Shown here: piece after piece, positions 1 through 64,000 of the stretch | Position numbering within the stretch: position 1 is the stretch's first letter | Layout of the letters: every line of letters begins with the position of its first letter | DNA from: Williamsia deligens | Lineage (GTDB): Bacteria > Actinomycetota > Actinomycetes > Mycobacteriales > Mycobacteriaceae | Direction: 5' to 3' | Assembly (NCBI RefSeq): GCF_024171765.1 | Contig: NZ_JAMTCI010000001.1 | Span: forward strand, 2,342,796-2,406,795 | Length of the DNA: 64,000 nucleotides | Made by a program: the position numbers and the translations under genes | Notes under the pieces: model-generated | Database searches by the model: none | Told to the model about the DNA's origin: nothing | The model's input: only the letters and a program-made list of their open reading frames with translations

Positions 1-88
1 GGACCCACGCGCGCAGCACCTCCACCTCCCGTCGGCTCAGACCCGGATCGGGCAGTTCGGTACTTGGCGGATCGAGCACGGCGGTCAT
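1..88 (-). CDS. LuxR-type transcriptional regulator, N-terminus only (cut by window edge)
   Basis: On the minus strand an ATG at 88-86 is preceded by an AAGGAG-like ribosome site and opens a frame of 29 codons that runs off the left edge. It reads MTAVLDPPSTELPDPGLSRR and continues EVEVLRAWV. The phrase LSRREVEVLRAW is the usual opening of a LuxR/NarL DNA-binding helix-turn-helix. With only about 25 residues before the HTH there is no room for a receiver domain, so this may be a stand-alone HTH protein. It lies 144 bp downstream of the kinase-like gene and points the same way, so it may belong to the same two-component locus. Confidence 0.6.
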   Translation of the reverse strand, partial: MTAVLDPPSTELPDPGLSRREVEVLRAWV

Positions 89-232
89 GGATCTCCTTCA
101 GGACTGCCGGAGCTGGGCTCGCCCGGCGTTGAAGAGACAGTAACCATCGGGTCGGACACTCTTCCAGACACCGAAATGGGGGACACCCGGATGCGGATCA
201 CCCATAGCCGCAACAACTATGAGGCGCGCGAA

Positions 233-1279
233 TCAGTTGCGCGTCGCACACACCCGGCCGTCGGAGTCGAGGTCGAGGCGGCGGACACCGCCGTGGTCGT
301 GAACGATCACCGATGCGGCCGCGGCCCGTCCCGGGGGCAGGAGGCGGACACGGACGTCCCCGTCGACGGCGTCGACGAGTGCATCGACGACGGCGTCGGT
401 CACGTGCGCCCGGGCGTCGGGGGTGAACGCGTCGGGCATGCCGGAGTCGTCGAGGAGGATCACCTCCACCCCGCGCGCCCGGGCCGCGCGGGCGGCGTCG
501 GCGATCGCGGGGGTGTCCAGACCCGGGGCGCGCAGCCTGTCGCGCAGGTGCGCCTCGAGCAGCCGACAGGTGGTGCGATCGACGTCGTCGAGGTGGTCGC
601 CGGCGGCGATCCGGTTCAGCATCGGGCGCACCAGCCGGTCGAGCTCGCGCAGTTGGGCGTCTCGCTCGGCGCCGGCGGCCTGCGCTGCGGCCAGTTCCGC
701 GCTGCGCCGGCGTCCCGCGTCGCGGAGGTCGAAGACGAGCTTGGCGCCCGGTCGCAGCGTCAGGCTGAAGACGGTGGCCATGACCAGCGGGCCGAGATCG
801 ATGAGCACGTTGTCGATCCGGTGCAGCGGACCGTCGCCGACCAGGGTCGAGTGGACCATGTACACCGCGACCATCGCGGCCATCCCCACCCAGGCCCGCC
901 CCGTGCGGCCGCGGACGCACATGAACGCCAGGACCATGGTGCCGATCCCGTGCGACCACCCCGAGACGGGTGCGGGCACATCGCGGCCACACGCACCGAG
1001 GATGAGCGCGCACGCGGTGGCTGGTGCCGCGGCCATCGCCGACGCGGTCCATCCCGGCAGCGGGTCGTCACGGACGGCGAGCAGTGCGATGGTCGCGCTC
1101 GCGGCGATCGTCAGGGCGGCGACCATCGCGATGACGGTGATCGGGTGCTTCGGGACGACGTAGAGCAGCGCGACGATGATGCAGACCAGATAGATGCCGA
1201 CGACGAGTCGCGCTGCGGGCGTGTGCATCCCGATGAGCGCGCGGGCGTCGCGAGGCGTGGTCTCGTCGATCAGCAGCAT
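233..1279 (-). CDS. Degenerate sensor-kinase-like membrane protein
   Basis: A 348-residue protein with about five or six N-terminal membrane helices (roughly residues 25-175), a coiled linker rich in Ala/Glu/Arg (about 185-215) and a C-terminal cytoplasmic domain. Layout and position, 4 nt after a true histidine kinase gene, suggest a histidine kinase. However, the linker segment RELDRLVRPMLNRIA has no phospho-acceptor His, and the ATPase region has no clear N-box asparagine or GxG lid (the corresponding stretch reads TDAVVDALVDA). It probably cannot phosphorylate and may act as an accessory sensor or partner of the upstream kinase. ATG start at 1279. The membrane and coiled segments are seen; the role is inferred. 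Confidence 0.7.
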   Translation of the reverse strand: MLLIDETTPRDARALIGMHTPAARLVVGIYLVCIIVALLYVVPKHPITVIAMVAALTIAASATIALLAVRDDPLPGWTASAMAAAPATACALILGACGRDVPAPVSGWSHGIGTMVLAFMCVRGRTGRAWVGMAAMVAVYMVHSTLVGDGPLHRIDNVLIDLGPLVMATVFSLTLRPGAKLVFDLRDAGRRRSAELAAAQAAGAERDAQLRELDRLVRPMLNRIAAGDHLDDVDRTTCRLLEAHLRDRLRAPGLDTPAIADAARAARARGVEVILLDDSGMPDAFTPDARAHVTDAVVDALVDAVDGDVRVRLLPPGRAAAASVIVHDHGGVRRLDLDSDGRVCATRN

Positions 1280-1283
1280 CGGG

Positions 1284-2507
1284 TCATCGCTTCCAGGTGA
1301 TCTCGACGCGGGTGCCGCGCCCCGGCCGCGACACCACCGCGGCGTCGCCGCCGTCGACCTGTCGCATCCGGCCGACGATGCTGACGGTGATGCCGAGTCG
1401 GTGCGGTTGCACCGCCTGCGGGTCGAATCCCCGGCCGTCGTCGGCGACGGTCACCGTGATGGCGTCGCTGTCGAGCGTGGCGACGACGTCGGTCACCGTC
1501 GCCTGCGAGTGGCGGGCGCTGTTGCGCACCGCCTCCGCTGTCGCGGCGGCGACGGTCTCGACGACGGTCGTCGGGTAGGCGACCGCGTCCGGGGTGTCCG
1601 GGAGGATCACGGTGGGTCGTGTGCTGTCGTCGACGTCCGCGACGGCGGCCCGGATCACGCGCGCGGCCGATGTCGAACCGACGTCGATCACCGTCGTTGT
1701 GGGCGAGGCGATCTGGGCGAGATCGGCGAGTGTGCGCTGCGCCAGTGCGCGGACGTCGTCGGTGGTCCCCATCCGCGCGGCACCGAGCAGCGCGGCCATC
1801 ACGCCGTCGTGGGTGAGCGCGTCGAAGCGAGCGCGTTCGGTGCTGCGTGCCTGCGCCGCGGCGGTGTCGGCGGCGATGCGATAGGTCTCCTCACGCGTGC
1901 GATCGAGCACCCGGGCCGTGCGGACCCCGATCAGCGTGGCGCACACGAAGGGCATGGAGAACGCGAACGCGAAGGCGATGTCAGGTAGGCGCGCGACGGC
2001 GTTCTCGGGGGTCTTCAGCGGTGTGTTGCACAGCACCACCGCCACCGTGACCACGCCGAGGTAGACCAGAGGACGGATGCCGGGTTGCATCCCGACCGCG
2101 ACGGCGACCAACCCGAGGAACGAGGCGTACCAGAGCCCGAGATCGTTGGAGGTCAGCTCTCCCGTCCAGGCGATCGGCGTGGTGAGGACGGCGGCGAGGT
2201 ACAGGACGGCGGCCGCGAGGGTCGTCCGCCGGATCCATCGCTGCGCCCCGAGGGCCCCGGCCAGGCCGATCGCGAGGCCGCTCCCGTACACCGCCACCGG
2301 TGCGCCGAGCGCCCACCACGAGTCCATGAACGCGAACGACCCGACGATGTTGCCGACGTTGATCAGCAGATAGGCGAGGTACCCGGCGCCGACGAACACC
2401 GCGAACTGCCGCGTGATGCGCCGTTCGGCGTCACCGGTCTCGGCGACGGGGCCCGGGGCGACGTCGTCGTCGACGGCTGTCGGGACGACACCGGTCGAGG
2501 CGGCCAC
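1284..2507 (-). CDS. Two-component sensor histidine kinase (HisKA_3-type)
   Basis: A 407-residue kinase: five or six membrane helices (about residues 30-200), a dimerisation region with the sequence RFDALTHDGVMAALLG, whose His is the likely phospho-acceptor, and a C-terminal HATPase domain with N-box TAEAVRNSARHS and G-box VADDGRGFD. It should autophosphorylate and pass phosphate to the regulator encoded just upstream. The start is GTG at 2507, one base after the TGA of the response-regulator gene, so translation is probably coupled. The next gene (ATG 1279) follows after 4 nt. The ligand is not predictable. Confidence 0.88.
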   Translation of the reverse strand: MAASTGVVPTAVDDDVAPGPVAETGDAERRITRQFAVFVGAGYLAYLLINVGNIVGSFAFMDSWWALGAPVAVYGSGLAIGLAGALGAQRWIRRTTLAAAVLYLAAVLTTPIAWTGELTSNDLGLWYASFLGLVAVAVGMQPGIRPLVYLGVVTVAVVLCNTPLKTPENAVARLPDIAFAFAFSMPFVCATLIGVRTARVLDRTREETYRIAADTAAAQARSTERARFDALTHDGVMAALLGAARMGTTDDVRALAQRTLADLAQIASPTTTVIDVGSTSAARVIRAAVADVDDSTRPTVILPDTPDAVAYPTTVVETVAAATAEAVRNSARHSQATVTDVVATLDSDAITVTVADDGRGFDPQAVQPHRLGITVSIVGRMRQVDGGDAAVVSRPGRGTRVEITWKR

Positions 2508-2508
2508 G

Positions 2509-3222
2509 TCAGCTGATCGGGTCGCGCCGCGGCATCGGCAGGAAGCCGTCCTCGACGGCCCGCTTGTACAGGTCGGTCTTCGTCTTCGCGGGCCGGCCGG
2601 CGGCGGCGTACTTCACGCGTATCCGGTCGAGATACATGTTGACGGTCTCGCCCGCGAGGTGTGTCAGCTCGGCGACCCGGGCCGCGGACTCCCCGGAGGC
2701 GTACAGCTCCAACACCTCTCGCTGGCGGGGGGAGAGGTTCACGACGAACGCGTCGTCGGAGTCGATCGCGGCGGCCCAGTCCATCGTGGGGACGGGTTCG
2801 CCGTGGGCGGCACTGCGGATGGCCTCGAGGACGGAGGCGGCCGGACTGGACTTGCGCACCACCCCGAGGACATCGGCCGACGCCGCGGACCGCACGAGGA
2901 ACGGGTCCTCGGCCGAGGTGTAGACCAGCGTGCTGATGCCGTGCTCGTGGAGCAGCTCCACGTTGGCGCGCGGCGAGCTGCCGTCGGGGAGACGGAGGTC
3001 GAGGATCGCGAGCGTGACGCCGTCGGTGGTGGCGAGCAGCTCGTCGACCGTCGGTGCGCCCCCGGCGAACTCGAGGTCGTCGACCCCGCTCAACATGTGC
3101 GCCACACCGAGGATCGAGACTTCGTGGTCATCGACGACTCCGATGCGATGGGGGCGATGCGACGACTCTCCCACTGACCCGTGTCCCCCTTCGTCCGCTG
3201 TTCTGACGACAGCTGTCGTCAT
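2509..3222 (-). CDS. Response regulator, NarL/LuxR family
   Basis: The protein has a receiver domain with the acidic pair in GVVDDHEVS, phospho-acceptor Asp in AILDLRLPDGS, Thr in LVYTSAE and Lys in GVVRKSSP, then a C-terminal HTH beginning LSPRQREVLELYASGESAA. It should be phosphorylated by the kinase at 1284-2507. I use ATG 3222 (MTTAVVRTADEGG); an upstream in-frame start at 3306 would add 28 residues unlike the family, and a GTG nearer the receiver domain is possible. It is the first gene of a regulator/kinase/kinase-like operon and is divergent from the nitroreductase at 3341 across 118 bp that must hold both promoters. Confidence 0.88.
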   Translation of the reverse strand: MTTAVVRTADEGGHGSVGESSHRPHRIGVVDDHEVSILGVAHMLSGVDDLEFAGGAPTVDELLATTDGVTLAILDLRLPDGSSPRANVELLHEHGISTLVYTSAEDPFLVRSAASADVLGVVRKSSPAASVLEAIRSAAHGEPVPTMDWAAAIDSDDAFVVNLSPRQREVLELYASGESAARVAELTHLAGETVNMYLDRIRVKYAAAGRPAKTKTDLYKRAVEDGFLPMPRRDPIS

Positions 3223-3340
3223 CTTGACCGACAGTCCTGCGTTCGGCGGAGCGAAGATGGCCAAATCGTCCATCATGTGGTCTGAACAGAGGATCGGCCA
3301 TCGCACGCACGTGCGGGCGTTGCCGGGTCACCATGGACAC

Positions 3341-3991
3341 ATGACGACACTCGACCTGACCCCCGACGACCTGCTCACGACCACCCGGACGGTGCGCAAG
3401 CGCCTCGACCTCGACCGGCCCGTCGAGATGGCGGTGATCCGCGAGTGCGTGGAGATCGCGCTGCAGGCGCCGTCGGGATCGAACCGGCAGGGCTGGCAGT
3501 GGATCGTCGTCACCGACTCCGAGCAGCGGCGCCGCGTCGGTGACATCTACCGCGAGGAGACGCAGCGCTACCTCGAGTCGGCGTACGCCGCGGACAAGCT
3601 CTTCGCGGACGACGCCGACCGGTCGCAGGTGCAGCAGCGGGTGGGCTCCAGCGTCCGCCACCTCGGCGACACCATGGGGCAGGTGCCGGTCCTGCTTATC
3701 CCGTGCATCAAGGCGGGCAAGCAACTGCCCGCGGGCAATCAGGCCGGGCTGTGGGGGTCACTGCTGCCCGCGGTGTGGAGCTACGCGCTGGCGGCGCGGG
3801 CGCGGGGGTTGGGAACCGCGTGGACGACTCTGCACCTCGATCGCCGCGAGGCCGACGTCGCCGAGATCCTCGGGATCCCGGAGGGCTACCACCAAGGGGC
3901 GTTGATCCCCACGGCGTACTACACCGGTGAGACGTTCAAGCCCGCGCCGCGCGCACCGCTCGACGAGGTGCTGCACGTCGATCGCTGGTGA
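3341..3991 (+). CDS. Nitroreductase family FMN oxidoreductase
   Basis: A 216-residue protein of the NAD(P)H/FMN nitroreductase fold. The family's FMN-contact phrase appears as LQAPSGSNRQGWQW (about residues 42-55), and a second characteristic stretch, WSYALAARARGLGTAWTT, precedes the C-terminal helix. Such enzymes reduce nitro groups, quinones or enones with FMN; the physiological substrate cannot be read from sequence. ATG 3341 is chosen because the conserved N-terminal helix (TTRTVRKRLD) follows immediately. It is divergent from the two-component operon, so regulation by that system is possible but not shown. Confidence 0.85.
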   Translation: MTTLDLTPDDLLTTTRTVRKRLDLDRPVEMAVIRECVEIALQAPSGSNRQGWQWIVVTDSEQRRRVGDIYREETQRYLESAYAADKLFADDADRSQVQQRVGSSVRHLGDTMGQVPVLLIPCIKAGKQLPAGNQAGLWGSLLPAVWSYALAARARGLGTAWTTLHLDRREADVAEILGIPEGYHQGALIPTAYYTGETFKPAPRAPLDEVLHVDRW

Positions 3992-4100
3992 CCGGCGCTC
4001 CACTCCCAGGGTTTCCGCTCCGGCTCCAGGGTTCCCGCTCCACATGTGCGAGAACGCTCCGCCTGCAGGCGGAGCGTCCTCGAACAAGTGGAGCGCCGGT
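3991..4100 (+). terminator. Nested inverted repeats between convergent genes (bidirectional terminator-like)
   Basis: A perfect 14-bp inverted repeat (accggcgctccact at 3991-4004 and its complement at 4087-4100) encloses a second perfect hairpin: 10-bp arms at 4054-4063 and 4068-4077 around TGCA. Two near-identical copies of the string CTCC(C)AGGGTT(T/C)CCGCTCC lie between (about 4000-4040). The structure sits between the convergent nitroreductase and the small gene at 4133, as expected for a two-way terminator, though there is no U tract. Confidence 0.6.
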
Positions 4101-4132
4101 GCCCCCCGGTGACGTCGATCAGCGGGTGGTGA

Positions 4133-4330
4133 TCACTCCGCCGCGTCGGGGATGTCGCCGACCTGGTCCGGCTCCGCGCCGTGCACCAGTTGCTCCTCGT
4201 GGCGTGCACGCTCGTCGAGCTCGTCCTGGTCGAGGTGGGCACCCTCCTTCGCGTGTGCGCGATGGTCGGGGTGGACCTCCTCGGTGGGGACGATGACGTC
4301 GTCGAGGTTCGGTTCGTCGGGTGAGGACAT
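4133..4330 (-). CDS. Small acidic hypothetical protein (65 aa)
   Basis: A 65-residue, highly charged protein, rich in Asp, Glu and His, without membrane segments or cysteines. It starts at ATG 4330, four bases after the stop of the DUF3618 gene, and closes that four-gene operon. No family was recognised. Composition suggests a disordered stress- or envelope-associated polypeptide, which is inference only. The gene is supported by operon spacing rather than by similarity. Confidence 0.55.
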   Translation of the reverse strand: MSSPDEPNLDDVIVPTEEVHPDHRAHAKEGAHLDQDELDERARHEEQLVHGAEPDQVGDIPDAAE

Positions 4331-4334
4331 CGCG

Positions 4335-4931
4335 TCACCGGGCCTCGTCGGCGACGGTGTCGGCCGCGTGCTTGGCCTGGGTGCTCGTCTCCTGCGCGGC
4401 CGAGGTGCCCTCCTCCTTGACCGTCTGCGCGGCGTCGGTGGCGGTCTCCTTCACCGAGTCGACGGCCTGTGACGCCGACTCCTGCAGGGATCCCGCGACA
4501 TCCTGTGCCGCCGAGGACACCTGATCCGCGAGCGGTTGGGCCTTCTCCTGCAGCGTCGCGGCCGCCTGCTGCTCGGCCTGGGTCGGCGGGAACATCGCCG
4601 ACACCAGCAGGCCGGCACCGAACGCGATGAGCCCGGCCGCCAGGGGGCTGCCCTGGGTCCGCTGCTGGACGGCGTCGGGTGCCGAGCGCACCGCGTCGGT
4701 GATCGACGACGCCGCCGAATCGGCGGACTCCGAGGCGCTCTGGGCGGTGTCCTGGGCGCTGCCCATGACGCGGTCGCGGACGCTGCCGAGCGTGCCGGTC
4801 ACGCCGCGGACCTTGCGCCGGGCGATGGTCGACGGGTTCGCCTCGTGGGCGAGGGTGTCGACGCGGGTGCTGAGACGCTCACGGGTGCGGTCGATGTCGC
4901 GCCGGAGCTGGTCGGGATCTGCGGATGTCAT
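4335..4931 (-). CDS. DUF3618 membrane-anchored protein
   Basis: A 198-residue protein. The N-terminus (DQLRRDIDRTRERLSTRVDTLAHEANP) is the typical DUF3618 segment. A single membrane helix follows near residues 105-125 (LAAGLIAFGAGLLVSAMF), then a long Ala/Gln/Ser/Glu-rich amphipathic tail likely to form coiled coil. ATG 4931 has an AGGAG site and overlaps the stop of the holin-X gene by 4 nt (ATGA). DUF3618 genes commonly accompany holin-X genes in actinobacteria; function is unknown but the arrangement points to a cell-envelope complex. Confidence 0.82.
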   Translation of the reverse strand: MTSADPDQLRRDIDRTRERLSTRVDTLAHEANPSTIARRKVRGVTGTLGSVRDRVMGSAQDTAQSASESADSAASSITDAVRSAPDAVQQRTQGSPLAAGLIAFGAGLLVSAMFPPTQAEQQAAATLQEKAQPLADQVSSAAQDVAGSLQESASQAVDSVKETATDAAQTVKEEGTSAAQETSTQAKHAADTVADEAR

Positions 4932-5395
4932 CGGTTCTCCTGGGGGTGTGGGGTGACTGCCTGGGGGATCTCGGAGACGGTCTGCTGGGTGCGCGGCAGA
5001 CCGCGGGCGCGCCGGATGGACGACCGGCCGAGGACGCCGAGGATCGCGCCGATGACGGCCCAGATGAGGGTGACGATCAGCGCCGACCAGCCGTGGCCGG
5101 TCGAGTTGCCGATGGCCCACCACGCCGCGATCGACAGGAACATCAACACGAAGAACCCGGCGAGGGCCGCACCGACCAGCAGGCCGGAGCCCTTGCCGAC
5201 GCGGGTGGCGGTCTGCGTCGCCTCGGCCTTGGCCAGCTCGAGCTCCTGGCGTACCAGTGTCGACAGGTCGCGGGACACGTCGGAGAGCAGCTCACCGATC
5301 GACGGCGGATCGTCGTGACCGGCCGGGGCGCCGGCGCCGAGCGGGTCGTGCCCGACGGGGTCGTGACCGACCGGGGCGCTGTGTGCGCCGGTCAC
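4928..5395 (-). CDS. Putative actinobacterial holin-X family membrane protein
   Basis: A 155-residue protein with a His/Gly/Pro-rich N-terminus, an amphipathic helix (SIGELLSDVSRDLSTLVRQE) and two membrane helices (about residues 70-95 and 102-122). This is the layout of Phage_holin_3_6 (holin-X) proteins, which in actinobacterial chromosomes are not phage-linked. The start is GTG 5395, which overlaps the preceding TGA (GTGA), and its stop overlaps the DUF3618 start, so three genes are chained by 4-nt overlaps. Lytic activity should not be assumed. Confidence 0.78.
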   Translation of the reverse strand: MTGAHSAPVGHDPVGHDPLGAGAPAGHDDPPSIGELLSDVSRDLSTLVRQELELAKAEATQTATRVGKGSGLLVGAALAGFFVLMFLSIAAWWAIGNSTGHGWSALIVTLIWAVIGAILGVLGRSSIRRARGLPRTQQTVSEIPQAVTPHPQENR

Positions 5396-6138
5396 AGCAG
5401 GCCACCCGGGTTGGGGGCGTTCTGCGGCGGAGCCGCGTACCCGAGGGCGTTCTCGTCCTCGGACGCCGGACGCGCGGGATCCGATGCCGTGGCGTCGGGG
5501 ATGTTCGGGGTCGTGGTGACCGTGCTGCTCGCCGGGTCGGCGGTGACCGTCGACCCGTCGGCGGCCGCGTAGCCGGTGGCGGACGGCGGCACCGTCGCGC
5601 CGTGGCCCGACGTCGCGGGCGATGAGCTGCCGGTGGACGCACTGCTCGTCGAGCTCGAGCTCGAGCCCGAGCCCGCAGCCGCACCGCGGCCGAGTCGTCC
5701 GGCGGCGATGCCCGCGCCGGCGGCGAGGGCGAGGAACAGTCCGGGCTTGCGGCGGGCGAAGTCGCTGACCTCGCCGAGCACCTGACCCGGTTCACGCTGG
5801 TCCAGCCACGACGCGAACGACTGCACGCGATCAGCGGCCTGGCGGGTCAGGTCGGCGGCGGGACCCTGCTGGTCCGCTGACGATGCCATCGACGCGAACT
5901 CGTCGCCGAGTGCGCGCAGGCTCTTCGCCGCGCGCTGCTGCTGGGTCGAGGCCTGGTCGGTGAGCTCGGTGCGGGCCTGCCCGAGGAGGTCGGACGCCTG
6001 TCCCTTGACCTCCTGGGCGACCTGCTGTGCCTGGTCGCCGGCCACCGAGGCGACGTGCTTGCCCTGCTCGGCGGCGGTGTCCGCGGTCTGCGCGGCCTTC
6101 TCCTTGGCGACGTCGGTGGTGCTCGACGGTGTGCTCAT
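5392..6138 (-). CDS. Ala/Gln-rich membrane-associated protein of the DUF3618/holin-X operon
   Basis: A 248-residue protein. Residues about 10-105 form Ala/Gln/Lys/Glu heptad-like helices resembling LEA or apolipoprotein repeats. One membrane helix follows near 145-165 (KPGLFLALAAGAGIAAGRL), then a Ser/Thr/Pro-rich tail. ATG 6138 is used; it overlaps the TGA of a 20-codon leader frame that carries the only strong ribosome site nearby. As first main gene of the operon it probably works with the holin-X and DUF3618 products at the membrane. No enzymatic motif is visible. Confidence 0.75.
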   Translation of the reverse strand: MSTPSSTTDVAKEKAAQTADTAAEQGKHVASVAGDQAQQVAQEVKGQASDLLGQARTELTDQASTQQQRAAKSLRALGDEFASMASSADQQGPAADLTRQAADRVQSFASWLDQREPGQVLGEVSDFARRKPGLFLALAAGAGIAAGRLGRGAAAGSGSSSSSTSSASTGSSSPATSGHGATVPPSATGYAAADGSTVTADPASSTVTTTPNIPDATASDPARPASEDENALGYAAPPQNAPNPGGLL

Positions 6139-6197
6139 CGGCGATCGCCGGCCGACGCTGCTGTGCCCATCGGGCGGGGGGTGTGGGCAGTGATCAT
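6135..6197 (-). CDS. Possible 20-residue leader peptide upstream of the holin-X operon
   Basis: On the minus strand a strong GAGGAGG site (complement of about 6205-6211) lies 7 nt before ATG 6197. That frame is 20 codons (MITAHTPRPMGTAASAGDRR) and its TGA overlaps the ATG of the main gene at 6138 in the same 4-nt ATGA manner as the rest of the operon. The main gene itself has no good ribosome site, so its translation may depend on this leader. There is no run of one amino acid that would mark a classical attenuator. Confidence 0.4.
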   Translation of the reverse strand: MITAHTPRPMGTAASAGDRR

Positions 6198-6202
6198 CAC
6201 TG
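6188..6202. promoter_or_regulatory. 15-bp palindrome CAGTGAT-C-ATCACTG
   Basis: A perfect 7-bp inverted repeat with one central base lies directly at the 5' end of the leader frame and just after its ribosome site. The placement fits an operator or an RNA hairpin that would mask the start of the DUF3618/holin-X operon. The binding protein is unknown. Confidence 0.4.
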
Positions 6203-6308
6203 TGCCTCCTCGTGGTGCGGGAACTTCGATCCACCCCGAGATACCCGGCACGGAGGGGCCAAAACCCGGACAGGAGTACGTCGGAACGCGACGAGCGGTT
6301 CCCGGGCC

Positions 6309-7460
6309 TCAGGAGAGGCGGGCGCGCAGGGCCGCCCGGTCGACCTTGCCGGGCCCGCGCAGCGGGAGCGCATCGACGACGACGACGTCGCGAGGGACGG
6401 CGAAGCGGTCGAGACGCTCACGCACGACAGATCGCACCGAATCGGCTCGCACGACAGCGTCTTTGGCGGGTACCACGACGGCGACCACCTTCTCCCCGAG
6501 GCGGGGGTCGGGCAGTCCGACGACGGCGCACTCGGCCACGGTGGGGTCGGCGAGGACCGCCGCTTCCACCACCTGCGGGACGACGGTGAGGCCGCCGGTG
6601 GTGATCGCCTCGTCGGCGCGACCGACGATGCCGAGCACGCCGTCGTCGAGGCGGCCGAGGTCGTCGGTGAGGAACTCCCCGTCGCGCGCGAACGCGGGAT
6701 GATCAGAAAGGTTGCGGTAGCCGGCGGCCACCATCGGTCCCGACAGCGCCACCCGCCCGACACCGTCGACGGGGGAGTCGAGCCGGATGTGCACCCCGGG
6801 CAACGGGATCCCGTCGTACACGCAGCCGCCACCGGTCTCGCTCATCCCGTAGGTGCCCACGATGGGCAGTCCGGCGTCGACGGCACGGGCCTGCAGCGGG
6901 GCCGGGGTGGCGGCACCGCCGACGAGGATCGCCTCGACCCCGCGGAGTGCGGCGACGGCGTCGGGATCGTCGAGGACTTTCACGAGCTGGGTGGGGACCA
7001 GCGACGTGTAGCGACGAGGCCCCTCCACCCGGTCGAGGGCGGCGACGAGGTCCGACGGTGTGAACCCGGCGGTCACGTCGATCACCGTGGGCGTGAATCC
7101 CGCACGGAGACACCGCAACAGCACCTGCAGTCCCGCGATGTGATGGGCGGGCAGCGCGAGCAGCCAGCCGCCGGGGCCGCCGAGACGTTCGAGTGTCGCC
7201 GACGCTGACGCGGCGAGGGTGGCCGCGGAATGCATGGCGCCCTTGGGTGTTCCCGTGCTGCCCGAGGTGGCGACGACCAGCGCGACGTCGTCGTCGACGG
7301 GTTCACCGGCGGCGAGAGCTGTGGTGAGCCGCTCGGTCTCGCGGGCGTCGTCGGCCGGGACGGGCAACACCGCGACGGTGCCGTCGATGACGGCGCGCAG
7401 ATCGTCGGCCGAGTCCAGGACCGCGGGCCCCGATCGCAGCGGGAGTGGCTCGAGGATCAG
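6309..7460 (-). CDS. menE: o-Succinylbenzoate-CoA ligase
   Basis: An adenylate-forming ligase that activates o-succinylbenzoate with CoA in menaquinone synthesis. Visible motifs are ATSGSTGTPKGA (P-loop), TYGMSETGGGCVYDG, LTDDLGRLDDG, GRADEAITTGG and the C-terminal GKVDRAAL lysine. Identification rests on these and on the neighbour order DUF3349 / membrane protein / pitA, which matches the mycobacterial menE locus. The frame is open to a CTG at 7460 overlapping the upstream stop (CTGA); the first conventional start is GTG 7370. I extend to 7460 because the intervening residues (EPLPLRSGPAVLDSADDLRA) look genuine and coupling is typical here, but the exact start is uncertain. Confidence 0.85.
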   Translation of the reverse strand: MILEPLPLRSGPAVLDSADDLRAVIDGTVAVLPVPADDARETERLTTALAAGEPVDDDVALVVATSGSTGTPKGAMHSAATLAASASATLERLGGPGGWLLALPAHHIAGLQVLLRCLRAGFTPTVIDVTAGFTPSDLVAALDRVEGPRRYTSLVPTQLVKVLDDPDAVAALRGVEAILVGGAATPAPLQARAVDAGLPIVGTYGMSETGGGCVYDGIPLPGVHIRLDSPVDGVGRVALSGPMVAAGYRNLSDHPAFARDGEFLTDDLGRLDDGVLGIVGRADEAITTGGLTVVPQVVEAAVLADPTVAECAVVGLPDPRLGEKVVAVVVPAKDAVVRADSVRSVVRERLDRFAVPRDVVVVDALPLRGPGKVDRAALRARLS

Positions 7461-7786
7461 CTCGGGTCCGCCTTCGGCGTCTCGATGTCGCAGGTCCAGC
7501 CCGCGCCCTCCAGCACCGATCGCACCCGGTCGATGTCGGCCTCGGTGGGCATCTCGTCGGTCACCTTGGTGATCAGCACGGCCACGTCGACGCGGGTGAT
7601 GGGCTCGAACTCGGGGTTCGACGCCGCCTCGGTGGCGAGGTGGTCGGCGATCTCCTGCGCCTCGTCGTCGGTGAGTTGGCGACGCAGTAGCGCGACGAGC
7701 GGGATGTAGTCACCGGCGGGGACGCCGTGTGGGTAGCCGGCGCGCAGCCAGCCGATGATCGAGCGCATCAGGTGGGAACGGTCCAC
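7457..7786 (-). CDS. DUF3349 protein (Rv0543c-like)
   Basis: A 109-residue soluble helical protein with the DUF3349 pattern IIGWLRAGYPHGVPAGDYIPLVALLRRQL, followed by VLITKVTDEMPTEADIDRVRSVLEGAGW. Its function is not established; the mycobacterial relative lies beside menE. GTG 7786 has a GAGGAGG site 7 nt upstream. Its stop overlaps the likely menE start. A second DUF3349 gene lies 117 bp upstream, so the pair is a tandem duplication within an otherwise conserved block. Confidence 0.85.
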   Translation of the reverse strand: MDRSHLMRSIIGWLRAGYPHGVPAGDYIPLVALLRRQLTDDEAQEIADHLATEAASNPEFEPITRVDVAVLITKVTDEMPTEADIDRVRSVLEGAGWTCDIETPKADPS

Positions 7787-7903
7787 GGCGCCCTCCTCGG
7801 TCAGGGTGCGGTGCGCTGTCTGGTCAGCGCCCGGAAACGGGAATGCCAGGGGTGGGACTGCCAGGGTAGTCCCGTATTCGCTGGTGGCGGCGGGTGAGCG
7901 CCG

Positions 7904-8209
7904 CTACTCGGCGGGTTGGGCGAGCGGCCAGCCGACGGAGGCCAGCCGCGACGCGACCTGGTTGATCTCCTCCGGGTTGGGCTCGGTCTCGATGACCGCG
8001 TGGATCGCCGTCCGGATCTGGTCCTCGGTCACCGGGTTGTCGGTGCCGTGTTCCTTGAACACGGTGAGGATCGCGCGGGTGACCTGTTCCTCGTCGAGCG
8101 TGCGCTTCAGCAGGGCCAGCAGCGGGAAATAGTCCTTCGGGGGGACACCCTCGGGGTAGCCCTTGCGCAGCCAGTCCAGGACGGAGTCGAACGTCGTGGA
8201 GTCGGCCAT
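7904..8209 (-). CDS. DUF3349 protein, second copy
   Basis: A 101-residue protein with the same family signature (VLDWLRKGYPEGVPPKDYFPLLALLKRTL and EEINQVASRLASVGWP). Compared with the copy at 7457-7786 it keeps the YPxGVPxxDYxPLxALL core but has diverged elsewhere. ATG 8209 overlaps the stop of the small membrane-protein gene (TGATG), so the two are translationally linked. No catalytic motif is visible; a regulatory or binding role is guesswork. Confidence 0.85.
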   Translation of the reverse strand: MADSTTFDSVLDWLRKGYPEGVPPKDYFPLLALLKRTLDEEQVTRAILTVFKEHGTDNPVTEDQIRTAIHAVIETEPNPEEINQVASRLASVGWPLAQPAE

Positions 8210-8493
8210 CACTTCACCGGGGCGAACGGGAACAGGTTGACGCCGAAGTGGTAGTTGATGGTCGTGCGGGTGATCCACAGGATGCCCACCAGGATCACGG
8301 CGGCGATCACGACGAACAGGGCGATGCCCGCCGCCCGCAGCGCCGGGTTCGGTGCGGTGGTGGCGCCGTCGGCGCCGGTGTCACCCGAGCCGGCCGCGAA
8401 CAGTCGCAGGCCCACGGCGAACAGGGCGGGCAGGCCGGCGCCGAGCACCAGGCCCACGACCAGCACCTTGAAGATGGCCTCGAATTCCTGCAT
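8209..8493 (-). CDS. Small two-helix membrane protein (Rv0544c-like)
   Basis: A 94-residue protein with two membrane helices (about residues 8-30 and 52-74) separated by a Gly/Ala/Asp-rich loop and ending NYHFGVNLFPFAPVK. It sits 39 bp after pitA with an AGGAGAC site before ATG 8493. In mycobacteria a small membrane gene also follows pitA, so the match is mainly positional and topological. A role accessory to phosphate uptake is possible but unproven. Confidence 0.72.
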   Translation of the reverse strand: MQEFEAIFKVLVVGLVLGAGLPALFAVGLRLFAAGSGDTGADGATTAPNPALRAAGIALFVVIAAVILVGILWITRTTINYHFGVNLFPFAPVK

Positions 8494-8532
8494 GTCTCCT
8501 CGTTCGGTTCGTGTGCCGTAGGGGGTCGGGGG

Positions 8533-9765
8533 TCAGCGCGATCCGGCGGTGGCCGGCTCGGCGACCACCTCGGCCGGGATGACGCTGTTCGACGTGTCGT
8601 CCCACTCCGCGTTGACGTTGGAGCTGTCGACCTTCTGCTGCTGTGCGCGCCAGTACATGACACCGCTGAGCACCACGAGGATCGCGAAGATGACGATCGC
8701 ACCGGCGGCGCCACCGATCAGGCTGGCGATCCCGTAGGTCGCGGCGCCGACGAGACCGGCGAGCGGGAGGGTGGTCACCCAGGCGACGACCATGCGGCCG
8801 GCGACGCTCCAGCGCACCGCGGCACCGGGCTTGCCGACACCGGATCCGAGGATGGAGCCGGTCGCCACGTGGGTGGTCGACAGCGCCATGCCCGCGGCGC
8901 TCGAGGTGAGGATGATCGCGGCCGACGACGCCTCGGCGGCCATGCCCTGCGGGGCCTTGATCTCGACCAGGCCCTTGCCCAGGGTCCGGATGATGCGCCA
9001 GCCGCCGAGGTAGGTGCCCAGGGCGATGGCCAGGGCGCAGGACACGATGATCCAGACCGGGAGGCCCTCGCTGACGGAGCCGGCCGACAGGTGGCCGGTG
9101 GCGATCAGCGCCAGGGCGATGACGCCCATCGTCTTCTGCGCGTCACCCGTGCCGTGGGCGAGGGAGACCAGCGAGGCGGTCGCGATCTGGCCGGCGCGGA
9201 AGCCGCTCTCCTTGCGCTTGTTCGCGACCGACGCGGTGATCGCGTAGACGAGCCAGGTGCCGGCGGCCGCGACGACGAGCGCGATGACCGGGGCCAGCAG
9301 CGCCGGGATGACGATCTTGTCGACGATGCCCTCCCAGTTGACGCCGGAGGTCCCGATGGCGGCGATGCCGGAGCCGATCAGCCCGCCGAAGAGGGCGTGC
9401 GACGAGCTCGACGGCAGGCCGAACAGCCAGGTGAAGAGGTTCCACAGGATGCCGCCGATGAGGCCGGCGAAGATGATCACCAGTGCCTTCTGCGCGTCCA
9501 GGCCGCCGATCAGGTCGCCCGCGTTCGCGCCCTTGGTCTGCTGGATCTTCAGCACGTCCTTGGTGATGGTCGCAGCGACCTGCACCGAGAGGAACGCGCC
9601 GACCAGGTTCAGGATCGCGGCGAGGGTGACGGCGACCTTCGGCTTGAGAGCGCCGGTGGCGATGGAGGTCGCCATGGCGTTGCCGGTGTCGTGGAAGCCG
9701 TTCGTGAAGTCGAATCCGAGGGCTGTGATCACCAGCAAGACCAGGATCAGCATCTCTGCGCTCAT
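8533..9765 (-). CDS. pitA: Low-affinity inorganic phosphate transporter, PiT family
   Basis: A 410-residue, roughly 10-helix permease. Both PiT signature copies are present: FDFTNGFHDTGNAMATSIATG near the N-terminus and SLVSLAHGTGDAQKTMGVIALAL in the second half. PiT proteins couple phosphate, probably as metal phosphate, to protons or cations. ATG 9765 (MSAEMLILVLL) is chosen because the first membrane helix starts immediately; an upstream in-frame start would add a hydrophilic tail. It leads the pitA / membrane protein / DUF3349 / DUF3349 / menE run. Confidence 0.92.
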   Translation of the reverse strand: MSAEMLILVLLVITALGFDFTNGFHDTGNAMATSIATGALKPKVAVTLAAILNLVGAFLSVQVAATITKDVLKIQQTKGANAGDLIGGLDAQKALVIIFAGLIGGILWNLFTWLFGLPSSSSHALFGGLIGSGIAAIGTSGVNWEGIVDKIVIPALLAPVIALVVAAAGTWLVYAITASVANKRKESGFRAGQIATASLVSLAHGTGDAQKTMGVIALALIATGHLSAGSVSEGLPVWIIVSCALAIALGTYLGGWRIIRTLGKGLVEIKAPQGMAAEASSAAIILTSSAAGMALSTTHVATGSILGSGVGKPGAAVRWSVAGRMVVAWVTTLPLAGLVGAATYGIASLIGGAAGAIVIFAILVVLSGVMYWRAQQQKVDSSNVNAEWDDTSNSVIPAEVVAEPATAGSR

Positions 9766-9900
9766 GCGAGAAGTTTCCGTCCCGCATGCACGAATGTCCA
9801 AACCCTGCTGCGACGGCTTCGCTTGCTGACCTGCACGTTTGAGCGTTCACCCATCCGTGTTTGCCCAATGTTCATCTTCACCTGGCAGGCGTGCCCCGTC

Positions 9901-10290
9901 TCACGTCCCGTCGGAGCGTGTATCGCGCCGTAACGGGTGGTCCGACGGCACCTCGACGAGGATGATCCGCCGCCCGTCGGGGTCGTCGACGTGCATCTCG
10001 CGCAGCCCCCACGGCTCGGTGCGGGCCTCCCGGGCGATCGTCACGCCGGCGGCGGTGAGTGCGTCCTGGCTCGCCGCGATGTCGCGTACCTGCAGCCACA
10101 GCGAGGTGGCGTCGGCGGGGCCGTTGCCGGTGAGGTGGGCGGCCACCTCGATCAGGGTCGAACCCGCGAAGAACACCGTGCCGCCGGGGTATTCGCGGGC
10201 GATGGCCAGGCCGAGAGTGTCCCGGTAGAACGCCGTGGTGGCCGCGGCGTCGCGCGGTCGCAGCAGGACCCGGGCGCTGAGGATCTCCAT
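9901..10290 (-). CDS. VOC (glyoxalase/bleomycin-resistance fold) protein
   Basis: A 129-residue single-domain VOC protein: opening strand EILSARVLLRPRDAAATTAFYRDTLGL, central TLIEVAAHL and the closing segment EMHVDDPDGRRIILVEVP, with possible metal ligands His and Glu. It occupies the position of Rv0546c relative to pitA, supporting an old conserved gene block. The substrate is unknown; dioxygenase, glyoxalase or binding roles are all possible. ATG 10290; the next gene ends 18 bp upstream. Confidence 0.83.
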   Translation of the reverse strand: MEILSARVLLRPRDAAATTAFYRDTLGLAIAREYPGGTVFFAGSTLIEVAAHLTGNGPADATSLWLQVRDIAASQDALTAAGVTIAREARTEPWGLREMHVDDPDGRRIILVEVPSDHPLRRDTRSDGT

Positions 10291-10307
10291 CGGTCATTCC
10301 TACCGGG

Positions 10308-11108
10308 TCAGCTGCTCAGCACGGCCTGCATCCCCGGGGCCAGGACGTCGGACAGGTCGGACCACGGGATGGTGATCGTGATGAGGCCGTCGGCGTAGGC
10401 GCCGACCTGGTAGTCGCTGAAGTGGATCGCCATCCCGTCGGGCGACGCGGTCCAGTTGGCGAAGTTCTTCTCCGTCGGCGTGATGCCGCTGCGCTCGTAC
10501 CGTGACCCGACGTTCGTCGTCGGCAGGAGACGCGCGGCCTCCTGCGACAGGCGCTGCAGACCTGTGTCGAGGTCACCGAAGGCATCACTCAGCGTGATGG
10601 GTTTGGCGGTGTCCGCGTCGATGGTCACGGTGGCGATCAGGGAGTCGCCGTGCGCCCCGGGCGGATTCGCCATCCAGTAGGTGATCTGCTCGGCGCTGAT
10701 CACCCGCGACCCGATGTGGAACGGCCCGTCGCGTCGGCCGTCCTCGAGGGTGAACGCCCTGCCCGAGCCGTAGTCGTCGTCGATCTGGTCCTGCAGGGCC
10801 GCCCGCATCGACTGGTTGAACTCGGCCGTGACGGCCGCCTTCCCGCCGGTCAGCTGGGGGATGGTGACGTCGTAGGTGGCGCGCGCGGTCCGGCCGGTCA
10901 CGCGGGTGCTGCTCTGCTGGTACGACGCTGTCGCCGCCGACGACGGCGCCGTCGAACTCGGGGCGGGGGCGGGCGACGACCGCGTGATCGTGACCACTGT
11001 CGTGACGGTCCCGGCGCCGGTGTCGCCGCCGGAGGAACACCCGGCGGTGGCAGACATCGCCACCGCGATCCCCAGTGCCGCCGCTGCCGCCGATCGCGCT
11101 CGTGTCAT
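10308..11108 (-). CDS. Secreted lipoprotein with DUF3298/RsiV-like C-terminal domain
   Basis: A 266-residue protein with a lipoprotein signal peptide (about residues 1-23, lipobox SATAGC), a Ser/Thr/Pro/Ala-rich spacer, then a globular domain ending IHFSDYQVGAYADGLITITIPW, a pattern typical of DUF3298/RsiV-type extracellular domains. It should be lipid-anchored outside the membrane. RsiV relatives bind lysozyme and mycobacterial relatives include secreted antigens; neither role can be assumed. It ends 18 bp before the VOC gene and is divergent from the LLM gene across 175 bp. Confidence 0.78.
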   Translation of the reverse strand: MTRARSAAAAALGIAVAMSATAGCSSGGDTGAGTVTTVVTITRSSPAPAPSSTAPSSAATASYQQSSTRVTGRTARATYDVTIPQLTGGKAAVTAEFNQSMRAALQDQIDDDYGSGRAFTLEDGRRDGPFHIGSRVISAEQITYWMANPPGAHGDSLIATVTIDADTAKPITLSDAFGDLDTGLQRLSQEAARLLPTTNVGSRYERSGITPTEKNFANWTASPDGMAIHFSDYQVGAYADGLITITIPWSDLSDVLAPGMQAVLSS

Positions 11109-11283
11109 GCGTCAGGGATAGCCGCCCCACCCCGATTCGACAAGCGGCACACGGGGCGGACTGGACCCGCCTGCCGTAACTGTGGTTATGGTGATGCCCG
11201 GTTCACCGGGACGGTCGTGTCGGGCATGATCCCTGGCAGAGGCGTCGCCCGGACGGGCGTCGACGACGAGAGGCGGTTCGGTC

Positions 11284-12336
11284 GTGAAGATCGGCATGGG
11301 CATCAACTACGCGGGCGACTTCACGGAGACGATCGACCACCTGCTGGAGTTCGAGGCCGCAGGCCTGGATCGCGTGGCCGTCCCCGAGGCCTACAGCTTC
11401 GACGCCGTGAGCCAGCTCGGGTTCATCGCCGCGAAGACCACGACCCTCGAGCTCGCGAGCGGCATCCTGCCGATGTTCTCCCGCACCCCGACGAACATCG
11501 CGATGACCGCCGCCGGGCTCGACTACATCTCCGGCGGTCGCGCCGTCCTGGGCATCGGTGCCTCCGGCCCCCAGGTCATCGAGGGGTTCCACGGCGTGAA
11601 GTACGACGCGCCGCTCGGTCGCGCCCGCGAGTATGCCGACATCTGCCGCATGGTGTGGCGGCGTGACCGCGTCGAGTACAAGGGCAAGTACTACACGCTG
11701 CCGCTGACCGAGGAGGACGGCGGAACCGGTCTCGGCAAGGCGCTCAAACTGATCAATCACCCGGTGCGCGAACGCATCCCGATGGCGTTGGCCGCGATCG
11801 GGCCGAAGAACGTGGCGCTCGCGGCGGAGAAGTTCGAGGAGTGGCAGCCGATCTTCTTCCACCCCGAGCACGTCGACGTCGCCTTCGGCGAGCCGCTCGC
11901 GAAGGGCAAGGCCAAGCGGGACCCCGAACTCGGTGACCTGAACATCTCGGTGACCACCGCGCTGCTCATCACCGATGACGCCGAGAAGGCCGCGGCCGCG
12001 CGGGAACTGGTCTCCCACCAGGTCGCGCTGTACGTCGGCGGCATGGGTGCGCGCGGCAAGAACTTCTACAACGATCTGGCCGTGCGCTACGGCTACGTCG
12101 ACGAGGCCAAGACCATCCAGGACCTGTACCTCGACGGGAAGAAGAACGAGGCCGCGCAGGCTGTTCCCGACGACCTCGTGCGGCAGATCTCGCTGATCGG
12201 ATCACGTGACGAGGTGGTCGACCGGGTGGCGGCGTTCCGCGACGGCGGCGTGACGATGGCGCTCGCGACACCGATGGCGGGCAATCACGCCGACGACGTC
12301 GAGCAGATCCGCACCCTCAAGGAGATCGTCAGCTGA
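11284..12336 (+). CDS. F420-type LLM-class oxidoreductase
   Basis: A 350-residue luciferase-like monooxygenase-fold protein. Family landmarks are the N-terminal strand KIGMGINYAGDF, ELASGILPMFSRTPTNIAMTAAGLDYISGGRAVLGIGASGPQV, and the C-terminal LIGSRDEVVDRVAAFRDGGVT. This subgroup usually uses coenzyme F420 for hydride transfer. The start is GTG 11284 (VKIGMG), preceded by GAGAGG. The substrate is unknown. It ends 21 bp from the end of the convergent lsr2 gene. Confidence 0.88.
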   Translation: MKIGMGINYAGDFTETIDHLLEFEAAGLDRVAVPEAYSFDAVSQLGFIAAKTTTLELASGILPMFSRTPTNIAMTAAGLDYISGGRAVLGIGASGPQVIEGFHGVKYDAPLGRAREYADICRMVWRRDRVEYKGKYYTLPLTEEDGGTGLGKALKLINHPVRERIPMALAAIGPKNVALAAEKFEEWQPIFFHPEHVDVAFGEPLAKGKAKRDPELGDLNISVTTALLITDDAEKAAAARELVSHQVALYVGGMGARGKNFYNDLAVRYGYVDEAKTIQDLYLDGKKNEAAQAVPDDLVRQISLIGSRDEVVDRVAAFRDGGVTMALATPMAGNHADDVEQIRTLKEIVS

Positions 12337-12357
12337 CGGTGTGGCCCACCGGAGAGA

Positions 12358-12675
12358 TCAGTGCGCCTCGTTGTAGGCGTCGACGATCACCTTGGGGACG
12401 CGTCCGCGTTCGTTGATGTCCCAGCCGTTCTCGATCGCCCAGGCGCGGATCTCTGCGACCGAGACCGCGGCACGGGCGGCGTCGGATCGTCGGCCTGTTC
12501 GCTTTCGGGAGACCTCGACGTATTTCTGCAGGAGATCGCGCAGTTCTTGAGCGTTTTCTCGCGACGTCTCGAGCTCGTATTCGGTCCCGTCGATACCGAA
12601 ACGAACGCTTTCGGGGTCGGAGAGAACTCGTCCGCTCAAATCGTCGACTACTTCAACGACCGTGATCCGTGCCAT
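12358..12675 (-). CDS. lsr2: Lsr2-family nucleoid-associated protein / xenogeneic silencer
   Basis: A 105-residue protein with the two Lsr2 domains: N-terminal dimerisation domain (MARITVVEVVDDLSG to about residue 60) and C-terminal DNA-binding domain (AEIRAWAIENGWDINERGRVP) containing the RGR AT-minor-groove motif. Lsr2 binds AT-rich DNA and silences acquired genes in mycolata. ATG 12675 begins the canonical N-terminus. Its own upstream region is conspicuously AT-rich with an inverted repeat 14-32 bp before the start, consistent with autoregulation. It may be one of several paralogs in the genome. Confidence 0.9.
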   Translation of the reverse strand: MARITVVEVVDDLSGRVLSDPESVRFGIDGTEYELETSRENAQELRDLLQKYVEVSRKRTGRRSDAARAAVSVAEIRAWAIENGWDINERGRVPKVIVDAYNEAH

Positions 12676-12906
12676 GTGCAGATAGTAACGCTGATATACG
12701 TTCAGCGACAGCAAATTCTTGTGACAGAACACAATCCACCGGGTAGTTGTCACGCCTAATGAGGAACTCTGCACAGAACATTTGTGTGATTGCCTTTACT
12801 TTTTGCCGCAGTAATGACGTATGTCTCGCTGTTTTCGCCCGGTCGGCCCGACGCTTCTCGTGTGTCTGTACAGTCGCAACACACGTTGTGCAGACCGATC
12901 GCGGGG
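12676..12906. promoter_or_regulatory. AT-rich divergent promoter region of lsr2 and the GGDEF gene
   Basis: This 231-bp spacer is the most AT-rich part of the left half. A perfect inverted repeat CGCTGA-N7-TCAGCG lies at 12689-12707, just upstream of lsr2, and AT-rich stretches (for example 12781-12800) precede the GGDEF gene. Such DNA is a likely Lsr2 target, suggesting autoregulation of lsr2 and silencing of the cyclase gene; the inverted repeat may instead bind another repressor. Confidence 0.5.
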
Positions 12907-12915
12907 GTGGGGGCG

Positions 12916-14013
12916 ATGCCGAGCTCTCTTGGCCGCATCCTGCGCAGCTGGTGGACCGAGGACTTCGACCGCGACTGGGCAGCGGAGCATCTGCGATCCA
13001 GCGGTCTGCTGCGGTCGCAGCGGATCGTGATGGGCCTCGGCTGTCTCGCGTTCGGGTTGTCGGCGTTGTTCTCGCTCCCCTTCATGAACCCGTGGATGCG
13101 CTCGGGGATGCTCACGTACACCGTCCTCGTCGCTGTCGCCGGGAGTTCGGTTGTCCTGGCGGCATTCTGGTGGTCACGTCCCTGGCCGGGGGTGGCGGCG
13201 TCGTTGGGCTTCATCGCCTACGCCGACCTGTGCGTCGTCCTGGTGATGGCGGCGTACCGCAGCGTGTTCGACTCGATGCCGGGGCTCACCCTGCTCGCCG
13301 CGGTGAGTGTCTACACGGTGATCCACCACGGCCCGCGCGCGGTGATCGTCCAGACCGCCGCCGTGCTGGGCATCCTCGTGGCGTTCGCGGTGTGGGCGGG
13401 TGTGCAACACATCGTCCCGCCGGCGCTCGTGGCCGTCCGCTCGTTGGTGGTCGTCCCCGTGACCATCTGTATCCCGGTCCTGCTCGTGCCGCTGGTCGCG
13501 GTGCTGCGTCGGGACGCGACCGGATCCTTCCGGGACGACATGACCGATCTGCACAACCGGCGTGGGATGCAGGTCCGGGCGAGCGAGTTGATCGCGCGAG
13601 GTGCGGACTTCTCGTTGTTGCTGATCGACATCGACAGGTTCAAGTCCATCAACGACGAGTACGGCCACGCCGCCGGTGACGCGGCGCTGGTGTTCGTGGC
13701 GTCGGTGATGCGGAGGTTGGCTCCGTCGTCCGCCGTCGTCTCCCGGATCGGTGGGGACGAGTTCGCCATCGTCATGCGCGCCGAGGACGCTGCCGACGAG
13801 GTGCTCGCGCAGCGGTTGCACGACGCGGTCGGAGTCGGCTGCGCCGTCGAAGGGGCGGCCGCGCCGCTGACCGTGAGCATCGGGGTCGCGACGACGAGCG
13901 CGGGTAGGCACGCCGAGTCGGGGTTGACCGACATCGACGACGTGCTGCTGCGCGCCGACCGCGCGATGTACCGCGCGAAGAACGACGGCGGGGCGCGCAC
14001 GGTCCTGGCCTGA
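12916..14013 (+). CDS. Membrane-bound diguanylate cyclase (GGDEF domain)
   Basis: A 365-residue protein with six membrane helices (about residues 40-200) followed by a GGDEF domain: FSLLLIDIDRFKSINDEYGHAAGD, then SRIGGDEFAIV with an intact GGDEF motif, and VSIGVATT. It should make cyclic di-GMP from GTP. The inhibitory RxxD site normally five residues before GGDEF is absent (the stretch reads SSAVV), so feedback control may be missing. ATG 12916 lies behind a G-rich ribosome site; GTG 12907 is an alternative. It is divergent from lsr2. A link to the exopolysaccharide genes in this window is possible, since c-di-GMP often controls such synthesis. Confidence 0.87.
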   Translation: MPSSLGRILRSWWTEDFDRDWAAEHLRSSGLLRSQRIVMGLGCLAFGLSALFSLPFMNPWMRSGMLTYTVLVAVAGSSVVLAAFWWSRPWPGVAASLGFIAYADLCVVLVMAAYRSVFDSMPGLTLLAAVSVYTVIHHGPRAVIVQTAAVLGILVAFAVWAGVQHIVPPALVAVRSLVVVPVTICIPVLLVPLVAVLRRDATGSFRDDMTDLHNRRGMQVRASELIARGADFSLLLIDIDRFKSINDEYGHAAGDAALVFVASVMRRLAPSSAVVSRIGGDEFAIVMRAEDAADEVLAQRLHDAVGVGCAVEGAAAPLTVSIGVATTSAGRHAESGLTDIDDVLLRADRAMYRAKNDGGARTVLA

Positions 14014-14114
14014 CCAGGCGAGGGCGGCGTCCCGCGATGATCAGCGGTTCTCCTCCGGGCGCGGGATGATGGAACGGATCGTGGGGGACGGGCCCTCACA
14101 TGTCTGGAGGTGGC

Positions 14115-15020
14115 ATGCCCTCACCGTTCGACCCGGAGTTGCGTTCGTACGACGAGGACCGTGCCATCCACGGCAGCTTCCCGTGGAAGCTGCAGGCGTT
14201 GATGCGCGCGAAGACCGTCGTGAAGAAGGCGATCGCGACGGGGACGCCGGCGCCGCCCATCGACAAGCCGTATCGCGTCGTCGCCGTGCTCGGGCAGTCG
14301 AACGCCAGCGGCGCGGGCAACGAGGAGCCGGGCGTCACCCCGCCACCCGTGCACCCGATGGTCCACCAGTGGCCGGGATGCGGGCGATATCGCGGACGGA
14401 AGATCCTGCTCGCCGAGGACCCACTGCTGCACGAGGTGCCCGGCGCCGGAGTCGGTTTCGCGACGACGTTCGGTTCGCTGCTGGCCGAGGCCACCGGCGA
14501 TCCCGTCCTCCTCGTCCCCTGCGCCCGCGGCGACACGTCGTTCTATCCGAAGAACGGGTACTCCTGGGATCCCGACAACCACGACGTGCGGGTCAACCTC
14601 TACGACTACTCGATCAAGCAGATCGACTCCGCACTGAAGAAGACGGGGCAGAAACTCGACTGCATCCTGTGGCACCAGGGTGAGTCGGACGGCCCGCTGT
14701 CGGAGCATGACGTCTTCCAGCGTCAGTTCGACCGGTTGATCGGCGGTCTGCGCGATCGCTACGGCCCGGTGCCGTTCATCCTCGGGCAGCTGAGTCCGGA
14801 GTACATGAACTTCGGTCCGCCCAAGCTCGCCGGCATCGACGCCGTCCACCAGGACACCCCGAACCGGTGGGGTCACGCGCGGTTCGTCCCGTCGCCGACC
14901 GGCATGCTCAACGGCGCGCCCGGCAGTGGCCTCCCCGAGGATCCCCACTTCACCGCCGAGGCCGGTCGTCTCATCGGCCGCCGGATGTTCCAGGCGTACC
15001 AGGACTTCCCGAAGTCCTGA
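14115..15020 (+). CDS. Carbohydrate esterase of the SASA / sialate O-acetylesterase-like family
   Basis: A 301-residue SGNH-fold esterase. Catalytic blocks are visible: VVAVLGQSNASGAGN (GQSN with nucleophile Ser), ILWHQGESD (WxQGE) and the late DPHFTAEAG with a possible catalytic Asp-His pair. Relatives deacetylate sugars on glycans. No signal peptide is seen, so it may be cytoplasmic. ATG 14115 is placed just after a GGAGGT ribosome site; ATG 14100 is possible but lacks one. It ends about 90 bp before the convergent DUF222/HNH remnant. Confidence 0.8.
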   Translation: MPSPFDPELRSYDEDRAIHGSFPWKLQALMRAKTVVKKAIATGTPAPPIDKPYRVVAVLGQSNASGAGNEEPGVTPPPVHPMVHQWPGCGRYRGRKILLAEDPLLHEVPGAGVGFATTFGSLLAEATGDPVLLVPCARGDTSFYPKNGYSWDPDNHDVRVNLYDYSIKQIDSALKKTGQKLDCILWHQGESDGPLSEHDVFQRQFDRLIGGLRDRYGPVPFILGQLSPEYMNFGPPKLAGIDAVHQDTPNRWGHARFVPSPTGMLNGAPGSGLPEDPHFTAEAGRLIGRRMFQAYQDFPKS

Positions 15021-15111
15021 CCGGGTTCGGCGGCCCACACTGTGGAGTTGTCAAACAACTGCTGCGGTCCTGCCGCGTGGGCAGGTGCAGATGGTGCTGG
15101 TCTGCGGGCCG

Positions 15112-16406
15112 GTCAGGCGGCGACGGGGTCGAGTCGGAGCGTGCGGCGGTTGTAGGCAGGCTGTAGCTCGCGTTTCGGGTCGACCGATGCGGGTGGTCGT
15201 ATCCAGGGATGCCGGTCGGGCCCCATCTCGATCTCCCAGCCGTGCTGGTGCACGGCGATGTGGCAGGTCCGGCACAGCACCCGTTGTCACACGTCGTCGG
15301 TCCGCCATCGGAGTGGAACACGATGTGGTGCACGTCGGTCCACGAACCGGGGTTGCCGCACTTGACACAGCACTGGTCGCGGGCGATGACGGCTTTGCGC
15401 ACCCGGCCGGTGAACAACCGTGTCGTCGTGGTGATGTCGACCGGGGCGTCGTCGATGTCCATGCCGACCCGGGTCACCGCGGCGTCGCAAGACAGCAACG
15501 ACACGGTGTCCTGCGAGACGGTGCCCAGCCACTGCAGACTCGGCGCCCGCCACGGGACCAGCTCGCCGCCTGGTCCTGTGGCTGCGGTGGTGGGCACGGT
15601 CAGGATCACCTCGGTTGTCGACGGCCCGATCAGGGCGTCGGATCGCACTGCCCGCGAGGCGGTCTCGAGCAGCTGAGCGAACGCATCCGCTCGTCGGCGA
15701 GCCGCTGGTCGTGGATCCGGGGACCCGTCGGGGAGTGGGCGTGGCCGGGAGGCGGCGTCGATGCAGGAGATGAGCCGCTCACCGGTGACGACGTCGAGGT
15801 CGAACGACCCCGACAGTCTGCCGTCGTCGCCCTGATTCCAGGTGAGGTCGTTCAGGGTGACGTCTTCGGCCACCGGCGTGGCTGAGTCGTCCGGATCATC
15901 CTCGGTGGCAGGCTCGTTGGCGACGGCGATCGCGCGGGCGTGGTCGGCGATCTCCGTGGGTGTTCGTCCGGCCAGAGCGTGCCCGATCAGCGTCGCCTCG
16001 GTGTCGTCGGTCAGTTCGGACCCGAGCGGTGTCCGCGTCCGCTCCGCGACGTGGCGGACCCCGCGGGCGACGGCGTCGGCGTACTCCGCCGACAGCGACC
16101 CGTCCCGCACATGCCGCGCCAGCGACGGCAGGTGCACGATCGCCCGACCCAGTCGAATCGCCCGCGACGCCACCACCGGAACGCATCCGTTCCGCCGCAG
16201 CAGTTCCCGCACCGACATCCCGATCCGCTTCGCTGTCCCCTGGCATTCGACCTCCCGGTCAGTCGGGCCAGCAGGCCGTCCGCGGCCGAACGGGCGGCGA
16301 GGGCCGCACGCACTCCCGATATCAACGCATCATCATCCGTGGGTGCCTCGCACTCGCGGATGGCATCGGCGAGAACATCCGCCGCAGAGACAACGTGATC
16401 GAACAT
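15112..16406 (-). pseudogene. DUF222/HNH endonuclease protein with two frameshifts
   Basis: Three consecutive minus-strand frames together make one DUF222-HNH protein. Frame one starts at ATG 16406 (MFDHVVSAADVLADAIRECE). Near 16255 the reading shifts where ACC-GGG-AGG should read ACC-CGG-GAG, after which the second frame gives KRIGMSVRELLRRNGCV. Near 15280 it shifts again within GGGTGCTGTGC, after which the third frame restores the HNH finger (LCRTCHIAVHQHGWEIEMG) and ends at 15112. Both shifts look like single-base losses. HNH residues VHHIVFHSDGG precede the second shift. DUF222/HNH genes occur in many copies in these genomes; the function is uncertain. This is a recent pseudogene or contains sequencing errors. 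Confidence 0.82.
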
Positions 16407-16552
16407 GTGGGCGACAGTACTGCCTCCTGTTCGTCTGTCAAGGACGAGTTCTCGTCGCCTGTGGACAACCGCGAATCCTGTCGGAGGTGCCCGTTACGTT
16501 GTCGGCATTCCGGACACGCGGTCGGCGCGTCCCCCATGGTCAGGAGACCACC

Positions 16553-16951
16553 ATGATTGCTGTGTTTCGTTGCGTCTGTATCCTTGCGGCCTGTGCCCCA
16601 GCGCTTCTCGTGGGCGGCACGGGGGTCGCGCAGGCCGCTGTGACGGACTCGTATTCCGCGGTGCGGCAGGTGGTGTGTTCGGAGACGGGCGCACGGCTCG
16701 ACATCTCGTACACGAATGCGTACGGCAACACGACGTCCCGCTCCGGCGTCTCGTTGCGCGGCAACCCGATCGGGGACGGCCGGACGTGCATCACCCTGGA
16801 CTCCCGCAGCGGGGAGTACGGCGACGTCGTCGGGACCACCGTCTCGGCGGACGCCGGCGGTTATGTCTACTGCGCGATCTTCGTCGACGGCCGCAAGGTC
16901 GCGGAGTCCGTCGACGACAGCTCGTACTACAGCAGCGCCTACTGCGGCTGA
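16553..16951 (+). CDS. Small secreted protein, weakly MmpS-like
   Basis: A 132-residue protein with a clear Sec signal peptide (about residues 1-28, cleavage after AQA), then a compact four-Cys domain (VVCSETGARLDISYTNAYGN, DGRTCITL, YVYCAIFVDGRKVAES, ending SSAYCG). The pattern resembles the extracellular domain of MmpS-type accessory proteins, but no membrane anchor is present, so that link is tentative. An AGGAG site precedes ATG 16553. The last 13 bp overlap the end of the convergent NRPS-like gene. Confidence 0.7.
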   Translation: MIAVFRCVCILAACAPALLVGGTGVAQAAVTDSYSAVRQVVCSETGARLDISYTNAYGNTTSRSGVSLRGNPIGDGRTCITLDSRSGEYGDVVGTTVSADAGGYVYCAIFVDGRKVAESVDDSSYYSSAYCG

Positions 16952-19443
16952 TCGATCCTGGGCAGTGTCACCGTCCCGGTCTGCGTCGACCCCTCGGCGA
17001 CCGCCCGGGCGAGCGCGCTGACATGCGGTTCGTGCAGGAGGTCCACGTGCCCTCCCGGCACGGCGACCAACGCGACAGGTGCGGATGAGACTGCAGCCCA
17101 CAACGATCGGCGATGGGTGCTCCCCTCGGCGCACAAGGCGACGACTGGCGCATCGATGCGACGGAGGCGGTGTCTGCGGACCATCCGTGCCCCGCGGTGG
17201 TAGAAAACGATCCACTGGGTCACCGGGTCGAACACCTCGCGACCCACCAGCGGCAGGCGCAGGAAGAGGCCGGCCAGTTGACGATTCGTCATCGACATGA
17301 CGGGCAGCTGCGGTCCACCCATCCCGAAGTGGACCTCGTCGTCCGCGTCGACGTCGCCGACGGCCAGTTCCCCGAGGAGCGATGGGGTGAGGGCGGAGTC
17401 GATCAGCTGGACGCCGGACACCGCCTCCCCGCGGTCCGCGAACTGTGCGGCCATCTCGGCGGCGACCACCCCGCCCATCGAGTGGCCGACCAGCTCGTAC
17501 GGTCCCTGCGGCTGCACCGACATGACGAGGTCGACGTTGCGGCGGGCCATCGCCGTGATCGTCCGGTCCGGACGTCCGGGGCGTTCGAGACCGCGGGCCT
17601 GCAGGCCGTACACCGGTCGGGTGGGCGGCAGTGCGCGGACCAGCGGTATGAACGCGGACGCCGGTGCGCCGGCCCCCGCGATGAGGAACAGGGGTGCGCC
17701 GTCGCCGTCGGTCCTCAGCGGTACCAGCACACCGTCGCCGCTGTCGGCGGTGGCGTTCTCGTTGGCTCGGCGCAGTCCGTCGGCGAGTGTGGCGATCGTG
17801 GGGGACGCGGCGAAGGCCGCGAGGTCGACCTCGACGTTCATCACCTGTCGGAGCGTCACCGCGATCCGGGCGAGCGAGAGGGAGTCGACGCCCATGGCGA
17901 CGAGATCCTGGTCTGCGTCGACGTCGTCGTGTCCGAGCGCGGCCGTGACCGCCAATCGCACGGCCGATTCGACGACATCGGTGGTCCGTCGGCGTCGTCG
18001 ACGGTCGGTCGTCGGCGGCGGTGGCGGCAGCGCCGCCCGGTCGACCTTGCCGCGATCGGTTCTCGGCAACGCGGCGAGGACCACGACGAACCTGGGCACC
18101 ATCCACGGGGGGAGCGTGTCCGCAGCATGGGAGCGCACCCGGACCTCGAGCCCGCCCGTCGATCCGCCGACATACGCGATCAGTTCGTTCTGACCGTCGA
18201 CGTCGTGGCCGCGGACGAACACCTCCTCGACGCCCGGGATCGCGGTGATCGCGACCTCCACCTCGGCCGGTTCGACGAGGTAGCCGCGAACTTTGACCGC
18301 GTCGTCGGCGCGACCGATGACGTGGAGTCGTTGCGTGGCATCCAGCAGGCCACGGTCCCCGGTGCGATAGCCGCGGCCGAGCTCAGGGTCGTCGAGGAAC
18401 CGGTCCGATGTCCCACCGACGTATCCCTGCGCGATGGTCCCGCCGTAGACGACGACCTCGCCGGTCGTCCCGTCCGGCACGGAGTGCCCGTCGTCGTCGC
18501 AGATCATCACCACGCGGTCCCCGAGCGCCCGACCTGCGACCACCCTCCCGGGCGCGACGTCGTCGTCGGGGGCGATGACCGTGGACCCGACCACTCCGGC
18601 CTCGGTGGCCCCGTACCAGTTCACGACGCTCGGTGCGGGGGCCGCGAGGTGTCGCGCGAGCACCACGTCGGCGCCGTTGGAGGGTTCGCCGTAGAACGTG
18701 ATCTGGCGCAGCGTGGTCAGCGGGGGATGCGTGCCGTCCCGAACTGCGGTCGCGAGTCGCCGGACGAGGCTGACCGAGGAGTTGAGCGTGGTCGCACGCT
18801 CCGCCTCCAGCCACGCGAGCACCGGTTCGACACCCATCCGCCGCGGGTCCGCGAGAAGCACGGTCGCGCAGGCGGCGACGCCCGCGAGGAGGGTCGTCGA
18901 CCCCGCGCTGAACCCCAGTGGCAGCACGTCGGCGATGCGGTCACCCGGGCCGAGGTCCTGGCCCACGACTGCGTCCACGGCCTTGCCGACGGCGTTCTCG
19001 TGATCGAACACAACGCCTTTCGGCTCACCCGTCGAGCCGGAGGTGAAGATGATCGTCGCCGCGTCCTCCAGTCGCGCGGAGGTGTCGGGGCCGTCGGCGC
19101 GTGCGTGGATCGCGAGGGCGTCGACGACCTCCGCACCCGCGCGGGCGACGATCGCGGCGATGCGCTCCGGGGGGAGGTGGCTGTCCAACGGCACCACTGC
19201 GCGACCCGCCAGCAAGGCCCCGAACATCACCACCACGGGGCTGAGCGTGTCGTCGGTGACGACGGCCACGGGGCGACGGTCGGCGTCGCCGAGTGCTCGC
19301 GCGGTTGCGGACGCGCGGGCCAGCAGCTCACTGTAGGTGACCCGTCCGTCGGCGGCGACTATCGCCTCCGCGTCCGGGAATCTGGTGGCCGCGTCGACGA
19401 GAATGTCGGTGACGGTCTGTTTCTGCGATCGACTGTGACCCAA
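16939..19443 (-). CDS. Stand-alone NRPS-like A-T-TE enzyme
   Basis: An 834-residue three-domain enzyme. The adenylation domain (about 1-480) has IIFTSGSTGEPKGVV, NWYGATEAG, GYRTGDRG and DRGKVDRAAL. A carrier domain (about 495-560) has the phosphopantetheine site MGVDSLSLARI. A thioesterase (about 580-834) has the nucleophile motif VGHSMGGV and a final GGHVDLLHEP histidine. It should activate one acid, load it on its carrier and release it, for example as an ester, dimer or furanone. There is no condensation domain. The start is TTG 19443, 7 nt after GGGGAG; a TTG at 19464 is less likely. It is divergent from the cutinase. Confidence 0.85.
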   Translation of the reverse strand: MGHSRSQKQTVTDILVDAATRFPDAEAIVAADGRVTYSELLARASATARALGDADRRPVAVVTDDTLSPVVVMFGALLAGRAVVPLDSHLPPERIAAIVARAGAEVVDALAIHARADGPDTSARLEDAATIIFTSGSTGEPKGVVFDHENAVGKAVDAVVGQDLGPGDRIADVLPLGFSAGSTTLLAGVAACATVLLADPRRMGVEPVLAWLEAERATTLNSSVSLVRRLATAVRDGTHPPLTTLRQITFYGEPSNGADVVLARHLAAPAPSVVNWYGATEAGVVGSTVIAPDDDVAPGRVVAGRALGDRVVMICDDDGHSVPDGTTGEVVVYGGTIAQGYVGGTSDRFLDDPELGRGYRTGDRGLLDATQRLHVIGRADDAVKVRGYLVEPAEVEVAITAIPGVEEVFVRGHDVDGQNELIAYVGGSTGGLEVRVRSHAADTLPPWMVPRFVVVLAALPRTDRGKVDRAALPPPPPTTDRRRRRRTTDVVESAVRLAVTAALGHDDVDADQDLVAMGVDSLSLARIAVTLRQVMNVEVDLAAFAASPTIATLADGLRRANENATADSGDGVLVPLRTDGDGAPLFLIAGAGAPASAFIPLVRALPPTRPVYGLQARGLERPGRPDRTITAMARRNVDLVMSVQPQGPYELVGHSMGGVVAAEMAAQFADRGEAVSGVQLIDSALTPSLLGELAVGDVDADDEVHFGMGGPQLPVMSMTNRQLAGLFLRLPLVGREVFDPVTQWIVFYHRGARMVRRHRLRRIDAPVVALCAEGSTHRRSLWAAVSSAPVALVAVPGGHVDLLHEPHVSALARAVAEGSTQTGTVTLPRIDQPQ

Positions 19444-19600
19444 CGGTCTCTCCCCCTGGCACAACTGCGCGCATGAACAGTCGGTGAACCGCGCGCATCG
19501 AACTCCCCCTGTGTCGGGTAAACATACGACGCGGGTGGGGAATGTGCCGGTGTATAGGGCAAATCGGGCCTATGGCGCAGCATCGGGCATCATCGACGGG

Positions 19601-20500
19601 GTGACGTGGAGGCGCCGGGGGTGTGCAGCGATGTTCGCGGCGGCGTCTGCCGTCGCGACCTTGCTGGTGCCCGCACCCGCCGGGGCGGCGACCGCGTCAG
19701 ACTGTGCGCCGGCCGTCGTCATCCCGATCCGGGGGAGCGGCGACGGCAGCGTCGGCCCGCGGACCTATGGCGATATGCGGACCGACGGGTGGGAGGGCGC
19801 GACCCTCAGCCGACTGCTCACTGCGACCTATCGCGACCAGCCGGCCCTTCGTGCGGTGCCGATCGTGTCGGTGGGCAGTGGCTACCCGGCGGTCAGGACC
19901 GAGGACGGTATTCGTGACCACAGCTTCGGCAAGTCCGTGCGCGCCGGGGTGTCGACCGCCGTCGACGCCTACGACAGCGCGCGTTCCGAGGGCAGCCCCG
20001 GGTGCGCCCCGATGGCCGTGGTCGTCGGGTTCTCGCAGGGGGCCGCGGTCGCCCGGGGCGTGGCGATCGAGCTGGCTAAGCGCTCGGTCCTCGCCGCGAC
20101 CGTCCTCATGGGTGACCCATTCCAGAAGCCCGGAGCCGACGGCGTGATGGGCACAGGGAGTCGTGGCGAGGGTGTGTGGCGGAATCCGCTCGGCGCGTTC
20201 GTCAGTGGCGTCGACGCGCGCGGGTCCGATGCCTTCTACTCGTTGCGCAACGTCCGTCGGATCTCCGTCTGCCATGTCGGGGACCCCGTCTGCGACTTCC
20301 GGGTCGGCACCGACCTGCGCGGCCGACCGCACACCACCTACCTCGCCGACACCACCCGGTTCCAGACCGGCGCCGGCGCAGTACCTCTCGGCCCGAGCGA
20401 ACTCGACGTGCTCGCCGCCACCCTTCGTGGCGACATCCTCTGGGCCAAGGAGCAGTGGACGCCGGCGGGACGCGGCAGCACGGGGTCCGCGTTCACCTGA
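19601..20500 (+). CDS. Secreted cutinase-family serine hydrolase
   Basis: A 299-residue protein with a signal peptide (about 1-30, ending PAPAGAATA). The cutinase core has VVVGFSQGAAVARG (GxSxG nucleophile), the Asp-containing CHVGDPVCDF and a later His (RPHTTYLAD). Cysteines fit the two family disulfides. Mycobacterial relatives hydrolyse esters, phospholipids or mycolate esters. GTG 19601 (VTWRRRG) is chosen because the signal peptide then begins correctly; the longer frame to 19484 would add an unlikely 39 residues. It shares a 157-bp divergent spacer with the NRPS-like gene. Confidence 0.87.
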   Translation: MTWRRRGCAAMFAAASAVATLLVPAPAGAATASDCAPAVVIPIRGSGDGSVGPRTYGDMRTDGWEGATLSRLLTATYRDQPALRAVPIVSVGSGYPAVRTEDGIRDHSFGKSVRAGVSTAVDAYDSARSEGSPGCAPMAVVVGFSQGAAVARGVAIELAKRSVLAATVLMGDPFQKPGADGVMGTGSRGEGVWRNPLGAFVSGVDARGSDAFYSLRNVRRISVCHVGDPVCDFRVGTDLRGRPHTTYLADTTRFQTGAGAVPLGPSELDVLAATLRGDILWAKEQWTPAGRGSTGSAFT

Positions 20501-20518
20501 GTCCGCAATAGCGTGTCG

Positions 20519-20551
20519 GCGCCGCGGCCCCGTCTCCGAGGCCGCGTGGCG
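20519..20551. terminator. GC-rich hairpin between convergent genes
   Basis: Arms CGCC-GCGGCC and GGCCGC-GTGGCG, the second with a two-base bulge, enclose about 10 nt. The hairpin lies between the cutinase stop (20500) and the end of the convergent gene (20573). There is no U run, as is common in high-GC actinobacteria. Confidence 0.45.
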
Positions 20552-20572
20552 CGAGGGCGGCGGTGGGGGCGA

Positions 20573-21214
20573 TCAACTGTTGTCGAGCCGCTCAGCGACG
20601 AGGGTGGTCAACCGGCAGAAGTCGTCGGGGATCGGTGACGTCGGTTGCAGGAGCGCACTGCTGAGTTCGCCGACCGCGGTGCGCCCCTGCACATAGGCGG
20701 TCAGTGCCGTCGAGTCCGACTGCGACGACGGTCCGGAATAGCGGGTGCGGGAACGGATCACCAGCGCATCACTGGGGCACCCCTGCGGGGCGGGCAGGAT
20801 CGACGAGGTCGACTCGAACGACTCGTCGCCCGATCGCTGGCGGTACGACGGACACCGGCGGACGACGTCCGTCGTCTGGGTGACCGTTTCGCCGCCGGTG
20901 ACGATCGACTGGGCGTAGGTGGGTCTGGTCGCGTCGGCCGGTTCGGCGAGGATGCCGACGATCGAGGACCGCAGCGACCGGCCTGCCTGCTGCGCGATGA
21001 CGGGTCCGCATGCTGCGGGAACCGTCTGGCCACCGATCCCCGGCGGGGCCGTGTTCGACAAGCGCGCGACCACGTAGCCGGACGGGAAGTCCTCGGCGGT
21101 GAGGAACGGACTGTCCGATTTCTGCGCCGGCGGATTGCTCACCCGATAGACGACCAACCCCAGCGCGAGGATCGCCACCGCCACGACGGCGATCATCACC
21201 CGACGCCGCGTCAC
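20573..21214 (-). CDS. Membrane-anchored extracytoplasmic protein of unknown function
   Basis: A 213-residue protein with one N-terminal membrane helix (about residues 6-24, VMIAVVAVAILALGLVVY), then an extracytoplasmic domain starting FLTAEDFPSGYVV with four or five cysteines (PAACGP, RRCPSY, QGCPSD, FCRLTT) that may form disulfides. The layout resembles DUF5642/PknH-sensor-like proteins of mycolata, but I cannot name a family firmly. GTG 21214 follows GGAGG by 5 nt and is preferred over ATG 21250. It is convergent with the cutinase and divergent from the nitroreductase at 21379. Confidence 0.7.
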   Translation of the reverse strand: MTRRRVMIAVVAVAILALGLVVYRVSNPPAQKSDSPFLTAEDFPSGYVVARLSNTAPPGIGGQTVPAACGPVIAQQAGRSLRSSIVGILAEPADATRPTYAQSIVTGGETVTQTTDVVRRCPSYRQRSGDESFESTSSILPAPQGCPSDALVIRSRTRYSGPSSQSDSTALTAYVQGRTAVGELSSALLQPTSPIPDDFCRLTTLVAERLDNS

Positions 21215-21378
21215 GTCTGCCTCCACTGATCGGTGAGTCAACTGCCTCATCGTTCCACGGCCGGTCGTCGACCTGCCGACCGCGCGGCCGTGGGTGAGCG
21301 CTTCGCTACGGTCGAGGGAGCCGGTGCGTGAAGGACGCTCCGCACCGGGCGTCGTGGGGTCTGTGGGTGGGGGATGAG

Positions 21379-22125
21379 ATGAGCACACGGGTGTCCGACC
21401 GTGCGGAGGATGAGGTGTCGTCGGCGGCGCGGACGGTCGAGGCGGCCGTGCGCACCCGGAGGAGCGTTCGCGCGTTCCTGCCGACGCCGGTGCCGCGCGC
21501 GGACGTCGAGCGGTTGCTGGCGTTGGCCGCTCGAGCAGCCAGCAACTCGAACTCCCAGCCGTGGCACGTCTACGTGCTGACCGGCGATGCGAAGCGGCAG
21601 GTGACCGCGGCGCTCTGGGACGCGTTGGACTTCGGGCGCACCGGGACGGACCCGCGCTACCCGTACCAACCCCCTCGGGGTGAGTGGGAGGAGCCGTTCC
21701 GTAGTCGCCGGTCTGCGTTCGGTGCCGCGCTCTACCAGGACACTCTCGGCGTCGACCGCGGCGACACCGAGGGCCGCGACGCCCACCATCGTCGCAACTA
21801 CGACTTCTTCGGCGCCCCCGTGGGCCTCATCCTGACGGTGAGCGCCCACATGCGGTCGGGCGCGCTGGTGGATGCGGGCCTCTTCCTCCAGAGTCTGATG
21901 CTGCTGGCACGGGAGGCGGGTCTCGACACCTGCGCGCAGGCGTCGTTCATCGACTACGACGCAGTCCTGCGCGAGCACCTCCCGATCTCCGACGACGAAA
22001 TCGTGGTGTGTGGGGTGTCGCTGGGCCACGCCGATCCGGACGCGGCAGTCAACGAGCACCGCACGGGCCGGGAGGCGCTGAAGTCCTTCGCGACGTTCGT
22101 CGGCGAGGCCCCGCACGCGTCGTGA
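21379..22125 (+). CDS. Nitroreductase family protein, second in window
   Basis: A 248-residue FMN-dependent nitroreductase: RTRRSVRAFLPTPVPRADVERLL, the FMN phrase AARAASNSNSQPWHVYVL, and LVDAGLFLQSLMLLAREAGLDTCAQASF near the C-terminus. It is only distantly like the nitroreductase at 3341 and belongs to a subgroup of about 230-250 residues. ATG 21379 (MSTRVSDRAED) is preferred over the start 17 codons upstream; a G-rich ribosome site precedes it. The substrate is unknown. Confidence 0.86.
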   Translation: MSTRVSDRAEDEVSSAARTVEAAVRTRRSVRAFLPTPVPRADVERLLALAARAASNSNSQPWHVYVLTGDAKRQVTAALWDALDFGRTGTDPRYPYQPPRGEWEEPFRSRRSAFGAALYQDTLGVDRGDTEGRDAHHRRNYDFFGAPVGLILTVSAHMRSGALVDAGLFLQSLMLLAREAGLDTCAQASFIDYDAVLREHLPISDDEIVVCGVSLGHADPDAAVNEHRTGREALKSFATFVGEAPHAS

Positions 22126-22193
22126 GTCGGAGGCCACCGACGAGCGTCACTGATCCCTCCAACCGGTGATCGCCGGACGCGTACGGTCAGCGG

Positions 22194-23297
22194 ATGAGAG
22201 CTTCGATCCGGTGGTCCCTCGTGTGGACGGTGGTTGCCGTGATGCTCACCGGCACAGCGTGCGCCGTCCATGCCGAGCCCGCCCCGGGTGGGCCGAGGAC
22301 GATCGCCGTCTCGGCTGCCGGATTCACCCTCGACGGTGACCGATGGTGGCCGTCAGGGATGGACGCCTACCAACTCGCCACGAACTGGTCGATCAACCGC
22401 GGTTGCGGTGCCCAGGTCGATCTCGACGCCTACTTCGGCAGCCTGCCCCCGAACGCCCTGACCCGCTTCGACCTCTTCGCGGCGCTTGCCGTGAACAAGT
22501 TCACCGGTGCGGTCGACTTCCGTCCCGCCGACGCGGTGTTCGCGGCGGCGGCCCGCCACGGCCAGCTGGTGCTGCCCGTTCTCACGGGTGGCGACGGGGC
22601 TTGCGAGAGCGGTGATTTCAAGCAGCGCGACTGGTACGTCGACGGGTGGAAGACCGAGGTGGCCTTCGGTGGGATGACGTTCCAGCAATGGCTCACCACG
22701 GCGGTCTCGCGGTGGCGAACCTCTCCGGCCCTGGCCGGATGGGAGCCGGTCGGCGAACCGGAACCGGGTGTGTGTGGGCGCACGTGCAGCTTCCCCGACC
22801 GCACCTGTCCGCCGGACGCGAGCACGGTGCTCCGGGCGTTCTTCGACGCCGCCGGCGGGGCTGTGAAGGGCCTCGATCCCGGACGGCCGGTGTTCTCCGG
22901 CCTCGCGGGCGGCGGCCAATGCGGCAGTGCTGGTGATGACTACGAGTCGGTCGGACGGTCGCCCGGCATCGACGTCCTCGACTACCACGACTACGGAGCT
23001 GACGGCGTCGCGCTACCCGGTGACCAGTGGAACGGTCTCGCGCGCCGGATCACCCAGGCGCACGCAGCAGGGAAACCCATCGTGGTGAACGAGATCGGAC
23101 AGAACGCGGGGTCGTGCGCCACCGTCGACGACCGCGCGGCCGACGTGCGCCGCAAGGTGACCGGACAGCGGACTGCGGGAACCGCGGGCGCCCTGTTCTG
23201 GGCGTTCGTGCCCGACCCGCGGAACAACCAGTGCACGTTCGACATCGGACCCGGTGACCCGCTGTTCGGGTTGGTCGCGGACATGGTCAGTTCCTGA
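22194..23297 (+). CDS. Secreted clan GH-A glycosidase (GH5-like)
   Basis: A 367-residue secreted protein: signal peptide about 1-27 (cysteine at LTGTAC could allow lipidation, but the lipobox is poor), then a (beta/alpha)8 domain starting GFTLDGDRWWPSGMDAYQLA. Likely acid/base is in WEPVGEPEPG and nucleophile in KPIVVNEIGQN, the spacing expected for clan GH-A such as endo-beta-mannanase. Six or more Cys suggest disulfides. It converges with, and overlaps by 11 bp, the end of the synthase operon at 23287-29976, making it a candidate trimming or length-setting glycosidase like BcsZ in cellulose systems. The substrate is inferred only from context. Confidence 0.78.
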   Translation: MRASIRWSLVWTVVAVMLTGTACAVHAEPAPGGPRTIAVSAAGFTLDGDRWWPSGMDAYQLATNWSINRGCGAQVDLDAYFGSLPPNALTRFDLFAALAVNKFTGAVDFRPADAVFAAAARHGQLVLPVLTGGDGACESGDFKQRDWYVDGWKTEVAFGGMTFQQWLTTAVSRWRTSPALAGWEPVGEPEPGVCGRTCSFPDRTCPPDASTVLRAFFDAAGGAVKGLDPGRPVFSGLAGGGQCGSAGDDYESVGRSPGIDVLDYHDYGADGVALPGDQWNGLARRITQAHAAGKPIVVNEIGQNAGSCATVDDRAADVRRKVTGQRTAGTAGALFWAFVPDPRNNQCTFDIGPGDPLFGLVADMVSS

Positions 23298-24972
23298 CCA
23301 CGCGATACACCCTCCAGGTGGGGAGATCGCCCGCGACGTTCGGGAACTCCAGGTCGAGCCGACCGATCTGCGCACCGTCGTCATACAGCGTGGGGTAGCG
23401 CTGGTTCACCGCGTCGGCGACCCCACGCCCGCTCCGCGGTACCGCGAGGATGTAGACGATCCCGAACCGCGACGGGTCGTTGAGGATCTCGGTGAAATCC
23501 TGGTCGGACGGGATGACGTAGCGGCGGGGATCGGTGGTGCGCGCGACCACGGCGAAGCCGTAGAGGGTGTCGACCAGCACGCTCCCGTCGGGAAGGTGTT
23601 GTGCATCGACCCACGACGCGATCTGACGTTCGGTCGAGAACGACGCCGCGACGCGACGGTCCTTCGCGACGCGCACACCGGCTGCGGTCGGGTCGTCCAG
23701 GACGGTCGTGCGCAGCGCCGCCTCCTGCGGTGCATACCGCTGCGACGCCATCAGGCCCCAGGCGGTGGGGATGCTGACGGCGGTGGCGGCGACGACGATC
23801 GTGGCCACGATGACCTGGAATCGCGCTGTCGGCGTGCGGATGACACCGGGGCGCTTCCGTCGGCCCGGTCGTCGGCTCGGTACCGGCGCTCGCGCCGACA
23901 GCGCGAGCATCGCGACGATCACACCGAGCGGCACCGCGGTGATGTAGAAGCGCAGGAAGCCGAACGTGGTTCCGGTGACGTAGCTCGCGCCCTGGAACGC
24001 GAGCACGGCACCGAACACCGCGACGGGTGCGCCGATGGGAGCCACGCGTCCGAGCGTGACCCGTCGCGCGCCGATCACGACGACTCCGAGCAGGAGCGCG
24101 GGGAACAACAGGAACGAGTCGACGACGACGAAGGCGATCCGGCCCAGCAGGTCTCCCGGGGTCCCGCCGGCCTGCGCGACGATCGCCGAGTTGCCGTACT
24201 CGGAGGTGAACTGCGCCAGCGCATTACCGGTGATGAGCCAGCTCGTCGCGGCCCACGCGACGAACGCGACGAGCGGTGGTGCCACCACGAGCGCCACATC
24301 GACGACGACCCGCGAGATACACCACCGCAACGGGCGCAGTGGGCTGCGGCGCTGCATCGAGACCACCGCGACGACGGCTGCCGCGGCCGCGGTCGCCGCG
24401 ACGGCGTCGTAGCGTGTCAGGTACGCGAGCCCGAGGCAGATGCCGGTCGTCACGAGATCGTGGACGTCGTCGGAGTCGACCCAGCGGACGAGGCGACGTA
24501 CCGCCCAGCACAGGAAGAACAGGAACGGCGCCTCGCTCATCCCGTTGCCGCCGTAGAACACGATCATCGGGTGCAGCGCGAAGAGGACCGTCAGCAGCAC
24601 CGTGCAGACGGTGGGCAGTCGGCGGTCCCGCCCGATGCCCCACACGTGGTACACCGCACCCGCCATGAACACCGACGACATCACGACGCCGGACACCGCG
24701 TCCGCCGTGATCCACGGGAACCACTGCGCGACTGCGACGACGGGCAGCTGCACAAGAGCGGTGAGCGGGGTGAAGACGAAGCCGATGGCGGCGACATGAG
24801 GATCGCGGCTGGAGACCACCGACTGCGCCGACTGGACCCGGGACAGGGCGTCGCCCATGAGGAACTGACGGTCGACGGTGAGGAACCACCCGGCGACGAG
24901 GAACAGTGCGAGCGAGGCACCGAACACCGCGACACCGGGGCGCCGATGCCGAGGGGTGGCCTGCGAGGTCAC
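23287..24972 (-). CDS. Polytopic GT-C glycosyltransferase (mannosyltransferase-like)
   Basis: A 561-residue protein with about ten membrane helices and a C-terminal extracytoplasmic domain from about residue 400. The first loop carries RQFLMGDALSRVQSAQ, an acidic motif expected in lipid-phosphosugar-dependent GT-C enzymes, and later loops have NGMSEAPFLFF and YLTRYDAV. It probably transfers a sugar from a polyprenyl phosphate outside the membrane. GTG 24972 overlaps the stop of the GT2 gene (GTGA). It is the last of four genes chained by 4-nt overlaps and probably modifies the GT2 product. Confidence 0.8.
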   Translation of the reverse strand: MTSQATPRHRRPGVAVFGASLALFLVAGWFLTVDRQFLMGDALSRVQSAQSVVSSRDPHVAAIGFVFTPLTALVQLPVVAVAQWFPWITADAVSGVVMSSVFMAGAVYHVWGIGRDRRLPTVCTVLLTVLFALHPMIVFYGGNGMSEAPFLFFLCWAVRRLVRWVDSDDVHDLVTTGICLGLAYLTRYDAVAATAAAAAVVAVVSMQRRSPLRPLRWCISRVVVDVALVVAPPLVAFVAWAATSWLITGNALAQFTSEYGNSAIVAQAGGTPGDLLGRIAFVVVDSFLLFPALLLGVVVIGARRVTLGRVAPIGAPVAVFGAVLAFQGASYVTGTTFGFLRFYITAVPLGVIVAMLALSARAPVPSRRPGRRKRPGVIRTPTARFQVIVATIVVAATAVSIPTAWGLMASQRYAPQEAALRTTVLDDPTAAGVRVAKDRRVAASFSTERQIASWVDAQHLPDGSVLVDTLYGFAVVARTTDPRRYVIPSDQDFTEILNDPSRFGIVYILAVPRSGRGVADAVNQRYPTLYDDGAQIGRLDLEFPNVAGDLPTWRVYRVVRN

Positions 24973-26471
24973 GTGCCCGGGCCGGGGGCCGGAACCGGGG
25001 GAGGCGTGGGTTGGGCAGTGCTGCTGCCGATCCCGTGGGCGGTCTTCTCCCAGTACGACGGGTTCCGCAACAGCTGCCAGGTCCCCTTGACCGCTGCGAT
25101 GCCCATGAGCACCCAGTAGAAGGGCACGATCAGCGCCGGCCAGAACAACTCGGGTCGATCGTCTTCGCGGATCGCTATCAGCGTCATGTACACCGTGGCC
25201 GAGTTGCCGAGGATCATCGACACCAGCGACGGGTAGTAGATGGCCGGCGGCAGGATGCGTGTGATCTCGGTCGGCTGGCCGAGCACCCAAACGGCCAGCA
25301 TGAACCAGAAGGCGACGTTCAGGCAGGCGATGAGGGGTGTCCCGGCGAAGAGCGTGGCCAGGCGGAAGGTCCCGACCGGGCCGAGGGTGCGTGCCACGGT
25401 GACCGGTGAGCGCATGTGGACCAGGAACGTCTGCAGATAGCCCTTGTACCAGCGCGATCTCTGCCGGATCCAGTTGATCGCATCGATGTTCGCCTCCTCC
25501 CAGGTGGTGGAGTCGAGCACCGCGGTCCGCATCCCGTGCACCGCGATGCGGATGCCGAGATCGGCGTCCTCGGTGACGTTGAACGGATCCCATGCGCCGA
25601 TCTCGTCGAACACACGGCGTCGCAGGTGATTTGACGTGCCGCCCAACGGGATCGGTGATCGGCTCGCCATGAGACCCGGGAGGAGGAAACCGAACCACAG
25701 CCCGTAGTCGGCGGTGAACCACGCGGTGAGTACGTTGTCGCCGGAGTTGTGGAAGTCCAGGCGCGCCTGGATGCAGGCGACGTCGTCGTCGAGGCTGTCG
25801 AAGGCGACCGCGACCCGACGGAGCTGCAGTGGGTCGGGGACGTCCTCGGCGTCGTAGATGGTGACGATGTCGCCGGTGGCGAAATGCAGACCGAAGTTGC
25901 AGGCCTTCGGCTTCGTACGCGGCTTCGCGGCAGGCACGAGGAGCAGCGTGACGGCACCGCTGCTGATGACGTCCGCGGCGGCGGTGATCGTCACGTCGTC
26001 GTCTTCCTCGAGCAACAGCAGGACCTGCAGCTTCTCGCGGGGGTAGTCCAACGACTCCATCGCCGCCACCAGCCCGCCGACCACCTCGGGTTCGTCGTAG
26101 GCAGGTACCAGCACCGTGTAGTTCGGCAGGGCGTCGTCGGCCACCGCGCGTGCGGCGCCGTCGGATACGCGGATCGGGCCTGTCGCCAGCCCTCGTCGGA
26201 AGAGGACGACGCGATCGATGATGGTGGCCACGTAGGCCGTGGTCGCTATGGCGGCGAGCACGGTGAGGGTGCCGGTCGTCGCGAGCACCAGGCCGACGAC
26301 GACGACGACCAGCAGTGCCACCAAGGACCACTTCTGCCAAGGGACGAACGCCACCGACGCGGACAGGTGGGGCCGGTTCAGGCGGATGCCGTCGACGGCG
26401 TCGGCGAGGGCCTCGGCGACGGTGGTGCCGTCCGCGGTGGCCGGCATGGGCACGTCACCGGGTCGCGTCAC
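24969..26471 (-). CDS. Processive family-2 glycosyltransferase, cellulose-synthase-like
   Basis: A 500-residue protein: two N-terminal helices (about 48-86), a cytosolic GT-A domain and about four C-terminal helices (from about 365). Catalytic motifs are in order: VPAYDEPE, IYDAEDVPDP (about 205-214), FNVTEDADLGIR (TED at about 300) and QRSRWYKG (QxxRW at about 337-341). These mark a processive beta-glycosyltransferase that extrudes its own polymer. No PilZ domain is seen, so direct c-di-GMP control is not apparent. GTG 26471 overlaps the upstream stop. Polymer identity is unknown; glucan or mannan are possible. Confidence 0.88.
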   Translation of the reverse strand: MTRPGDVPMPATADGTTVAEALADAVDGIRLNRPHLSASVAFVPWQKWSLVALLVVVVVGLVLATTGTLTVLAAIATTAYVATIIDRVVLFRRGLATGPIRVSDGAARAVADDALPNYTVLVPAYDEPEVVGGLVAAMESLDYPREKLQVLLLLEEDDDVTITAAADVISSGAVTLLLVPAAKPRTKPKACNFGLHFATGDIVTIYDAEDVPDPLQLRRVAVAFDSLDDDVACIQARLDFHNSGDNVLTAWFTADYGLWFGFLLPGLMASRSPIPLGGTSNHLRRRVFDEIGAWDPFNVTEDADLGIRIAVHGMRTAVLDSTTWEEANIDAINWIRQRSRWYKGYLQTFLVHMRSPVTVARTLGPVGTFRLATLFAGTPLIACLNVAFWFMLAVWVLGQPTEITRILPPAIYYPSLVSMILGNSATVYMTLIAIREDDRPELFWPALIVPFYWVLMGIAAVKGTWQLLRNPSYWEKTAHGIGSSTAQPTPPPVPAPGPGT

Positions 26472-28018
26472 CGCTCCACCGCCCGCTGTGCGGCTCCCAC
26501 CTGGGTGTCCACCATCGACTGCGCTGCCGCGACGAGCATGTCTCGGTCTTTGTAGACCGGCCGCTCGTCCTGGACGATCGTGTTGCCGCGCAACAGGATC
26601 GCGAGGACGTCCGTGGCGGTGGACACCGGCGTGAGTTCGGGGGTGGGGAAGGGCGCGCCGTCACGGTGGTCGTCGACGGCGAGCAACTGGATGCTCTGCG
26701 CGGTGTGCCCGTCACTCCATCGCCAGGTCAGCCGGGTGTAGGTGAGGTAGCGCTTGTCGTCGACCAGTGTGCCCAGTTCGCCGCGCACGCCGTGTCCCAG
26801 CGGTACGGGCACCATCGTGCTGAGCCGCACCCCGGACAGGTCGTAGACCATGTAGACGGGATACACCGACAGCAGGATCGGGCGTCTCGTGGTGATGGTG
26901 TCGACGACGATGACGCGACGACGTCCCTCGTTGTCCCAGGCCGGATCTGCGACGCGCGCCGTCAGTCGCTGCCGGGTCATCGTGCCCTTCTTCCCGTACA
27001 GGCGGCCCGCGAAGTCGTATCGGGTCAGTTCGGTCTGGTCCCAGAGGGCGGGGACTGCGGTCGGTCCGTTGGTGGGGAGCCCCGGCACCACCGGGCGCGG
27101 GGGACGGATGTCGCCGCTGGGGACGGTGACCAGGGCGAGTGCCGCGGTGGCGACGGCGATGGTGGCGACGATCCGCCAGGAGCCCGGTGCGACGACCGGC
27201 CGGGTGGGCATGCGGACGAGGTTGTTGGTGACGCCGAAACGTCGGATGTCGTCGCCGTAGAGCACCACGCCCGCCGCCACCCCGGCCGCGAAGGCGGGGA
27301 GCGAGATGACCAGAGGCGGTGACGGATTCGCGGCGAGGAGCTCGAGGAGCACGAGTGTGGTCGCGCCCACCACACCCGCGGTGACAGCGCCGAGGACCAC
27401 CCGCGACAGGTTCGGTCCGGCGGCCAACGCGGCGGACGACACGGCGGTGAGGATCACGACGACCGACGCCGACACCGCCGTCCCTCCCAGCAACAGTGTG
27501 AGCAGCCGGATGGGGAAGGGAAAGGTGGCGAGGAGGATCAGCCAGGATCCCCGATGGCGGAGGGTCGGCCGCGTACCGAACATCAGCACGCAGGACGCGA
27601 AGACGAACATCCACAGCGCCAACAGGTCGAGGTGCAGTGTGAGGTAGACGTCGGAGAACCGTGGGACCAGCTTGTACTGGACGACCCACGCCAGCGCCAA
27701 CAGGATGACGCCGACGATGCCGTCACTCTGGCGGTCGTGGATGGGGAGCTGCGCGTGGTCGCGGGCGAGCACGCCCATCGCGACCATGACGGCACCCAGG
27801 ATCACGATGGGTTGGTAGACCATCAGGTTGCCGGTGGCCATCTCCCGGACCAGCGCGACCAGGGTCGAGTGGAAGGCGAGTCCCGTCGCGACGATGATCA
27901 CCGACCACCGGACGAGCATCGTCACAACCGCCCGGCGCCCGTCGAACCCGTCCGTCGGTGCGGGCGGGAGGTCGTCGTCGGGTGAAGCGACGGGGACAGC
28001 AGGATGGGCGCTGGTCAT
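26468..28018 (-). CDS. Polytopic membrane protein of the synthase operon (remotely exosortase-like)
   Basis: A 516-residue protein with about eight membrane helices (about 30-290) and an extracytoplasmic C-terminal domain of about 200 residues with TRYDFAGRLYGKKGT and SVYPVYMVYDLSG. The N-terminal half (LPIHDRQSDGIVGVILLALAWVV, then LILLATFPFPIRLL) recalls exosortase-type folds and the C-terminal domain vaguely recalls EpsI. However, the catalytic Cys/Arg/His set of exosortases is not evident, so this is a weak fold-level guess. It lies between BcsB-like and GT2 genes with ATGA/GTGA overlaps on both sides, implying a structural role in the same complex. Confidence 0.65.
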   Translation of the reverse strand: MTSAHPAVPVASPDDDLPPAPTDGFDGRRAVVTMLVRWSVIIVATGLAFHSTLVALVREMATGNLMVYQPIVILGAVMVAMGVLARDHAQLPIHDRQSDGIVGVILLALAWVVQYKLVPRFSDVYLTLHLDLLALWMFVFASCVLMFGTRPTLRHRGSWLILLATFPFPIRLLTLLLGGTAVSASVVVILTAVSSAALAAGPNLSRVVLGAVTAGVVGATTLVLLELLAANPSPPLVISLPAFAAGVAAGVVLYGDDIRRFGVTNNLVRMPTRPVVAPGSWRIVATIAVATAALALVTVPSGDIRPPRPVVPGLPTNGPTAVPALWDQTELTRYDFAGRLYGKKGTMTRQRLTARVADPAWDNEGRRRVIVVDTITTRRPILLSVYPVYMVYDLSGVRLSTMVPVPLGHGVRGELGTLVDDKRYLTYTRLTWRWSDGHTAQSIQLLAVDDHRDGAPFPTPELTPVSTATDVLAILLRGNTIVQDERPVYKDRDMLVAAAQSMVDTQVGAAQRAVER

Positions 28019-29976
28019 CGTTCGGCCCGACGCCGTCGCCGCCACACGAACCAGCCGACGCCGCTGATGATCAGGACGGCGGCCACCGCGGCCGCGGACG
28101 CGACGATGACGCCGGAGTGGCTGCCGTCGTCGGCGACAGTCGCCGTCTGCTCCGACGGGCTGTCTGTTCCGGGGATGACCACCGGTGTCCGACCGTCGAT
28201 GGTGACGAGGGCGGCTCCGTCGAGTGACGACCACCGCCGCGGATCGGAGGTCAGCCAGCCCAACACGGAGTCGAGCTGTCCCGGGTTCCCGTTCGACGAC
28301 GCCACCAGGACGCTGCGACCGTTGCTTCGCGCGACCTGCAGGGCCCCGATCTTGACGGTCGAGGTCAGGGTGAGCGACCGTCGGCGGTTCGGCTGCGATT
28401 CCGACCCCAGGGGGTCCACGGTGACGAGGTCTCCGCGCGCGGTGATGGGCAGGGTCGGGATGTCCTGAGCCGATCCGTCGGCGTCGATGATGACCGCGGG
28501 CGTCGACGAGGTCTTCGCCTGGGCGAGGGGTACGACGTCGATGCCCAGCGGCGTGGCCGTCAGGCTCTGCAGCCCGGCCGCGATGGTGACGGCCCGTGCC
28601 ACGTCGGGCAGATCGCCGTGCGTCCAGGCGAACTGGGCCCTCGGCTGGAGCGCCTGGGGGAGTGATCCGAGGCCGGCGGGGACCGGCGGGTCGGCTCGTC
28701 GGAACTCGACGGCCCCGGTCGGATCGAGAGACAGGGAGATCCGTTGCGCCTGGTTGCAGCCACCCTGGTCGTCTCCGCGTTCGAGCGAGACGGAGAGATC
28801 GACGTATCGGCTGAGGATGCGGTCCGGCACGTCCACCCACTGGTCGACCGCGCCGGAGCCGTCAGCAGGCCAGGAGGCGAGCGTCGTCATCCCGGACCGC
28901 ACCACGATGCGGCCGCCGCTGTTGGACGGCAGCGGTGTGTAGGTCGCGCGGACCTCGAACCGCACGGACTGGGCGGGTCCGGCGAGCCGGGTCTGGTCGA
29001 GTCCGAACGCGACGACCGCCCGTCCGGTACCGCCGGACTCGCTGTCGCCGACACCGAGATCTGCGAGGGTGCGGATGGTTGGGGTGACCTGTGGGGCCGG
29101 GGCCGACTGACCGGCGACGGCCGCGGACGCGACCGCGACGGTCGCCAGACGAGAGGTGATGAGATCCGATTGGGTGACCAGGTCGGTGCCACGTCCGCCG
29201 ATCTGCAGGTACGGGCCGAAACGACCTGTGCGCAGCGCGGTTCCGCGAGGCGCGCTCTCCGCGAGGACGACCTGACGGACCGTGGGGCTCTGCGCGACAT
29301 CCGGTTCGCCGGTGGCGGGGAGTGCTCGGGTGCGGATCGCGATGGGCGTCGGCTTGTAGCGGCCGACGATCGCCGACGCCGTGGCGATCGCCGCGGATGC
29401 CTCGGACGGCGACGGGTTCGCGGGCAGGAACAGATCGACCGCGGTGAGGACCGGCGGAAGGAAGTCGGCGACTGTGGCGGGAACGGTCGGGTTCCCGCTG
29501 TAGGCGACGGACATCCGCACCACCCGGAAGGGCGTCTCCGGGTCGAACCGGCAGGCCCCGTCGCCGGTGAGGGACGTCCGCAGCGTGATGTCGGCGGCGT
29601 TGTCGGTGACGTCGGCCCCGGTGAGGTTCCACCGCACGGGGGTGGACGGGGCGCTGCCGAGTATGACCCGCGACAGGAACGTGTCACCGCTGTAGGCGTC
29701 GACGGTCCCGCCCGTCACACCGGGCGGCAGGTCCGCCGTGCCGCGCAACTCGGTGGGCGACGTCCCTGGATCGACCGGGACTGTGAGGCTGTACTGCGCC
29801 TGCGGTGAGTCGAACTCTGCCGTCGCGGCCGTACCGAGCGCTGACAGCGGCTGTGGTGCCACCGGGTCCCCGGGTGCCGCTGCAGCCGGCGCGCCGATCA
29901 GGAGAGCGACCCCGATGGCCGACACCACACACAGGAACCGTACGCAGACCACCAGGTCCCCATTTCTCGACCGCAC
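28015..29976 (-). CDS. BcsB-like extracytoplasmic subunit of a polysaccharide synthase
   Basis: A 653-residue protein: signal peptide (about 9-34, ending APAAAA), a long beta-rich extracytoplasmic region, one C-terminal membrane helix (about 622-645) and an Arg-rich tail (WRRRRRAER). Length, topology, the repeated domain pattern and the gene order before a cellulose-synthase-like GT2 match BcsB, which guides the polymer out of the synthase. Conserved-looking segments include LPANPSPSEASAAIATASAIVGR and LPSNSGGRIVVRSG. GTG 29976 gives the full frame; GTG 29952, 5 nt after GGGGA, is an equally likely start. First gene of the operon. Confidence 0.75.
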   Translation of the reverse strand: MRSRNGDLVVCVRFLCVVSAIGVALLIGAPAAAAPGDPVAPQPLSALGTAATAEFDSPQAQYSLTVPVDPGTSPTELRGTADLPPGVTGGTVDAYSGDTFLSRVILGSAPSTPVRWNLTGADVTDNAADITLRTSLTGDGACRFDPETPFRVVRMSVAYSGNPTVPATVADFLPPVLTAVDLFLPANPSPSEASAAIATASAIVGRYKPTPIAIRTRALPATGEPDVAQSPTVRQVVLAESAPRGTALRTGRFGPYLQIGGRGTDLVTQSDLITSRLATVAVASAAVAGQSAPAPQVTPTIRTLADLGVGDSESGGTGRAVVAFGLDQTRLAGPAQSVRFEVRATYTPLPSNSGGRIVVRSGMTTLASWPADGSGAVDQWVDVPDRILSRYVDLSVSLERGDDQGGCNQAQRISLSLDPTGAVEFRRADPPVPAGLGSLPQALQPRAQFAWTHGDLPDVARAVTIAAGLQSLTATPLGIDVVPLAQAKTSSTPAVIIDADGSAQDIPTLPITARGDLVTVDPLGSESQPNRRRSLTLTSTVKIGALQVARSNGRSVLVASSNGNPGQLDSVLGWLTSDPRRWSSLDGAALVTIDGRTPVVIPGTDSPSEQTATVADDGSHSGVIVASAAAVAAVLIISGVGWFVWRRRRRAER

Positions 29977-30472
29977 ATCACCACTTCGGCAAAGCGCACA
30001 TTAGTGCAATTGATACATTTTTGCGCGCGCTAGAGAAAATCCGCGAACGTGTGACGCCGGGCCGATTTCTTTGTCGCACTGGCGGTCTCGCCCGACGAAC
30101 GAACCCCATTAAGCACCTCAAATGTGGTGGAGGGGGTGTTGCGCCGTCCGAAACGGTGGTGCCGATCGCTGAACGCGCGCGAACTCCGCAGTGAAATGCA
30201 GATCTTTGTAGGCCGAACAGACGAACCTTCCCGGACACGGGCCGCCTGGGCTCCAGCAATCACCCAGACGTGGGGGTCAGTCTCTGGTCCAGCAGCAGGC
30301 GGCGCATGTGCACTCGACGTGGTCGTTCGTGTGACGGCCACGCAGCCAGGCGACGACAGCCGCCCCGATGGCTGCCAGACCGATTCGTTTCACGCGTTCA
30401 GACTACGCCTGCGATGTAGTACGACTAGGCGCAATGTTGCTATCTGCAATTTGCATGCGTCGAGGGGGTGCC
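29977..30472. promoter_or_regulatory. 496-bp intergenic region upstream of the synthase operon
   Basis: I see no convincing gene here. The part next to the operon (about 29998-30060) is AT-rich relative to its surroundings and should hold the promoter. The rest lies between the operon start and the end of the methyltransferase gene. Short frames occur but have no ribosome site or recognisable product. Confidence 0.4.
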
Positions 30473-31216
30473 TCAGCTGCTCCGACGCGAAACCGCGACC
30501 TGGCCCGCGGCTGTCAGGGTCTTCCAGTCCGGCGTGGCGATCGCGGGCGAGGTGAGGAGACAGCATCCGCGTCGCGCCCCTGTCTCTGCATGCGATGGCA
30601 GCGACGGGTAGAACAGCGACCAGTCGTCTACCGAGGCGGGAAGGTTCGCGGCGGTCAGGACCTTGTCGCCGCCGTAGTCGTCGAAGGCGTAGCCGGGATC
30701 ACCCGGGACCTCGAAGTCATCGATGAGAACGACGGCTCGTGTCCATTCGCTGTCGATGATGGCGAGTTCTTCGGCGAGCGGCAGGTCGTCCAGCCAGTGC
30801 GCATCAAGGTAGACGAAGACGGTGTCGTCCGGCGCGCTGGTCCGCGCGACGGTGCGGAGGAACTGGCGCGAGTCGCCGAGGGTGACGGTGATACTCGGGG
30901 TCACCGCAAGCCGCCGTCGGCTGTAGTGGAAGTACCTGGGATTCACCTCGACCGTGTCCACCGGGACCCCGAACACGTTCGAGAAGAACTCGGTGCTCGT
31001 CCCTCGGAACGTCCCCGTCTCGAGCACCCGGTCGCAGTGCACCGTCCGCGCGATCTCGCGGACGATTTCCCGACGATGGTGCTGACCGTTCAGAGGGCCG
31101 CCCCAGGCTGCCCCGAGGTGAGGTCGCCGCTCGTCGATCGCGGCGGCCCACGACGGCGAGATCCGGGTCGCCAGCGCTTCGTACACGCGGTCGACCCTTT
31201 GCTGCGTGCGGCTCAT
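30473..31216 (-). CDS. Class I SAM-dependent methyltransferase
   Basis: A 247-residue soluble protein. The SAM site is CDRVLETGTFRGTSTEFFS (motif I), then VDTVEVNPRYFHYSRRRL and a later DDTVFVYLDAHWLDDLPLAEEL, which resembles cephalosporin-hydroxylase/macrocin O-methyltransferase-like enzymes that bind a metal through the Asp residues. It may methylate a sugar hydroxyl of the nearby glycan. ATG 31216. It is 45 bp downstream of a second methyltransferase gene in the same direction. Confidence 0.77.
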   Translation of the reverse strand: MSRTQQRVDRVYEALATRISPSWAAAIDERRPHLGAAWGGPLNGQHHRREIVREIARTVHCDRVLETGTFRGTSTEFFSNVFGVPVDTVEVNPRYFHYSRRRLAVTPSITVTLGDSRQFLRTVARTSAPDDTVFVYLDAHWLDDLPLAEELAIIDSEWTRAVVLIDDFEVPGDPGYAFDDYGGDKVLTAANLPASVDDWSLFYPSLPSHAETGARRGCCLLTSPAIATPDWKTLTAAGQVAVSRRSS

Positions 31217-31261
31217 CCTGTGATCGTAGGTCTGGCTCCCCGCGCTGCGACGGACTTCAGA

Positions 31262-32116
31262 TCAGTGCCCGAGCTCTCCCCATGACGTCAGGCCGGTCAC
31301 ACTCCTGAGCTCGTCGTCTGTCAGAGCAGGGCGCGGCGTCCATCCGACGGGTTTGCGCGCGACCATCGACCACGTGTCCCTCGTCGAGGGGAACACGCGA
31401 CTGAACAACAGGTAGGCCTTCCGCAGGCGGGCGGGGACCTTCTCCAGCATGTGGTGCACGCCCGCGATCTCCAGGACTTCGAGCCCGAGTGCGACCGCCA
31501 GCCGGGAGCAGTCGTCGGCGGTGTACTCCCGGACATGTCCTCGCCAAGTGCCCGGATACCAGTAGTAGGTGTCGAACTGGGGGTGGATCGAATGTCCTCG
31601 GACTGCGGCGATCCGCTTGCGCAGGTTCAGGTGGTTGGGGACGGTGACGAACAGCAGGCCTCCGTCCCGGACCCGCGAGAGCAGCTCGATCAACAGATCC
31701 CGCGGCGAGTCGTGCAGGTGCTCCAGCACGTCGTGGAGCATCACCACGTCGAACTCCCCGGTCGGGGGTACTCCCGTGCCGTCCACAACGATGTATTCGA
31801 TGTCCTCGTGCTCGGCGAAGCGGAGTATCGCCTCCCGGGAATCGCCGCGGACGTGCCACTCGTCGGCGAGGTCATCCATCGCGGTGCATCGATAACCCAA
31901 CTCCGCGAACACCGCCGTCTTGTCCAGCGGGCCTGCACCGAAGTCGAGGATCGCAGCCCCGGGTTGGACGAACCTGGTCAGTGTCGCCGCAACCGAGACA
32001 TGTCCTTTCTCGGCGGGGTCGAAGTAGTTCGGGAAAGGAAACTTGGCGACCACACGTTCTGCGGCGGCGCGAATCTCGGTGAGATCGACGTTGTCAGGCA
32101 TCGCTGTCCTTGTCAT
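31262..32116 (-). CDS. Class I SAM-dependent methyltransferase (UbiG-like)
   Basis: A 284-residue protein with motif I AAILDFGAGPLDKTAVFAEL, then DVVMLHDVLEHLHDSPRDLL and GGLLFVTVPNHLNLRKR, the usual order for Methyltransf_11/23 enzymes acting on small molecules or lipid-linked sugars. ATG 32116 overlaps the stop of the DUF4012 gene (ATGA), so the two are co-translated. Together with the neighbour at 30473 it suggests O-methylation of an envelope glycan or carrier; the acceptor cannot be told from sequence. Confidence 0.8.
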   Translation of the reverse strand: MTRTAMPDNVDLTEIRAAAERVVAKFPFPNYFDPAEKGHVSVAATLTRFVQPGAAILDFGAGPLDKTAVFAELGYRCTAMDDLADEWHVRGDSREAILRFAEHEDIEYIVVDGTGVPPTGEFDVVMLHDVLEHLHDSPRDLLIELLSRVRDGGLLFVTVPNHLNLRKRIAAVRGHSIHPQFDTYYWYPGTWRGHVREYTADDCSRLAVALGLEVLEIAGVHHMLEKVPARLRKAYLLFSRVFPSTRDTWSMVARKPVGWTPRPALTDDELRSVTGLTSWGELGH

Positions 32117-33924
32117 GAGGTGCACGGACGCCCGTCCACCCGGACGGAGGCGGGCCGAGTGAGTGGTTGCGTCGGGATCAGGGCAGGGGAATCACGGCGG
32201 GGCATGTCGACCGAGAACGCCAGGCGTGCAGGCTCGCCCGGCGCAAGGTCCACCACTGCGAACGAGACCGGCCGGCGGTTCTCGACACCTGTGCCGAAGG
32301 GAGTGGGTCGGCCGTCGAGGGACACCGAGGTGGTGCGGGACGCCCACGTGCCAAAGAGGTACACCGACAAGCGGTTGCTTCGCGGGGGCAGCCTGCCGCC
32401 GTCAGGTACATAGGGGAGGAATGTCCCGAGCACCTCGGGAGCGTAGCGACCCTGCGGTGTCGAATTCGTCAGGATCACCGTGACCGTGACCTGCTGCCGC
32501 GTCGCGGAACAAACGCCATAGGCCACTCTGATGGCGCGATCGAGGAAATAGTCGAGTTTGCTGCCGTATGAGTTGTTCACGAACACCCCGACATACGGAT
32601 CTGGAGTGAACGGCAGTTCGCCGGCGACAGGTGTCACGGTCAGCTGTGCCTGCTCGGCCGACGAACTGCTCCACACGGTGATCCGTGACGAGTTTGCCGC
32701 ACCGGCGATTGCGGTCACCAGTTCGTGCGCGTCGAACCTCCCCTGCATGATCTTCACCAGGGTCAGCCGTGCGACTTGTCCCATGACCGTTTTCCGCCCG
32801 GCCCTGTCGTCGCCGAACTGTTGGTAGCTGTCGAGTCCGATGAAGGGGATCACCGAGTCGGCGGTCACGGTGCGGTCATCGTCCAGGGTGACGCCGCCGA
32901 CGACGCGCAACACATCCGACAGTGCGTGGGAATCGATTCCGACCACGATGTCCGGTTCTATCCCCGTCTGCTGTCTCGTGAGACTGCGCCAGATTCGGGC
33001 CGCGTACGGGAAGGAGGGACTCAGGTTGGACGTCTGCCAGAGCTGGGTGGGTTGTGCGAATCCGTACAGTCCGCGGTAATCCGCGCCGAGGTCTGTCGGC
33101 GCCTTGGCTGGGCCGGCGAGGTCTTCGACGATCCTGAGTATGCGCATACGGCCGCGGTCGAAGCGGACGACGACAAGACCCCCGGGAAGGCCGCCGGTGG
33201 CCCGGGCCTCGCTGTCGTTCTCCACGACGATGGCCATCGTCCGCGGGGCGTCGGCCCCCAACATCGACGGGACCAGGTCCGCGGCTGTCGACGCCGCCGA
33301 CAGGGATCGGTCGAGTGCGGACAGCTCATCGATGACCCGGGATCGGATCCTGTTCACCTGTGCGGCCCATGTCTGCCCTGACGAGCGGCGTGCATCTCGT
33401 AATGCGCTGCCGATGGCGGCATCTGCGGACGACAGTGAGGGCGCCGCGTCTCGGATCGCGGTGACGTCGACCGCGCCACCGACGACGACAGGTCGTCCGA
33501 GCGCGTGTCGAGCTCCGTCCACGGCGGACGGTAGGGCGTCGGAGGCGACAGAATCGAGGACGTCGGTCAGTTCGGCTGTGACCCGGAACGGTTCGCCGAC
33601 CCACGGGATCGCGGCGAGTATGCGCAGGGGAGGACCGTCCGCGGCAACCCGCAACCGATCCGCCACTCGCTGGGTCTCTGCAACCTGCGTTCCGACGTCC
33701 GGTGCACCTGCCATGGCGGCTGCTTCCGTGGCGGACAGATGCCGTTCCAGCGCGCGGGCCTCGTCGCGGGCCGACACGATGTACACGGATGCCCACGCGG
33801 CGAAGGCCAGGAGCGCGAGCGACGCCGCCAACCCGCACCGCGCCACCGTGCGTCCGCCCGGACGGCGTCGGCGGCGTCGTCTGCCGGGCCTCGTTCCGGC
33901 TGCCGGCACCCGTGAGGTGTTCAT
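32113..33924 (-). CDS. DUF4012 membrane-anchored protein
   Basis: A 603-residue protein with an Arg-rich N-terminus (RPGRRRRRRRPGGR), one membrane helix (about 30-52) and a large extracytoplasmic domain. The DUF4012 core is clear: RTMAIVVENDSEARATGGLPGGL, YRGLYGFAQPTQLWQTSNLSPSFPYAARIW, SYQQFGDDRAGRK and FVNNSYGSKLDYFLDR. DUF4012 proteins recur in actinobacterial exopolysaccharide loci, sometimes near LytR-CpsA-Psr-type genes, but have no proven activity. ATG 33924 follows GGAGGT by 7 nt. It is divergent from the sortase operon. Confidence 0.87.
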   Translation of the reverse strand: MNTSRVPAAGTRPGRRRRRRRPGGRTVARCGLAASLALLAFAAWASVYIVSARDEARALERHLSATEAAAMAGAPDVGTQVAETQRVADRLRVAADGPPLRILAAIPWVGEPFRVTAELTDVLDSVASDALPSAVDGARHALGRPVVVGGAVDVTAIRDAAPSLSSADAAIGSALRDARRSSGQTWAAQVNRIRSRVIDELSALDRSLSAASTAADLVPSMLGADAPRTMAIVVENDSEARATGGLPGGLVVVRFDRGRMRILRIVEDLAGPAKAPTDLGADYRGLYGFAQPTQLWQTSNLSPSFPYAARIWRSLTRQQTGIEPDIVVGIDSHALSDVLRVVGGVTLDDDRTVTADSVIPFIGLDSYQQFGDDRAGRKTVMGQVARLTLVKIMQGRFDAHELVTAIAGAANSSRITVWSSSSAEQAQLTVTPVAGELPFTPDPYVGVFVNNSYGSKLDYFLDRAIRVAYGVCSATRQQVTVTVILTNSTPQGRYAPEVLGTFLPYVPDGGRLPPRSNRLSVYLFGTWASRTTSVSLDGRPTPFGTGVENRRPVSFAVVDLAPGEPARLAFSVDMPRRDSPALIPTQPLTRPASVRVDGRPCTS

Positions 33925-34129
33925 GTGTCCCACCTCCGCCGTTCGGGACGACCTTGGATCCGCCGGTCACCGGTGTGTCGAAACGGCGCCTGACCTGCAC
34001 AACCGGGGATACAGTCGTACTGTACTGGTTCACGAGTAACCGATCTCGAACTTTGTGCGACATCAGTAAGTGAGGAATCAGCATTCAGCAACCGATCCCG
34101 AACAGTCACTGATCCCTGAAGGGCGACCT
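33925..34129. promoter_or_regulatory. Divergent promoter region with TACAGT-CGT-ACTGTA repeat
   Basis: This 205-bp spacer separates the DUF4012 operon from the sortase/fucose operon. A perfect 6-bp inverted repeat with a 3-bp centre lies at 34010-34024, central enough to control both directions. It could be an operator or overlap the two -10 regions. Confidence 0.4.
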
Positions 34130-34477
34130 ATGACCAGACAGCGCGCGACGTGCGCATCTCGTGGCTGGGCGGTCCTCGGTGCACTGGTCTTCACCGTCGC
34201 TGTTTTCTTGCCTGTCGACGCGTCCGCTGCTCCCTACCCGCCGGTCCCGCCGACTGTCGCGGTGTCCTCTGCTGTCGTACCGGGCGCGGCATCGCTGGTT
34301 CCGGCGACGCCCGCATCCGACAAGGTCTACGTGGCACCTGGAGAGTGGCCGGTTCAGGCGCCGACCGGAGCAGGCAGCCCAGACGTTCGCCGCGACCTGC
34401 CGGGGTGGGGCCTCACGGCAGGCCTGATCGCTGGTCTCGGTGCAGTGCTGCTCGTTCGACTCGTCCGCCGGTCATGA
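34130..34477 (+). CDS. Small secreted protein with C-terminal membrane helix, partner of the sortase
   Basis: A 115-residue protein: signal peptide about 1-33 (ending VDASA), a Pro/Ala/Val-rich middle (AAPYPPVPPTVAVSSA) and a C-terminal end of LPGWG, a hydrophobic helix (LTAGLIAGLGAVLLVRL) and basic residues (VRRS). This is the architecture of a sortase substrate, though LPGWG is not a standard LPXTG motif. The next gene, a sortase, starts inside its stop codon (ATGA). It could be the sortase's substrate or an accessory membrane protein. ATG 34130 with an AAGGG site. Confidence 0.65.
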   Translation: MTRQRATCASRGWAVLGALVFTVAVFLPVDASAAPYPPVPPTVAVSSAVVPGAASLVPATPASDKVYVAPGEWPVQAPTGAGSPDVRRDLPGWGLTAGLIAGLGAVLLVRLVRRS

Positions 34478-35154
34478 CCCAGATGACTCGCGTGGCGCCG
34501 ACGCTCCGTGGGTTGTCGATGGTGTTGTCGTGCGTGGCGTTCGCCGCGGGCTGCGCCGACCAGTCCGAGCCGACGACGCGGCCTTATCCGGTCGGCGACC
34601 CACCAGCGCAATCCCGGGCGCTGACGAGTGAAGTCCCCGCATTCGACGTTCGCACGGCGACCATGACACCCGGCCACGTCTTCATCCCGGCAATCGGGGT
34701 CAACACGACGGTGATGCGGCTCGGCACCCACACCGCGGCCGACCCGTTCGTCGACGGTGCTCGTGTATCGACCTTCGACGTACCGCCTGACCTCTCACGC
34801 GTCGGATGGTGGGCGGACGGCGCAGCCCCCGGCCGATCGGGGATGGCAGTTCTGTTGGGGCACAGCCAGGCGGGCGGCGGGTACGCCGTGTTCAACAGAT
34901 TGGCCGATCTCGTTCCCGGTGACGGGATCCTGCTCGATGACGCTCGGGGGCGCGGGCGCCTGCAGTACAAGGTCACCGAGGTCGTCACGGGGATAGCGAA
35001 AACGGATCCGGCGGCTCTCCGTCGGCAGCTCTCGGTGCACTCCGCCACCGATCAGCTCGCGCTCATCACCTGCAGCGGCGACTTCGACTCCTCGGTTCGC
35101 GAGAGCGAGGACAACACGGTGGCCTTCGCCGAACTCGCCGGGGGTGCCCGATGA
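34474..35154 (+). CDS. Class F-like sortase
   Basis: A 226-residue secreted transpeptidase with an N-terminal signal (about 1-27, Cys in FAAGC could be lipidated). The sortase beta-barrel shows HVFIPAIGVNTTVMRLG, the catalytic His in AVLLGHSQAGGGYAVF, the catalytic Cys in LALITCSG and a following Arg in SSVRESEDN. Class F sortases are the actinobacterial single-domain type with unclear substrates. It overlaps the small upstream gene and the downstream fucose-synthase gene by 4 nt each, tying it to polysaccharide or glycoconjugate assembly. The reaction (cleave and transfer a C-terminal signal) is known for the family; the acceptor is not. Confidence 0.85.
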   Translation: MTQMTRVAPTLRGLSMVLSCVAFAAGCADQSEPTTRPYPVGDPPAQSRALTSEVPAFDVRTATMTPGHVFIPAIGVNTTVMRLGTHTAADPFVDGARVSTFDVPPDLSRVGWWADGAAPGRSGMAVLLGHSQAGGGYAVFNRLADLVPGDGILLDDARGRGRLQYKVTEVVTGIAKTDPAALRRQLSVHSATDQLALITCSGDFDSSVRESEDNTVAFAELAGGAR

Positions 35155-36146
35155 CCGCGCCGCGGGATCGGGACCGGGGCGTTGCCCGCGACGGCCAGTG
35201 GCTGCCGGCGCGCGACTCTCCGACATATGTGGCGGGCCATCGCGGTCTCGTGGGCTCTGCGATCGTCCGGCGTCTCGAGGCCGACGGTTTCACGCGAATC
35301 CTCAAGCGCTCACGATCCGAAATGGATCTGCGCGACCGAGACGCCGTAATGCGGTTCTTCGCTGACGAACAGCCGCGGGCCGTGATCGTCGCCGCCGCCA
35401 AAGTGGGCGGCATACAAGCGAACAACACCTATCCTGCCGATTTCCTGTCCGAGAACCTGCAGATCCAGGTCAACGTTCTCGATGCCGCGCTGACAAGCCG
35501 GGTCCCGCGACTGTTGTTCCTCGGTTCGTCGTGCATCTACCCGCGGCTGGCCCCGCAGCCGATCACCGAGTCGGCGCTTCTGACAGGGCCTCTGGAACCC
35601 ACGAACGAGGCGTACGCGATCGCCAAGATCGCGGGCATCATCCAGGTTCAATCGGTCCGTCGTCAGCACGGGCTCGCGTGGATATCGGCGATGCCGACGA
35701 ACCTGTACGGGCCGGGTGACAACTTCTCGCCGGAGACGTCGCACGTCCTGCCGGCCATGATCCGCCGGTACGACGACGCGCGACGAGCATCGGACGAGTT
35801 CGTCACGAATTGGGGGAGTGGGCGACCCCGTCGAGAAATGCTCCACGTCGACGACATGGCATCGGCATGTCTCCACCTGCTCGCTAACTACGACGGCCCT
35901 CAACAGGTCAATGTCGGAACCGGGCAGGACGTGACCATTGCCGAGATCGCCGATGTCGTGGCAGCGGCGGTCGACTACACGGGCCGAACCGATTGGGACA
36001 CATCGAAACCCGACGGGACCCCACGCAAGCTCCTGGACGTCAGCACCCTGATGTCCACGGGGTGGAGACCCGCGATATCGCTGGAAGACGGAGTGGCGGC
36101 CACCGTCGACTGGTATCAACGCAACGCCGCCGGCGTCCGAACCTGA
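35151..36146 (+). CDS. fcl: GDP-L-fucose synthase (epimerase/reductase)
   Basis: A 331-residue SDR enzyme making GDP-L-fucose from GDP-4-keto-6-deoxymannose. The NADP site is [17 protein letters not shown], the catalytic Ser/Tyr/Lys are in [10 protein letters not shown] and YAIAKIAG, and family phrases [12 protein letters not shown] and NLYGPGDNF are intact. The ATG at 35151 overlaps the sortase stop (ATGA), and a 25-residue N-terminal tail precedes the Rossmann fold. Its substrate comes from Gmd, encoded 43 bp downstream, but that gene is truncated here. Confidence 0.9.
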
Positions 36147-36189
36147 CGCCACCGCAGCCCACACACCGGATCGAAAAAAGGATCACAGC

Positions 36190-36786
36190 ATGGCGCGGAA
36201 GGCGTTCATCACCGGGATCACCGGACAGGATGGCTCGTATCTGGCCGAACTGTTGTTGCAGAAGGGTTATGAGGTGCACGGCGTCGTCCGACGGTCCTCG
36301 AACCTCACGACCGCGAGGATCGACCACATCTATCGCGACCCGCACGACGACGCGAGCGGGCAACTCACGCTGCACTACGGCGATGTGACCGACGGCGGCC
36401 GTCTGGCAACACTTCTCGCCGACATCAAACCGGACGAGGTGTACAACCTTGCCGCGCAGTCGCACGTCCGAGTCAGCTTCGACGAGCCGGCGTACACGGG
36501 CGACGCGACAGGACTGGGTGCCACGAGGCTTCTCGAGGCAATCCGTCTGGTCGGTGTCGACTGCCGGTTCTATCAGGCATCGAGTTCGGAGATGTTCGGG
36601 GCCAGCCCGCCTCCGCAGTCCGAGACCACGGTCTTCTCCCCCAAGTCGCCTTACGCTGCCGCAAAGCTCTACTCGTACTGGATGACCCGGAACCACCGGG
36701 AGGCGTACGGCTCGTTCGCCGTGAACGGGATCCTCTTCAACCACGAGTCGCCTCGCCGCGGGAAGACGTTCGTCACACGCAAGACC
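36190..36786 (+). pseudogene. gmd: GDP-mannose 4,6-dehydratase, 3' half missing
   Basis: The first about 197 residues are a faithful Gmd: [51 protein letters not shown] and the catalytic [14 protein letters not shown], reaching [15 protein letters not shown]. At about 36781-36789 the similarity stops; the open frame continues to 37146 but encodes only antisense of a wcaF-like gene. Gmd is normally 320-350 residues, so the substrate-binding C-terminal part is gone and the enzyme should be inactive. GDP-fucose supply would then need a second gmd elsewhere in the genome. Confidence 0.82.
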
Positions 36787-37132
36787 CGGTACAGAGCAGG
36801 ACGTCCTGCGAGATGCACACGTCGTCGCCGATATGGACTCGTTCCAAGTTCAATATCCAGGCGCCCTCGCCGATCCAGGAGTTGTCGCCGATCGTCAGCC
36901 GCCACGGCCAGTGAACGCGCACGTTGTGGCGGAAGACGACCCCATGCCCGATGGAGGCGCCGAACGCGCGCAGGATCCACACGCGGACCGATCCCGGACA
37001 CCACCACCGCGATGCGAATGACCAGCAGATCAACCAGGCGACCTGCGTCCACACCGGACGCCCTCGCGAGTAGCCGTCTCCGCGGAACTCGCGCAATAGC
37101 CGCCGCGGCGGCGGTTCACCCACCTCAGGCAT
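36773..37132 (-). pseudogene. WcaF-like acetyltransferase, 3' end missing
   Basis: A 119-residue left-handed beta-helix acetyltransferase fragment: [67 protein letters not shown]. WcaF-type proteins continue with HD and about 60 more residues including the final hexapeptide coils; here the frame stops at once inside the gmd remnant. It therefore lost its 3' end at the same junction (about 36.78 kb) that truncates gmd from the other side. The missing segment carries the likely catalytic His, so it should be inactive. ATG 37132. Confidence 0.78.
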
Positions 37133-37237
37133 GGATGCGACGATAATCTAGTTCGCGTTCGCGATAGTGCATTGAAGCTGGACTCATCGGCAGACACGTC
37201 GAGCAGTGACGGCGGGTTCCCCCAGGGAGGTCGGACG

Positions 37238-37807
37238 GTGTTACTGGCCAGGGCCGTGCACGTGGCGCGCGGGGAGATCGACCTGTGGTTGCGCGACATC
37301 GTCCTGAACTCCGTGCTGGCAAGCCGGTGGATCCCGCGCATGGTCCGGCCCGCACTTCTGCGTCTGGTCGGCCACAAGGGCGTGCACCCGAGGGCGTTGA
37401 TCAGCGGGGGCTGCTTTATCGGTGCGTGGAGTGGGCTGACCGCCGAGCGTGGCGTATTGATCAACCACGGGTGTTTCTTCGATCTCGGTGCGCCCGTGGT
37501 GTTACGGAAGAATGTGGCGCTCGCCTACGAGGTCATGGTCATCACGTACACCCATGACATCGGTCCGGCCACACTTCGCTCCGGTGAGCACAGAACCGCG
37601 CCGGTAACGATCGGCGAAGGGAGCTGGGTGGGGTCCCGGTCGGTGATCATGCCGGGGGTGTCGATCGGATCGGGCTGCGTCATCGGCGCGGGCAGTGTGG
37701 TCACCTCCGATTGCGTCGACAACGGTGTCTATGCCGGCGCACCGGCCCGTCTACGGCGAATCCTCGAGGCCGACGGCCGGCCCCGTTCGACGGTGCCAGT
37801 TGACTGA
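37238..37807 (+). CDS. Hexapeptide-repeat O-acetyltransferase
   Basis: A 189-residue protein with N-terminal helices and a C-terminal left-handed beta-helix: hexapeptides in LINHGCFFDLGAPVVLRKNV, VTIGEGSWVGSRSVIMPGVSIGSGCVIGAGSVVTSD and the closing VYAGAPARLRR; His in VITYTHDIGP is the likely catalytic residue. Members acetylate sugars using acetyl-CoA. GTG 37238 lies 7 nt after AGGGAGG and is preferred over TTG 37172. It overlaps the next gene's TTG start by 8 nt. It probably acetylates a sugar of the polysaccharide built by this cluster. Confidence 0.8.
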   Translation: MLLARAVHVARGEIDLWLRDIVLNSVLASRWIPRMVRPALLRLVGHKGVHPRALISGGCFIGAWSGLTAERGVLINHGCFFDLGAPVVLRKNVALAYEVMVITYTHDIGPATLRSGEHRTAPVTIGEGSWVGSRSVIMPGVSIGSGCVIGAGSVVTSDCVDNGVYAGAPARLRRILEADGRPRSTVPVD

Positions 37808-39344
37808 CGTCGCGGCCCGGCCGGTGCACGCACCGTCGCGCCCACCGGTAGCCCACGCGAGCACACGGACCAGGAACATCCTGCTCGTCGCGGCCGGCGC
37901 CACCTCCGTCATCCCGGTGATGACCTATGCGGCCACAGGCTTCTCTTTCGTGTGTCTCGTTGCGGTGGTGCTGTACTTCCAGCGACTCGGGGACCGGCGG
38001 CTGTGGCTCCCCCTGGGGGCGGCGTCCCTGGGGAGCATCGCTTATGTGACGTCAGCACTGGTGAACGGCACGTCGCTCCTCGCTCCAGGGGTCCCGTCCT
38101 TTCCCGCCTGTGGGCTGTACTTCTGCGGCATCGTGCTCCTCGCTCGCAGCATCCGAGAGACTGTCTCAATCCTGGCCGGTGCCGCGTTGGGCACTATCGC
38201 CTTCTATCTCGTGTTCGGTACCGCACTGACCGAGAGTGAGTTGTTCGCGAACCTGTGGAAGTACGGATGGGCGCCCTCGGTGACCGTCCTCATTCTGGTC
38301 TGCCTGACCCGCGGCGACAAGGCTCGTCCCTGGTGGGGATGCGCGGCGCTGCTCGCCATGACCGTGGTCAGTGTGGGTCTGAACTTTCGCTCACACTCTC
38401 TGTTGTGCCTCGTCGCCGCGGTGTTCGTGGCGACGGACAGAATCCGCGTGCGAGCGACGCCGGTGACCGCCAAGATCATCACCGGTCTGGTGCTGGCGGT
38501 GGCAGGATCGGTGGCGTTGCGGCTCGCGGCCGGCGCCGGATGGCTCGGTGCATCGCTCACCGAGAAGATCGAGTCCCAGGCCGGCGATCACGTGCCGACG
38601 ATTCTCGCGGGTCGGAGTGAATCGCCGTTGTCGCTCACCGCGATCGCAGCCAAGCCCGTTCTGGGTTGGGGCAGCGCGGACAACATCTCGCCGGAGGTGT
38701 TCGAGAGGGCCTACCAACTCGCCCTGAAGATCGGCTTCGACTCGTCGTACCCGTTCGAGTACGCCTGGCGCTTGCCGGGCGGCGCTGTGTCGCTGCATTC
38801 CATCCTTCTGGGGTCCACGGCAGAGGCTGGGTTCCTCGGGGCCCTGCTGCCGCTCTACCTGATCGGCGTGTGCGTCGTCCTGATCCGGCTCGCACCCGCC
38901 AATCCTGTGTGGGCGACGCTGTTGACCTACCTGGGTGTACAGGGAATCTGGGACTTGCTGTTCTCGCCGTGGAGCTACAACCTCCCCGTCGTATATGCCG
39001 CCGAGACGGCGTTGGCTGTGGCCATACTTGTTGCCAGGAACCACGGTCGTGCGGCCTCGGCCGCCAGGGTGATCCGAGGAGGTCCGGGTGAAGACGGACG
39101 CGACGGTCAGCGTCATCATCCCGACGATCGGGCGATCGTCCCTGCGTTCGGCGGTGCACTCGGCTCTGGATCAGACGGCGGCAGTCCTCGAGATCCTGGT
39201 GGTGGCCGACACCATCGATCCGGTCCAGACGGGAACGGACGATCCGCGGGTGACCGTCATCCACACCGGTTCTGGGCACGGACCGGCCCGGGCGCGCCAG
39301 CTCGGGGTGGAGAGAGCGTCGGGCGACATCGTGGCGCTTCTTGA
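37800..39344 (+). CDS. O-antigen ligase/polymerase-like membrane protein (Wzy candidate)
   Basis: A polytopic protein with about ten membrane helices and a large extracytoplasmic loop (about residues 240-340) holding VPTILAGRSESPLSLTAIAAKPVLGWGS, the usual Wzy_C/O-antigen-ligase pattern. It should polymerise or ligate lipid-linked repeat units outside the membrane. TTG 37800 overlaps the preceding stop; the start is uncertain. Membrane character ends near 39050, yet the frame runs on to 39344, overlapping the next gene by 257 nt with a Gly/Arg/His-rich non-natural tail. A one-base loss near 39.0-39.09 kb would instead let it stop at 39091 as GTGA with the next start. Confidence 0.75.
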   Translation: MTDVAARPVHAPSRPPVAHASTRTRNILLVAAGATSVIPVMTYAATGFSFVCLVAVVLYFQRLGDRRLWLPLGAASLGSIAYVTSALVNGTSLLAPGVPSFPACGLYFCGIVLLARSIRETVSILAGAALGTIAFYLVFGTALTESELFANLWKYGWAPSVTVLILVCLTRGDKARPWWGCAALLAMTVVSVGLNFRSHSLLCLVAAVFVATDRIRVRATPVTAKIITGLVLAVAGSVALRLAAGAGWLGASLTEKIESQAGDHVPTILAGRSESPLSLTAIAAKPVLGWGSADNISPEVFERAYQLALKIGFDSSYPFEYAWRLPGGAVSLHSILLGSTAEAGFLGALLPLYLIGVCVVLIRLAPANPVWATLLTYLGVQGIWDLLFSPWSYNLPVVYAAETALAVAILVARNHGRAASAARVIRGGPGEDGRDGQRHHPDDRAIVPAFGGALGSGSDGGSPRDPGGGRHHRSGPDGNGRSAGDRHPHRFWARTGPGAPARGGESVGRHRGAS

Positions 39345-40014
39345 CGACGACGACCTCTGGCATCCGTTCAAGATCGAACGGCAGTTGATCGAGGTCGACC
39401 GCATGCCCTCCGGCTCGGCCTGGGTGATGTCGACGCGCGCGGCCATGCGACGCACGGGGAAGAGGGATCGCGTCATCCCGCGTGCCCTGATGCCGCATGG
39501 CACGGGTGTTCTCCAATATCTGTTCACGCGGCGATCGATCCGGAGCGGCGACGCGATGATCCAGAGCTCGACGATGTGTTTCCCGCGCGAACTCGCGCTG
39601 AGGACGCCGTTGGACGGCGCGGGGTGCTCCCCGCACGACGAACCAGGGTGGCTCGCCGCGGTGGAACGCGACAACCCGGGGCTGGTGATCCGGCACGCCC
39701 CCGAGTGTCTGACGATCATGCGGGTCGATCACCCGTCGGTGTCGCGAACGGTCCACGACGACAGTCATGACTACATCGCCTGGGGCCTGGAACATCTGGG
39801 TTCGACGACCGCCCGGGCGCGAGGCGACTACTTCTTGACCAACCCGGTGGTCGCGGCGGTGGCCGGTGGCTCCCCCCACGGCGTCTGGAGGTCGATCACA
39901 ACGGGCGTCCGAGCGGGGCGGCCGGGTGCGTCGGCGATCCTGTTCGCGTGTCTGCAACTCGTCCGGAGCCTCGTCGGCGCGGCCATGCCGGGCGGGAGGC
40001 GGTCGGATGGTTGA
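39088..40014 (+). CDS. Family-2 glycosyltransferase
   Basis: A 308-residue GT-A enzyme: VSVIIPTIGRSSLRSAVHSAL, the nucleotide-sugar and metal site VALLDDDDLWHPFKIERQL, and a C-terminal helical region with SPHDEPGWLAAV as probable catalytic acid region. No membrane helix except a hydrophobic C-terminal stretch. It should add one sugar to the lipid-linked repeat on the cytosolic side. GTG 39088 follows GAGGAGGT. Its ATG-started neighbour overlaps its stop by 8 nt. Confidence 0.85.
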   Translation: MKTDATVSVIIPTIGRSSLRSAVHSALDQTAAVLEILVVADTIDPVQTGTDDPRVTVIHTGSGHGPARARQLGVERASGDIVALLDDDDLWHPFKIERQLIEVDRMPSGSAWVMSTRAAMRRTGKRDRVIPRALMPHGTGVLQYLFTRRSIRSGDAMIQSSTMCFPRELALRTPLDGAGCSPHDEPGWLAAVERDNPGLVIRHAPECLTIMRVDHPSVSRTVHDDSHDYIAWGLEHLGSTTARARGDYFLTNPVVAAVAGGSPHGVWRSITTGVRAGRPGASAILFACLQLVRSLVGAAMPGGRRSDG

Positions 40015-40810
40015 CGGCGGTACCGATGCGCCGACGGTCTCGGTGGTGACGATCAGTTACCGGGATCTGGACGGGTTGCGCGCAACTCTGGAGAGCACTC
40101 GTACACAACGATATCCGCGTGTCGAACACATCGTCATCGACGGTGGTTCCGGTGCGTCGGTCGTCGAATTCCTCGCAGAGGCCGGAATCGCGTACTGGCA
40201 GTCGGAGAGCGACGGCGGACGCTACGACGCGATGAATCAGGGCATCGGGCATGCGTCGGGCGATCTCATCTGGTTCCTTCATTCGTCCGATCGCTTCGCT
40301 GACGAGGATGTCGTCGGACGCGCCGTGGCAGCGCTCGCCCATAACGACACCGACGTACGCCGGACGTGGGGGTTCGGCGGCGCCACGCTTGTGACAGACG
40401 GCGGTAGGACCGGCCGGTACTGGGGATACCGGCGTTTTCACCGCCGGCGGTTCGAGTTCGGTGTTGCCCCCATTCCGCACCAGGCCGCAGTCTTCGGAGC
40501 CGAGATCGTCTCGGCCGTCGGTGGATACTCGACGACGTTCGGACTCGCGGCGGACCATCTCTTCATGCTCCAGGCGGCCCGCCGGGCCGAACCGGTCGTC
40601 ATCGCCGGAAGCCTGTGCCTGTTCGACACCTCCGGGGCGGGCAGCGTGCGTCCTCAGCGCGAACACTTTCGTGACATCCGCGCAGCGTGGTCCGTGGCCG
40701 AGTCCCGCTCCGCCGCATCTCGTCGGCTGTTCACGGCGATGTCCTACATCGTCGAGGCCGAAGCAGCTGCGAAGCGGCACCTGCGTGGTGTGCTCGGCAG
40801 AGCGAGGTGA
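40007..40810 (+). CDS. Family-2 glycosyltransferase (WcaA/WcaE-like)
   Basis: A 267-residue GT-A enzyme with VSVVTISYRDLDGLRATLEST, VEHIVIDGGSGASVVEFL, AYWQSESDGGRYDAMNQGIGHASGDLIWFLHSSD, a sequence signature of short colanic-acid-type glycosyltransferases. The metal motif is SSD rather than DxD. ATG 40007 has a GGGAGG site and overlaps the previous gene's end by 8 nt. The sugar and linkage are unknown. Confidence 0.85.
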   Translation: MVDGGTDAPTVSVVTISYRDLDGLRATLESTRTQRYPRVEHIVIDGGSGASVVEFLAEAGIAYWQSESDGGRYDAMNQGIGHASGDLIWFLHSSDRFADEDVVGRAVAALAHNDTDVRRTWGFGGATLVTDGGRTGRYWGYRRFHRRRFEFGVAPIPHQAAVFGAEIVSAVGGYSTTFGLAADHLFMLQAARRAEPVVIAGSLCLFDTSGAGSVRPQREHFRDIRAAWSVAESRSAASRRLFTAMSYIVEAEAAAKRHLRGVLGRAR

Positions 40811-40815
40811 GGCCT

Positions 40816-42303
40816 GTGCCCGGGAGACGGCGATCCGCGCAGCCGCAGGGTTGGTACCGACCCGCGCCTGCCCTGGGTGCCGATCCCGCGTGGGCGCCCG
40901 CGCTTCCCGCAGGGCGGCACCGGGTCACCTCTCCCACGCGGATCTCGGAAGACACTGCGGGGCGCGCGTTCACGACCTCAGAGCGTCGCTCGCTCCTGTT
41001 GAGCACGGTGTTCCGAATACTCGGGACGCCGATCGTCGCGCTGTGCGGCGTCGTCGCGGCCGGCATCGTGATCCGCGCGACCGGAGCGCAGACCTACGGC
41101 CTCGTGACCCTGGTGTCCACTATCGGTCTGCTCCTGCCGTTCGCAGACCTCGGCATCGCTGCGGTTGCGATGAACGCGGTCTCGACCACCCGGACACCCT
41201 CCACCGACCTCCACGTCGTGGACACGGTGCGCGCTGCTTTCCGGTCCCTGGTGGTGGTTGCAGTCGTCATCACGATTGCAGCGCTGGCGGTGATGGCCGC
41301 TGACGGCTGGGATGTGCTCATCGGACTCCGGTCTGGAGATCAGGACAGATGGGCCATCACCGCCGGGGTCATCGTGTTCGCCTGGACGATCCCCGCGGGC
41401 ATAGGTCTCCGGCTCCTCATCGGAGCGGACAAGAACGAACTCGCAGTGTTGGCGACCATGTCCAATTCCGTTTTGGGCCTGATGATCACCGTGCTCCTCT
41501 ACGCCGTCGGAGTGCGAGGGATCTGGTTCGTGCTGCCCGCTCTTCTCGGGATTCTCCTGGGCAACCTCGCGTCGACCGTGGTGGCGTTGCGAATCACGGG
41601 GATCGGCCGACTCATGTTCGGCCCTGTGCCGAGTGGGGTGTCCATACGCACGATGCTCGCGGGATCACTCTGGCTGTTCTTCGTGTCCGTGGGGATCCCG
41701 TTCGGCATCCAGGTGCAACGCATGTTCTTGTCCCACCTGTCGACCCCGCAGCAGTTGTCGCAGTACGCGCTGATGGCCCAGGTGTTCGGGATCGGTTGGG
41801 GGGTGCTCTCCACCGCAGCGTTGAGCCTCTGGCCCGTGTTCATCAAGAGGCGCGCCGACCACACCTCGGTCATCGCTCTGTGGGTGAGGACGACCGGGGC
41901 GTTCTGCGGGATCGCGGTAGTGGGCGCAGCAGTGCTCGCCGTGCTCGGTCCGTGGGTCTGCTCATTGATCTCCGGCGGATCCATCAGGGTGACCACGGGT
42001 CTGGCGCTGGCGTTCGGTGCACTGTTGATCGTCCAGGCCACGCATCTGCCGTCTGGTGTTCTCCTCACGAACCCTTCGGGAGCACGGTGGCAGACGTGGT
42101 GTCTGGGGGCCATGGTCGTCGTCACCGTCGTCGGTTGCATCGCCGTCGCGCCTCGCTTCGGGGCGGTGGGCGTGGTGACGGTGACCGCATGTGCGGTCGC
42201 TCTCTGCCAGGTGGTCCCGGATCTGACCTCGGTGCCCCGGCTCGTTCGACGGCGCTCTGCGGCCGAGGCCGAATCCGGAGCCGAAGCGGTGCACGCGGGA
42301 TGA
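40816..42303 (+). CDS. Polysaccharide flippase (Wzx-like)
   Basis: A 495-residue protein with about 12-14 membrane helices, opening after a basic Pro/Arg-rich tail with LLSTVFRILGTPIVALCGVVAAGIVIRATGAQTYGLVTL, the normal first helix of MATE/MOP-type polysaccharide exporters. It should flip the undecaprenyl-linked repeat unit for the Wzy protein at 37800. GTG 40816 lies 5 nt after the preceding stop with a GAGG site; its stop overlaps the next ATG. Confidence 0.85.
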   Translation: MPGRRRSAQPQGWYRPAPALGADPAWAPALPAGRHRVTSPTRISEDTAGRAFTTSERRSLLLSTVFRILGTPIVALCGVVAAGIVIRATGAQTYGLVTLVSTIGLLLPFADLGIAAVAMNAVSTTRTPSTDLHVVDTVRAAFRSLVVVAVVITIAALAVMAADGWDVLIGLRSGDQDRWAITAGVIVFAWTIPAGIGLRLLIGADKNELAVLATMSNSVLGLMITVLLYAVGVRGIWFVLPALLGILLGNLASTVVALRITGIGRLMFGPVPSGVSIRTMLAGSLWLFFVSVGIPFGIQVQRMFLSHLSTPQQLSQYALMAQVFGIGWGVLSTAALSLWPVFIKRRADHTSVIALWVRTTGAFCGIAVVGAAVLAVLGPWVCSLISGGSIRVTTGLALAFGALLIVQATHLPSGVLLTNPSGARWQTWCLGAMVVVTVVGCIAVAPRFGAVGVVTVTACAVALCQVVPDLTSVPRLVRRRSAAEAESGAEAVHAG

Positions 42304-43535
42304 GGATCACGGTCATCGGTGCCAACTATTCGCCGGAGCCGACAGGGATCGCCCCCTACACGGCCGCTGCTGTCGAGTACCTCCACGCCCGTGGTCACCT
42401 CGTGCGCGTGATCACCGGGTATCCCCACTATCCGCAGTGGCGTGTCGACGAGCGGTATGGGGGGCAGGCAATCGACGAACGGATCAACGGCGTCGAGGTT
42501 CACCGCGTCCGCCACAGCGTGCCGTCGACGATGTCGGCGGCCCGGCGGGCCAGGTTCGAGTTGTCCTTCGGTCGCGCAGTGGTGACCTCCGCCGCCTTCC
42601 GGGCTGCGCGCACCAGTGATGTCGTCGTCGTCGTGTCCCCAGCGCTCTTGGCGAACGCGGTCATCGTTCCGGCATTGCGCCTGGGTGCACGCCGACCGGC
42701 GATCGGCGTCTGGGTCCAGGATCTCTACACCCAGGGGGTACAGGAGACGGGAATCGCAGGGCAACGAATCGTGGCCCGGGTGGAGTCGACGGTGATACGT
42801 CAGGCCGACGGCGTGGCCGTTCTGCACCCGCGATTCGCCTCGGCGCTCGAGGCCATCGGTGTAGATGGCTCACGTATCTCTCTGCTGCCCAATTGGACTC
42901 ACATACCCGTCGACCGACGCAGGGGCGACCGCGGGGCTGCCCGCCGAGCGCTGGGGTGGCGGGACGGGGAAGTGGTCGTTCTGCACGCCGGCAACATGGG
43001 TGTGAAACAGCACCTGGACAATGTGGTGGAGGCCGGCCGCCTCGCGCAGACAACAGGCGTTGACGTCCGCTTCGTACTCATGGGCGACGGAAATCAGCGG
43101 GCGCGGTTGGAACAGGGGGCATCCGGGGTGGGGACCGTCCAGTTCGTCGATCCACTCCCCGAGCGCGAGTACGTGGCTGCGTTGGGGGCAGCCGACATCC
43201 TGCTCGTCAACGAGGCCGCGGACATCTCCGACATGGCGGTTCCCAGCAAGTTGACGTCCTACTTCATCAGCGGAACTCCGGTTGTCGCCGCCACCCGCGA
43301 GTACAGCCTCACTCACGACGAATTGGTGAGGTCGGGTGCCGGACTGCGAGTCGATCCCGGCGACCCGGCAGCTCTGCTCGAAGCCGTCACCGAATTGGCC
43401 GCGGATCCGATTCGGGCCGCCGAGATGACCCGCCGTGGTTCCGCCTACGCGCGATCGACGTTGGCGGCGGACACGGCGCTCGCGCGTGTGGAGGACTGGG
43501 CGACGTCGCTCGTAGGCCGCGATCAACGCCGGTAG
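42300..43535 (+). CDS. Family-4 glycosyltransferase (WcaI-like)
   Basis: A 411-residue GT-B enzyme: N-domain MRITVIGANYSPEPTGIAPYTAAAVEYLHARGH and VITGYPHYPQWRVD, linker GVWVQDLYTQGVQETG, and C-domain VVLHAGNMGVKQHLDNVVEAG, FVLMGDGNQRARLE, ADILLVNEAADISDMAVPSKLTSYFISGTP with the donor-binding Glu/Pro region. The pattern is that of WcaI of colanic acid (fucosyltransferase family), fitting the fcl/gmd genes nearby. ATG 42300 overlaps the flippase stop (ATGA). Its last 13 bp overlap the convergent glycosidase gene. Confidence 0.87.
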   Translation: MRITVIGANYSPEPTGIAPYTAAAVEYLHARGHLVRVITGYPHYPQWRVDERYGGQAIDERINGVEVHRVRHSVPSTMSAARRARFELSFGRAVVTSAAFRAARTSDVVVVVSPALLANAVIVPALRLGARRPAIGVWVQDLYTQGVQETGIAGQRIVARVESTVIRQADGVAVLHPRFASALEAIGVDGSRISLLPNWTHIPVDRRRGDRGAARRALGWRDGEVVVLHAGNMGVKQHLDNVVEAGRLAQTTGVDVRFVLMGDGNQRARLEQGASGVGTVQFVDPLPEREYVAALGAADILLVNEAADISDMAVPSKLTSYFISGTPVVAATREYSLTHDELVRSGAGLRVDPGDPAALLEAVTELAADPIRAAEMTRRGSAYARSTLAADTALARVEDWATSLVGRDQRR

Positions 43536-44584
43536 GCGGCCAGGACGGCGCGCAGCGACGGTTTGACGGAGAAGTTTGAGCGCACCAGGCCGTAGTTGTA
43601 ATCCGGCACCGCACTCCCGGTGTCGATGTCACGGAGGGTGAAGACGAAGGTCGGTCCCGCGAAATCCAGCTGCCGCAACAGTGAGACCCCCGTGTAGAGG
43701 ACTTGTGCCTGTTGTTCGTCGGATACCCCTGTGGGGGGTGTGCCCGTGTTGGAACCGAACTCAGTGAACCAGACCTTCCGACGGGTGTCGCCGCGGTACT
43801 TCATCACCTCGTTGACTTGCGCGATCTGACCGGTCGACGTGTTGGGTCCGGTCTGCCGACCCAGCAGGGTGTTGCCAGGGTAGGGATGCATCGCGACAGC
43901 GTCGAACGAGTTCGGAGCACAGGTGTAGAGCGCGTTCACGAAGTTCGCCGGGGACACCGAGCTGCTCGTGTCGGCGGCGGGGGAGGTACCCCCGGTGATC
44001 ACGAGGGCAGAGGGCGCGGCGGCTTTGATCGCCGTGTGACTCCGCCGCAGGATGTCGCAGTACCGGTTGACGTCCGGGACGGGGCCGAAGTTGACCGCGA
44101 TGTTGGGTTCGTTCCAGACCTCCCACGCCGACACGAGCCCGCGGTAGCGGGCGGCGGCCTGACCCGCAAAACGGGCGAACTCGGCGGCCGACTGTGGCGC
44201 GGGATGGGAGTAGCTGCGTTGATACGGATCGACCGCCCACGCGGGGGCCCAGGTCACCACCGCAAGGATCTGCAGCTGCCGGGCAGCGGCAGAACGGATG
44301 GTCTTGTCCAGCGGGCCCCAGTCGAACTGTCCTTGTTCCCGCTCGATCTCCGACCACCTGACGGGGACGCGAATGGCAGTGAAGCCCTGCGCGGCCGCGA
44401 AATCGAGCTGTTCGTCGGTCCGTGCTCCGAGCTCCTCGAGGCCCGGAAGACTCAACGACATGGTGTCGCGGGACCATACGGCCGGCCGGGGGCTCGGCGA
44501 CTCGTCCGGGGCCGGTGGTCGACCTGCTGAGCATGCGGGGACGAGCAGCAGGATTGCCACCAGCAAGAGGAGCGCGGACCGCAC
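43523..44584 (-). CDS. Secreted/lipid-anchored clan GH-A glycosidase (GH39-like)
   Basis: A 353-residue exported protein with a lipoprotein-type signal (about 1-20, cysteine in LLLVPACSAG). The catalytic barrel has RVPVRWSEIEREQGQFDWGPLDKTI, acid/base in AWEVWNEPNIAVNFG and nucleophile in KVWFTEFGSNTG. The family resembles GH39/GH5 beta-glycosidases found in exopolysaccharide loci such as PslG. GTG 44584 lacks a good ribosome site, so the start is tentative. It opposes the biosynthetic genes, with a 13-bp convergent overlap, and is divergent from the acetyltransferase at 44657. It probably trims or releases the polymer. Confidence 0.82.
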   Translation of the reverse strand: MRSALLLLVAILLLVPACSAGRPPAPDESPSPRPAVWSRDTMSLSLPGLEELGARTDEQLDFAAAQGFTAIRVPVRWSEIEREQGQFDWGPLDKTIRSAAARQLQILAVVTWAPAWAVDPYQRSYSHPAPQSAAEFARFAGQAAARYRGLVSAWEVWNEPNIAVNFGPVPDVNRYCDILRRSHTAIKAAAPSALVITGGTSPAADTSSSVSPANFVNALYTCAPNSFDAVAMHPYPGNTLLGRQTGPNTSTGQIAQVNEVMKYRGDTRRKVWFTEFGSNTGTPPTGVSDEQQAQVLYTGVSLLRQLDFAGPTFVFTLRDIDTGSAVPDYNYGLVRSNFSVKPSLRAVLAAYRR

Positions 44585-44656
44585 AAGAGACAGCGTAGAC
44601 GGCCCGCTGCACGTCAATGCTGGTTCTGCATCGCAGGCGCGGCATACCATTACGGC

Positions 44657-45277
44657 ATGCCGCGCTCGGGTCTGCCCAGGTCGACCGTGTATGCCGCGAG
44701 GGCCTATGCCGCAGTGCTGTGGTGGATCGCGCGTCGATCGCAGGGGAGCGATCTGCTGCGGGCAGACATCGCGCGGTGGGTGCAGTGCACGGGCCGCGAC
44801 GATCTGGCGTGTCTCCCGGATCGAGACGTCTTCGCCTATTTCACCGCATCCCTTCCCGAGTTCCGGACGGTGGTCCACGTTCGGCTCCGTGACAAGAACG
44901 CCGTCGTCCGCCGTGTCCTCGCCCGGATGTACCCGGTCCATCCGGGGACCTTCTTCGAGGCCGGGAGCGTGGGTCCCGGCCTCTTCATCCATCACGGGGT
45001 GGGGACACTTGTCTCGTGTGAATCCATCGGCGCGAATTTCTGGATCAACCAACACGTGAGTCTCGGGTTCTCGAGCAAGGGACGGCCTGTGGTCGGCGAC
45101 GACGTGACCATCGCGGCCGGTGCGGTGGTGGCAGGGCCGATCACCATCGCCTCCGGTACGACGGTCGGTGCGAACGCTGTCGTACGACGGTCCACCGAGG
45201 AAGGGTCCGTCCTCGTGGCACCGGAGGCGCACGTGCTCACCAGGCGCGCGGCCGACGCGACACCGGCGGCAGATTGA
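44657..45277 (+). CDS. Serine O-acetyltransferase-like (CysE-type) hexapeptide protein
   Basis: A 206-residue protein with an N-terminal helical part and a C-terminal beta-helix: LFIHHGVGTLVSCESIGANFWINQHVSLGFSSKGRPVVGDDVTIAAGAVVAGPITIASGTTVGANAVV. The first His pair (FIHHGVG) fits the catalytic site of CysE/WcaB-type acetyltransferases. In this setting a sugar acceptor is more likely than serine. ATG 44657 starts 72 bp from the divergent glycosidase. The wzc-type kinase gene follows 96 bp later across an AT-rich spacer that may hold a promoter. Confidence 0.8.
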   Translation: MPRSGLPRSTVYAARAYAAVLWWIARRSQGSDLLRADIARWVQCTGRDDLACLPDRDVFAYFTASLPEFRTVVHVRLRDKNAVVRRVLARMYPVHPGTFFEAGSVGPGLFIHHGVGTLVSCESIGANFWINQHVSLGFSSKGRPVVGDDVTIAAGAVVAGPITIASGTTVGANAVVRRSTEEGSVLVAPEAHVLTRRAADATPAAD

Positions 45278-45373
45278 GGAACCTCAGCTGCTTTCTGGTC
45301 GATAATGCGTCTCGGCATTTATCATCACGAATAACCCAGGAATTCAGCCGCGGATTCGGCCCGTACAGGACGG

Positions 45374-46813
45374 ATGTGGTTCATGACCTTGCCGCGCGCG
45401 GTCGAGAACGATGCCGGCGGACGCGCGTGGGCGGAGCCTGACAGGGACGGGATCCGGCAGGTCCTGGCGGCTCTACGACGCGGGTGGTTGGCGATAGTCG
45501 CCACGGCTGTTGTCTTCGGCCTGCTCGCCCTGGGGTACAGCTTGGCCCAGAAGCCCCAGTACGCAGCCGTGGCCACCATGTACGTGACGTCCGGGACGGA
45601 CGACAACACCACCAGCGCGTACCAGGGTTCGCTGGCGTCACAGCAACGCGTGACGTCCTATCAGCGACTCGTGACCTCGCGAGCTGTGGTCCAACAGGCC
45701 ATCCAGGAGGCGGGTCTCCGGCTCAGCCTGGACGACGCGAAGAAGGCGTTGTCGTCCGCGTCGGCAGCGAACTCGGTGCTGCTCACGATCACAGCGGTCG
45801 AGCCGGATCGGGACACCGCCGAGAATCTCGCCAACGCGGTGGCGCGGTCGATGACGTCGTACGTGGCACGGCTCGAGACGCCGAGCGGCGGCGGACAACC
45901 GCTGGCGAAACTGACCCTCGTCGACCCTGCGCAAGCCGGGTCAAGTCCTGTCACGCCGAAGACGACCCGCAACGTCGCCCTCGGCGTTCCGGCCGGTCTG
46001 CTCATCGGACTCGTCGGTGTGGTCGCCCGCGCTCGGCTGAGCAACCGAATCCGACGTGAGGAGGATCTGGGCCTCGTCAGCGAGCTGCCGGTCCTGGGCG
46101 CGATCCCGTCGGACGGCGCACTGAAGCGCCGGCATCTCATCGACTTCAGCACGGGTGGGGGCGCGGCTGCCGAGTCGTTCCGCAAGGTCCGCACCAACCT
46201 CACGTACGCAGCCGTCGACAACCCTCCTCGAGTGATTCTCGTGACCAGCCCGGCAGCCGCCGAGGGCAAGACGACCACCGCCATGAACCTGGCCGCATCC
46301 CTGGTGGAAGCCGGTCATCGTGTCCTGCTCCTGGACGCCGATCTCCGGCGGCCGCAGGTGAACGAGCGCCTGGGGTTGCTGGGCGAGGTGGGCTTGACCA
46401 ATCACCTTCGGGGAGAGGGCACGCTGGCCGACCTCGTGCAGCCGACGTCCACCGACGGCCTGTGGGTACTCGCGTCGGGGCCGCGACCTCCGAACCCGGC
46501 GGAACTCGTGGGGACCCAGCGCGCAGGGCAGGCGCTCGAGGAGGTGCGCAGGTCGTTCGAATACGTCATCGTCGACGCACCACCTGTTCTGCCGGTGACC
46601 GACGCCGTGGTGCTCTCTCGCTGGGTGGACGGCGTGCTGGTGGTGGTCCGCTCCGGCGCGACCCGCCGACGTGACCTCACCGCAGCACTAGCGCAGCTCG
46701 ACGCCGGCGGCGCGCTGCCGCTGGGGTTGGTACTGATGGAGGCACCGCAGGACCGTCGAGGGTATGGCTACTACACCGTCAACAAGCGACCGAGGTTGTT
46801 TGGCCGCGGGTGA
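45374..46813 (+). CDS. Polysaccharide co-polymerase / tyrosine autokinase (Wzz-Wzc), copy 1
   Basis: A 479-residue fusion. The Wzz part has two membrane helices (about 38-58 and 200-220) around an extracytoplasmic domain (MYVTSGTDDNTTSAYQGSLASQQRV). The BY-kinase part has Walker A in VTSPAAAEGKTTTAMNLA, Walker A' LLLDADLRRPQ, Walker B YVIVDAPPVLPVTDA and a short Tyr cluster YGYYT at the C-terminus. It controls chain length and export through tyrosine autophosphorylation. Starts ATG 45374 or 45383; the copy at 60344 has the same two spaced ATGs after GGACGG. It closes the first Wzx/Wzy locus. Confidence 0.9.
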   Translation: MWFMTLPRAVENDAGGRAWAEPDRDGIRQVLAALRRGWLAIVATAVVFGLLALGYSLAQKPQYAAVATMYVTSGTDDNTTSAYQGSLASQQRVTSYQRLVTSRAVVQQAIQEAGLRLSLDDAKKALSSASAANSVLLTITAVEPDRDTAENLANAVARSMTSYVARLETPSGGGQPLAKLTLVDPAQAGSSPVTPKTTRNVALGVPAGLLIGLVGVVARARLSNRIRREEDLGLVSELPVLGAIPSDGALKRRHLIDFSTGGGAAAESFRKVRTNLTYAAVDNPPRVILVTSPAAAEGKTTTAMNLAASLVEAGHRVLLLDADLRRPQVNERLGLLGEVGLTNHLRGEGTLADLVQPTSTDGLWVLASGPRPPNPAELVGTQRAGQALEEVRRSFEYVIVDAPPVLPVTDAVVLSRWVDGVLVVVRSGATRRRDLTAALAQLDAGGALPLGLVLMEAPQDRRGYGYYTVNKRPRLFGRG

Positions 46814-47183
46814 AGTCGGCCTGCGGGTCCGTGACTCCCGTATGAATCCAACTCGACCGTGAACTCCGTGCATGGGGCGAACTGGCTGCGTGAGGCCGGG
46901 CCAGCAGTTCGGGATCACCGCCTGACCACGGTCTCCTCGGGCGCCAATGAGCACTGCCGACGTGAGGTGGGCGACCATCCGTTTGCGCGCGGCCGGGTTG
47001 GCTGACCCGGTCCGCAGCGCCACAACCCCACAACGATTTAGTCGTCCGTGCCCCTGTGCGGTCCACAGTCGCGCCACGCGTAGGCGATGGCTGGGCAGCT
47101 CAGTTGCCCTCCAATATGCGGGCGGATTCCATTGCCGGTGTTACGAGCAGCATCGATGAGGGCATCTCGAGAGGACGGTTGCA
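46814..47183. other. 370-bp stretch without a recognised gene
   Basis: This lies between the first kinase gene and the DUF3558 lipoprotein remnant. I see no open frame with a start, ribosome site and recognisable product. The last 20 bp hold a GAGAGG site for the lipoprotein. The composition becomes less GC-rich from here to the right by eye. Confidence 0.4.
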
Positions 47184-47761
47184 ATGACGAGGTTCCGTGC
47201 CACCACGATCTGCGCCGGCGTGGTCGCGTCCTCGTCGGTGGTAGCGGCCTGCGCGAGAGCGACGCCCCTCGGTCTCGGCCCGCCTCGTCATCCACGCCCG
47301 TCACTGCACCCGCGACGCCAGTGCGCCCCGCCGAACCGACGGGCTCGCAGTTGTGTGGGCTGTTCAACAGCAACGACCTCGCACCATTGGTCTACGGTGA
47401 CACCACAAGAGGGCCGACTGCAGAGTCCTCGGGTGGTCTCGCAGGCTGCCGTTGGCCCGTATCCGGCAGTCGTAAGGATTTCGCGATGTTCCTCGACAAG
47501 GAGTCCGGCGGGAACAAGCGCGAGAACTACGGCGAGTTCGCGCAGGTGACGATGAAGGTGGGCGGCCAACAGTTGGTCCGCACGACCACGGGCGCGACAA
47601 CTTGCGACGCCGTGGTCTACGGACCGCAGGTCCCCGCCTTTTACTACCTGCGCGTGAAGTACGAGGCGGACAAGTCCGTGTTGAAGGGCCAAGACCCCTG
47701 TAAGCCAACGCTTTCGGCCGTCGGTGTGGTTCTGACCAAGCTCGGGTGGTCTGCAACATAG
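47184..47761 (+). pseudogene. DUF3558-type lipoprotein with a frameshift
   Basis: ATG 47184, 8 nt after GAGAGG, opens a lipoprotein signal peptide (MTRFRATTICAGVVASSSVV then lipobox VAAC). After about 35 codons the frame must change by one base between about 47255 and 47290, where runs of C occur, to enter the frame that encodes SSTPVTAPATPV, CGLFNSNDLAPLVYGD, GGLAGCRWPV and QDPCKPTLSAVGVVLTKLGW. Those paired cysteines and the GC-W pattern are the DUF3558 signature. A single missing base restores one continuous lipoprotein of about 190 residues. It is a recent pseudogene or sequence error. Confidence 0.7.
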
Positions 47762-48327
47762 GCCTTCATTCGCGCTGCCCCCACCGCGCAACCCTGAAGT
47801 GCGTCGTTGTTCGTCTGGGCCGGTCGAGCTACTGGTAGTCCGCAACTCATCGTTCGGCGGTCTAGAACGTGGCGTGTTGCCCGCTGTGGCGGGCGGGGTT
47901 GTCGCCCGTCGCGGCACCAAACTCTCGCGTCGGCATGCGGGTCTTAGACACGAGAATGAAGGTCGAAACTCCGACGCTCGGCCACAACAGATCGGCGTAC
48001 TACATCGGCTACGTCTAGAACTCGGGCGTCCAACCCTCGACGGTCTGCGGACTAGTCCCGAGGTGTGGCCCAACGCTAGGACGTCGACGCGCGACATCAC
48101 CGGATTCGGCAGCACCGGGGTCGCGATCGTCCCGACGCCGCTGCTGGGCGATCGGTGTCGGGCTGTTTCGATCACGGCGAGGCAGGATCAGATCTCGCGT
48201 TGGCATCCGCGACCGTCACGATCAAGTGGCATCAACGTGATGGTGCCGCGCCTGTACTCCCCTGCGCCACAGGACGCGTCGTCGAACGGCTATGAGGCGG
48301 ACCTCCCCGGCGCTTTTGTCGGAGTTT
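47762..48327. other. 566-bp stretch without a recognised gene
   Basis: This lies between the lipoprotein remnant and the small membrane gene at 48328, whose 3' ends face each other. Frames are short and interrupted on both strands and I recognise no product. It could be a decayed gene or the scar of an insertion. Confidence 0.4.
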
Positions 48328-48741
48328 CTAGGTGCTGTCGCCGAGGAGGAACACCCCGCCGATGGAGAGACCGTCGCGGAGCACAACCCGCCGGTCCTGG
48401 CCGTCGTATCGCACTACGGCACTTCGCCCCGCAAACGGACCGGCGACCGCAAACTTGTAGATGCAAAAGCCGTCACTAACCACGCCCTGCCCGAGCCTTA
48501 CTGTCCTGACGGCGGACGCAGTGATGCGGACTTCGTGGTGTTCTCGCGCGACCGATCCGCACGACTGGCCGGGCCCCACCTCGTAGGAAATCTGTCCCCG
48601 GAACTCGAGCGGCAGCCCGTCGGGATTCGACACGTTGCCGTCCGGCCCTGTTGCGAGAATCATCCAGCCTGTGAAGAACACGAACAGGACACCAAGGACT
48701 ATCAGTAGTCGGCGCGGCGGCGATCGGCGCGCCGAGGTCAC
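48328..48741 (-). CDS. Small membrane-anchored protein of the second glycan cluster
   Basis: A 137-residue protein with a basic N-terminus, one membrane helix (about 12-31, LLIVLGVLFVFFTGWMIL) and an extracytoplasmic beta-rich domain containing two cysteines (GQSCGSV, DGFCIYKF). No family was recognised. GTG 48741 overlaps the stop of the Wzy-like gene (GTGA), so it is co-translated with the polymerase and may modulate it. Function is unknown. Confidence 0.68.
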   Translation of the reverse strand: MTSARRSPPRRLLIVLGVLFVFFTGWMILATGPDGNVSNPDGLPLEFRGQISYEVGPGQSCGSVAREHHEVRITASAVRTVRLGQGVVSDGFCIYKFAVAGPFAGRSAVVRYDGQDRRVVLRDGLSIGGVFLLGDST

Positions 48742-50042
48742 GCCGGCTGTTTGACCAAGTCGACGGGTTCGCTATCGAGAATCTGCGTCTGATGCCGGCG
48801 ATGAGCCTGCTCCGCAGCGACCAGTCCGACGAGCAGCCAGATCGCGGCGCAGTACTGGGTGATTAGCGCGACGGTGAGCAGGGTGATCACCTGCCCGAAC
48901 AGTGCGACGTCGGCGACCGTTCCCTTGCCGCTAATCACCCGGTAGATGATGGCCAGCACCCCTGCCACGAGCAGCATCGTCACGACCCATCCGAAGTCGA
49001 GACCAGTCAGCAGCGGCGTCGAGTCGATCGACCCGAACTCGCGGTACAGCGAACGGCCGGCGCTGTCGACACCGACGTTGCGGGCCTGCCCGATGATCGA
49101 CATGTCACCCGGCACTAAGCGCCAGAGGTTCTCCCGGTAGTTGGTGCTCGGGTCCAGCTCGCGCGCGTCAAGGGTAGAGAACTTCGTGAGGATGAACGGG
49201 ACTAGGCCGACGCCGACTGCCAGGCTCAGCACGACACCCCAGAACCGGGTGCCTGCGTCGACAACGCGCCCGGATAGAAAGACTAGTGCCAGCACGACGG
49301 CGAGTAACGCGGAACTGATCGGACCGCGGCTGAACGTAGCGAGCACCCCGGCAATCACGACCACCGTGAACGGCAGGCGAAGGCGGCGCTGCCGCATCGT
49401 CATCACGTACGGCACTGTCAGTGACAAGAACCCGCCCAGCGCCAGGGCGTGACCGAATGCGCCTTCGGAGCGGTCCAGGCCGCCCCGGGTTTGGATGTTC
49501 GCCCAGAAGCCGAGCTTCTGGCTGATCGTGTTCGTGTGCTCAAAGACGTGCCACGAGAACGCCAGCTCGACGCACGCCCACAAGCCGACGATCGCGCCTG
49601 CCCATGCGAGGACGTCGCCGACGAACTCGAGTCCGCACACCAACGCCAGGCGCCGTCCGACGATGTAGGCGGTCGCCCACTGGAAGATGACGGTCGTGAT
49701 CGCGTACTTCGGTGTGTCCAGAAACAGATAGGCCGCCAAACCGATCCCGAACACGGCCCACAGCACGCGGTCTGACCCCATGAATCCGACCTGTTCGGTC
49801 GGGCGGTTAATCAGGATGCAGGGCGCGATGACCGCGAACGCAACTGTGGCCGGCGGAAGCGGGAACGCATCGAATACGAACCAAAATGGCACCGCCACGA
49901 GCACGACCATCCAGAAAACGAACGCTGCCCGCGGGCTGTGGGCGAACAGCAGTGCCACAAACGCACCTGCGCCAACGATGACGCTGAGTTCTAGGTAGCT
50001 GGGGAATGACAGCACAAGCAGGATGTCGACGATCTGCGTCAT
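48738..50042 (-). CDS. O-antigen ligase/polymerase-like membrane protein (second Wzy candidate)
   Basis: A 434-residue protein with about 11-12 membrane helices and a large loop after about residue 285 (LDPSTNYRENLWRLVPGDMSIIGQARNVGVDSAG). The segment TFSRGPISSALLAVVLALVFL is the Wzy_C signature region with its conserved Arg. It should polymerise or ligate lipid-linked repeats. ATG 50042. It shows no close resemblance to the ligase at 37800, so it probably serves a different repeat unit. Confidence 0.8.
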   Translation of the reverse strand: MTQIVDILLVLSFPSYLELSVIVGAGAFVALLFAHSPRAAFVFWMVVLVAVPFWFVFDAFPLPPATVAFAVIAPCILINRPTEQVGFMGSDRVLWAVFGIGLAAYLFLDTPKYAITTVIFQWATAYIVGRRLALVCGLEFVGDVLAWAGAIVGLWACVELAFSWHVFEHTNTISQKLGFWANIQTRGGLDRSEGAFGHALALGGFLSLTVPYVMTMRQRRLRLPFTVVVIAGVLATFSRGPISSALLAVVLALVFLSGRVVDAGTRFWGVVLSLAVGVGLVPFILTKFSTLDARELDPSTNYRENLWRLVPGDMSIIGQARNVGVDSAGRSLYREFGSIDSTPLLTGLDFGWVVTMLLVAGVLAIIYRVISGKGTVADVALFGQVITLLTVALITQYCAAIWLLVGLVAAEQAHRRHQTQILDSEPVDLVKQPA

Positions 50043-50493
50043 TCACGGATCATCCCGTACTACCGCCCGATCCGCCCGCCGTACCGACCACCAGCCCCAT
50101 CACGCTAGATGCGTCGCCCGGCGCGTGAGTATCCCCACTTGCCCGTCGGCGATCTCGACGAACTGGGTGGTGCAGTCTTAGGCAATGCCCTCGGTGCTCG
50201 CGAGGTCTGCGGTTTGGCTAAACGGTAGGTTGCGCACGCCGTTGGTGGGGTGTGTATGGCGAGCTCACCGCGAACACCGAGGCCGTCGTTGCTACCAACG
50301 CTGATCGTTGCTACCCAAAAATGATCGTTGCCGGCCGACGTCGGTCAATGATGCGCTGAGCGACAAGGACGGACGCAACGACCGCCACCGCATCCGCATA
50401 GGATCCGATATCAGAAGTAGTTTGCCACAGCGGCTAGAGTCGGAACACACGTTGACCATGCGGGCTCGCCCGTTCCGAGGGAGAATTTCGACC
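50043..50493. other. 451-bp stretch without an intact gene; ends with a 19-20 bp repeat
   Basis: This region separates the Wzy-like gene from the divergent methyltransferase gene and must contain their promoters. Between about 50110 and 50180 a minus-strand frame ends QFVEIADGQVGILTRRATHLA, which may be the tail of a decayed gene. No intact transposase is present. Confidence 0.35.
50287..50335. repeat. Three direct repeats of CGTTGC at 19-20 bp spacing
   Basis: CGTTGCTACC occurs at 50287 and 50306 and CGTTGCCGG at 50326, the last two preceded by TGAT. Repeated 20-bp sites of this kind occur at ends of IS21-family elements, so this may be an IS remnant. The assignment is tentative; a regulatory direct repeat is the alternative. 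Confidence 0.35.
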
Positions 50494-51138
50494 ATGAGTG
50501 CCCTCCCGCAACGCGTGAAGTCCGTCTCAAACCTAGCGGCGTTCTACGTTAAAAATCCAAGCAGGCTCGGCGAGGTCGGCAAATGGGCGTCGCATCGTGG
50601 ACGCACGACGTTAGAGCTGCGACTCCCTTGGTGGAACTACCAGGCAATCGAAGCTGTCGAAAGGTTGCTTTCGAGTTCTTCGAAGGTTTACGAGTACGGC
50701 GGTGGCGGATCGACGTTGTGGCTTTGCGACCGCGGCGCTCAAGTGATCACCGTAGAACACGACGCGGACTGGGCTAAAGTTCTACGAGACGTGATACCAG
50801 ACGGGGCGACTGTCAAATTCATACCACCAGCCGCAAGCGGAGCTGTGAGCTCGAAGTCGACCCCAGGAGTGTTCTACGACGACTACGTCCAGTCGATTAG
50901 AGATCACGCCGACAGATCATTCGATTTGGTGATTGTCGACGGACGCGCCCGCGTGAGCTGCGTTCAAGAGGCAGCTTGCAAAGTCCGTAAGGGTGGTGCA
51001 TTGCTCCTCGACGATTCTGATCGCCCGCAGTACGCGATCGCCGGAGAGATCCTGAATGACTGGTACCGAAGCGATTACCGCGGAGCGAAGCCCGGCGGAG
51101 GGGGAACTGTAGTGACTTCTGTATGGCAAAGGCCCTAG
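50494..51138 (+). CDS. SAM-dependent methyltransferase-like protein
   Basis: A 214-residue protein with a Rossmann motif SSSKVYEYGGGGSTLWLCDRGAQVITVEHDADW and an acidic phrase RSFDLVIVDGRARVSCVQEA followed by GGALLLDDSDRP. This is the pattern of class I methyltransferases related to FkbM or cephalosporin-hydroxylase-like types. ATG 50494 has an AGGGAGA site; ATG 50458 is possible. It is the only gene on the plus strand within the 48-58.7 kb glycosyltransferase run and converges with the flippase gene at 51173. Confidence 0.75.
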   Translation: MSALPQRVKSVSNLAAFYVKNPSRLGEVGKWASHRGRTTLELRLPWWNYQAIEAVERLLSSSSKVYEYGGGGSTLWLCDRGAQVITVEHDADWAKVLRDVIPDGATVKFIPPAASGAVSSKSTPGVFYDDYVQSIRDHADRSFDLVIVDGRARVSCVQEAACKVRKGGALLLDDSDRPQYAIAGEILNDWYRSDYRGAKPGGGGTVVTSVWQRP

Positions 51139-51172
51139 CGCCGGGCCTGATGAACTCGCCGCTTCTTGTGAG

Positions 51173-52441
51173 CTAGATTCCGTATTGGAAAAGTACGCTT
51201 GACACCCAGATTGCGGCTAGTGCGATTGTCGCCAGACCGAGAACAATTGTCATGATCCTGTCCCGCATCGCAATGAGCAGCAGCAGACCGGACAACGCAT
51301 CGACGGTCGCGTACGCAGCCAACAACGCAATCAGCCCAAATCCTGGTAGGGGAGCAGAAAGAGCAACTGCGAGTACAACTACTGGTACTACCACCATCGT
51401 GATTCGAGACGCGCTCGGTGGCAGAAACCTAAACGCGAGACGCTGCGCCACGGACGAGCACGCTGAGGCAACAAGCCATAGTGCGACAACGATTCCGATC
51501 AGGCTGTAGTTCGGGAAAGCAAGCACCAGAGCTATGTTTACCGTGATTCCGGCAGGCACGAGCCATACGACAAGGATCCGCAAGAACGCGCGTCCTTCGG
51601 CGGGCGATTCGGCGGTCTGATGAACCATGCGCGGCAGGATTGCGTTCACAAAGGTCGCGGCTACAGATGCCACGATCTTCATGGGCACTGTAAGCAGGGT
51701 AAGCGTAGACGGAGGAAGCACCAGAGACAGCGACTGGATGATCATGAGGCCGCCGTAGCTGACCCCGGACTTCGCAAGGAACCAAGCAGAGCCCGCCCTC
51801 ACGCCACCCGACTTCTCGGGAAGTAGTTCAACCACCTCGGAGCCAACCTTCATTCTGAACGCAACAGCAGCAAAGGCGGCGTTTGCTGTTGTGAGAGCGG
51901 CCATCATCGCAATCACTGTCGCTGTCGAAGATGGCCACGGAAAGATCATCACCAGAGTTGCCGCGATGTTGGCGGGGAGGGCGATTGCTGACACCCAATG
52001 AGGCGAACCGCTCGCTTCAGCACAAACGGCGCGGAACCAGAGGAAAACCTGAAACAAGGAATTCAACCCACAGAGGACCGCGACAGGGACAAGCGATTCG
52101 ACCATTCTGCCGTTGGCAGCCAACCAGAGGGTGCCCAGCAACACCGCGAGGAGGGCAGAAGCCGGTACTCCGACTGCGAACAGTCTGGCACCACGCCGCG
52201 TCAGTCGACTGTCGTTCAGGAGCAGCGGATACATGACGCCAACAATTAAAATTTGTACTGGCAGATTGCCAAGGTTGAAGAGGTAGAAATAAGTATCAGT
52301 TGCGTTCGAGGGCCCGTGGCGCCACAGCAACGCGAAGAGTTGCAGAACACCTGCAACCTGCGACGCCAGAGATAACGCCGGCGCTCGGAAAATCGTGGGG
52401 CTATCTGAGATCTTTGTCTTGCGCAGATTGGTGATGATCAC
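51173..52441 (-). CDS. Lipid-linked oligosaccharide flippase (MurJ/Wzx-like)
   Basis: A 422-residue protein with about 13 membrane helices; the start ISDSPTIFRAPALSLASQVAGVLQLFALLWRHGPSNATDTYFYLFNLGNLPVQILIVGVMYPLLL resembles MurJ/MviN-type flippases. It is unlike the flippase at 40816 and probably serves the second glycan. GTG 52441 overlaps the stop of the GT2 gene upstream (GTGA). Last gene of a minus-strand run that starts at 58697. Confidence 0.83.
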   Translation of the reverse strand: MIITNLRKTKISDSPTIFRAPALSLASQVAGVLQLFALLWRHGPSNATDTYFYLFNLGNLPVQILIVGVMYPLLLNDSRLTRRGARLFAVGVPASALLAVLLGTLWLAANGRMVESLVPVAVLCGLNSLFQVFLWFRAVCAEASGSPHWVSAIALPANIAATLVMIFPWPSSTATVIAMMAALTTANAAFAAVAFRMKVGSEVVELLPEKSGGVRAGSAWFLAKSGVSYGGLMIIQSLSLVLPPSTLTLLTVPMKIVASVAATFVNAILPRMVHQTAESPAEGRAFLRILVVWLVPAGITVNIALVLAFPNYSLIGIVVALWLVASACSSVAQRLAFRFLPPSASRITMVVVPVVVLAVALSAPLPGFGLIALLAAYATVDALSGLLLLIAMRDRIMTIVLGLATIALAAIWVSSVLFQYGI

Positions 52442-53355
52442 GCCACGAACCCGCCGCGCGCGCGGCCCCAGCCGTGCCGCTTCAACCCGGACCACGTTCC
52501 GCTGAGCAGGGCGGCAGTCTTTTCGAGCTTCGATGATTCAAAAATAATCACCACCGCAACCTTTTTAGCAATGACCAGCAACGTGCCACCGGTGGAACGG
52601 CGAGCCACCCGTAGATCTTGAGGCGAATTCCGATGTTTCGCCGCGTAGTACAGCATATCGCGCGCCATATGTCGCAACCTGAACGCAGAATGGTTGTAAG
52701 CCACAACTCCGCCATGACGAGATTGTTGTCCGATGGTATGGCTCAAGACAACCGAATCGTCTTTGACGATTCGATAACCTGCTAACCGCAATCTAAGGCA
52801 GAAGTCAAAGTCCACGAAATCGATGAACATTCCTTCGTCGTAGCCGCTGACCGTTTGCCAGGCATCAATCAGGAGAAGTGATCCCGAATTTATACAATAG
52901 TTCACGTCGCTGACACCAGCATTGTATGTCTGCGTTATATTGTCGTTGTTCCGGTCGGAAATTCGAGGTGCGCACAACGCAACACCGTTCATGCAGTGGC
53001 TGCGAAGGCGCTCAACCGTGCTCGGCATAACTACCGAATCCTGATCGAGCAGCAGTGCGGATACAGCGCCGGCGTCGAGGGCTCGGGACAACCCGACGTT
53101 GAGCGCCGAAGCAATACCGTTGTTTTGCTCTAGGCCAATGAACTCAACTGGCCAAGCGTTGAGCTGTAACAACTCATGCAGCGCCTCGCGATTTGTCGAC
53201 CCGTTGTCGACAAGTGCGATCCGGTCGACCTCGCCCGAAACGGCTTGGAGGCACCGTGACAGATCTTCCAAGTTTGGGTTGAAAGTGACCACCACGGCGA
53301 ATACCGGCCGATGATTGACGACCGCTGAGCGGTTGTCATGTTCTTCAGGCCTCAC
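52438..53355 (-). CDS. Family-2 glycosyltransferase (rhamnosyltransferase-like)
   Basis: A 305-residue GT-A enzyme: VFAVVVTFNPNLEDLSRCLQAV, RIALVDNGSTNREALHELL, LEQNNGIASALNVGLSRALDAGAVSALLLDQDSV and CINSGSLLLIDAWQTVSGYDEGMFIDFVDFDFCLRLRLAGYRI. These phrases match bacterial rhamnosyltransferases of the RfbN/WbbL type. GTG 53355 lies 5 nt after GGAGG; the frame is open to 53526 but that extension is low quality and overlaps the next gene. The flippase gene overlaps its stop. Confidence 0.87.
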   Translation of the reverse strand: MRPEEHDNRSAVVNHRPVFAVVVTFNPNLEDLSRCLQAVSGEVDRIALVDNGSTNREALHELLQLNAWPVEFIGLEQNNGIASALNVGLSRALDAGAVSALLLDQDSVVMPSTVERLRSHCMNGVALCAPRISDRNNDNITQTYNAGVSDVNYCINSGSLLLIDAWQTVSGYDEGMFIDFVDFDFCLRLRLAGYRIVKDDSVVLSHTIGQQSRHGGVVAYNHSAFRLRHMARDMLYYAAKHRNSPQDLRVARRSTGGTLLVIAKKVAVVIIFESSKLEKTAALLSGTWSGLKRHGWGRARGGFVA

Positions 53356-53482
53356 AAAAGCCTCCGGGTGCCACCGCCACGAGGATGAATCTACCGTGCG
53401 GTGCGCCCCGCCGCTGGGAGAGTCCGTGCGCGGGCGGGACGCCTCAGGACCGGAAAGGAGGATGTTCGGGCGCTCCCTGCCT

Positions 53483-54645
53483 CTACGTGTGTCGGAGCCA
53501 CTGATCCACTTCGAGTCGGGCGTCACGTTGGGGGAGGGAGTGCACGATCGCGTCGGGGTCCTCGGCGGCGGACAGAACTTCGACGGTGCGTCGTGCTAGT
53601 TTGTAAACGTCGAAATCTTGTTGCACTATTTCGTGGCCGTGCTCTTTTAACCAATCGGCGAAACCGATTTGGTCGGTCGAGATAATTCGACACCCGTGGG
53701 ACGGGCCTTCGCCCACCGGGAGTCCAGTCTGTTCCCTCCAGCGTGCGTTCGACTGGGACAACAATATCAGCGCCTTTGATCGCCTGAGGTGTGCGTGAAT
53801 AAGGGATCGAGGCGGGTCGACCACGAGCCTGACCCGTGCACGTCCGGAACACCAAGCGCGCACCGTGGGCTCGAGTTCCCCCTTGCCGATCAGAACCAGC
53901 TGCAAATTATCTGCGTCTCGGGATTCCGCGAGAATGGCCTCAATCGCGTCCCAAAGTGCCATCAGTTGGAAGGTGCCTTTGCGCGCTGCAAATTCGCCTA
54001 CGAAAAGCAGACTTGGCGTCTTGAACAAGGGGCCGCACTTGCATGGGCCGGGAAGCTCCAAGACCTGCTTGACCTCGATGTTCGTGGGCAGGCGTCTTAC
54101 GAACCGGCTGTAATTCGCAGCGGCTGCCGGACTGCCGAACGCGAGCCTGGAGTTCTCGCTCAGTAGGAACGTCACCATGTAACTGACGATGAGCGATGAC
54201 AGTTTTCGTCCTAGCCGCGTATAACTGCGGATGCGCGGATAGTGTCATTGTTCTCGATAGCATAGGATACTACTCGAATTTTTGAAGGCCGAACTCGGTT
54301 CATAATTTTAATTGCTGACACATAAAAAAATAGCGATGGCCACCCGTTCAGCATCGCTGCCTCGTTCAGCTCAACGACGTTCGGGGGAGACCTCAGAAGA
54401 AGCGCCAAGACCCGCATTCGTCCCATCTGTCGGGCGCCGACCGAGCGCGCTAGATCGCTGTCGAAGTCGTAGCTGGTTTTGCGATACAGAAGGAGCTTCT
54501 CGCGGCCGGATTGCTTGATGTGATCCAGATGAGTAGTCCGCGCGGTTTCGTAGATTTGGACATATTCGATTCTCGTCGAACCATGTCGTGCATCTTGTGT
54601 TCGACTTTGCTGCCATCTTGTTCCTGCAAGATCCCCCCGGGTCAT
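53483..54645 (-). pseudogene. Family-4 glycosyltransferase split by a frameshift
   Basis: Two adjacent minus-strand frames align end to end with the intact paralog at 54774-55901. The first (ATG 54645) covers LLLYRKTSYDFDSDLARSVGARQ to YAIENNDTIRASAVIRG, where a TAG at 54213-54211 ends it. The second continues LGRKLSSLIVSYMVTFLLSENSRLAFGSP and LLFVGEFAARKGTFQLM to 53483. Restoring one base in GGCTAGG (as GGCCTAGG) joins them. The cysteine phrase PCKCG is shared with the paralog. It is a recent pseudogene or sequence error; if real, the glycan would lose one sugar unless the paralog substitutes. Confidence 0.8.
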
Positions 54646-54773
54646 CTCGAGAGTATGGGGGAGGACGCGAGAAGTGGCAAGCGTGCCATATTAAGTGCAC
54701 GTGGGAACAGTTTTGCAATGAATCAACTGAGGCTGCCCTGTGATCTGGAAACGCGGTGCCGAAGCTTGGCGGT

Positions 54774-55901
54774 CTATCGATGCAGCCAGCGGTCCGCGGC
54801 ATCTCGGGCGTCGACGGCCGGGAGCGCGGTCAGCGAAGTGTGCTGTGCACTTTGTCGTGTCACCTTCTTACTGATTTCTGCGATGGTATCGGGTGTCAGC
54901 GGTCCCGGTGGAAGTAGCACATGGCCGTTGGACCCGAGCCAGCCGGCGAGTCCGGTTTCGGTCGTTGTGATGACAAGACACCCATGGCTGAGTGCCTCCT
55001 TGATCGGCAGTCCGACCTGCTCGCGCCACACAGGATCGGGTTGGCTCAGCAAGAAGAACACGCTCGCCTCTCGATAGTGCGCATGGATTACGTCACGAGG
55101 GGGGTCTATCAACAACAGAGATGTCGACGGACGCGCGGTGGCCCACTCCCGCACCGCACCCTCGAGGGGTCCTTTCCCGATGAGGACGAACCGGGTTGTG
55201 GGAGCGATGACCTCGAGGCGAGTCCACGCGTCTAACAGCTCTGGGACCCCTTTCCGCGCGGAGAATTCCCCCACGAATAAGAGGGTGTGCCGCTTCTTCT
55301 CCAAGTTTCCGCATTTACAGACAGCGGGCAACTCCAAGAACTCGGCGATACAACGCGTCGGCGCGTCAGATGTATCGACGCCTAGGTTCTCGTACGTGCG
55401 ACGCGCTCCCGGTGAGCCAAAAGCTATTCGAAACGTATTTTCGATGACAAACTTGAATCCGATCCGCGCGATGATCGCAGCGGGTCTGCCCATAAGGCGG
55501 AATGGCATCGGTCGGCGGCCGACCCTGTGGTCGAGGGTCGCGAATGGGTCTAAATTCTCGATTGCATAGAAGACGATCTTCCATGACTCGGACTCACCCT
55601 TGCGCAGGATTTTCGCAACTCGACTCATCGCGACCGTAAACATCGCCAATGCCAGCGCCTGCACATAGAGCGGTTCGTTGATCTCTATTGATCGAGGCCG
55701 ATCTCTCACAATGGCGACCGCTAGTCCTGGGTAGGACACTCTTTGTGCTCCGACTGCCTCCGCGAGATCCTCGTCCCAGTCGTAACTGTGGTGGCGGTAG
55801 TAGAGCTTCCGCGGTTCGTTCGCGGCCAATGACGCCTGCACCCTGTACAGATGCACGCTTCTGGCGGTGTGGAACACCATGACTCGCTCGCGTCGAGTCA
55901 C
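54774..55901 (-). CDS. Family-4 glycosyltransferase, intact paralog
   Basis: A 375-residue GT-B enzyme: N-domain RKLYYRHHSYDWDEDLAEAVGAQ, middle YAIENLDPFATLDHR and ENTFRIAFGSPGARRTYENLG, a VCKCG motif, and C-domain HTLLFVGEFSARKGVPELLDAW, FVLIGKGPLEGAV, VFFLLSQPDPVWREQVGLPIKEALSHGCLVITT. The final segment has the donor-binding Glu-x7-Glu-like region. GTG 55901 overlaps the stop of the next upstream gene (GTGA). It and the split copy at 53483 are tandem duplicates, separated by 128 bp. Confidence 0.83.
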   Translation of the reverse strand: MTRRERVMVFHTARSVHLYRVQASLAANEPRKLYYRHHSYDWDEDLAEAVGAQRVSYPGLAVAIVRDRPRSIEINEPLYVQALALAMFTVAMSRVAKILRKGESESWKIVFYAIENLDPFATLDHRVGRRPMPFRLMGRPAAIIARIGFKFVIENTFRIAFGSPGARRTYENLGVDTSDAPTRCIAEFLELPAVCKCGNLEKKRHTLLFVGEFSARKGVPELLDAWTRLEVIAPTTRFVLIGKGPLEGAVREWATARPSTSLLLIDPPRDVIHAHYREASVFFLLSQPDPVWREQVGLPIKEALSHGCLVITTTETGLAGWLGSNGHVLLPPGPLTPDTIAEISKKVTRQSAQHTSLTALPAVDARDAADRWLHR

Positions 55902-56878
55902 AGGTCTCCGGAAGCAACAGCGGCGAGGTGAAGATCGATCTGGCTGACGAACGCTCCGAGACTGTACTCGTTCTGCCAGTAGTTCCGGGTTCCCGCCGAC
56001 GAGGCAGCGTCGCGACGTGCGGTAGAGCGGGCCTGCGAGAGAATTGGTCGTTCGCGGTCGATTGCAATCACATGGTGGCCGTCGATGTAGCCGTGCATCC
56101 CGGGGGCGTCCGTCGCCAATACGCGGACGCCGCACTCCAACGCCCCAACTGTGACCATGTGGCCGGCGGCCCTTCCGGAATCGCGGATCGGCAGTACCAC
56201 CAAGTCTGAGTGGGACATCAGCTCACCGAAGGCGGAGCTGCTTACTCGGGGGCACCACGTGATAGACGATTTGTCGTTCTGCCAGGTCTGTGTCGTGCTT
56301 CCATCGATAATAGTGAGATTGACGGCGGTTTCGCTTGCCTGTACTTCGTCGACAAGTGTGGAGATCAGACCAGGGTCGCGATCCGACGTTCCGCCTACGA
56401 ACAAGCGCAAAGGCTCGTCCCGCTCTACCTTCTGTGGCGGGTACCCGAACGTGTTGCCATAACGCAAAACGTGTGCGACGCCGCCGCTTTGGTTCCACTG
56501 GTCTGCTTCGATGTCGACAAGTGTGAAGACGGGATTGCGACGAACGGCGAGCCGCAGAAGCTTCCAGCTTCGGGTGCCTGGAAGCGCGTAGATGCCGATT
56601 ACGGCGAAGCTTTTAATCCCAAGGCACCGGAGGGCGACGGCCGTCCACGGATTCCCGCACAGGTAGAACGTCTGTCGCCCATGGGCGCGAACCGCTTTGA
56701 TGGCCAAGCGGGCGCTGTCCAGCCCGAGGCCCAGGACTCGAGAACCAAAACGCCTACCGCTTGGTGCGGCCGACTCCAGGGTGCAGTAGTCGACGATGTT
56801 CCTGCTCGAGCGCCAAGTCTCTTTTGTGGTTCGGCTGTTGCGTCCCATGGCCAGCATCACTGCCCGTTCACGACTCAT
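55898..56878 (-). CDS. Glycosyltransferase-like protein (GT-B, family-4-like)
   Basis: A 326-residue protein whose second half has a GT-B donor domain: PLRLFVGGTSDRDPGLISTLVDEV, VNLTIIDGSTTQTWQ, SHSDLVVLPIRDSGRAAGHMVTVGALECGVRVLATDAPG. The N-domain is short and divergent (RQTFYLCGNPWTAVALRCLG). It probably transfers a sugar in the second glycan pathway. ATG 56878 lies 9 nt after GGAGGG and overlaps the previous gene's end by 11 nt; a longer frame to 56959 is less likely. Confidence 0.72.
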   Translation of the reverse strand: MSRERAVMLAMGRNSRTTKETWRSSRNIVDYCTLESAAPSGRRFGSRVLGLGLDSARLAIKAVRAHGRQTFYLCGNPWTAVALRCLGIKSFAVIGIYALPGTRSWKLLRLAVRRNPVFTLVDIEADQWNQSGGVAHVLRYGNTFGYPPQKVERDEPLRLFVGGTSDRDPGLISTLVDEVQASETAVNLTIIDGSTTQTWQNDKSSITWCPRVSSSAFGELMSHSDLVVLPIRDSGRAAGHMVTVGALECGVRVLATDAPGMHGYIDGHHVIAIDRERPILSQARSTARRDAASSAGTRNYWQNEYSLGAFVSQIDLHLAAVASGDL

Positions 56879-58697
56879 CGATGAATGCCCTCCACGCTCG
56901 ATCGGCCTCGCGTCGGTAGCGATCGGCGCGCTCGTCTGCGCCAATTCGTCCTTGCGCATGGGCGAATCGAACGGCGCGGAGCCAGTCGGCGCGTGAGCCG
57001 GCCAAGAGTTGCGAGTCGCTGCCAGTCAGGTCCATCAGGCTTGTTTCGTCGGGCCCCACGAAGGGGACGCCCAGCTCAAGGCACCTGACGGCCACTCCGC
57101 TCTGGAAGAACTTCCGGTACGGGATTAGCACAACCGAAGCTGACAGCAGCAGGTCGTCAACCTCGGACTCAGACACGAAGGTGTCCTCGACCTCCCATCC
57201 AGTGACGGGTGGCCAGCGTCGACCCCTGACAACGAAGCGGTGGGTCGAGGCAAGATCGCTCGAGGCGAGAAATTTCATCAGGTCAAGATCGCGATCTTGC
57301 TTGTACTGGCCGAAGACAAGCAGCGTATTCCGTGCGCTGGCTTGGTCCGCGGACTTCGGTTTCGTGATGGGATGCGGAAGCAGAATGGAAGCTATCCCGA
57401 TCTTGGCCAGGACTTCCTGCGCTTGCCGACTATGACAGATCACGGTCGTGCCCTTAGCGCGCCGAGCGAGAAACGCCGACAAACGCCCGTGGCCAACCGC
57501 CCGAACGAGTGGCTCAGGGTCGTGAACGATGACGGCACTGCCTCGGCCACACAGAAGTCTCGTGAGCGCGACGTCGAAGAGGCCGAGAGGCGGCCAACAG
57601 ACGATGACAAGACCGCCCTGGGACAATCTCGTGCGGAGGAGTTTCACGTAGTACCGCAAGAGCCAGGCAACCCGTCCGTAACTGGCCTGGGACGGTTCGT
57701 TCAAATCGAGTCGCCTCGTCGGTATGCCTGCTCTCTCGATCGTCGCCTGTAGTTCTTCCGAAAAGTGAGCAAGCGTGGCAGCGACGGGGTTGGCAACCGT
57801 CACGGACTTTCCTGGGAAACGATGTCGTCCGAGTACCGCGTCCAGAAGTCCCTTGGATGCCGTCAGGGATCGCCGTGGCGGCCGCCCCAGCTTCATGTCA
57901 ACGGTGGCCAAGCGCGCAATCTCATGTGGTGTCGCGAGCGCGCGCGAAAGCGCAGATCCGTGCCGGCGTTGAAGCTTTTGCATGTTGCGCCCCAGGAAGT
58001 ACGGGGGAATCCCACTCGAACTCTGGTCGGCGACAGCGGATGGGACGCACATCACCTCAAACCCTAGGCGGCGTAGCTGCAGGTGGTGGTCTACCTCTTC
58101 CATGTACAGGAAGTAGTCCTCGGGTATCGGATGACCTTCGACAACCTCCTTGCGGTACAGAAGGAGCGCGCCATCGAGCCATTCCACGCTCCGCGCGTCC
58201 AGCGGTCGGTCGAGGGCCATCGGATTCCTGTGGCCGACGTGACGCGGAAGCTTCAGGAACGGAGTGAGAACGCCACCGGCCGACCACACCGTAGACGACT
58301 CATCGATGGTGAGCAGGGGCCCGCAGACTGCTGCCTCTGGATGAGTACTCATGTGCTGGTGCAACTCGGCGACGCACTCTGCGTCGACCAAGGTCTCGTG
58401 AGTGGACACGAGAAGATACCTGTGATGAGTGGCGTGTTTGAAGTAATCGACTCCGCGGTTCACGGCCGCCGCGTACCCAAGATTGGGGGTCAGGACAATA
58501 TTTACTTCGGCACCCACTAGCGAATGCAAAATTTCAGGATCGGATCCGCAATTGTCGACCACGACGATCGATGACGCTGCGATCCCCGATGCCCGCAGGG
58601 ATTCGACGGTCGCGCCGAGAGTCCTCGGGCTGCGGTGGTGAACGACCACTGCGCACACGTCGGCCGCGACGCCGGCTGAAGGTGCGTTCACGTGCAC
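56868..58697 (-). CDS. Bifunctional glycosyltransferase (GT2-GT4 fusion)
   Basis: A 609-residue fusion. Residues about 12-260 are a GT2 domain (VCAVVVHHRSPRTLGATVESL, SIVVVDNCGSDPEIL, LTPNLGYAAAVNRGVDYF, WLDGALLLYRKEVVEGHPIPEDYFLYMEEVDHHLQLRRLG). The canonical DxD position reads THETL, which is unusual. Residues about 300-600 are a GT-B domain (VIVHDPEPLVRAVGHG, NTLLVFGQYKQDRDLDLM, ASVVLIPYRKFFQSGVAVRCLELGVPFVGP). It may add two successive sugars. GTG 58697 follows GGAGGG by 6 nt. First gene of the minus-strand run. Confidence 0.82.
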   Translation of the reverse strand: MHVNAPSAGVAADVCAVVVHHRSPRTLGATVESLRASGIAASSIVVVDNCGSDPEILHSLVGAEVNIVLTPNLGYAAAVNRGVDYFKHATHHRYLLVSTHETLVDAECVAELHQHMSTHPEAAVCGPLLTIDESSTVWSAGGVLTPFLKLPRHVGHRNPMALDRPLDARSVEWLDGALLLYRKEVVEGHPIPEDYFLYMEEVDHHLQLRRLGFEVMCVPSAVADQSSSGIPPYFLGRNMQKLQRRHGSALSRALATPHEIARLATVDMKLGRPPRRSLTASKGLLDAVLGRHRFPGKSVTVANPVAATLAHFSEELQATIERAGIPTRRLDLNEPSQASYGRVAWLLRYYVKLLRTRLSQGGLVIVCWPPLGLFDVALTRLLCGRGSAVIVHDPEPLVRAVGHGRLSAFLARRAKGTTVICHSRQAQEVLAKIGIASILLPHPITKPKSADQASARNTLLVFGQYKQDRDLDLMKFLASSDLASTHRFVVRGRRWPPVTGWEVEDTFVSESEVDDLLLSASVVLIPYRKFFQSGVAVRCLELGVPFVGPDETSLMDLTGSDSQLLAGSRADWLRAVRFAHAQGRIGADERADRYRREADRAWRAFIDES

Positions 58698-59091
58698 TGA
58701 TGGCCCTCCAGGTCATGTCAATTCTCGCAGTTCAAGCGAAGTGGGTCCGGGCAATACAGCGTTCGGATGACAATATCCGGCGAGAAGGGCGGCCGCTGAC
58801 TAGCCTGTCTCCAGGCGGATCCTAGCTGTCTATGCAGCCGTCAGGGGCCCCAAAGAAACATTCGACGATCGCTGTGTTTCCAGAATGTGAACAGGATCCG
58901 ATGCACGAGTTGCGGAGTTCGGTTACGTGCGGTGTACTCACCCGAGTCGCACTTGTGAAGGGGTTGAGGGTGTACACCGTGGCACAGCGCCAGCACGAGT
59001 GTCTTTTTCGAAGTTGCGTCTCGCGGGGCGAAAATTCCTGTGGTCCGTCGCAGGGGAAAGAATGTCTCGCACCTTTTGTTAGGTCGGCGAA
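58698..59091. promoter_or_regulatory. 394-bp divergent promoter region with long inverted repeat
   Basis: No gene is seen. CGGTGTAC (58930-58937) and GTACACCG (58972-58979) form an inverted repeat with a 34-bp loop, and flanking CACCC/GGGTG extend it imperfectly. The region separates the minus-strand glycosyltransferase run from the plus-strand glycosyltransferase/kinase pair, so it should hold two promoters; the repeat may be an operator or a 5'-leader hairpin for the gene at 59092. Confidence 0.4.
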
Positions 59092-60240
59092 ATGAGTCGC
59101 CGTACGAGCAACCGCCGTATTGCAATTATCGGCAGCCGCGGTTACCCCAGTTACTACGGTGGTTTCGAAACCCTGGTTCGTCGACTCGCTCCCCACCTGG
59201 CCGATCGTGGGCACTCCGTTACTGTGTACGGCCGGCCGGGCTCGGTGAGGGATGACGACCCGTCGCGGGACCCACGCGTTCGGTCGAAGAACACGGCTGG
59301 GCTGAACACCAAGTCTCTGAGCACGATTTCGTTTGGACTCACCGCGACGCTGGCAGCGATCAGAAGCCGCGCCGACGTTGCACTCGTCATGAATGTCGCC
59401 AACGGATACTGGCTCCCGCTTCTTCGACTCTGCGGCGTCAAAACGGTGGTCAACGTCGACGGCATCGAGTGGGAGCGCGCGAAGTGGGGTCGCCTGGCTC
59501 GATACATCTTCCGGATAGGTGCGCGCATGACCGCCCGCTGGGCGGACGAATTGATATTCGATGCGCAGGCCATTGGCGATTACTGGAAAAAGAATTTCCA
59601 CCGAGATGGCACGTTCATCCCTTACGGCGGAGAGGCGACCTTTACCGAAGCGGACGGCCTTCCCTTCGAGGACGAAACCTATGCTCTCCTGGTAGCCCGT
59701 TTTGTTCCGGAAAACACGATCAACGAATTCTTCGACGCCGTGGATCGTATGGACCGAACAAGGTTTGTAGTCGTGGGGACGTCGGGTTTCGGCGGGCCGC
59801 TCGACCGCCGGATCGAAGATCTCGCGGCGGGTCGGGACAATGTTCAATGGCTGGGCCACGTCAGCGACGATTCACAGCTTTTCTCCTTGTGGAAAAAGTG
59901 CGGAGCCTACTTTCATGGGCACAGTGTCGGCGGAACGAACCCGGCCTTGGTTCAGGCAATGGCATGCGGTGCGCCGATAGTCGCACGCGACACGGTCTAC
60001 AACCGCGAGGTGCTGGGCGCAGCAGGGGTTTTCGTGCCGCCGACGCCAGACGGCATCGTCGAGGGGCTTGAGGCGGTTCTGGGTGACCCTGTTTTGAGGA
60101 GCCGAATCAGCAAGGAATCGAGAGAGCGCGCAAGACGCCAGTATTCCTGGGAGTTGGTTTTGGATGGCTACACGCGAGCCCTTGCGCCGACTCGCAGCGG
60201 ATCGGTGAGCAAGCCGGCTGCCGTCAAGTCGGCCGAGTGA
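59092..60240 (+). CDS. Glycosyltransferase, DUF1972 + GT4 (rhamnosyltransferase-like)
   Basis: A 382-residue GT-B enzyme. The N-domain is DUF1972 (RRIAIIGSRGYPSYYGGFETLVRRLAPHLADRGHSVTVYGR, NVDGIEWERAKWG) and the C-domain is GT4 (VPENTINEFFDAVDRM, DNVQWLGHVSDDSQLFSLWKKCGAYFHGHSVGGTNPALVQAMACGAPIVARD). This architecture is typical of beta-1,4-rhamnosyltransferases that add the second sugar in capsule repeats. ATG 59092. It is 103 bp upstream of the second Wzc kinase. Confidence 0.88.
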   Translation: MSRRTSNRRIAIIGSRGYPSYYGGFETLVRRLAPHLADRGHSVTVYGRPGSVRDDDPSRDPRVRSKNTAGLNTKSLSTISFGLTATLAAIRSRADVALVMNVANGYWLPLLRLCGVKTVVNVDGIEWERAKWGRLARYIFRIGARMTARWADELIFDAQAIGDYWKKNFHRDGTFIPYGGEATFTEADGLPFEDETYALLVARFVPENTINEFFDAVDRMDRTRFVVVGTSGFGGPLDRRIEDLAAGRDNVQWLGHVSDDSQLFSLWKKCGAYFHGHSVGGTNPALVQAMACGAPIVARDTVYNREVLGAAGVFVPPTPDGIVEGLEAVLGDPVLRSRISKESRERARRQYSWELVLDGYTRALAPTRSGSVSKPAAVKSAE

Positions 60241-60343
60241 GGTCACATCCATTTTGTTCGACACGACAATCTGACGTGCTGGGACTCGCCCAATACGCGG
60301 CCGACGGCGGCTGCCGCAGCGTGGCACGACAACCAGAGGACGG

Positions 60344-61813
60344 ATGCGCCCAATGACAGCAGACAATGAGGGCCGCGAAGGGCAGAACCCCGTCGTTGAC
60401 GCTCTGAACGAATTGCGCAAGCGGTGGCTGGTCGTCATCGGTGGTGCTGTTGTTTTGGCAGCCGTGGCTCTGGGTTACAGCCTCGCGCAGACACCCGAGT
60501 ACGAGGCTGCGGCGACGCTCTACGTCACTTCAGGTACCGACGACAACTCGTCGAGCGCATACCAAGGATCCCTCGCTTCACAGCAGCGCGTGACCTCCTA
60601 CGCCAAGCTCGTCGACTCCGATGCGATCGTCACGCAGGCGCTGCAATCCGGTGGGCTGTCGCTGTCACTGGACGATGCCAAGGCCGCGCTGAAGGCAACA
60701 TCGACGAACGAGACGGTTCTCTTGTCGATAACTGCGACGCTGACAAATCGAGGCGAAGCTGTCTCGCTGGTCAACGCGGTATCGCGTTCGATGACCTCTT
60801 ACGTCACCCAGCTCGAGACACCATCTGGCGGAGGGCGGCCGCTCGCCAAGCTCACGCTGGTGTCGCCTGCTCGAGCCAGCTCGACGCCAGTCTCTCCGAA
60901 GACCACACGCAACGTTCTCCTCGGCGCTGTCGCAGGACTCATCCTGAGTGCGCTCGTTGTGCTCGCCCTCTCGCGATTCAACACCCGCACAAGGTCTGAG
61001 GCCGATCTTGCCCGGGTGAGTTCGACTCCCGTTCTCGCAAGCGTTCCAGCGGACGAGTTGCTCAAGCGTCGTGGCCTGATCGACTTCCGAGAAGGAGCCA
61101 CCGCCGCCGCCGAGGCGTTCAGAAAACTCCGCACGAACCTGACGTTCACCAGTGTCGACAACCCACCGAAAACAATCGTTGTCACGAGTGCAGTTGCCGT
61201 GGAGGGCAAAACCACCACCGCCATGAACCTCGCAGCCGCCCTGGTAGAGGCCGGCAAACGAGTCGTCTTGGTCGATGCCGACCTGCGGCGGCCGCAGGTC
61301 GACACTCGGACAGGCTTGCTCGGCGAGGTCGGGTTCACCAATTTCCTGCGCGGTGACGGAGTGTTGAATGACCTCGTGCAGCCCACACAGGTAGACGGGT
61401 TGTGGATCCTCGCGTCAGGACCGAAGCCTCCGAACCCCGCCGAACTCCTAGGTGCGCGACGCGCGTCCGACGCACTCACAGAGCTCGCCGCGTCATTCGA
61501 CTACGTCATCGTCGATTCGCCTCCCGTATTGCCGGTCACGGATGCAGTCGTTCTGGCGCAGTGGGCGGACGGCGTCGTGCTCGTCGCCAGAGCCGGCAGT
61601 ACCAAGATCCCGGATTTGAAAGATGCGTACGAACAGATTGTCAACGGTCAGACGCCCGTCATCGGGTTCGTGCTCACAGAGGCGCCGACCGACAAGAGCC
61701 GGTATGGCTACTACGCAGTGAAGCCGAAGCGGAGTAGGTCGTTGTTCGGGCGCAGCCGCGAGCCGAAGGCCATCGAGAACGTTCTCGAGCCGAAGCGTTC
61801 GCCGAAGCACTGA
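60344..61813 (+). CDS. Polysaccharide co-polymerase / tyrosine autokinase (Wzz-Wzc), copy 2
   Basis: A 489-residue protein colinear with the copy at 45374: LYVTSGTDDNSSSAYQGSLASQQRV, LETPSGGGRPLAKLTLV, Walker A in VTSAVAVEGKTTTAMNLA, LVDADLRRPQ, YVIVDSPPVLPVTDA and tail Tyr cluster YGYYAV, then a longer Lys/Arg-rich C-terminus. Residue identity looks well over half by eye. It likely regulates the second glycan's chain length. ATG 60344 or 60353 follow AGAGGACGG, as in the first copy. The NRPS gene starts only 20 bp downstream. Confidence 0.9.
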   Translation: MRPMTADNEGREGQNPVVDALNELRKRWLVVIGGAVVLAAVALGYSLAQTPEYEAAATLYVTSGTDDNSSSAYQGSLASQQRVTSYAKLVDSDAIVTQALQSGGLSLSLDDAKAALKATSTNETVLLSITATLTNRGEAVSLVNAVSRSMTSYVTQLETPSGGGRPLAKLTLVSPARASSTPVSPKTTRNVLLGAVAGLILSALVVLALSRFNTRTRSEADLARVSSTPVLASVPADELLKRRGLIDFREGATAAAEAFRKLRTNLTFTSVDNPPKTIVVTSAVAVEGKTTTAMNLAAALVEAGKRVVLVDADLRRPQVDTRTGLLGEVGFTNFLRGDGVLNDLVQPTQVDGLWILASGPKPPNPAELLGARRASDALTELAASFDYVIVDSPPVLPVTDAVVLAQWADGVVLVARAGSTKIPDLKDAYEQIVNGQTPVIGFVLTEAPTDKSRYGYYAVKPKRSRSLFGRSREPKAIENVLEPKRSPKH

Positions 61814-61833
61814 GGTCCACTAGCGTGCCGGGG

Positions 61834-64000
61834 ATGCGGCGACTGGCGCTGACCCAGGCTCAACGAGCTCTGTGGGATCTGCACCTTGCGTCGGCTCAGG
61901 CGTCGGTCGCCGTCGCGTACTACCTGTCCCTGACCGGTCCGCTCGACACTGATCTCCTTGGTCAGGTCGGACGCGAGTACGTGGCTCGGCGGGCGACGCT
62001 GTTCCTGCGTTTCGAGGCCGGCGCCGAAGGCGTCGCGACGGTGCACGATCCGTCACTGGACGATTCGAACGTTGCGGTCGACTTCCGTGACGAGGCCGAT
62101 CCGCTGGCCGCGGCGCGGGAGTGGATGGTTGCCGACGCGTCGGCACCGCTCGACCCCACGCGTGACCGGACTGCTTTGTTCGGGTTGCTGCGGGTCGCGG
62201 ATGACCAGCACCTCATCTACATGCGAGGTCACCACTTGGTGGCCGACGGCGTTGCGGCCATGCAACTGCTCGATGAGTGGGGGCGCCTTTACACGGAGGC
62301 GGTCGAGGGGCGGGAACCGTCGTATCCGGCTCCCGAGGATTTCGGGCCGGCACTCGAGGCGGATGCGGCGTACCTGACGTCGACCCGTCGAGAGCGCGAT
62401 CGCGACTACTGGCGGGAACAGCTGTCGGGTGTCCCGCCGCCTTCATCCCTGAGCCGACGGTCCGGCGACCTGTCGTCGCGGACGCATCAGATCAGCGGAC
62501 TGATCCCGGCATCGACCGCCGAGCTGGTGCGTCAGGTCGAAGCCGAATACACGACCACGCTGCCGGCTGTCATCGGTACCGTGCTCACCATCTATCTCTC
62601 CCGGATGACCGGTCAACGCGACGTGCAGATCGCGCTGCCCGTCGCCGCGCGGACCGTTGCCGCCCTGCGGAAGACGCCACTGCCGGTGTCGAATGTCGTT
62701 CCCATCCGCACACAGCTCTCCGGCGACACCACTGTCGCTGACGCCCTGCGGGCAACGCAGTCCTCGATGCTCGGCGCCCTGCGCCACCAGCGCTACCGCT
62801 ATGAGGACATCCGCGCCGACCTGGCCGCGGCCGGCACACCCGTCCCCGCGACGCCCGGTGTCACCGGCGCGATCCTCAACCTCATGCTCATCGAGCCGAC
62901 CGTCCGCTTCGGCGACGCCACCGGCACCGTCCAGATCATCAGCACCGGCCCCATCGACGACCTCTCGGTCACCATCTACCCCCGCGTCACCGCCGACGGC
63001 ACCCTCGCCACCCAGGTCGACCTCGACACCAACCCCCACCGCTACACCGCGGACGAGACGCGCACCCATCACGCCCGCCTCCTGCACCTCCTCGACGAGA
63101 TGTGCCGGTCACTTCTGACCGACCCGGACAGCCACGTGGTCGACCTGGCGCTGCTCGACGATGACGAGCGAGCAGCCATACAGACGGTCACCGGACCGGC
63201 AGCGCCGGAACCCACGTCGCTGGCGACGCTGCTCGCCGAGAACGCACTGGAGTCGCCGTCGACGCCGGCGATCGAGGTCGGCGGGGCCATCGTGACCTAC
63301 GGCGATCTGACGTCGACGAGTTCCCAGCCCGATGCGGTGATCGGGGGAGTGGCGACGGTCGAGCGGGGGCGGGGGATCGAGCAGAGCGTCGGCATCTGGG
63401 CGACCGCGCGCCGTCCGGAACCATTGCTGGTCCTCGACCCGGACCTGCCGCCGCAGCGCCGCGACCGGATCGTCGAGCTCGTCGGCACCGCGAACCTGCC
63501 TGTCGCGCAGGGGGCCGAGCATCCCGACGGCGCTGAGTACCTGGTCTTCACCTCGGGCACGACCGGCGAGCCGAAGGGTGTCGTCGTGCCGCATCGGGGG
63601 ATCGCCGCGCTCGCGGCCGAATTCCGATCGAGGTTCGCCACCGACGAACCCGTTCGCGTCGCGCAGCTCGCCTCGCCGGCGTTCGACGCGACGATCCTCG
63701 AGCACATCCTGGCCGCGGCGCTAGGTGGCACCGTGATCCCGGCCCCCACAGGCGCGCTGTCCGGAGAGGCTCTCGCGCAGTACCTGAACGACAACCGGAT
63801 CACGCACGCGCTCGTCACCCCGAGCGTCTTGGCCACCATCACCCCCGACGCCCTCGAGCCCGGCGTCCTCACCACCCTGATGACCGGTGGCGAGGCGCTG
63901 CCCGCCGGCCTCGCCGCGACGTGGGCGACCGGCCGCTCGATGCACAACCTCTACGGCCCCGCCGAGACCACCATCGTCGCGACCGCTGCACACATCACCG
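61834..64000 (+). CDS. Nonribosomal peptide synthetase, N-terminal C-A part (cut by window edge)
   Basis: The frame is open from ATG 61834 (MRRLALTQAQRALWDLHLAS) to the right edge, 722 codons. A condensation domain (about 1-430) has the intact catalytic motif MRGHHLVADGVAA and VSNVVPIRTQLSGDT. An adenylation domain follows (from about 455): LVFTSGTTGEPKGVVVPHRG, LASPAFDATILE, LMTGGEALP and NLYGPAETTIVAT. The amino acid cannot be predicted because the domain is cut. A leading C domain suggests an acylated starter or a mid-line subunit of an assembly line. GTG 61825 is an alternative start. It may be co-transcribed with the kinase. Confidence 0.9.
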   Translation, partial: MRRLALTQAQRALWDLHLASAQASVAVAYYLSLTGPLDTDLLGQVGREYVARRATLFLRFEAGAEGVATVHDPSLDDSNVAVDFRDEADPLAAAREWMVADASAPLDPTRDRTALFGLLRVADDQHLIYMRGHHLVADGVAAMQLLDEWGRLYTEAVEGREPSYPAPEDFGPALEADAAYLTSTRRERDRDYWREQLSGVPPPSSLSRRSGDLSSRTHQISGLIPASTAELVRQVEAEYTTTLPAVIGTVLTIYLSRMTGQRDVQIALPVAARTVAALRKTPLPVSNVVPIRTQLSGDTTVADALRATQSSMLGALRHQRYRYEDIRADLAAAGTPVPATPGVTGAILNLMLIEPTVRFGDATGTVQIISTGPIDDLSVTIYPRVTADGTLATQVDLDTNPHRYTADETRTHHARLLHLLDEMCRSLLTDPDSHVVDLALLDDDERAAIQTVTGPAAPEPTSLATLLAENALESPSTPAIEVGGAIVTYGDLTSTSSQPDAVIGGVATVERGRGIEQSVGIWATARRPEPLLVLDPDLPPQRRDRIVELVGTANLPVAQGAEHPDGAEYLVFTSGTTGEPKGVVVPHRGIAALAAEFRSRFATDEPVRVAQLASPAFDATILEHILAAALGGTVIPAPTGALSGEALAQYLNDNRITHALVTPSVLATITPDALEPGVLTTLMTGGEALPAGLAATWATGRSMHNLYGPAETTIVATAAHIT

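Follow-up and report, generated by a model that had tools for sequence, protein, structure and literature searches.

A set of five genes within the window, by which we mean the whole 64,000-nucleotide stretch of DNA analysed, probably encodes a Gram-positive polysaccharide synthase of the BcsA/BcsB type in which a dead exosortase survives as a structural subunit; we put the probability of this reading at roughly 60%. The proteins are referred to below as B, M, G, C and H. The initial annotation of the locus had proposed a synthase-dependent exopolysaccharide system, and both the BcsB fold of B and the co-occurrence of the genes support that proposal. The cassette is best described as a Gram-positive BcsB/GT2 synthase that has an exosortase pseudoenzyme as a conserved partner.

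Organization of the locus

The description of the locus as four minus-strand genes chained by 4-nt overlaps, with a glycosidase gene running into their end, holds in its coordinates and overlaps (Table 1). The convergent H gene and the end of C overlap by 11 nt, and the GC content at codon position 3 is 0.84–0.90 across B, M, G, C and H. A sortase-domain gene is also found in the window, at 34150–35154.

Table 1. Genes of the cassette and their overlaps (positions are those of the window).
Feature	Position	Strand	Remarks
B, BcsB-like secreted protein with C-terminal anchor	28015–29976	−	653 aa, GTG start
M, exosortase-derived membrane protein without Cys/Arg/His triad	26468–28018	−	516 aa
G, membrane GT2, cellulose-synthase-like	24969–26471	−	500 aa; DAED, TED, QRSRW
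C, GT-C type glycosyltransferase, PMT_2-like	23287–24972	−	561 aa
H, secreted GH5-like glycosidase	22194–23297	+	367 aa
ATGA overlap, B stop / M start	28015–28018	−	4 nt
GTGA overlap, M stop / G start	26468–26471	−	4 nt
GTGA overlap, G stop / C start	24969–24972	−	4 nt

Conservation of the cassette within the family

The survey drew on a sample of 121 genomes of the family to which the window's genome belongs. B was found in 55 of them (single-protein search) and M in 53 (profile search), all of the latter lying within the B-bearing 55. M occurs in none of the 66 family genomes that lack B (Fisher p 2e-32, kinship of the genomes being ignored). Two of the eight listed genomes of the window's genus, the window's and one other, contain B and M; from the remaining six C is absent, as are B and M.

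Besides the window's genome, 54 genomes have B; for 40 of these a neighbourhood survey of the four-gene order, suggested as a check in the initial annotation, was run, about 20 kb around B being compared in each (18 kb in one). A contiguous B>M>G>C> arrangement was found at 33/40 loci and H lies within the compared stretch at 31/40, so that the arrangement is not due to chance; all four of B, M, G and C are inside the stretch at 36/40. Alignments A1–A5 (B, M, G, C and H) consist of the window protein plus 37, 30, 33, 33 and 27 sequences, respectively, from these 40 loci; proteins with short or wrongly called starts, those on truncated contigs and part of the near-duplicates were left out.

Seven loci depart from contiguity. 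B stands alone at two of them and one is cut by a contig end; at another, M and G are present as fragments only; at two, M-G and B-C form opposed units; and one is ordered M-G-B-C, with a further B nearby. Judging from the split and rearranged loci, the cassette falls into two sub-units, M-G and B-C. The orphan B in two genomes, as well as an orphan M on a Rhodococcus plasmid, are counted against our explanation. One orphan-B locus sits among genes that by eye resemble ribosomal-protein genes. Rhodococcus, on whose plasmid the named M relative lies, belongs to Mycobacteriales.

B matches BcsB over its full length

The predicted structure of B, which has a signal-like helix (residues 7–26) and a C-terminal helix (624–652), matches BcsB at the level of the full-length fold. 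Profile–profile comparison likewise links B to BcsB, the BcsB alignment (A7) being composed of the Geobacillus BcsB and five proteobacterial rows, of which three are incomplete. The structural match that the initial BcsB-like call required has thus been found, and B represents the BcsB-type outer subunit of synthase-dependent systems. When A1 was searched against PDB sequences, BcsB chains were missing and AlBeta86 (E 0.013) was the only match. PF03170 alone matched in 0/296 genomes of the phylum at E<=1e-3, and our own profiles were therefore used for the survey; a control match to PF03170 was obtained in Bacillus subtilis, presumably to its BcsB-like protein YdaN. The C-terminus of B consists of a hydrophobic helix and a basic tail, devoid of the LLPxS-like motif seen in the triad-bearing cassettes described below.

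G is a cellulose-synthase-like GT2

Pfam recognises only glycosyltransferase domains in G (PF13641, 1.2e-27), and the G family profile matches BcsA structures in the PDB at E 3e-16. The motifs DAED, TED and QRSRW, from which a cellulose-synthase-like GT2 had been recognised at the outset, are present in 34/34 aligned sequences, that of the window included; G is thus a membrane GT2 with the DxD-like, TED and QxxRW signatures. The BcsA/CelA equivalog model TIGR03030 gives G 56.3 bits against a cut-off of 699.1, so that cellulose is not implied as the product. No PilZ domain was detected in G by Pfam, and the reported lack of PilZ accordingly holds for the protein itself.

M is an exosortase homologue without the active site

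Helices of M fall within residues 27–295 and are followed by an alpha/beta domain at about 312–515 (predicted structure with pLDDT 88.1 and pTM 0.87). The window protein has no Pfam or NCBIfam match at E<=1. Within the family, PF09721 (transmembrane exosortase) matches 3/31 M proteins, with a best value of 1.2e-8, and the NCBIfam exosortase models match weakly (XrtD in 6/31, best 0.0097); the best genome-level PF09721 matches span the profile only up to positions 117–143 of 254. Comparison of A2 with PDB sequences gave nothing useful, and no exosortase was among the listed fold matches of M; this absence does not speak against the homology, as a solved exosortase may not exist. A single canonical exosortase did not match A2, and triad-bearing relatives of M consequently serve as a bridge. 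The family M profile aligns with these relatives end to end over 482 columns (hhalign, 99.9%, E 6.8e-34), and the relatives align with a canonical exosortase at ACSG, NxxR and H (72.8% probability, E 3e-5). By this homology M belongs to the exosortase/archaeosortase superfamily. EpsI (DUF3485) was also tried as the identity of the outer, C-terminal domain, which the profile matches did not establish.

None of the catalytic Cys, Arg and His is retained at the aligned columns in 12 family rows picked for spread (0/12), whereas all three are present in 3/3 triad-bearing rows. In addition, 46 columns ahead of the catalytic Cys are deleted in 12/12 family rows, and an ACSG-like motif is absent from 31/31 family M sequences. 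The M proteins of L040, L046, L049 and L050, which come from one genus, have a shorter middle part and were left out of A2; no such motif was found in them by eye. The Cys and His of the outer-domain motif EACYxFHG are gone as well. M is therefore predicted not to function as an exosortase, and no stand-in was found in 32 family genomes searched with PF09721, the matches over the cut-off being three M proteins only. Since the Cys/Arg/His triad is widespread in exosortases, of which one canonical case was compared here, the triad was probably lost rather than gained in the M lineage. The initial annotation took M for a polytopic membrane protein without further identity; the exosortase homology and the loss of the catalytic residues correct that view.

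Eleven columns of A2 are invariant, including D95, R120, R150 and Y392 (window numbering). Such conservation could mean that M is still an enzyme, its exosortase scaffold having been converted by way of these residues into a different transferase or ligase, such as one joining the polymer to an acceptor; R120, which some triad-bearing relatives lack, could then be a new feature. However, the loop Asp, R150 and Y392 are common to the triad-bearing relatives, for which a role in the fold or in partner binding is a simpler explanation, while the segment ahead of the old nucleophile is deleted and the outer-domain Cys and His are lost too. A converted enzyme is in our opinion unlikely. With no sorting chemistry left, and given its co-occurrence with the other genes and its conserved features, M is most likely a structural subunit of the G complex. 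That M diverges faster than G counts against this explanation.

A sister cassette that retains the triad

Of 396 genomes sampled from the phylum, 8 contained matches to the A2 profile; seven of these belong to the window's family, and the eighth, G470, does not. The M-like protein of G470 carries ACSG, NVARI and LHPG. Related loci are present in G683 (64% identical) and on seven named MAG contigs of uncultured actinobacteria, including that of G470 (CAIQNH010000172.1, locus L133); isolate names suggest a freshwater origin of these MAGs. The M protein of L131, the one scanned, matches PF09721 over positions 1–253 of 254 (7.2e-24), and a more distant protein from G203 does so over 5–252 (6.1e-10); a search of the class of G203 (66 genomes) with its exosortase found only itself. 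C215, R260 and H281 are invariant across all eight triad-bearing rows of A9, G203 included.

At 6/7 named triad-bearing loci, M overlaps with or is followed by a GT2 that has the motifs of G; such a GT2 is also present at the seventh, L129. Ahead of M lies a secreted protein, S, whose sequence in L131, L132 and L134 terminates in SESPITALLPIS...RRRR. Similar S-like tails are seen in L129, G683 and G470; these tails bear the LLPxS-like motif. A relative of C lies upstream of S in L131 (hhalign 3.1e-62 over 523 columns), and C is also found at the G470 and G683 loci. Searches for B in G683, G470 and G203 gave none, and S, considered as a possible BcsB or B homologue, has no recognisable homology to either. 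The triad-bearing set thus reads C-S-M-G, as opposed to B-M-G-C in the window's family, and C, being shared with an exosortase-type cassette, seems to be a long-standing companion of G and M and not something added to a Bcs system. In a GT2 tree the G rows of the family and those of the triad-bearing cassettes each fall on one side of a branch; the tree is midpoint-rooted, carries a long-branch warning and has no row for L131, L122 and L123, and we place no weight on it.

The comparison also bears on whether the window's machine still sorts protein, in which case B would be processed by M or by some other exosortase or sortase of the cell. B stands where S is in the triad-bearing cassette, it ends in a hydrophobic helix and basic tail, and a sortase-domain gene is at hand in the window. 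Nevertheless, the triad is missing from M, PF09721 retrieves nothing over its cut-off in the 32 family genomes but the three M proteins, and no homology between B and S can be recognised; BcsB, too, is anchored in the membrane at its C-terminus, so that the tail of B needs no sorting. We consider protein sorting by this cassette very improbable.

C and H and the nature of the product

C matches PF13231 at 1.2e-8 (35.8 bits against a Pfam cut-off of 26.1) and has nine hydrophobic segments; a PMT_2-type profile together with many membrane helices points to a GT-C glycosyltransferase. The GT-C assignment of the initial annotation is upheld, and C is common to the exosortase-type cassette.

PF00150 matches 6/28 family H proteins, though not the window H itself. 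The best PDB match of the H family profile is 4awe (E 9.2e-15), and 13 of the 15 PDB sequences found at E<=0.1 are named mannanase or mannan endo-mannosidase, the other two being one MAN5A and one putative beta-xylosidase; the nearest solved relatives of H are endo-beta-1,4-mannanases. E188 (in GEP) and E300, invariant in 28/28 rows, correspond by analogy to the two catalytic Glu of GH clan A. Together with a signal-like segment (9–27) and the GH5-like profile match, they bear out the earlier view of H as a secreted GH-A glycosidase. As the profile matches mostly mannanases, a mannan-like backbone of the polymer is a fair guess by analogy; if H trims the polymer, a beta-1,4-mannan-like or glucomannan-like backbone would be somewhat likelier than cellulose.

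Pairs of GT2 and GT-C enzymes in mycolata commonly use polyprenyl or lipid acceptors. This habit, and the absence of a BcsC-like exit port from the operon, would suit a pathway in which G and C make a glycolipid or a lipid-linked oligosaccharide, B acts as a carbohydrate-binding chaperone and no polymer is exported. The QxxRW motif of processive synthases in all 34 rows of G, the full-length BcsB fold of B and the linkage of a secreted endo-glycanase-like H at 31 loci argue for polymer export instead, and we judge the glycolipid pathway to be quite unlikely.

A model of the synthase

In the synthase as we picture it, G would build a chain from a nucleotide sugar at the cytoplasmic face and extrude it across the membrane through its own transmembrane region, in the manner of BcsA, and B would take up and guide the chain outside, as BcsB does. 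M would descend from the exosortase of a polysaccharide cassette that sorted protein; having lost the active site but not the membrane bundle or the outer domain, it would serve as a non-catalytic structural subunit in a physical complex with G. C may add side sugars outside from a polyprenyl-phosphate donor, which we assume from its family, and H, to judge from its GH5 relatives, would trim or cut the polymer.

More tentatively, the exosortase fold could serve polysaccharide export independently of protein sorting, as a docking or chain-handling subunit of GT2 enzymes, in which case selection would have removed the sorting chemistry in one actinobacterial family and the sorted protein would have been exchanged for BcsB. 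We regard this broader idea as possible rather than probable. If true, such a role would help to explain the presence of exosortase genes among EPS genes. The dead exosortase makes the old puzzle of why the two travel together testable: should the polymer need M without its sorting chemistry, the exosortase scaffold itself would handle glycans or their synthase. With its chemistry intact, the sister cassette of aquatic actinobacteria, which bears the triad, offers a natural control. The window's cassette would, moreover, define a surface polysaccharide that has so far gone unstudied, in a Gram-positive family that probably makes mycolic acids.

Comparison with known systems

The cassette resembles the BcsA-BcsB cellulose synthase in the fold of B and in the GT2 core and motifs of G. 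It differs in that G is devoid of PilZ, the operon contains neither BcsC nor any other bcs gene, M and C are not Bcs parts, and the linked hydrolase is GH5 mannanase-like, whereas BcsZ belongs to GH8. A BcsB-GT2 core is also encoded on the Geobacillus plasmid CP128455.1, where BcsB, GT2 and GT39 genes are consecutive; the GT2 between the other two shares 39% identity with G and, unlike in the window, no exosortase-type gene is annotated in that stretch. The Geobacillus GT39 was tried as an orthologue of C and found unsupported (hhalign 0.7%). The same core is seen in the BcsA/B pair of Clostridioides difficile, located near a GH113 enzyme, for which a ManNAc-rich polymer has been proposed (PMC7710045). 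In B. subtilis, ydaJKLMN also counts among the loci with this core; it is an EPS operon which, in contrast to the window's cassette, includes the c-di-GMP receptor YdaK. Gram-positive bacteria thus offer precedents for a BcsB with a GT2 in the absence of BcsC, a point on which the initial annotation is corrected.

The clostridial cellulose synthase ccsZABHI has, like the window's cassette, a GT2, a membrane-anchored carbohydrate-binding partner and a secreted GH5, and no outer-membrane port (PMC7710045). It differs in that, according to the same paper, CcsB is reportedly no BcsB homologue, CcsA keeps PilZ, and CcsH and CcsI are acetylation proteins.

The cassette is described in no title or abstract start among the matches listed in the open-access literature, subscription papers lying mostly outside that search. 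In a survey of EPS operons (PMC7112194) the terms exosortase, Rhodococcus and Mycobacter are absent from the main text, and cellulose synthase, exosortase and BcsB are absent from that of a paper on Rhodococcus EPS (PMC12298843).

EPS genes surround exosortase genes, and some exosortases carry an EpsI-like C-terminal region (PMC1569441). Compared with these exosortase/EpsH systems, the window's family lacks the active site and BcsB replaces the sorted-type protein. The neighbourhood of a Lactiplantibacillus plasmid GT2 was found not to be an XrtG system. The XrtG system of L. plantarum consists of a CTERM protein, an exosortase and two glycosyltransferases (PMC12854382), and the triad-bearing actinobacterial cassette is made up of the same four kinds of parts.

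Cassette components in other settings

In genome G029, the gene for B, the BcsB-like protein, occurs apart from the operon: it lies among what, judged by eye, appear to be ribosomal-protein genes (locus L039), and none of M (exosortase-derived membrane protein), G (membrane GT2) or C (GT-C glycosyltransferase) accompanies it there. The consecutive genes on Geobacillus stearothermophilus plasmid CP128455.1, which was typed as conjugative, constitute a mobile Gram-positive BcsB synthase module. A relative of M, annotated as an 'archaeosortase/exosortase family protein', is likewise plasmid-borne in Rhodococcus pyridinivorans, with no B, G or C annotated beside it. In four loci of a single genus, g4 (L040, L046, L049 and L050), M is still shorter, its middle membrane part being further reduced and both ends retained.

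In aquatic actinobacteria, M relatives that keep the exosortase Cys/Arg/His triad have in their vicinity two kinds of secreted protein, with the tails PEAPVxxLLPVVG...RR and SESPITALLPIS...RRRR, respectively. Both look like a putative exosortase sorting signal.

Coordinates of features outside the operon
Feature	Location	Position	Strand	Remarks
Orphan B gene	L039 (G029)	9011-11080
Sugar nucleotidyltransferase, BcsB, GT2, GT39	L121 (CP128455.1)	2952-9689		consecutive genes
Orphan M relative	L119 (NZ_CP113799.1)	11950-13419		38.6% identical to M
Secreted proteins near triad-bearing M	L113	14607-15359; 10748-11338
Same	L131	2505-3716
Same	L135	3089-3916
DUF4012 protein	window	32113-33933	-	PF13196, 1.9e-29
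Sortase-domain protein	window	34150-35154	+	PF04203, 3.2e-17
Sub-threshold O-antigen-ligase match	window	37695-39344; 48738-50042		neighbouring cluster
Second GH5 protein	window	43523-45232	-	PF00150, 3.4e-11; neighbouring cluster
Wzz with AAA domain	window	45374-46813		neighbouring cluster

Surroundings of the operon

The DUF4012 and sortase-domain genes form a divergent pair, separated from the operon by two further genes, one of them encoding a methyltransferase (Pfam). Neither the DUF4012 gene nor either of the two genes flanking it had a match among the 40 loci fetched around B in other genomes of the family. A second polysaccharide cluster, Wzy-type in appearance, spans 35151-56135 and encodes, besides the proteins tabulated, NDP-sugar epimerases and group 1 glycosyltransferases. 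GC content is 0.57-0.63 in 50001-62000 versus 0.64-0.73 elsewhere in the window, and this lower value suggests that the stretch is acquired DNA.
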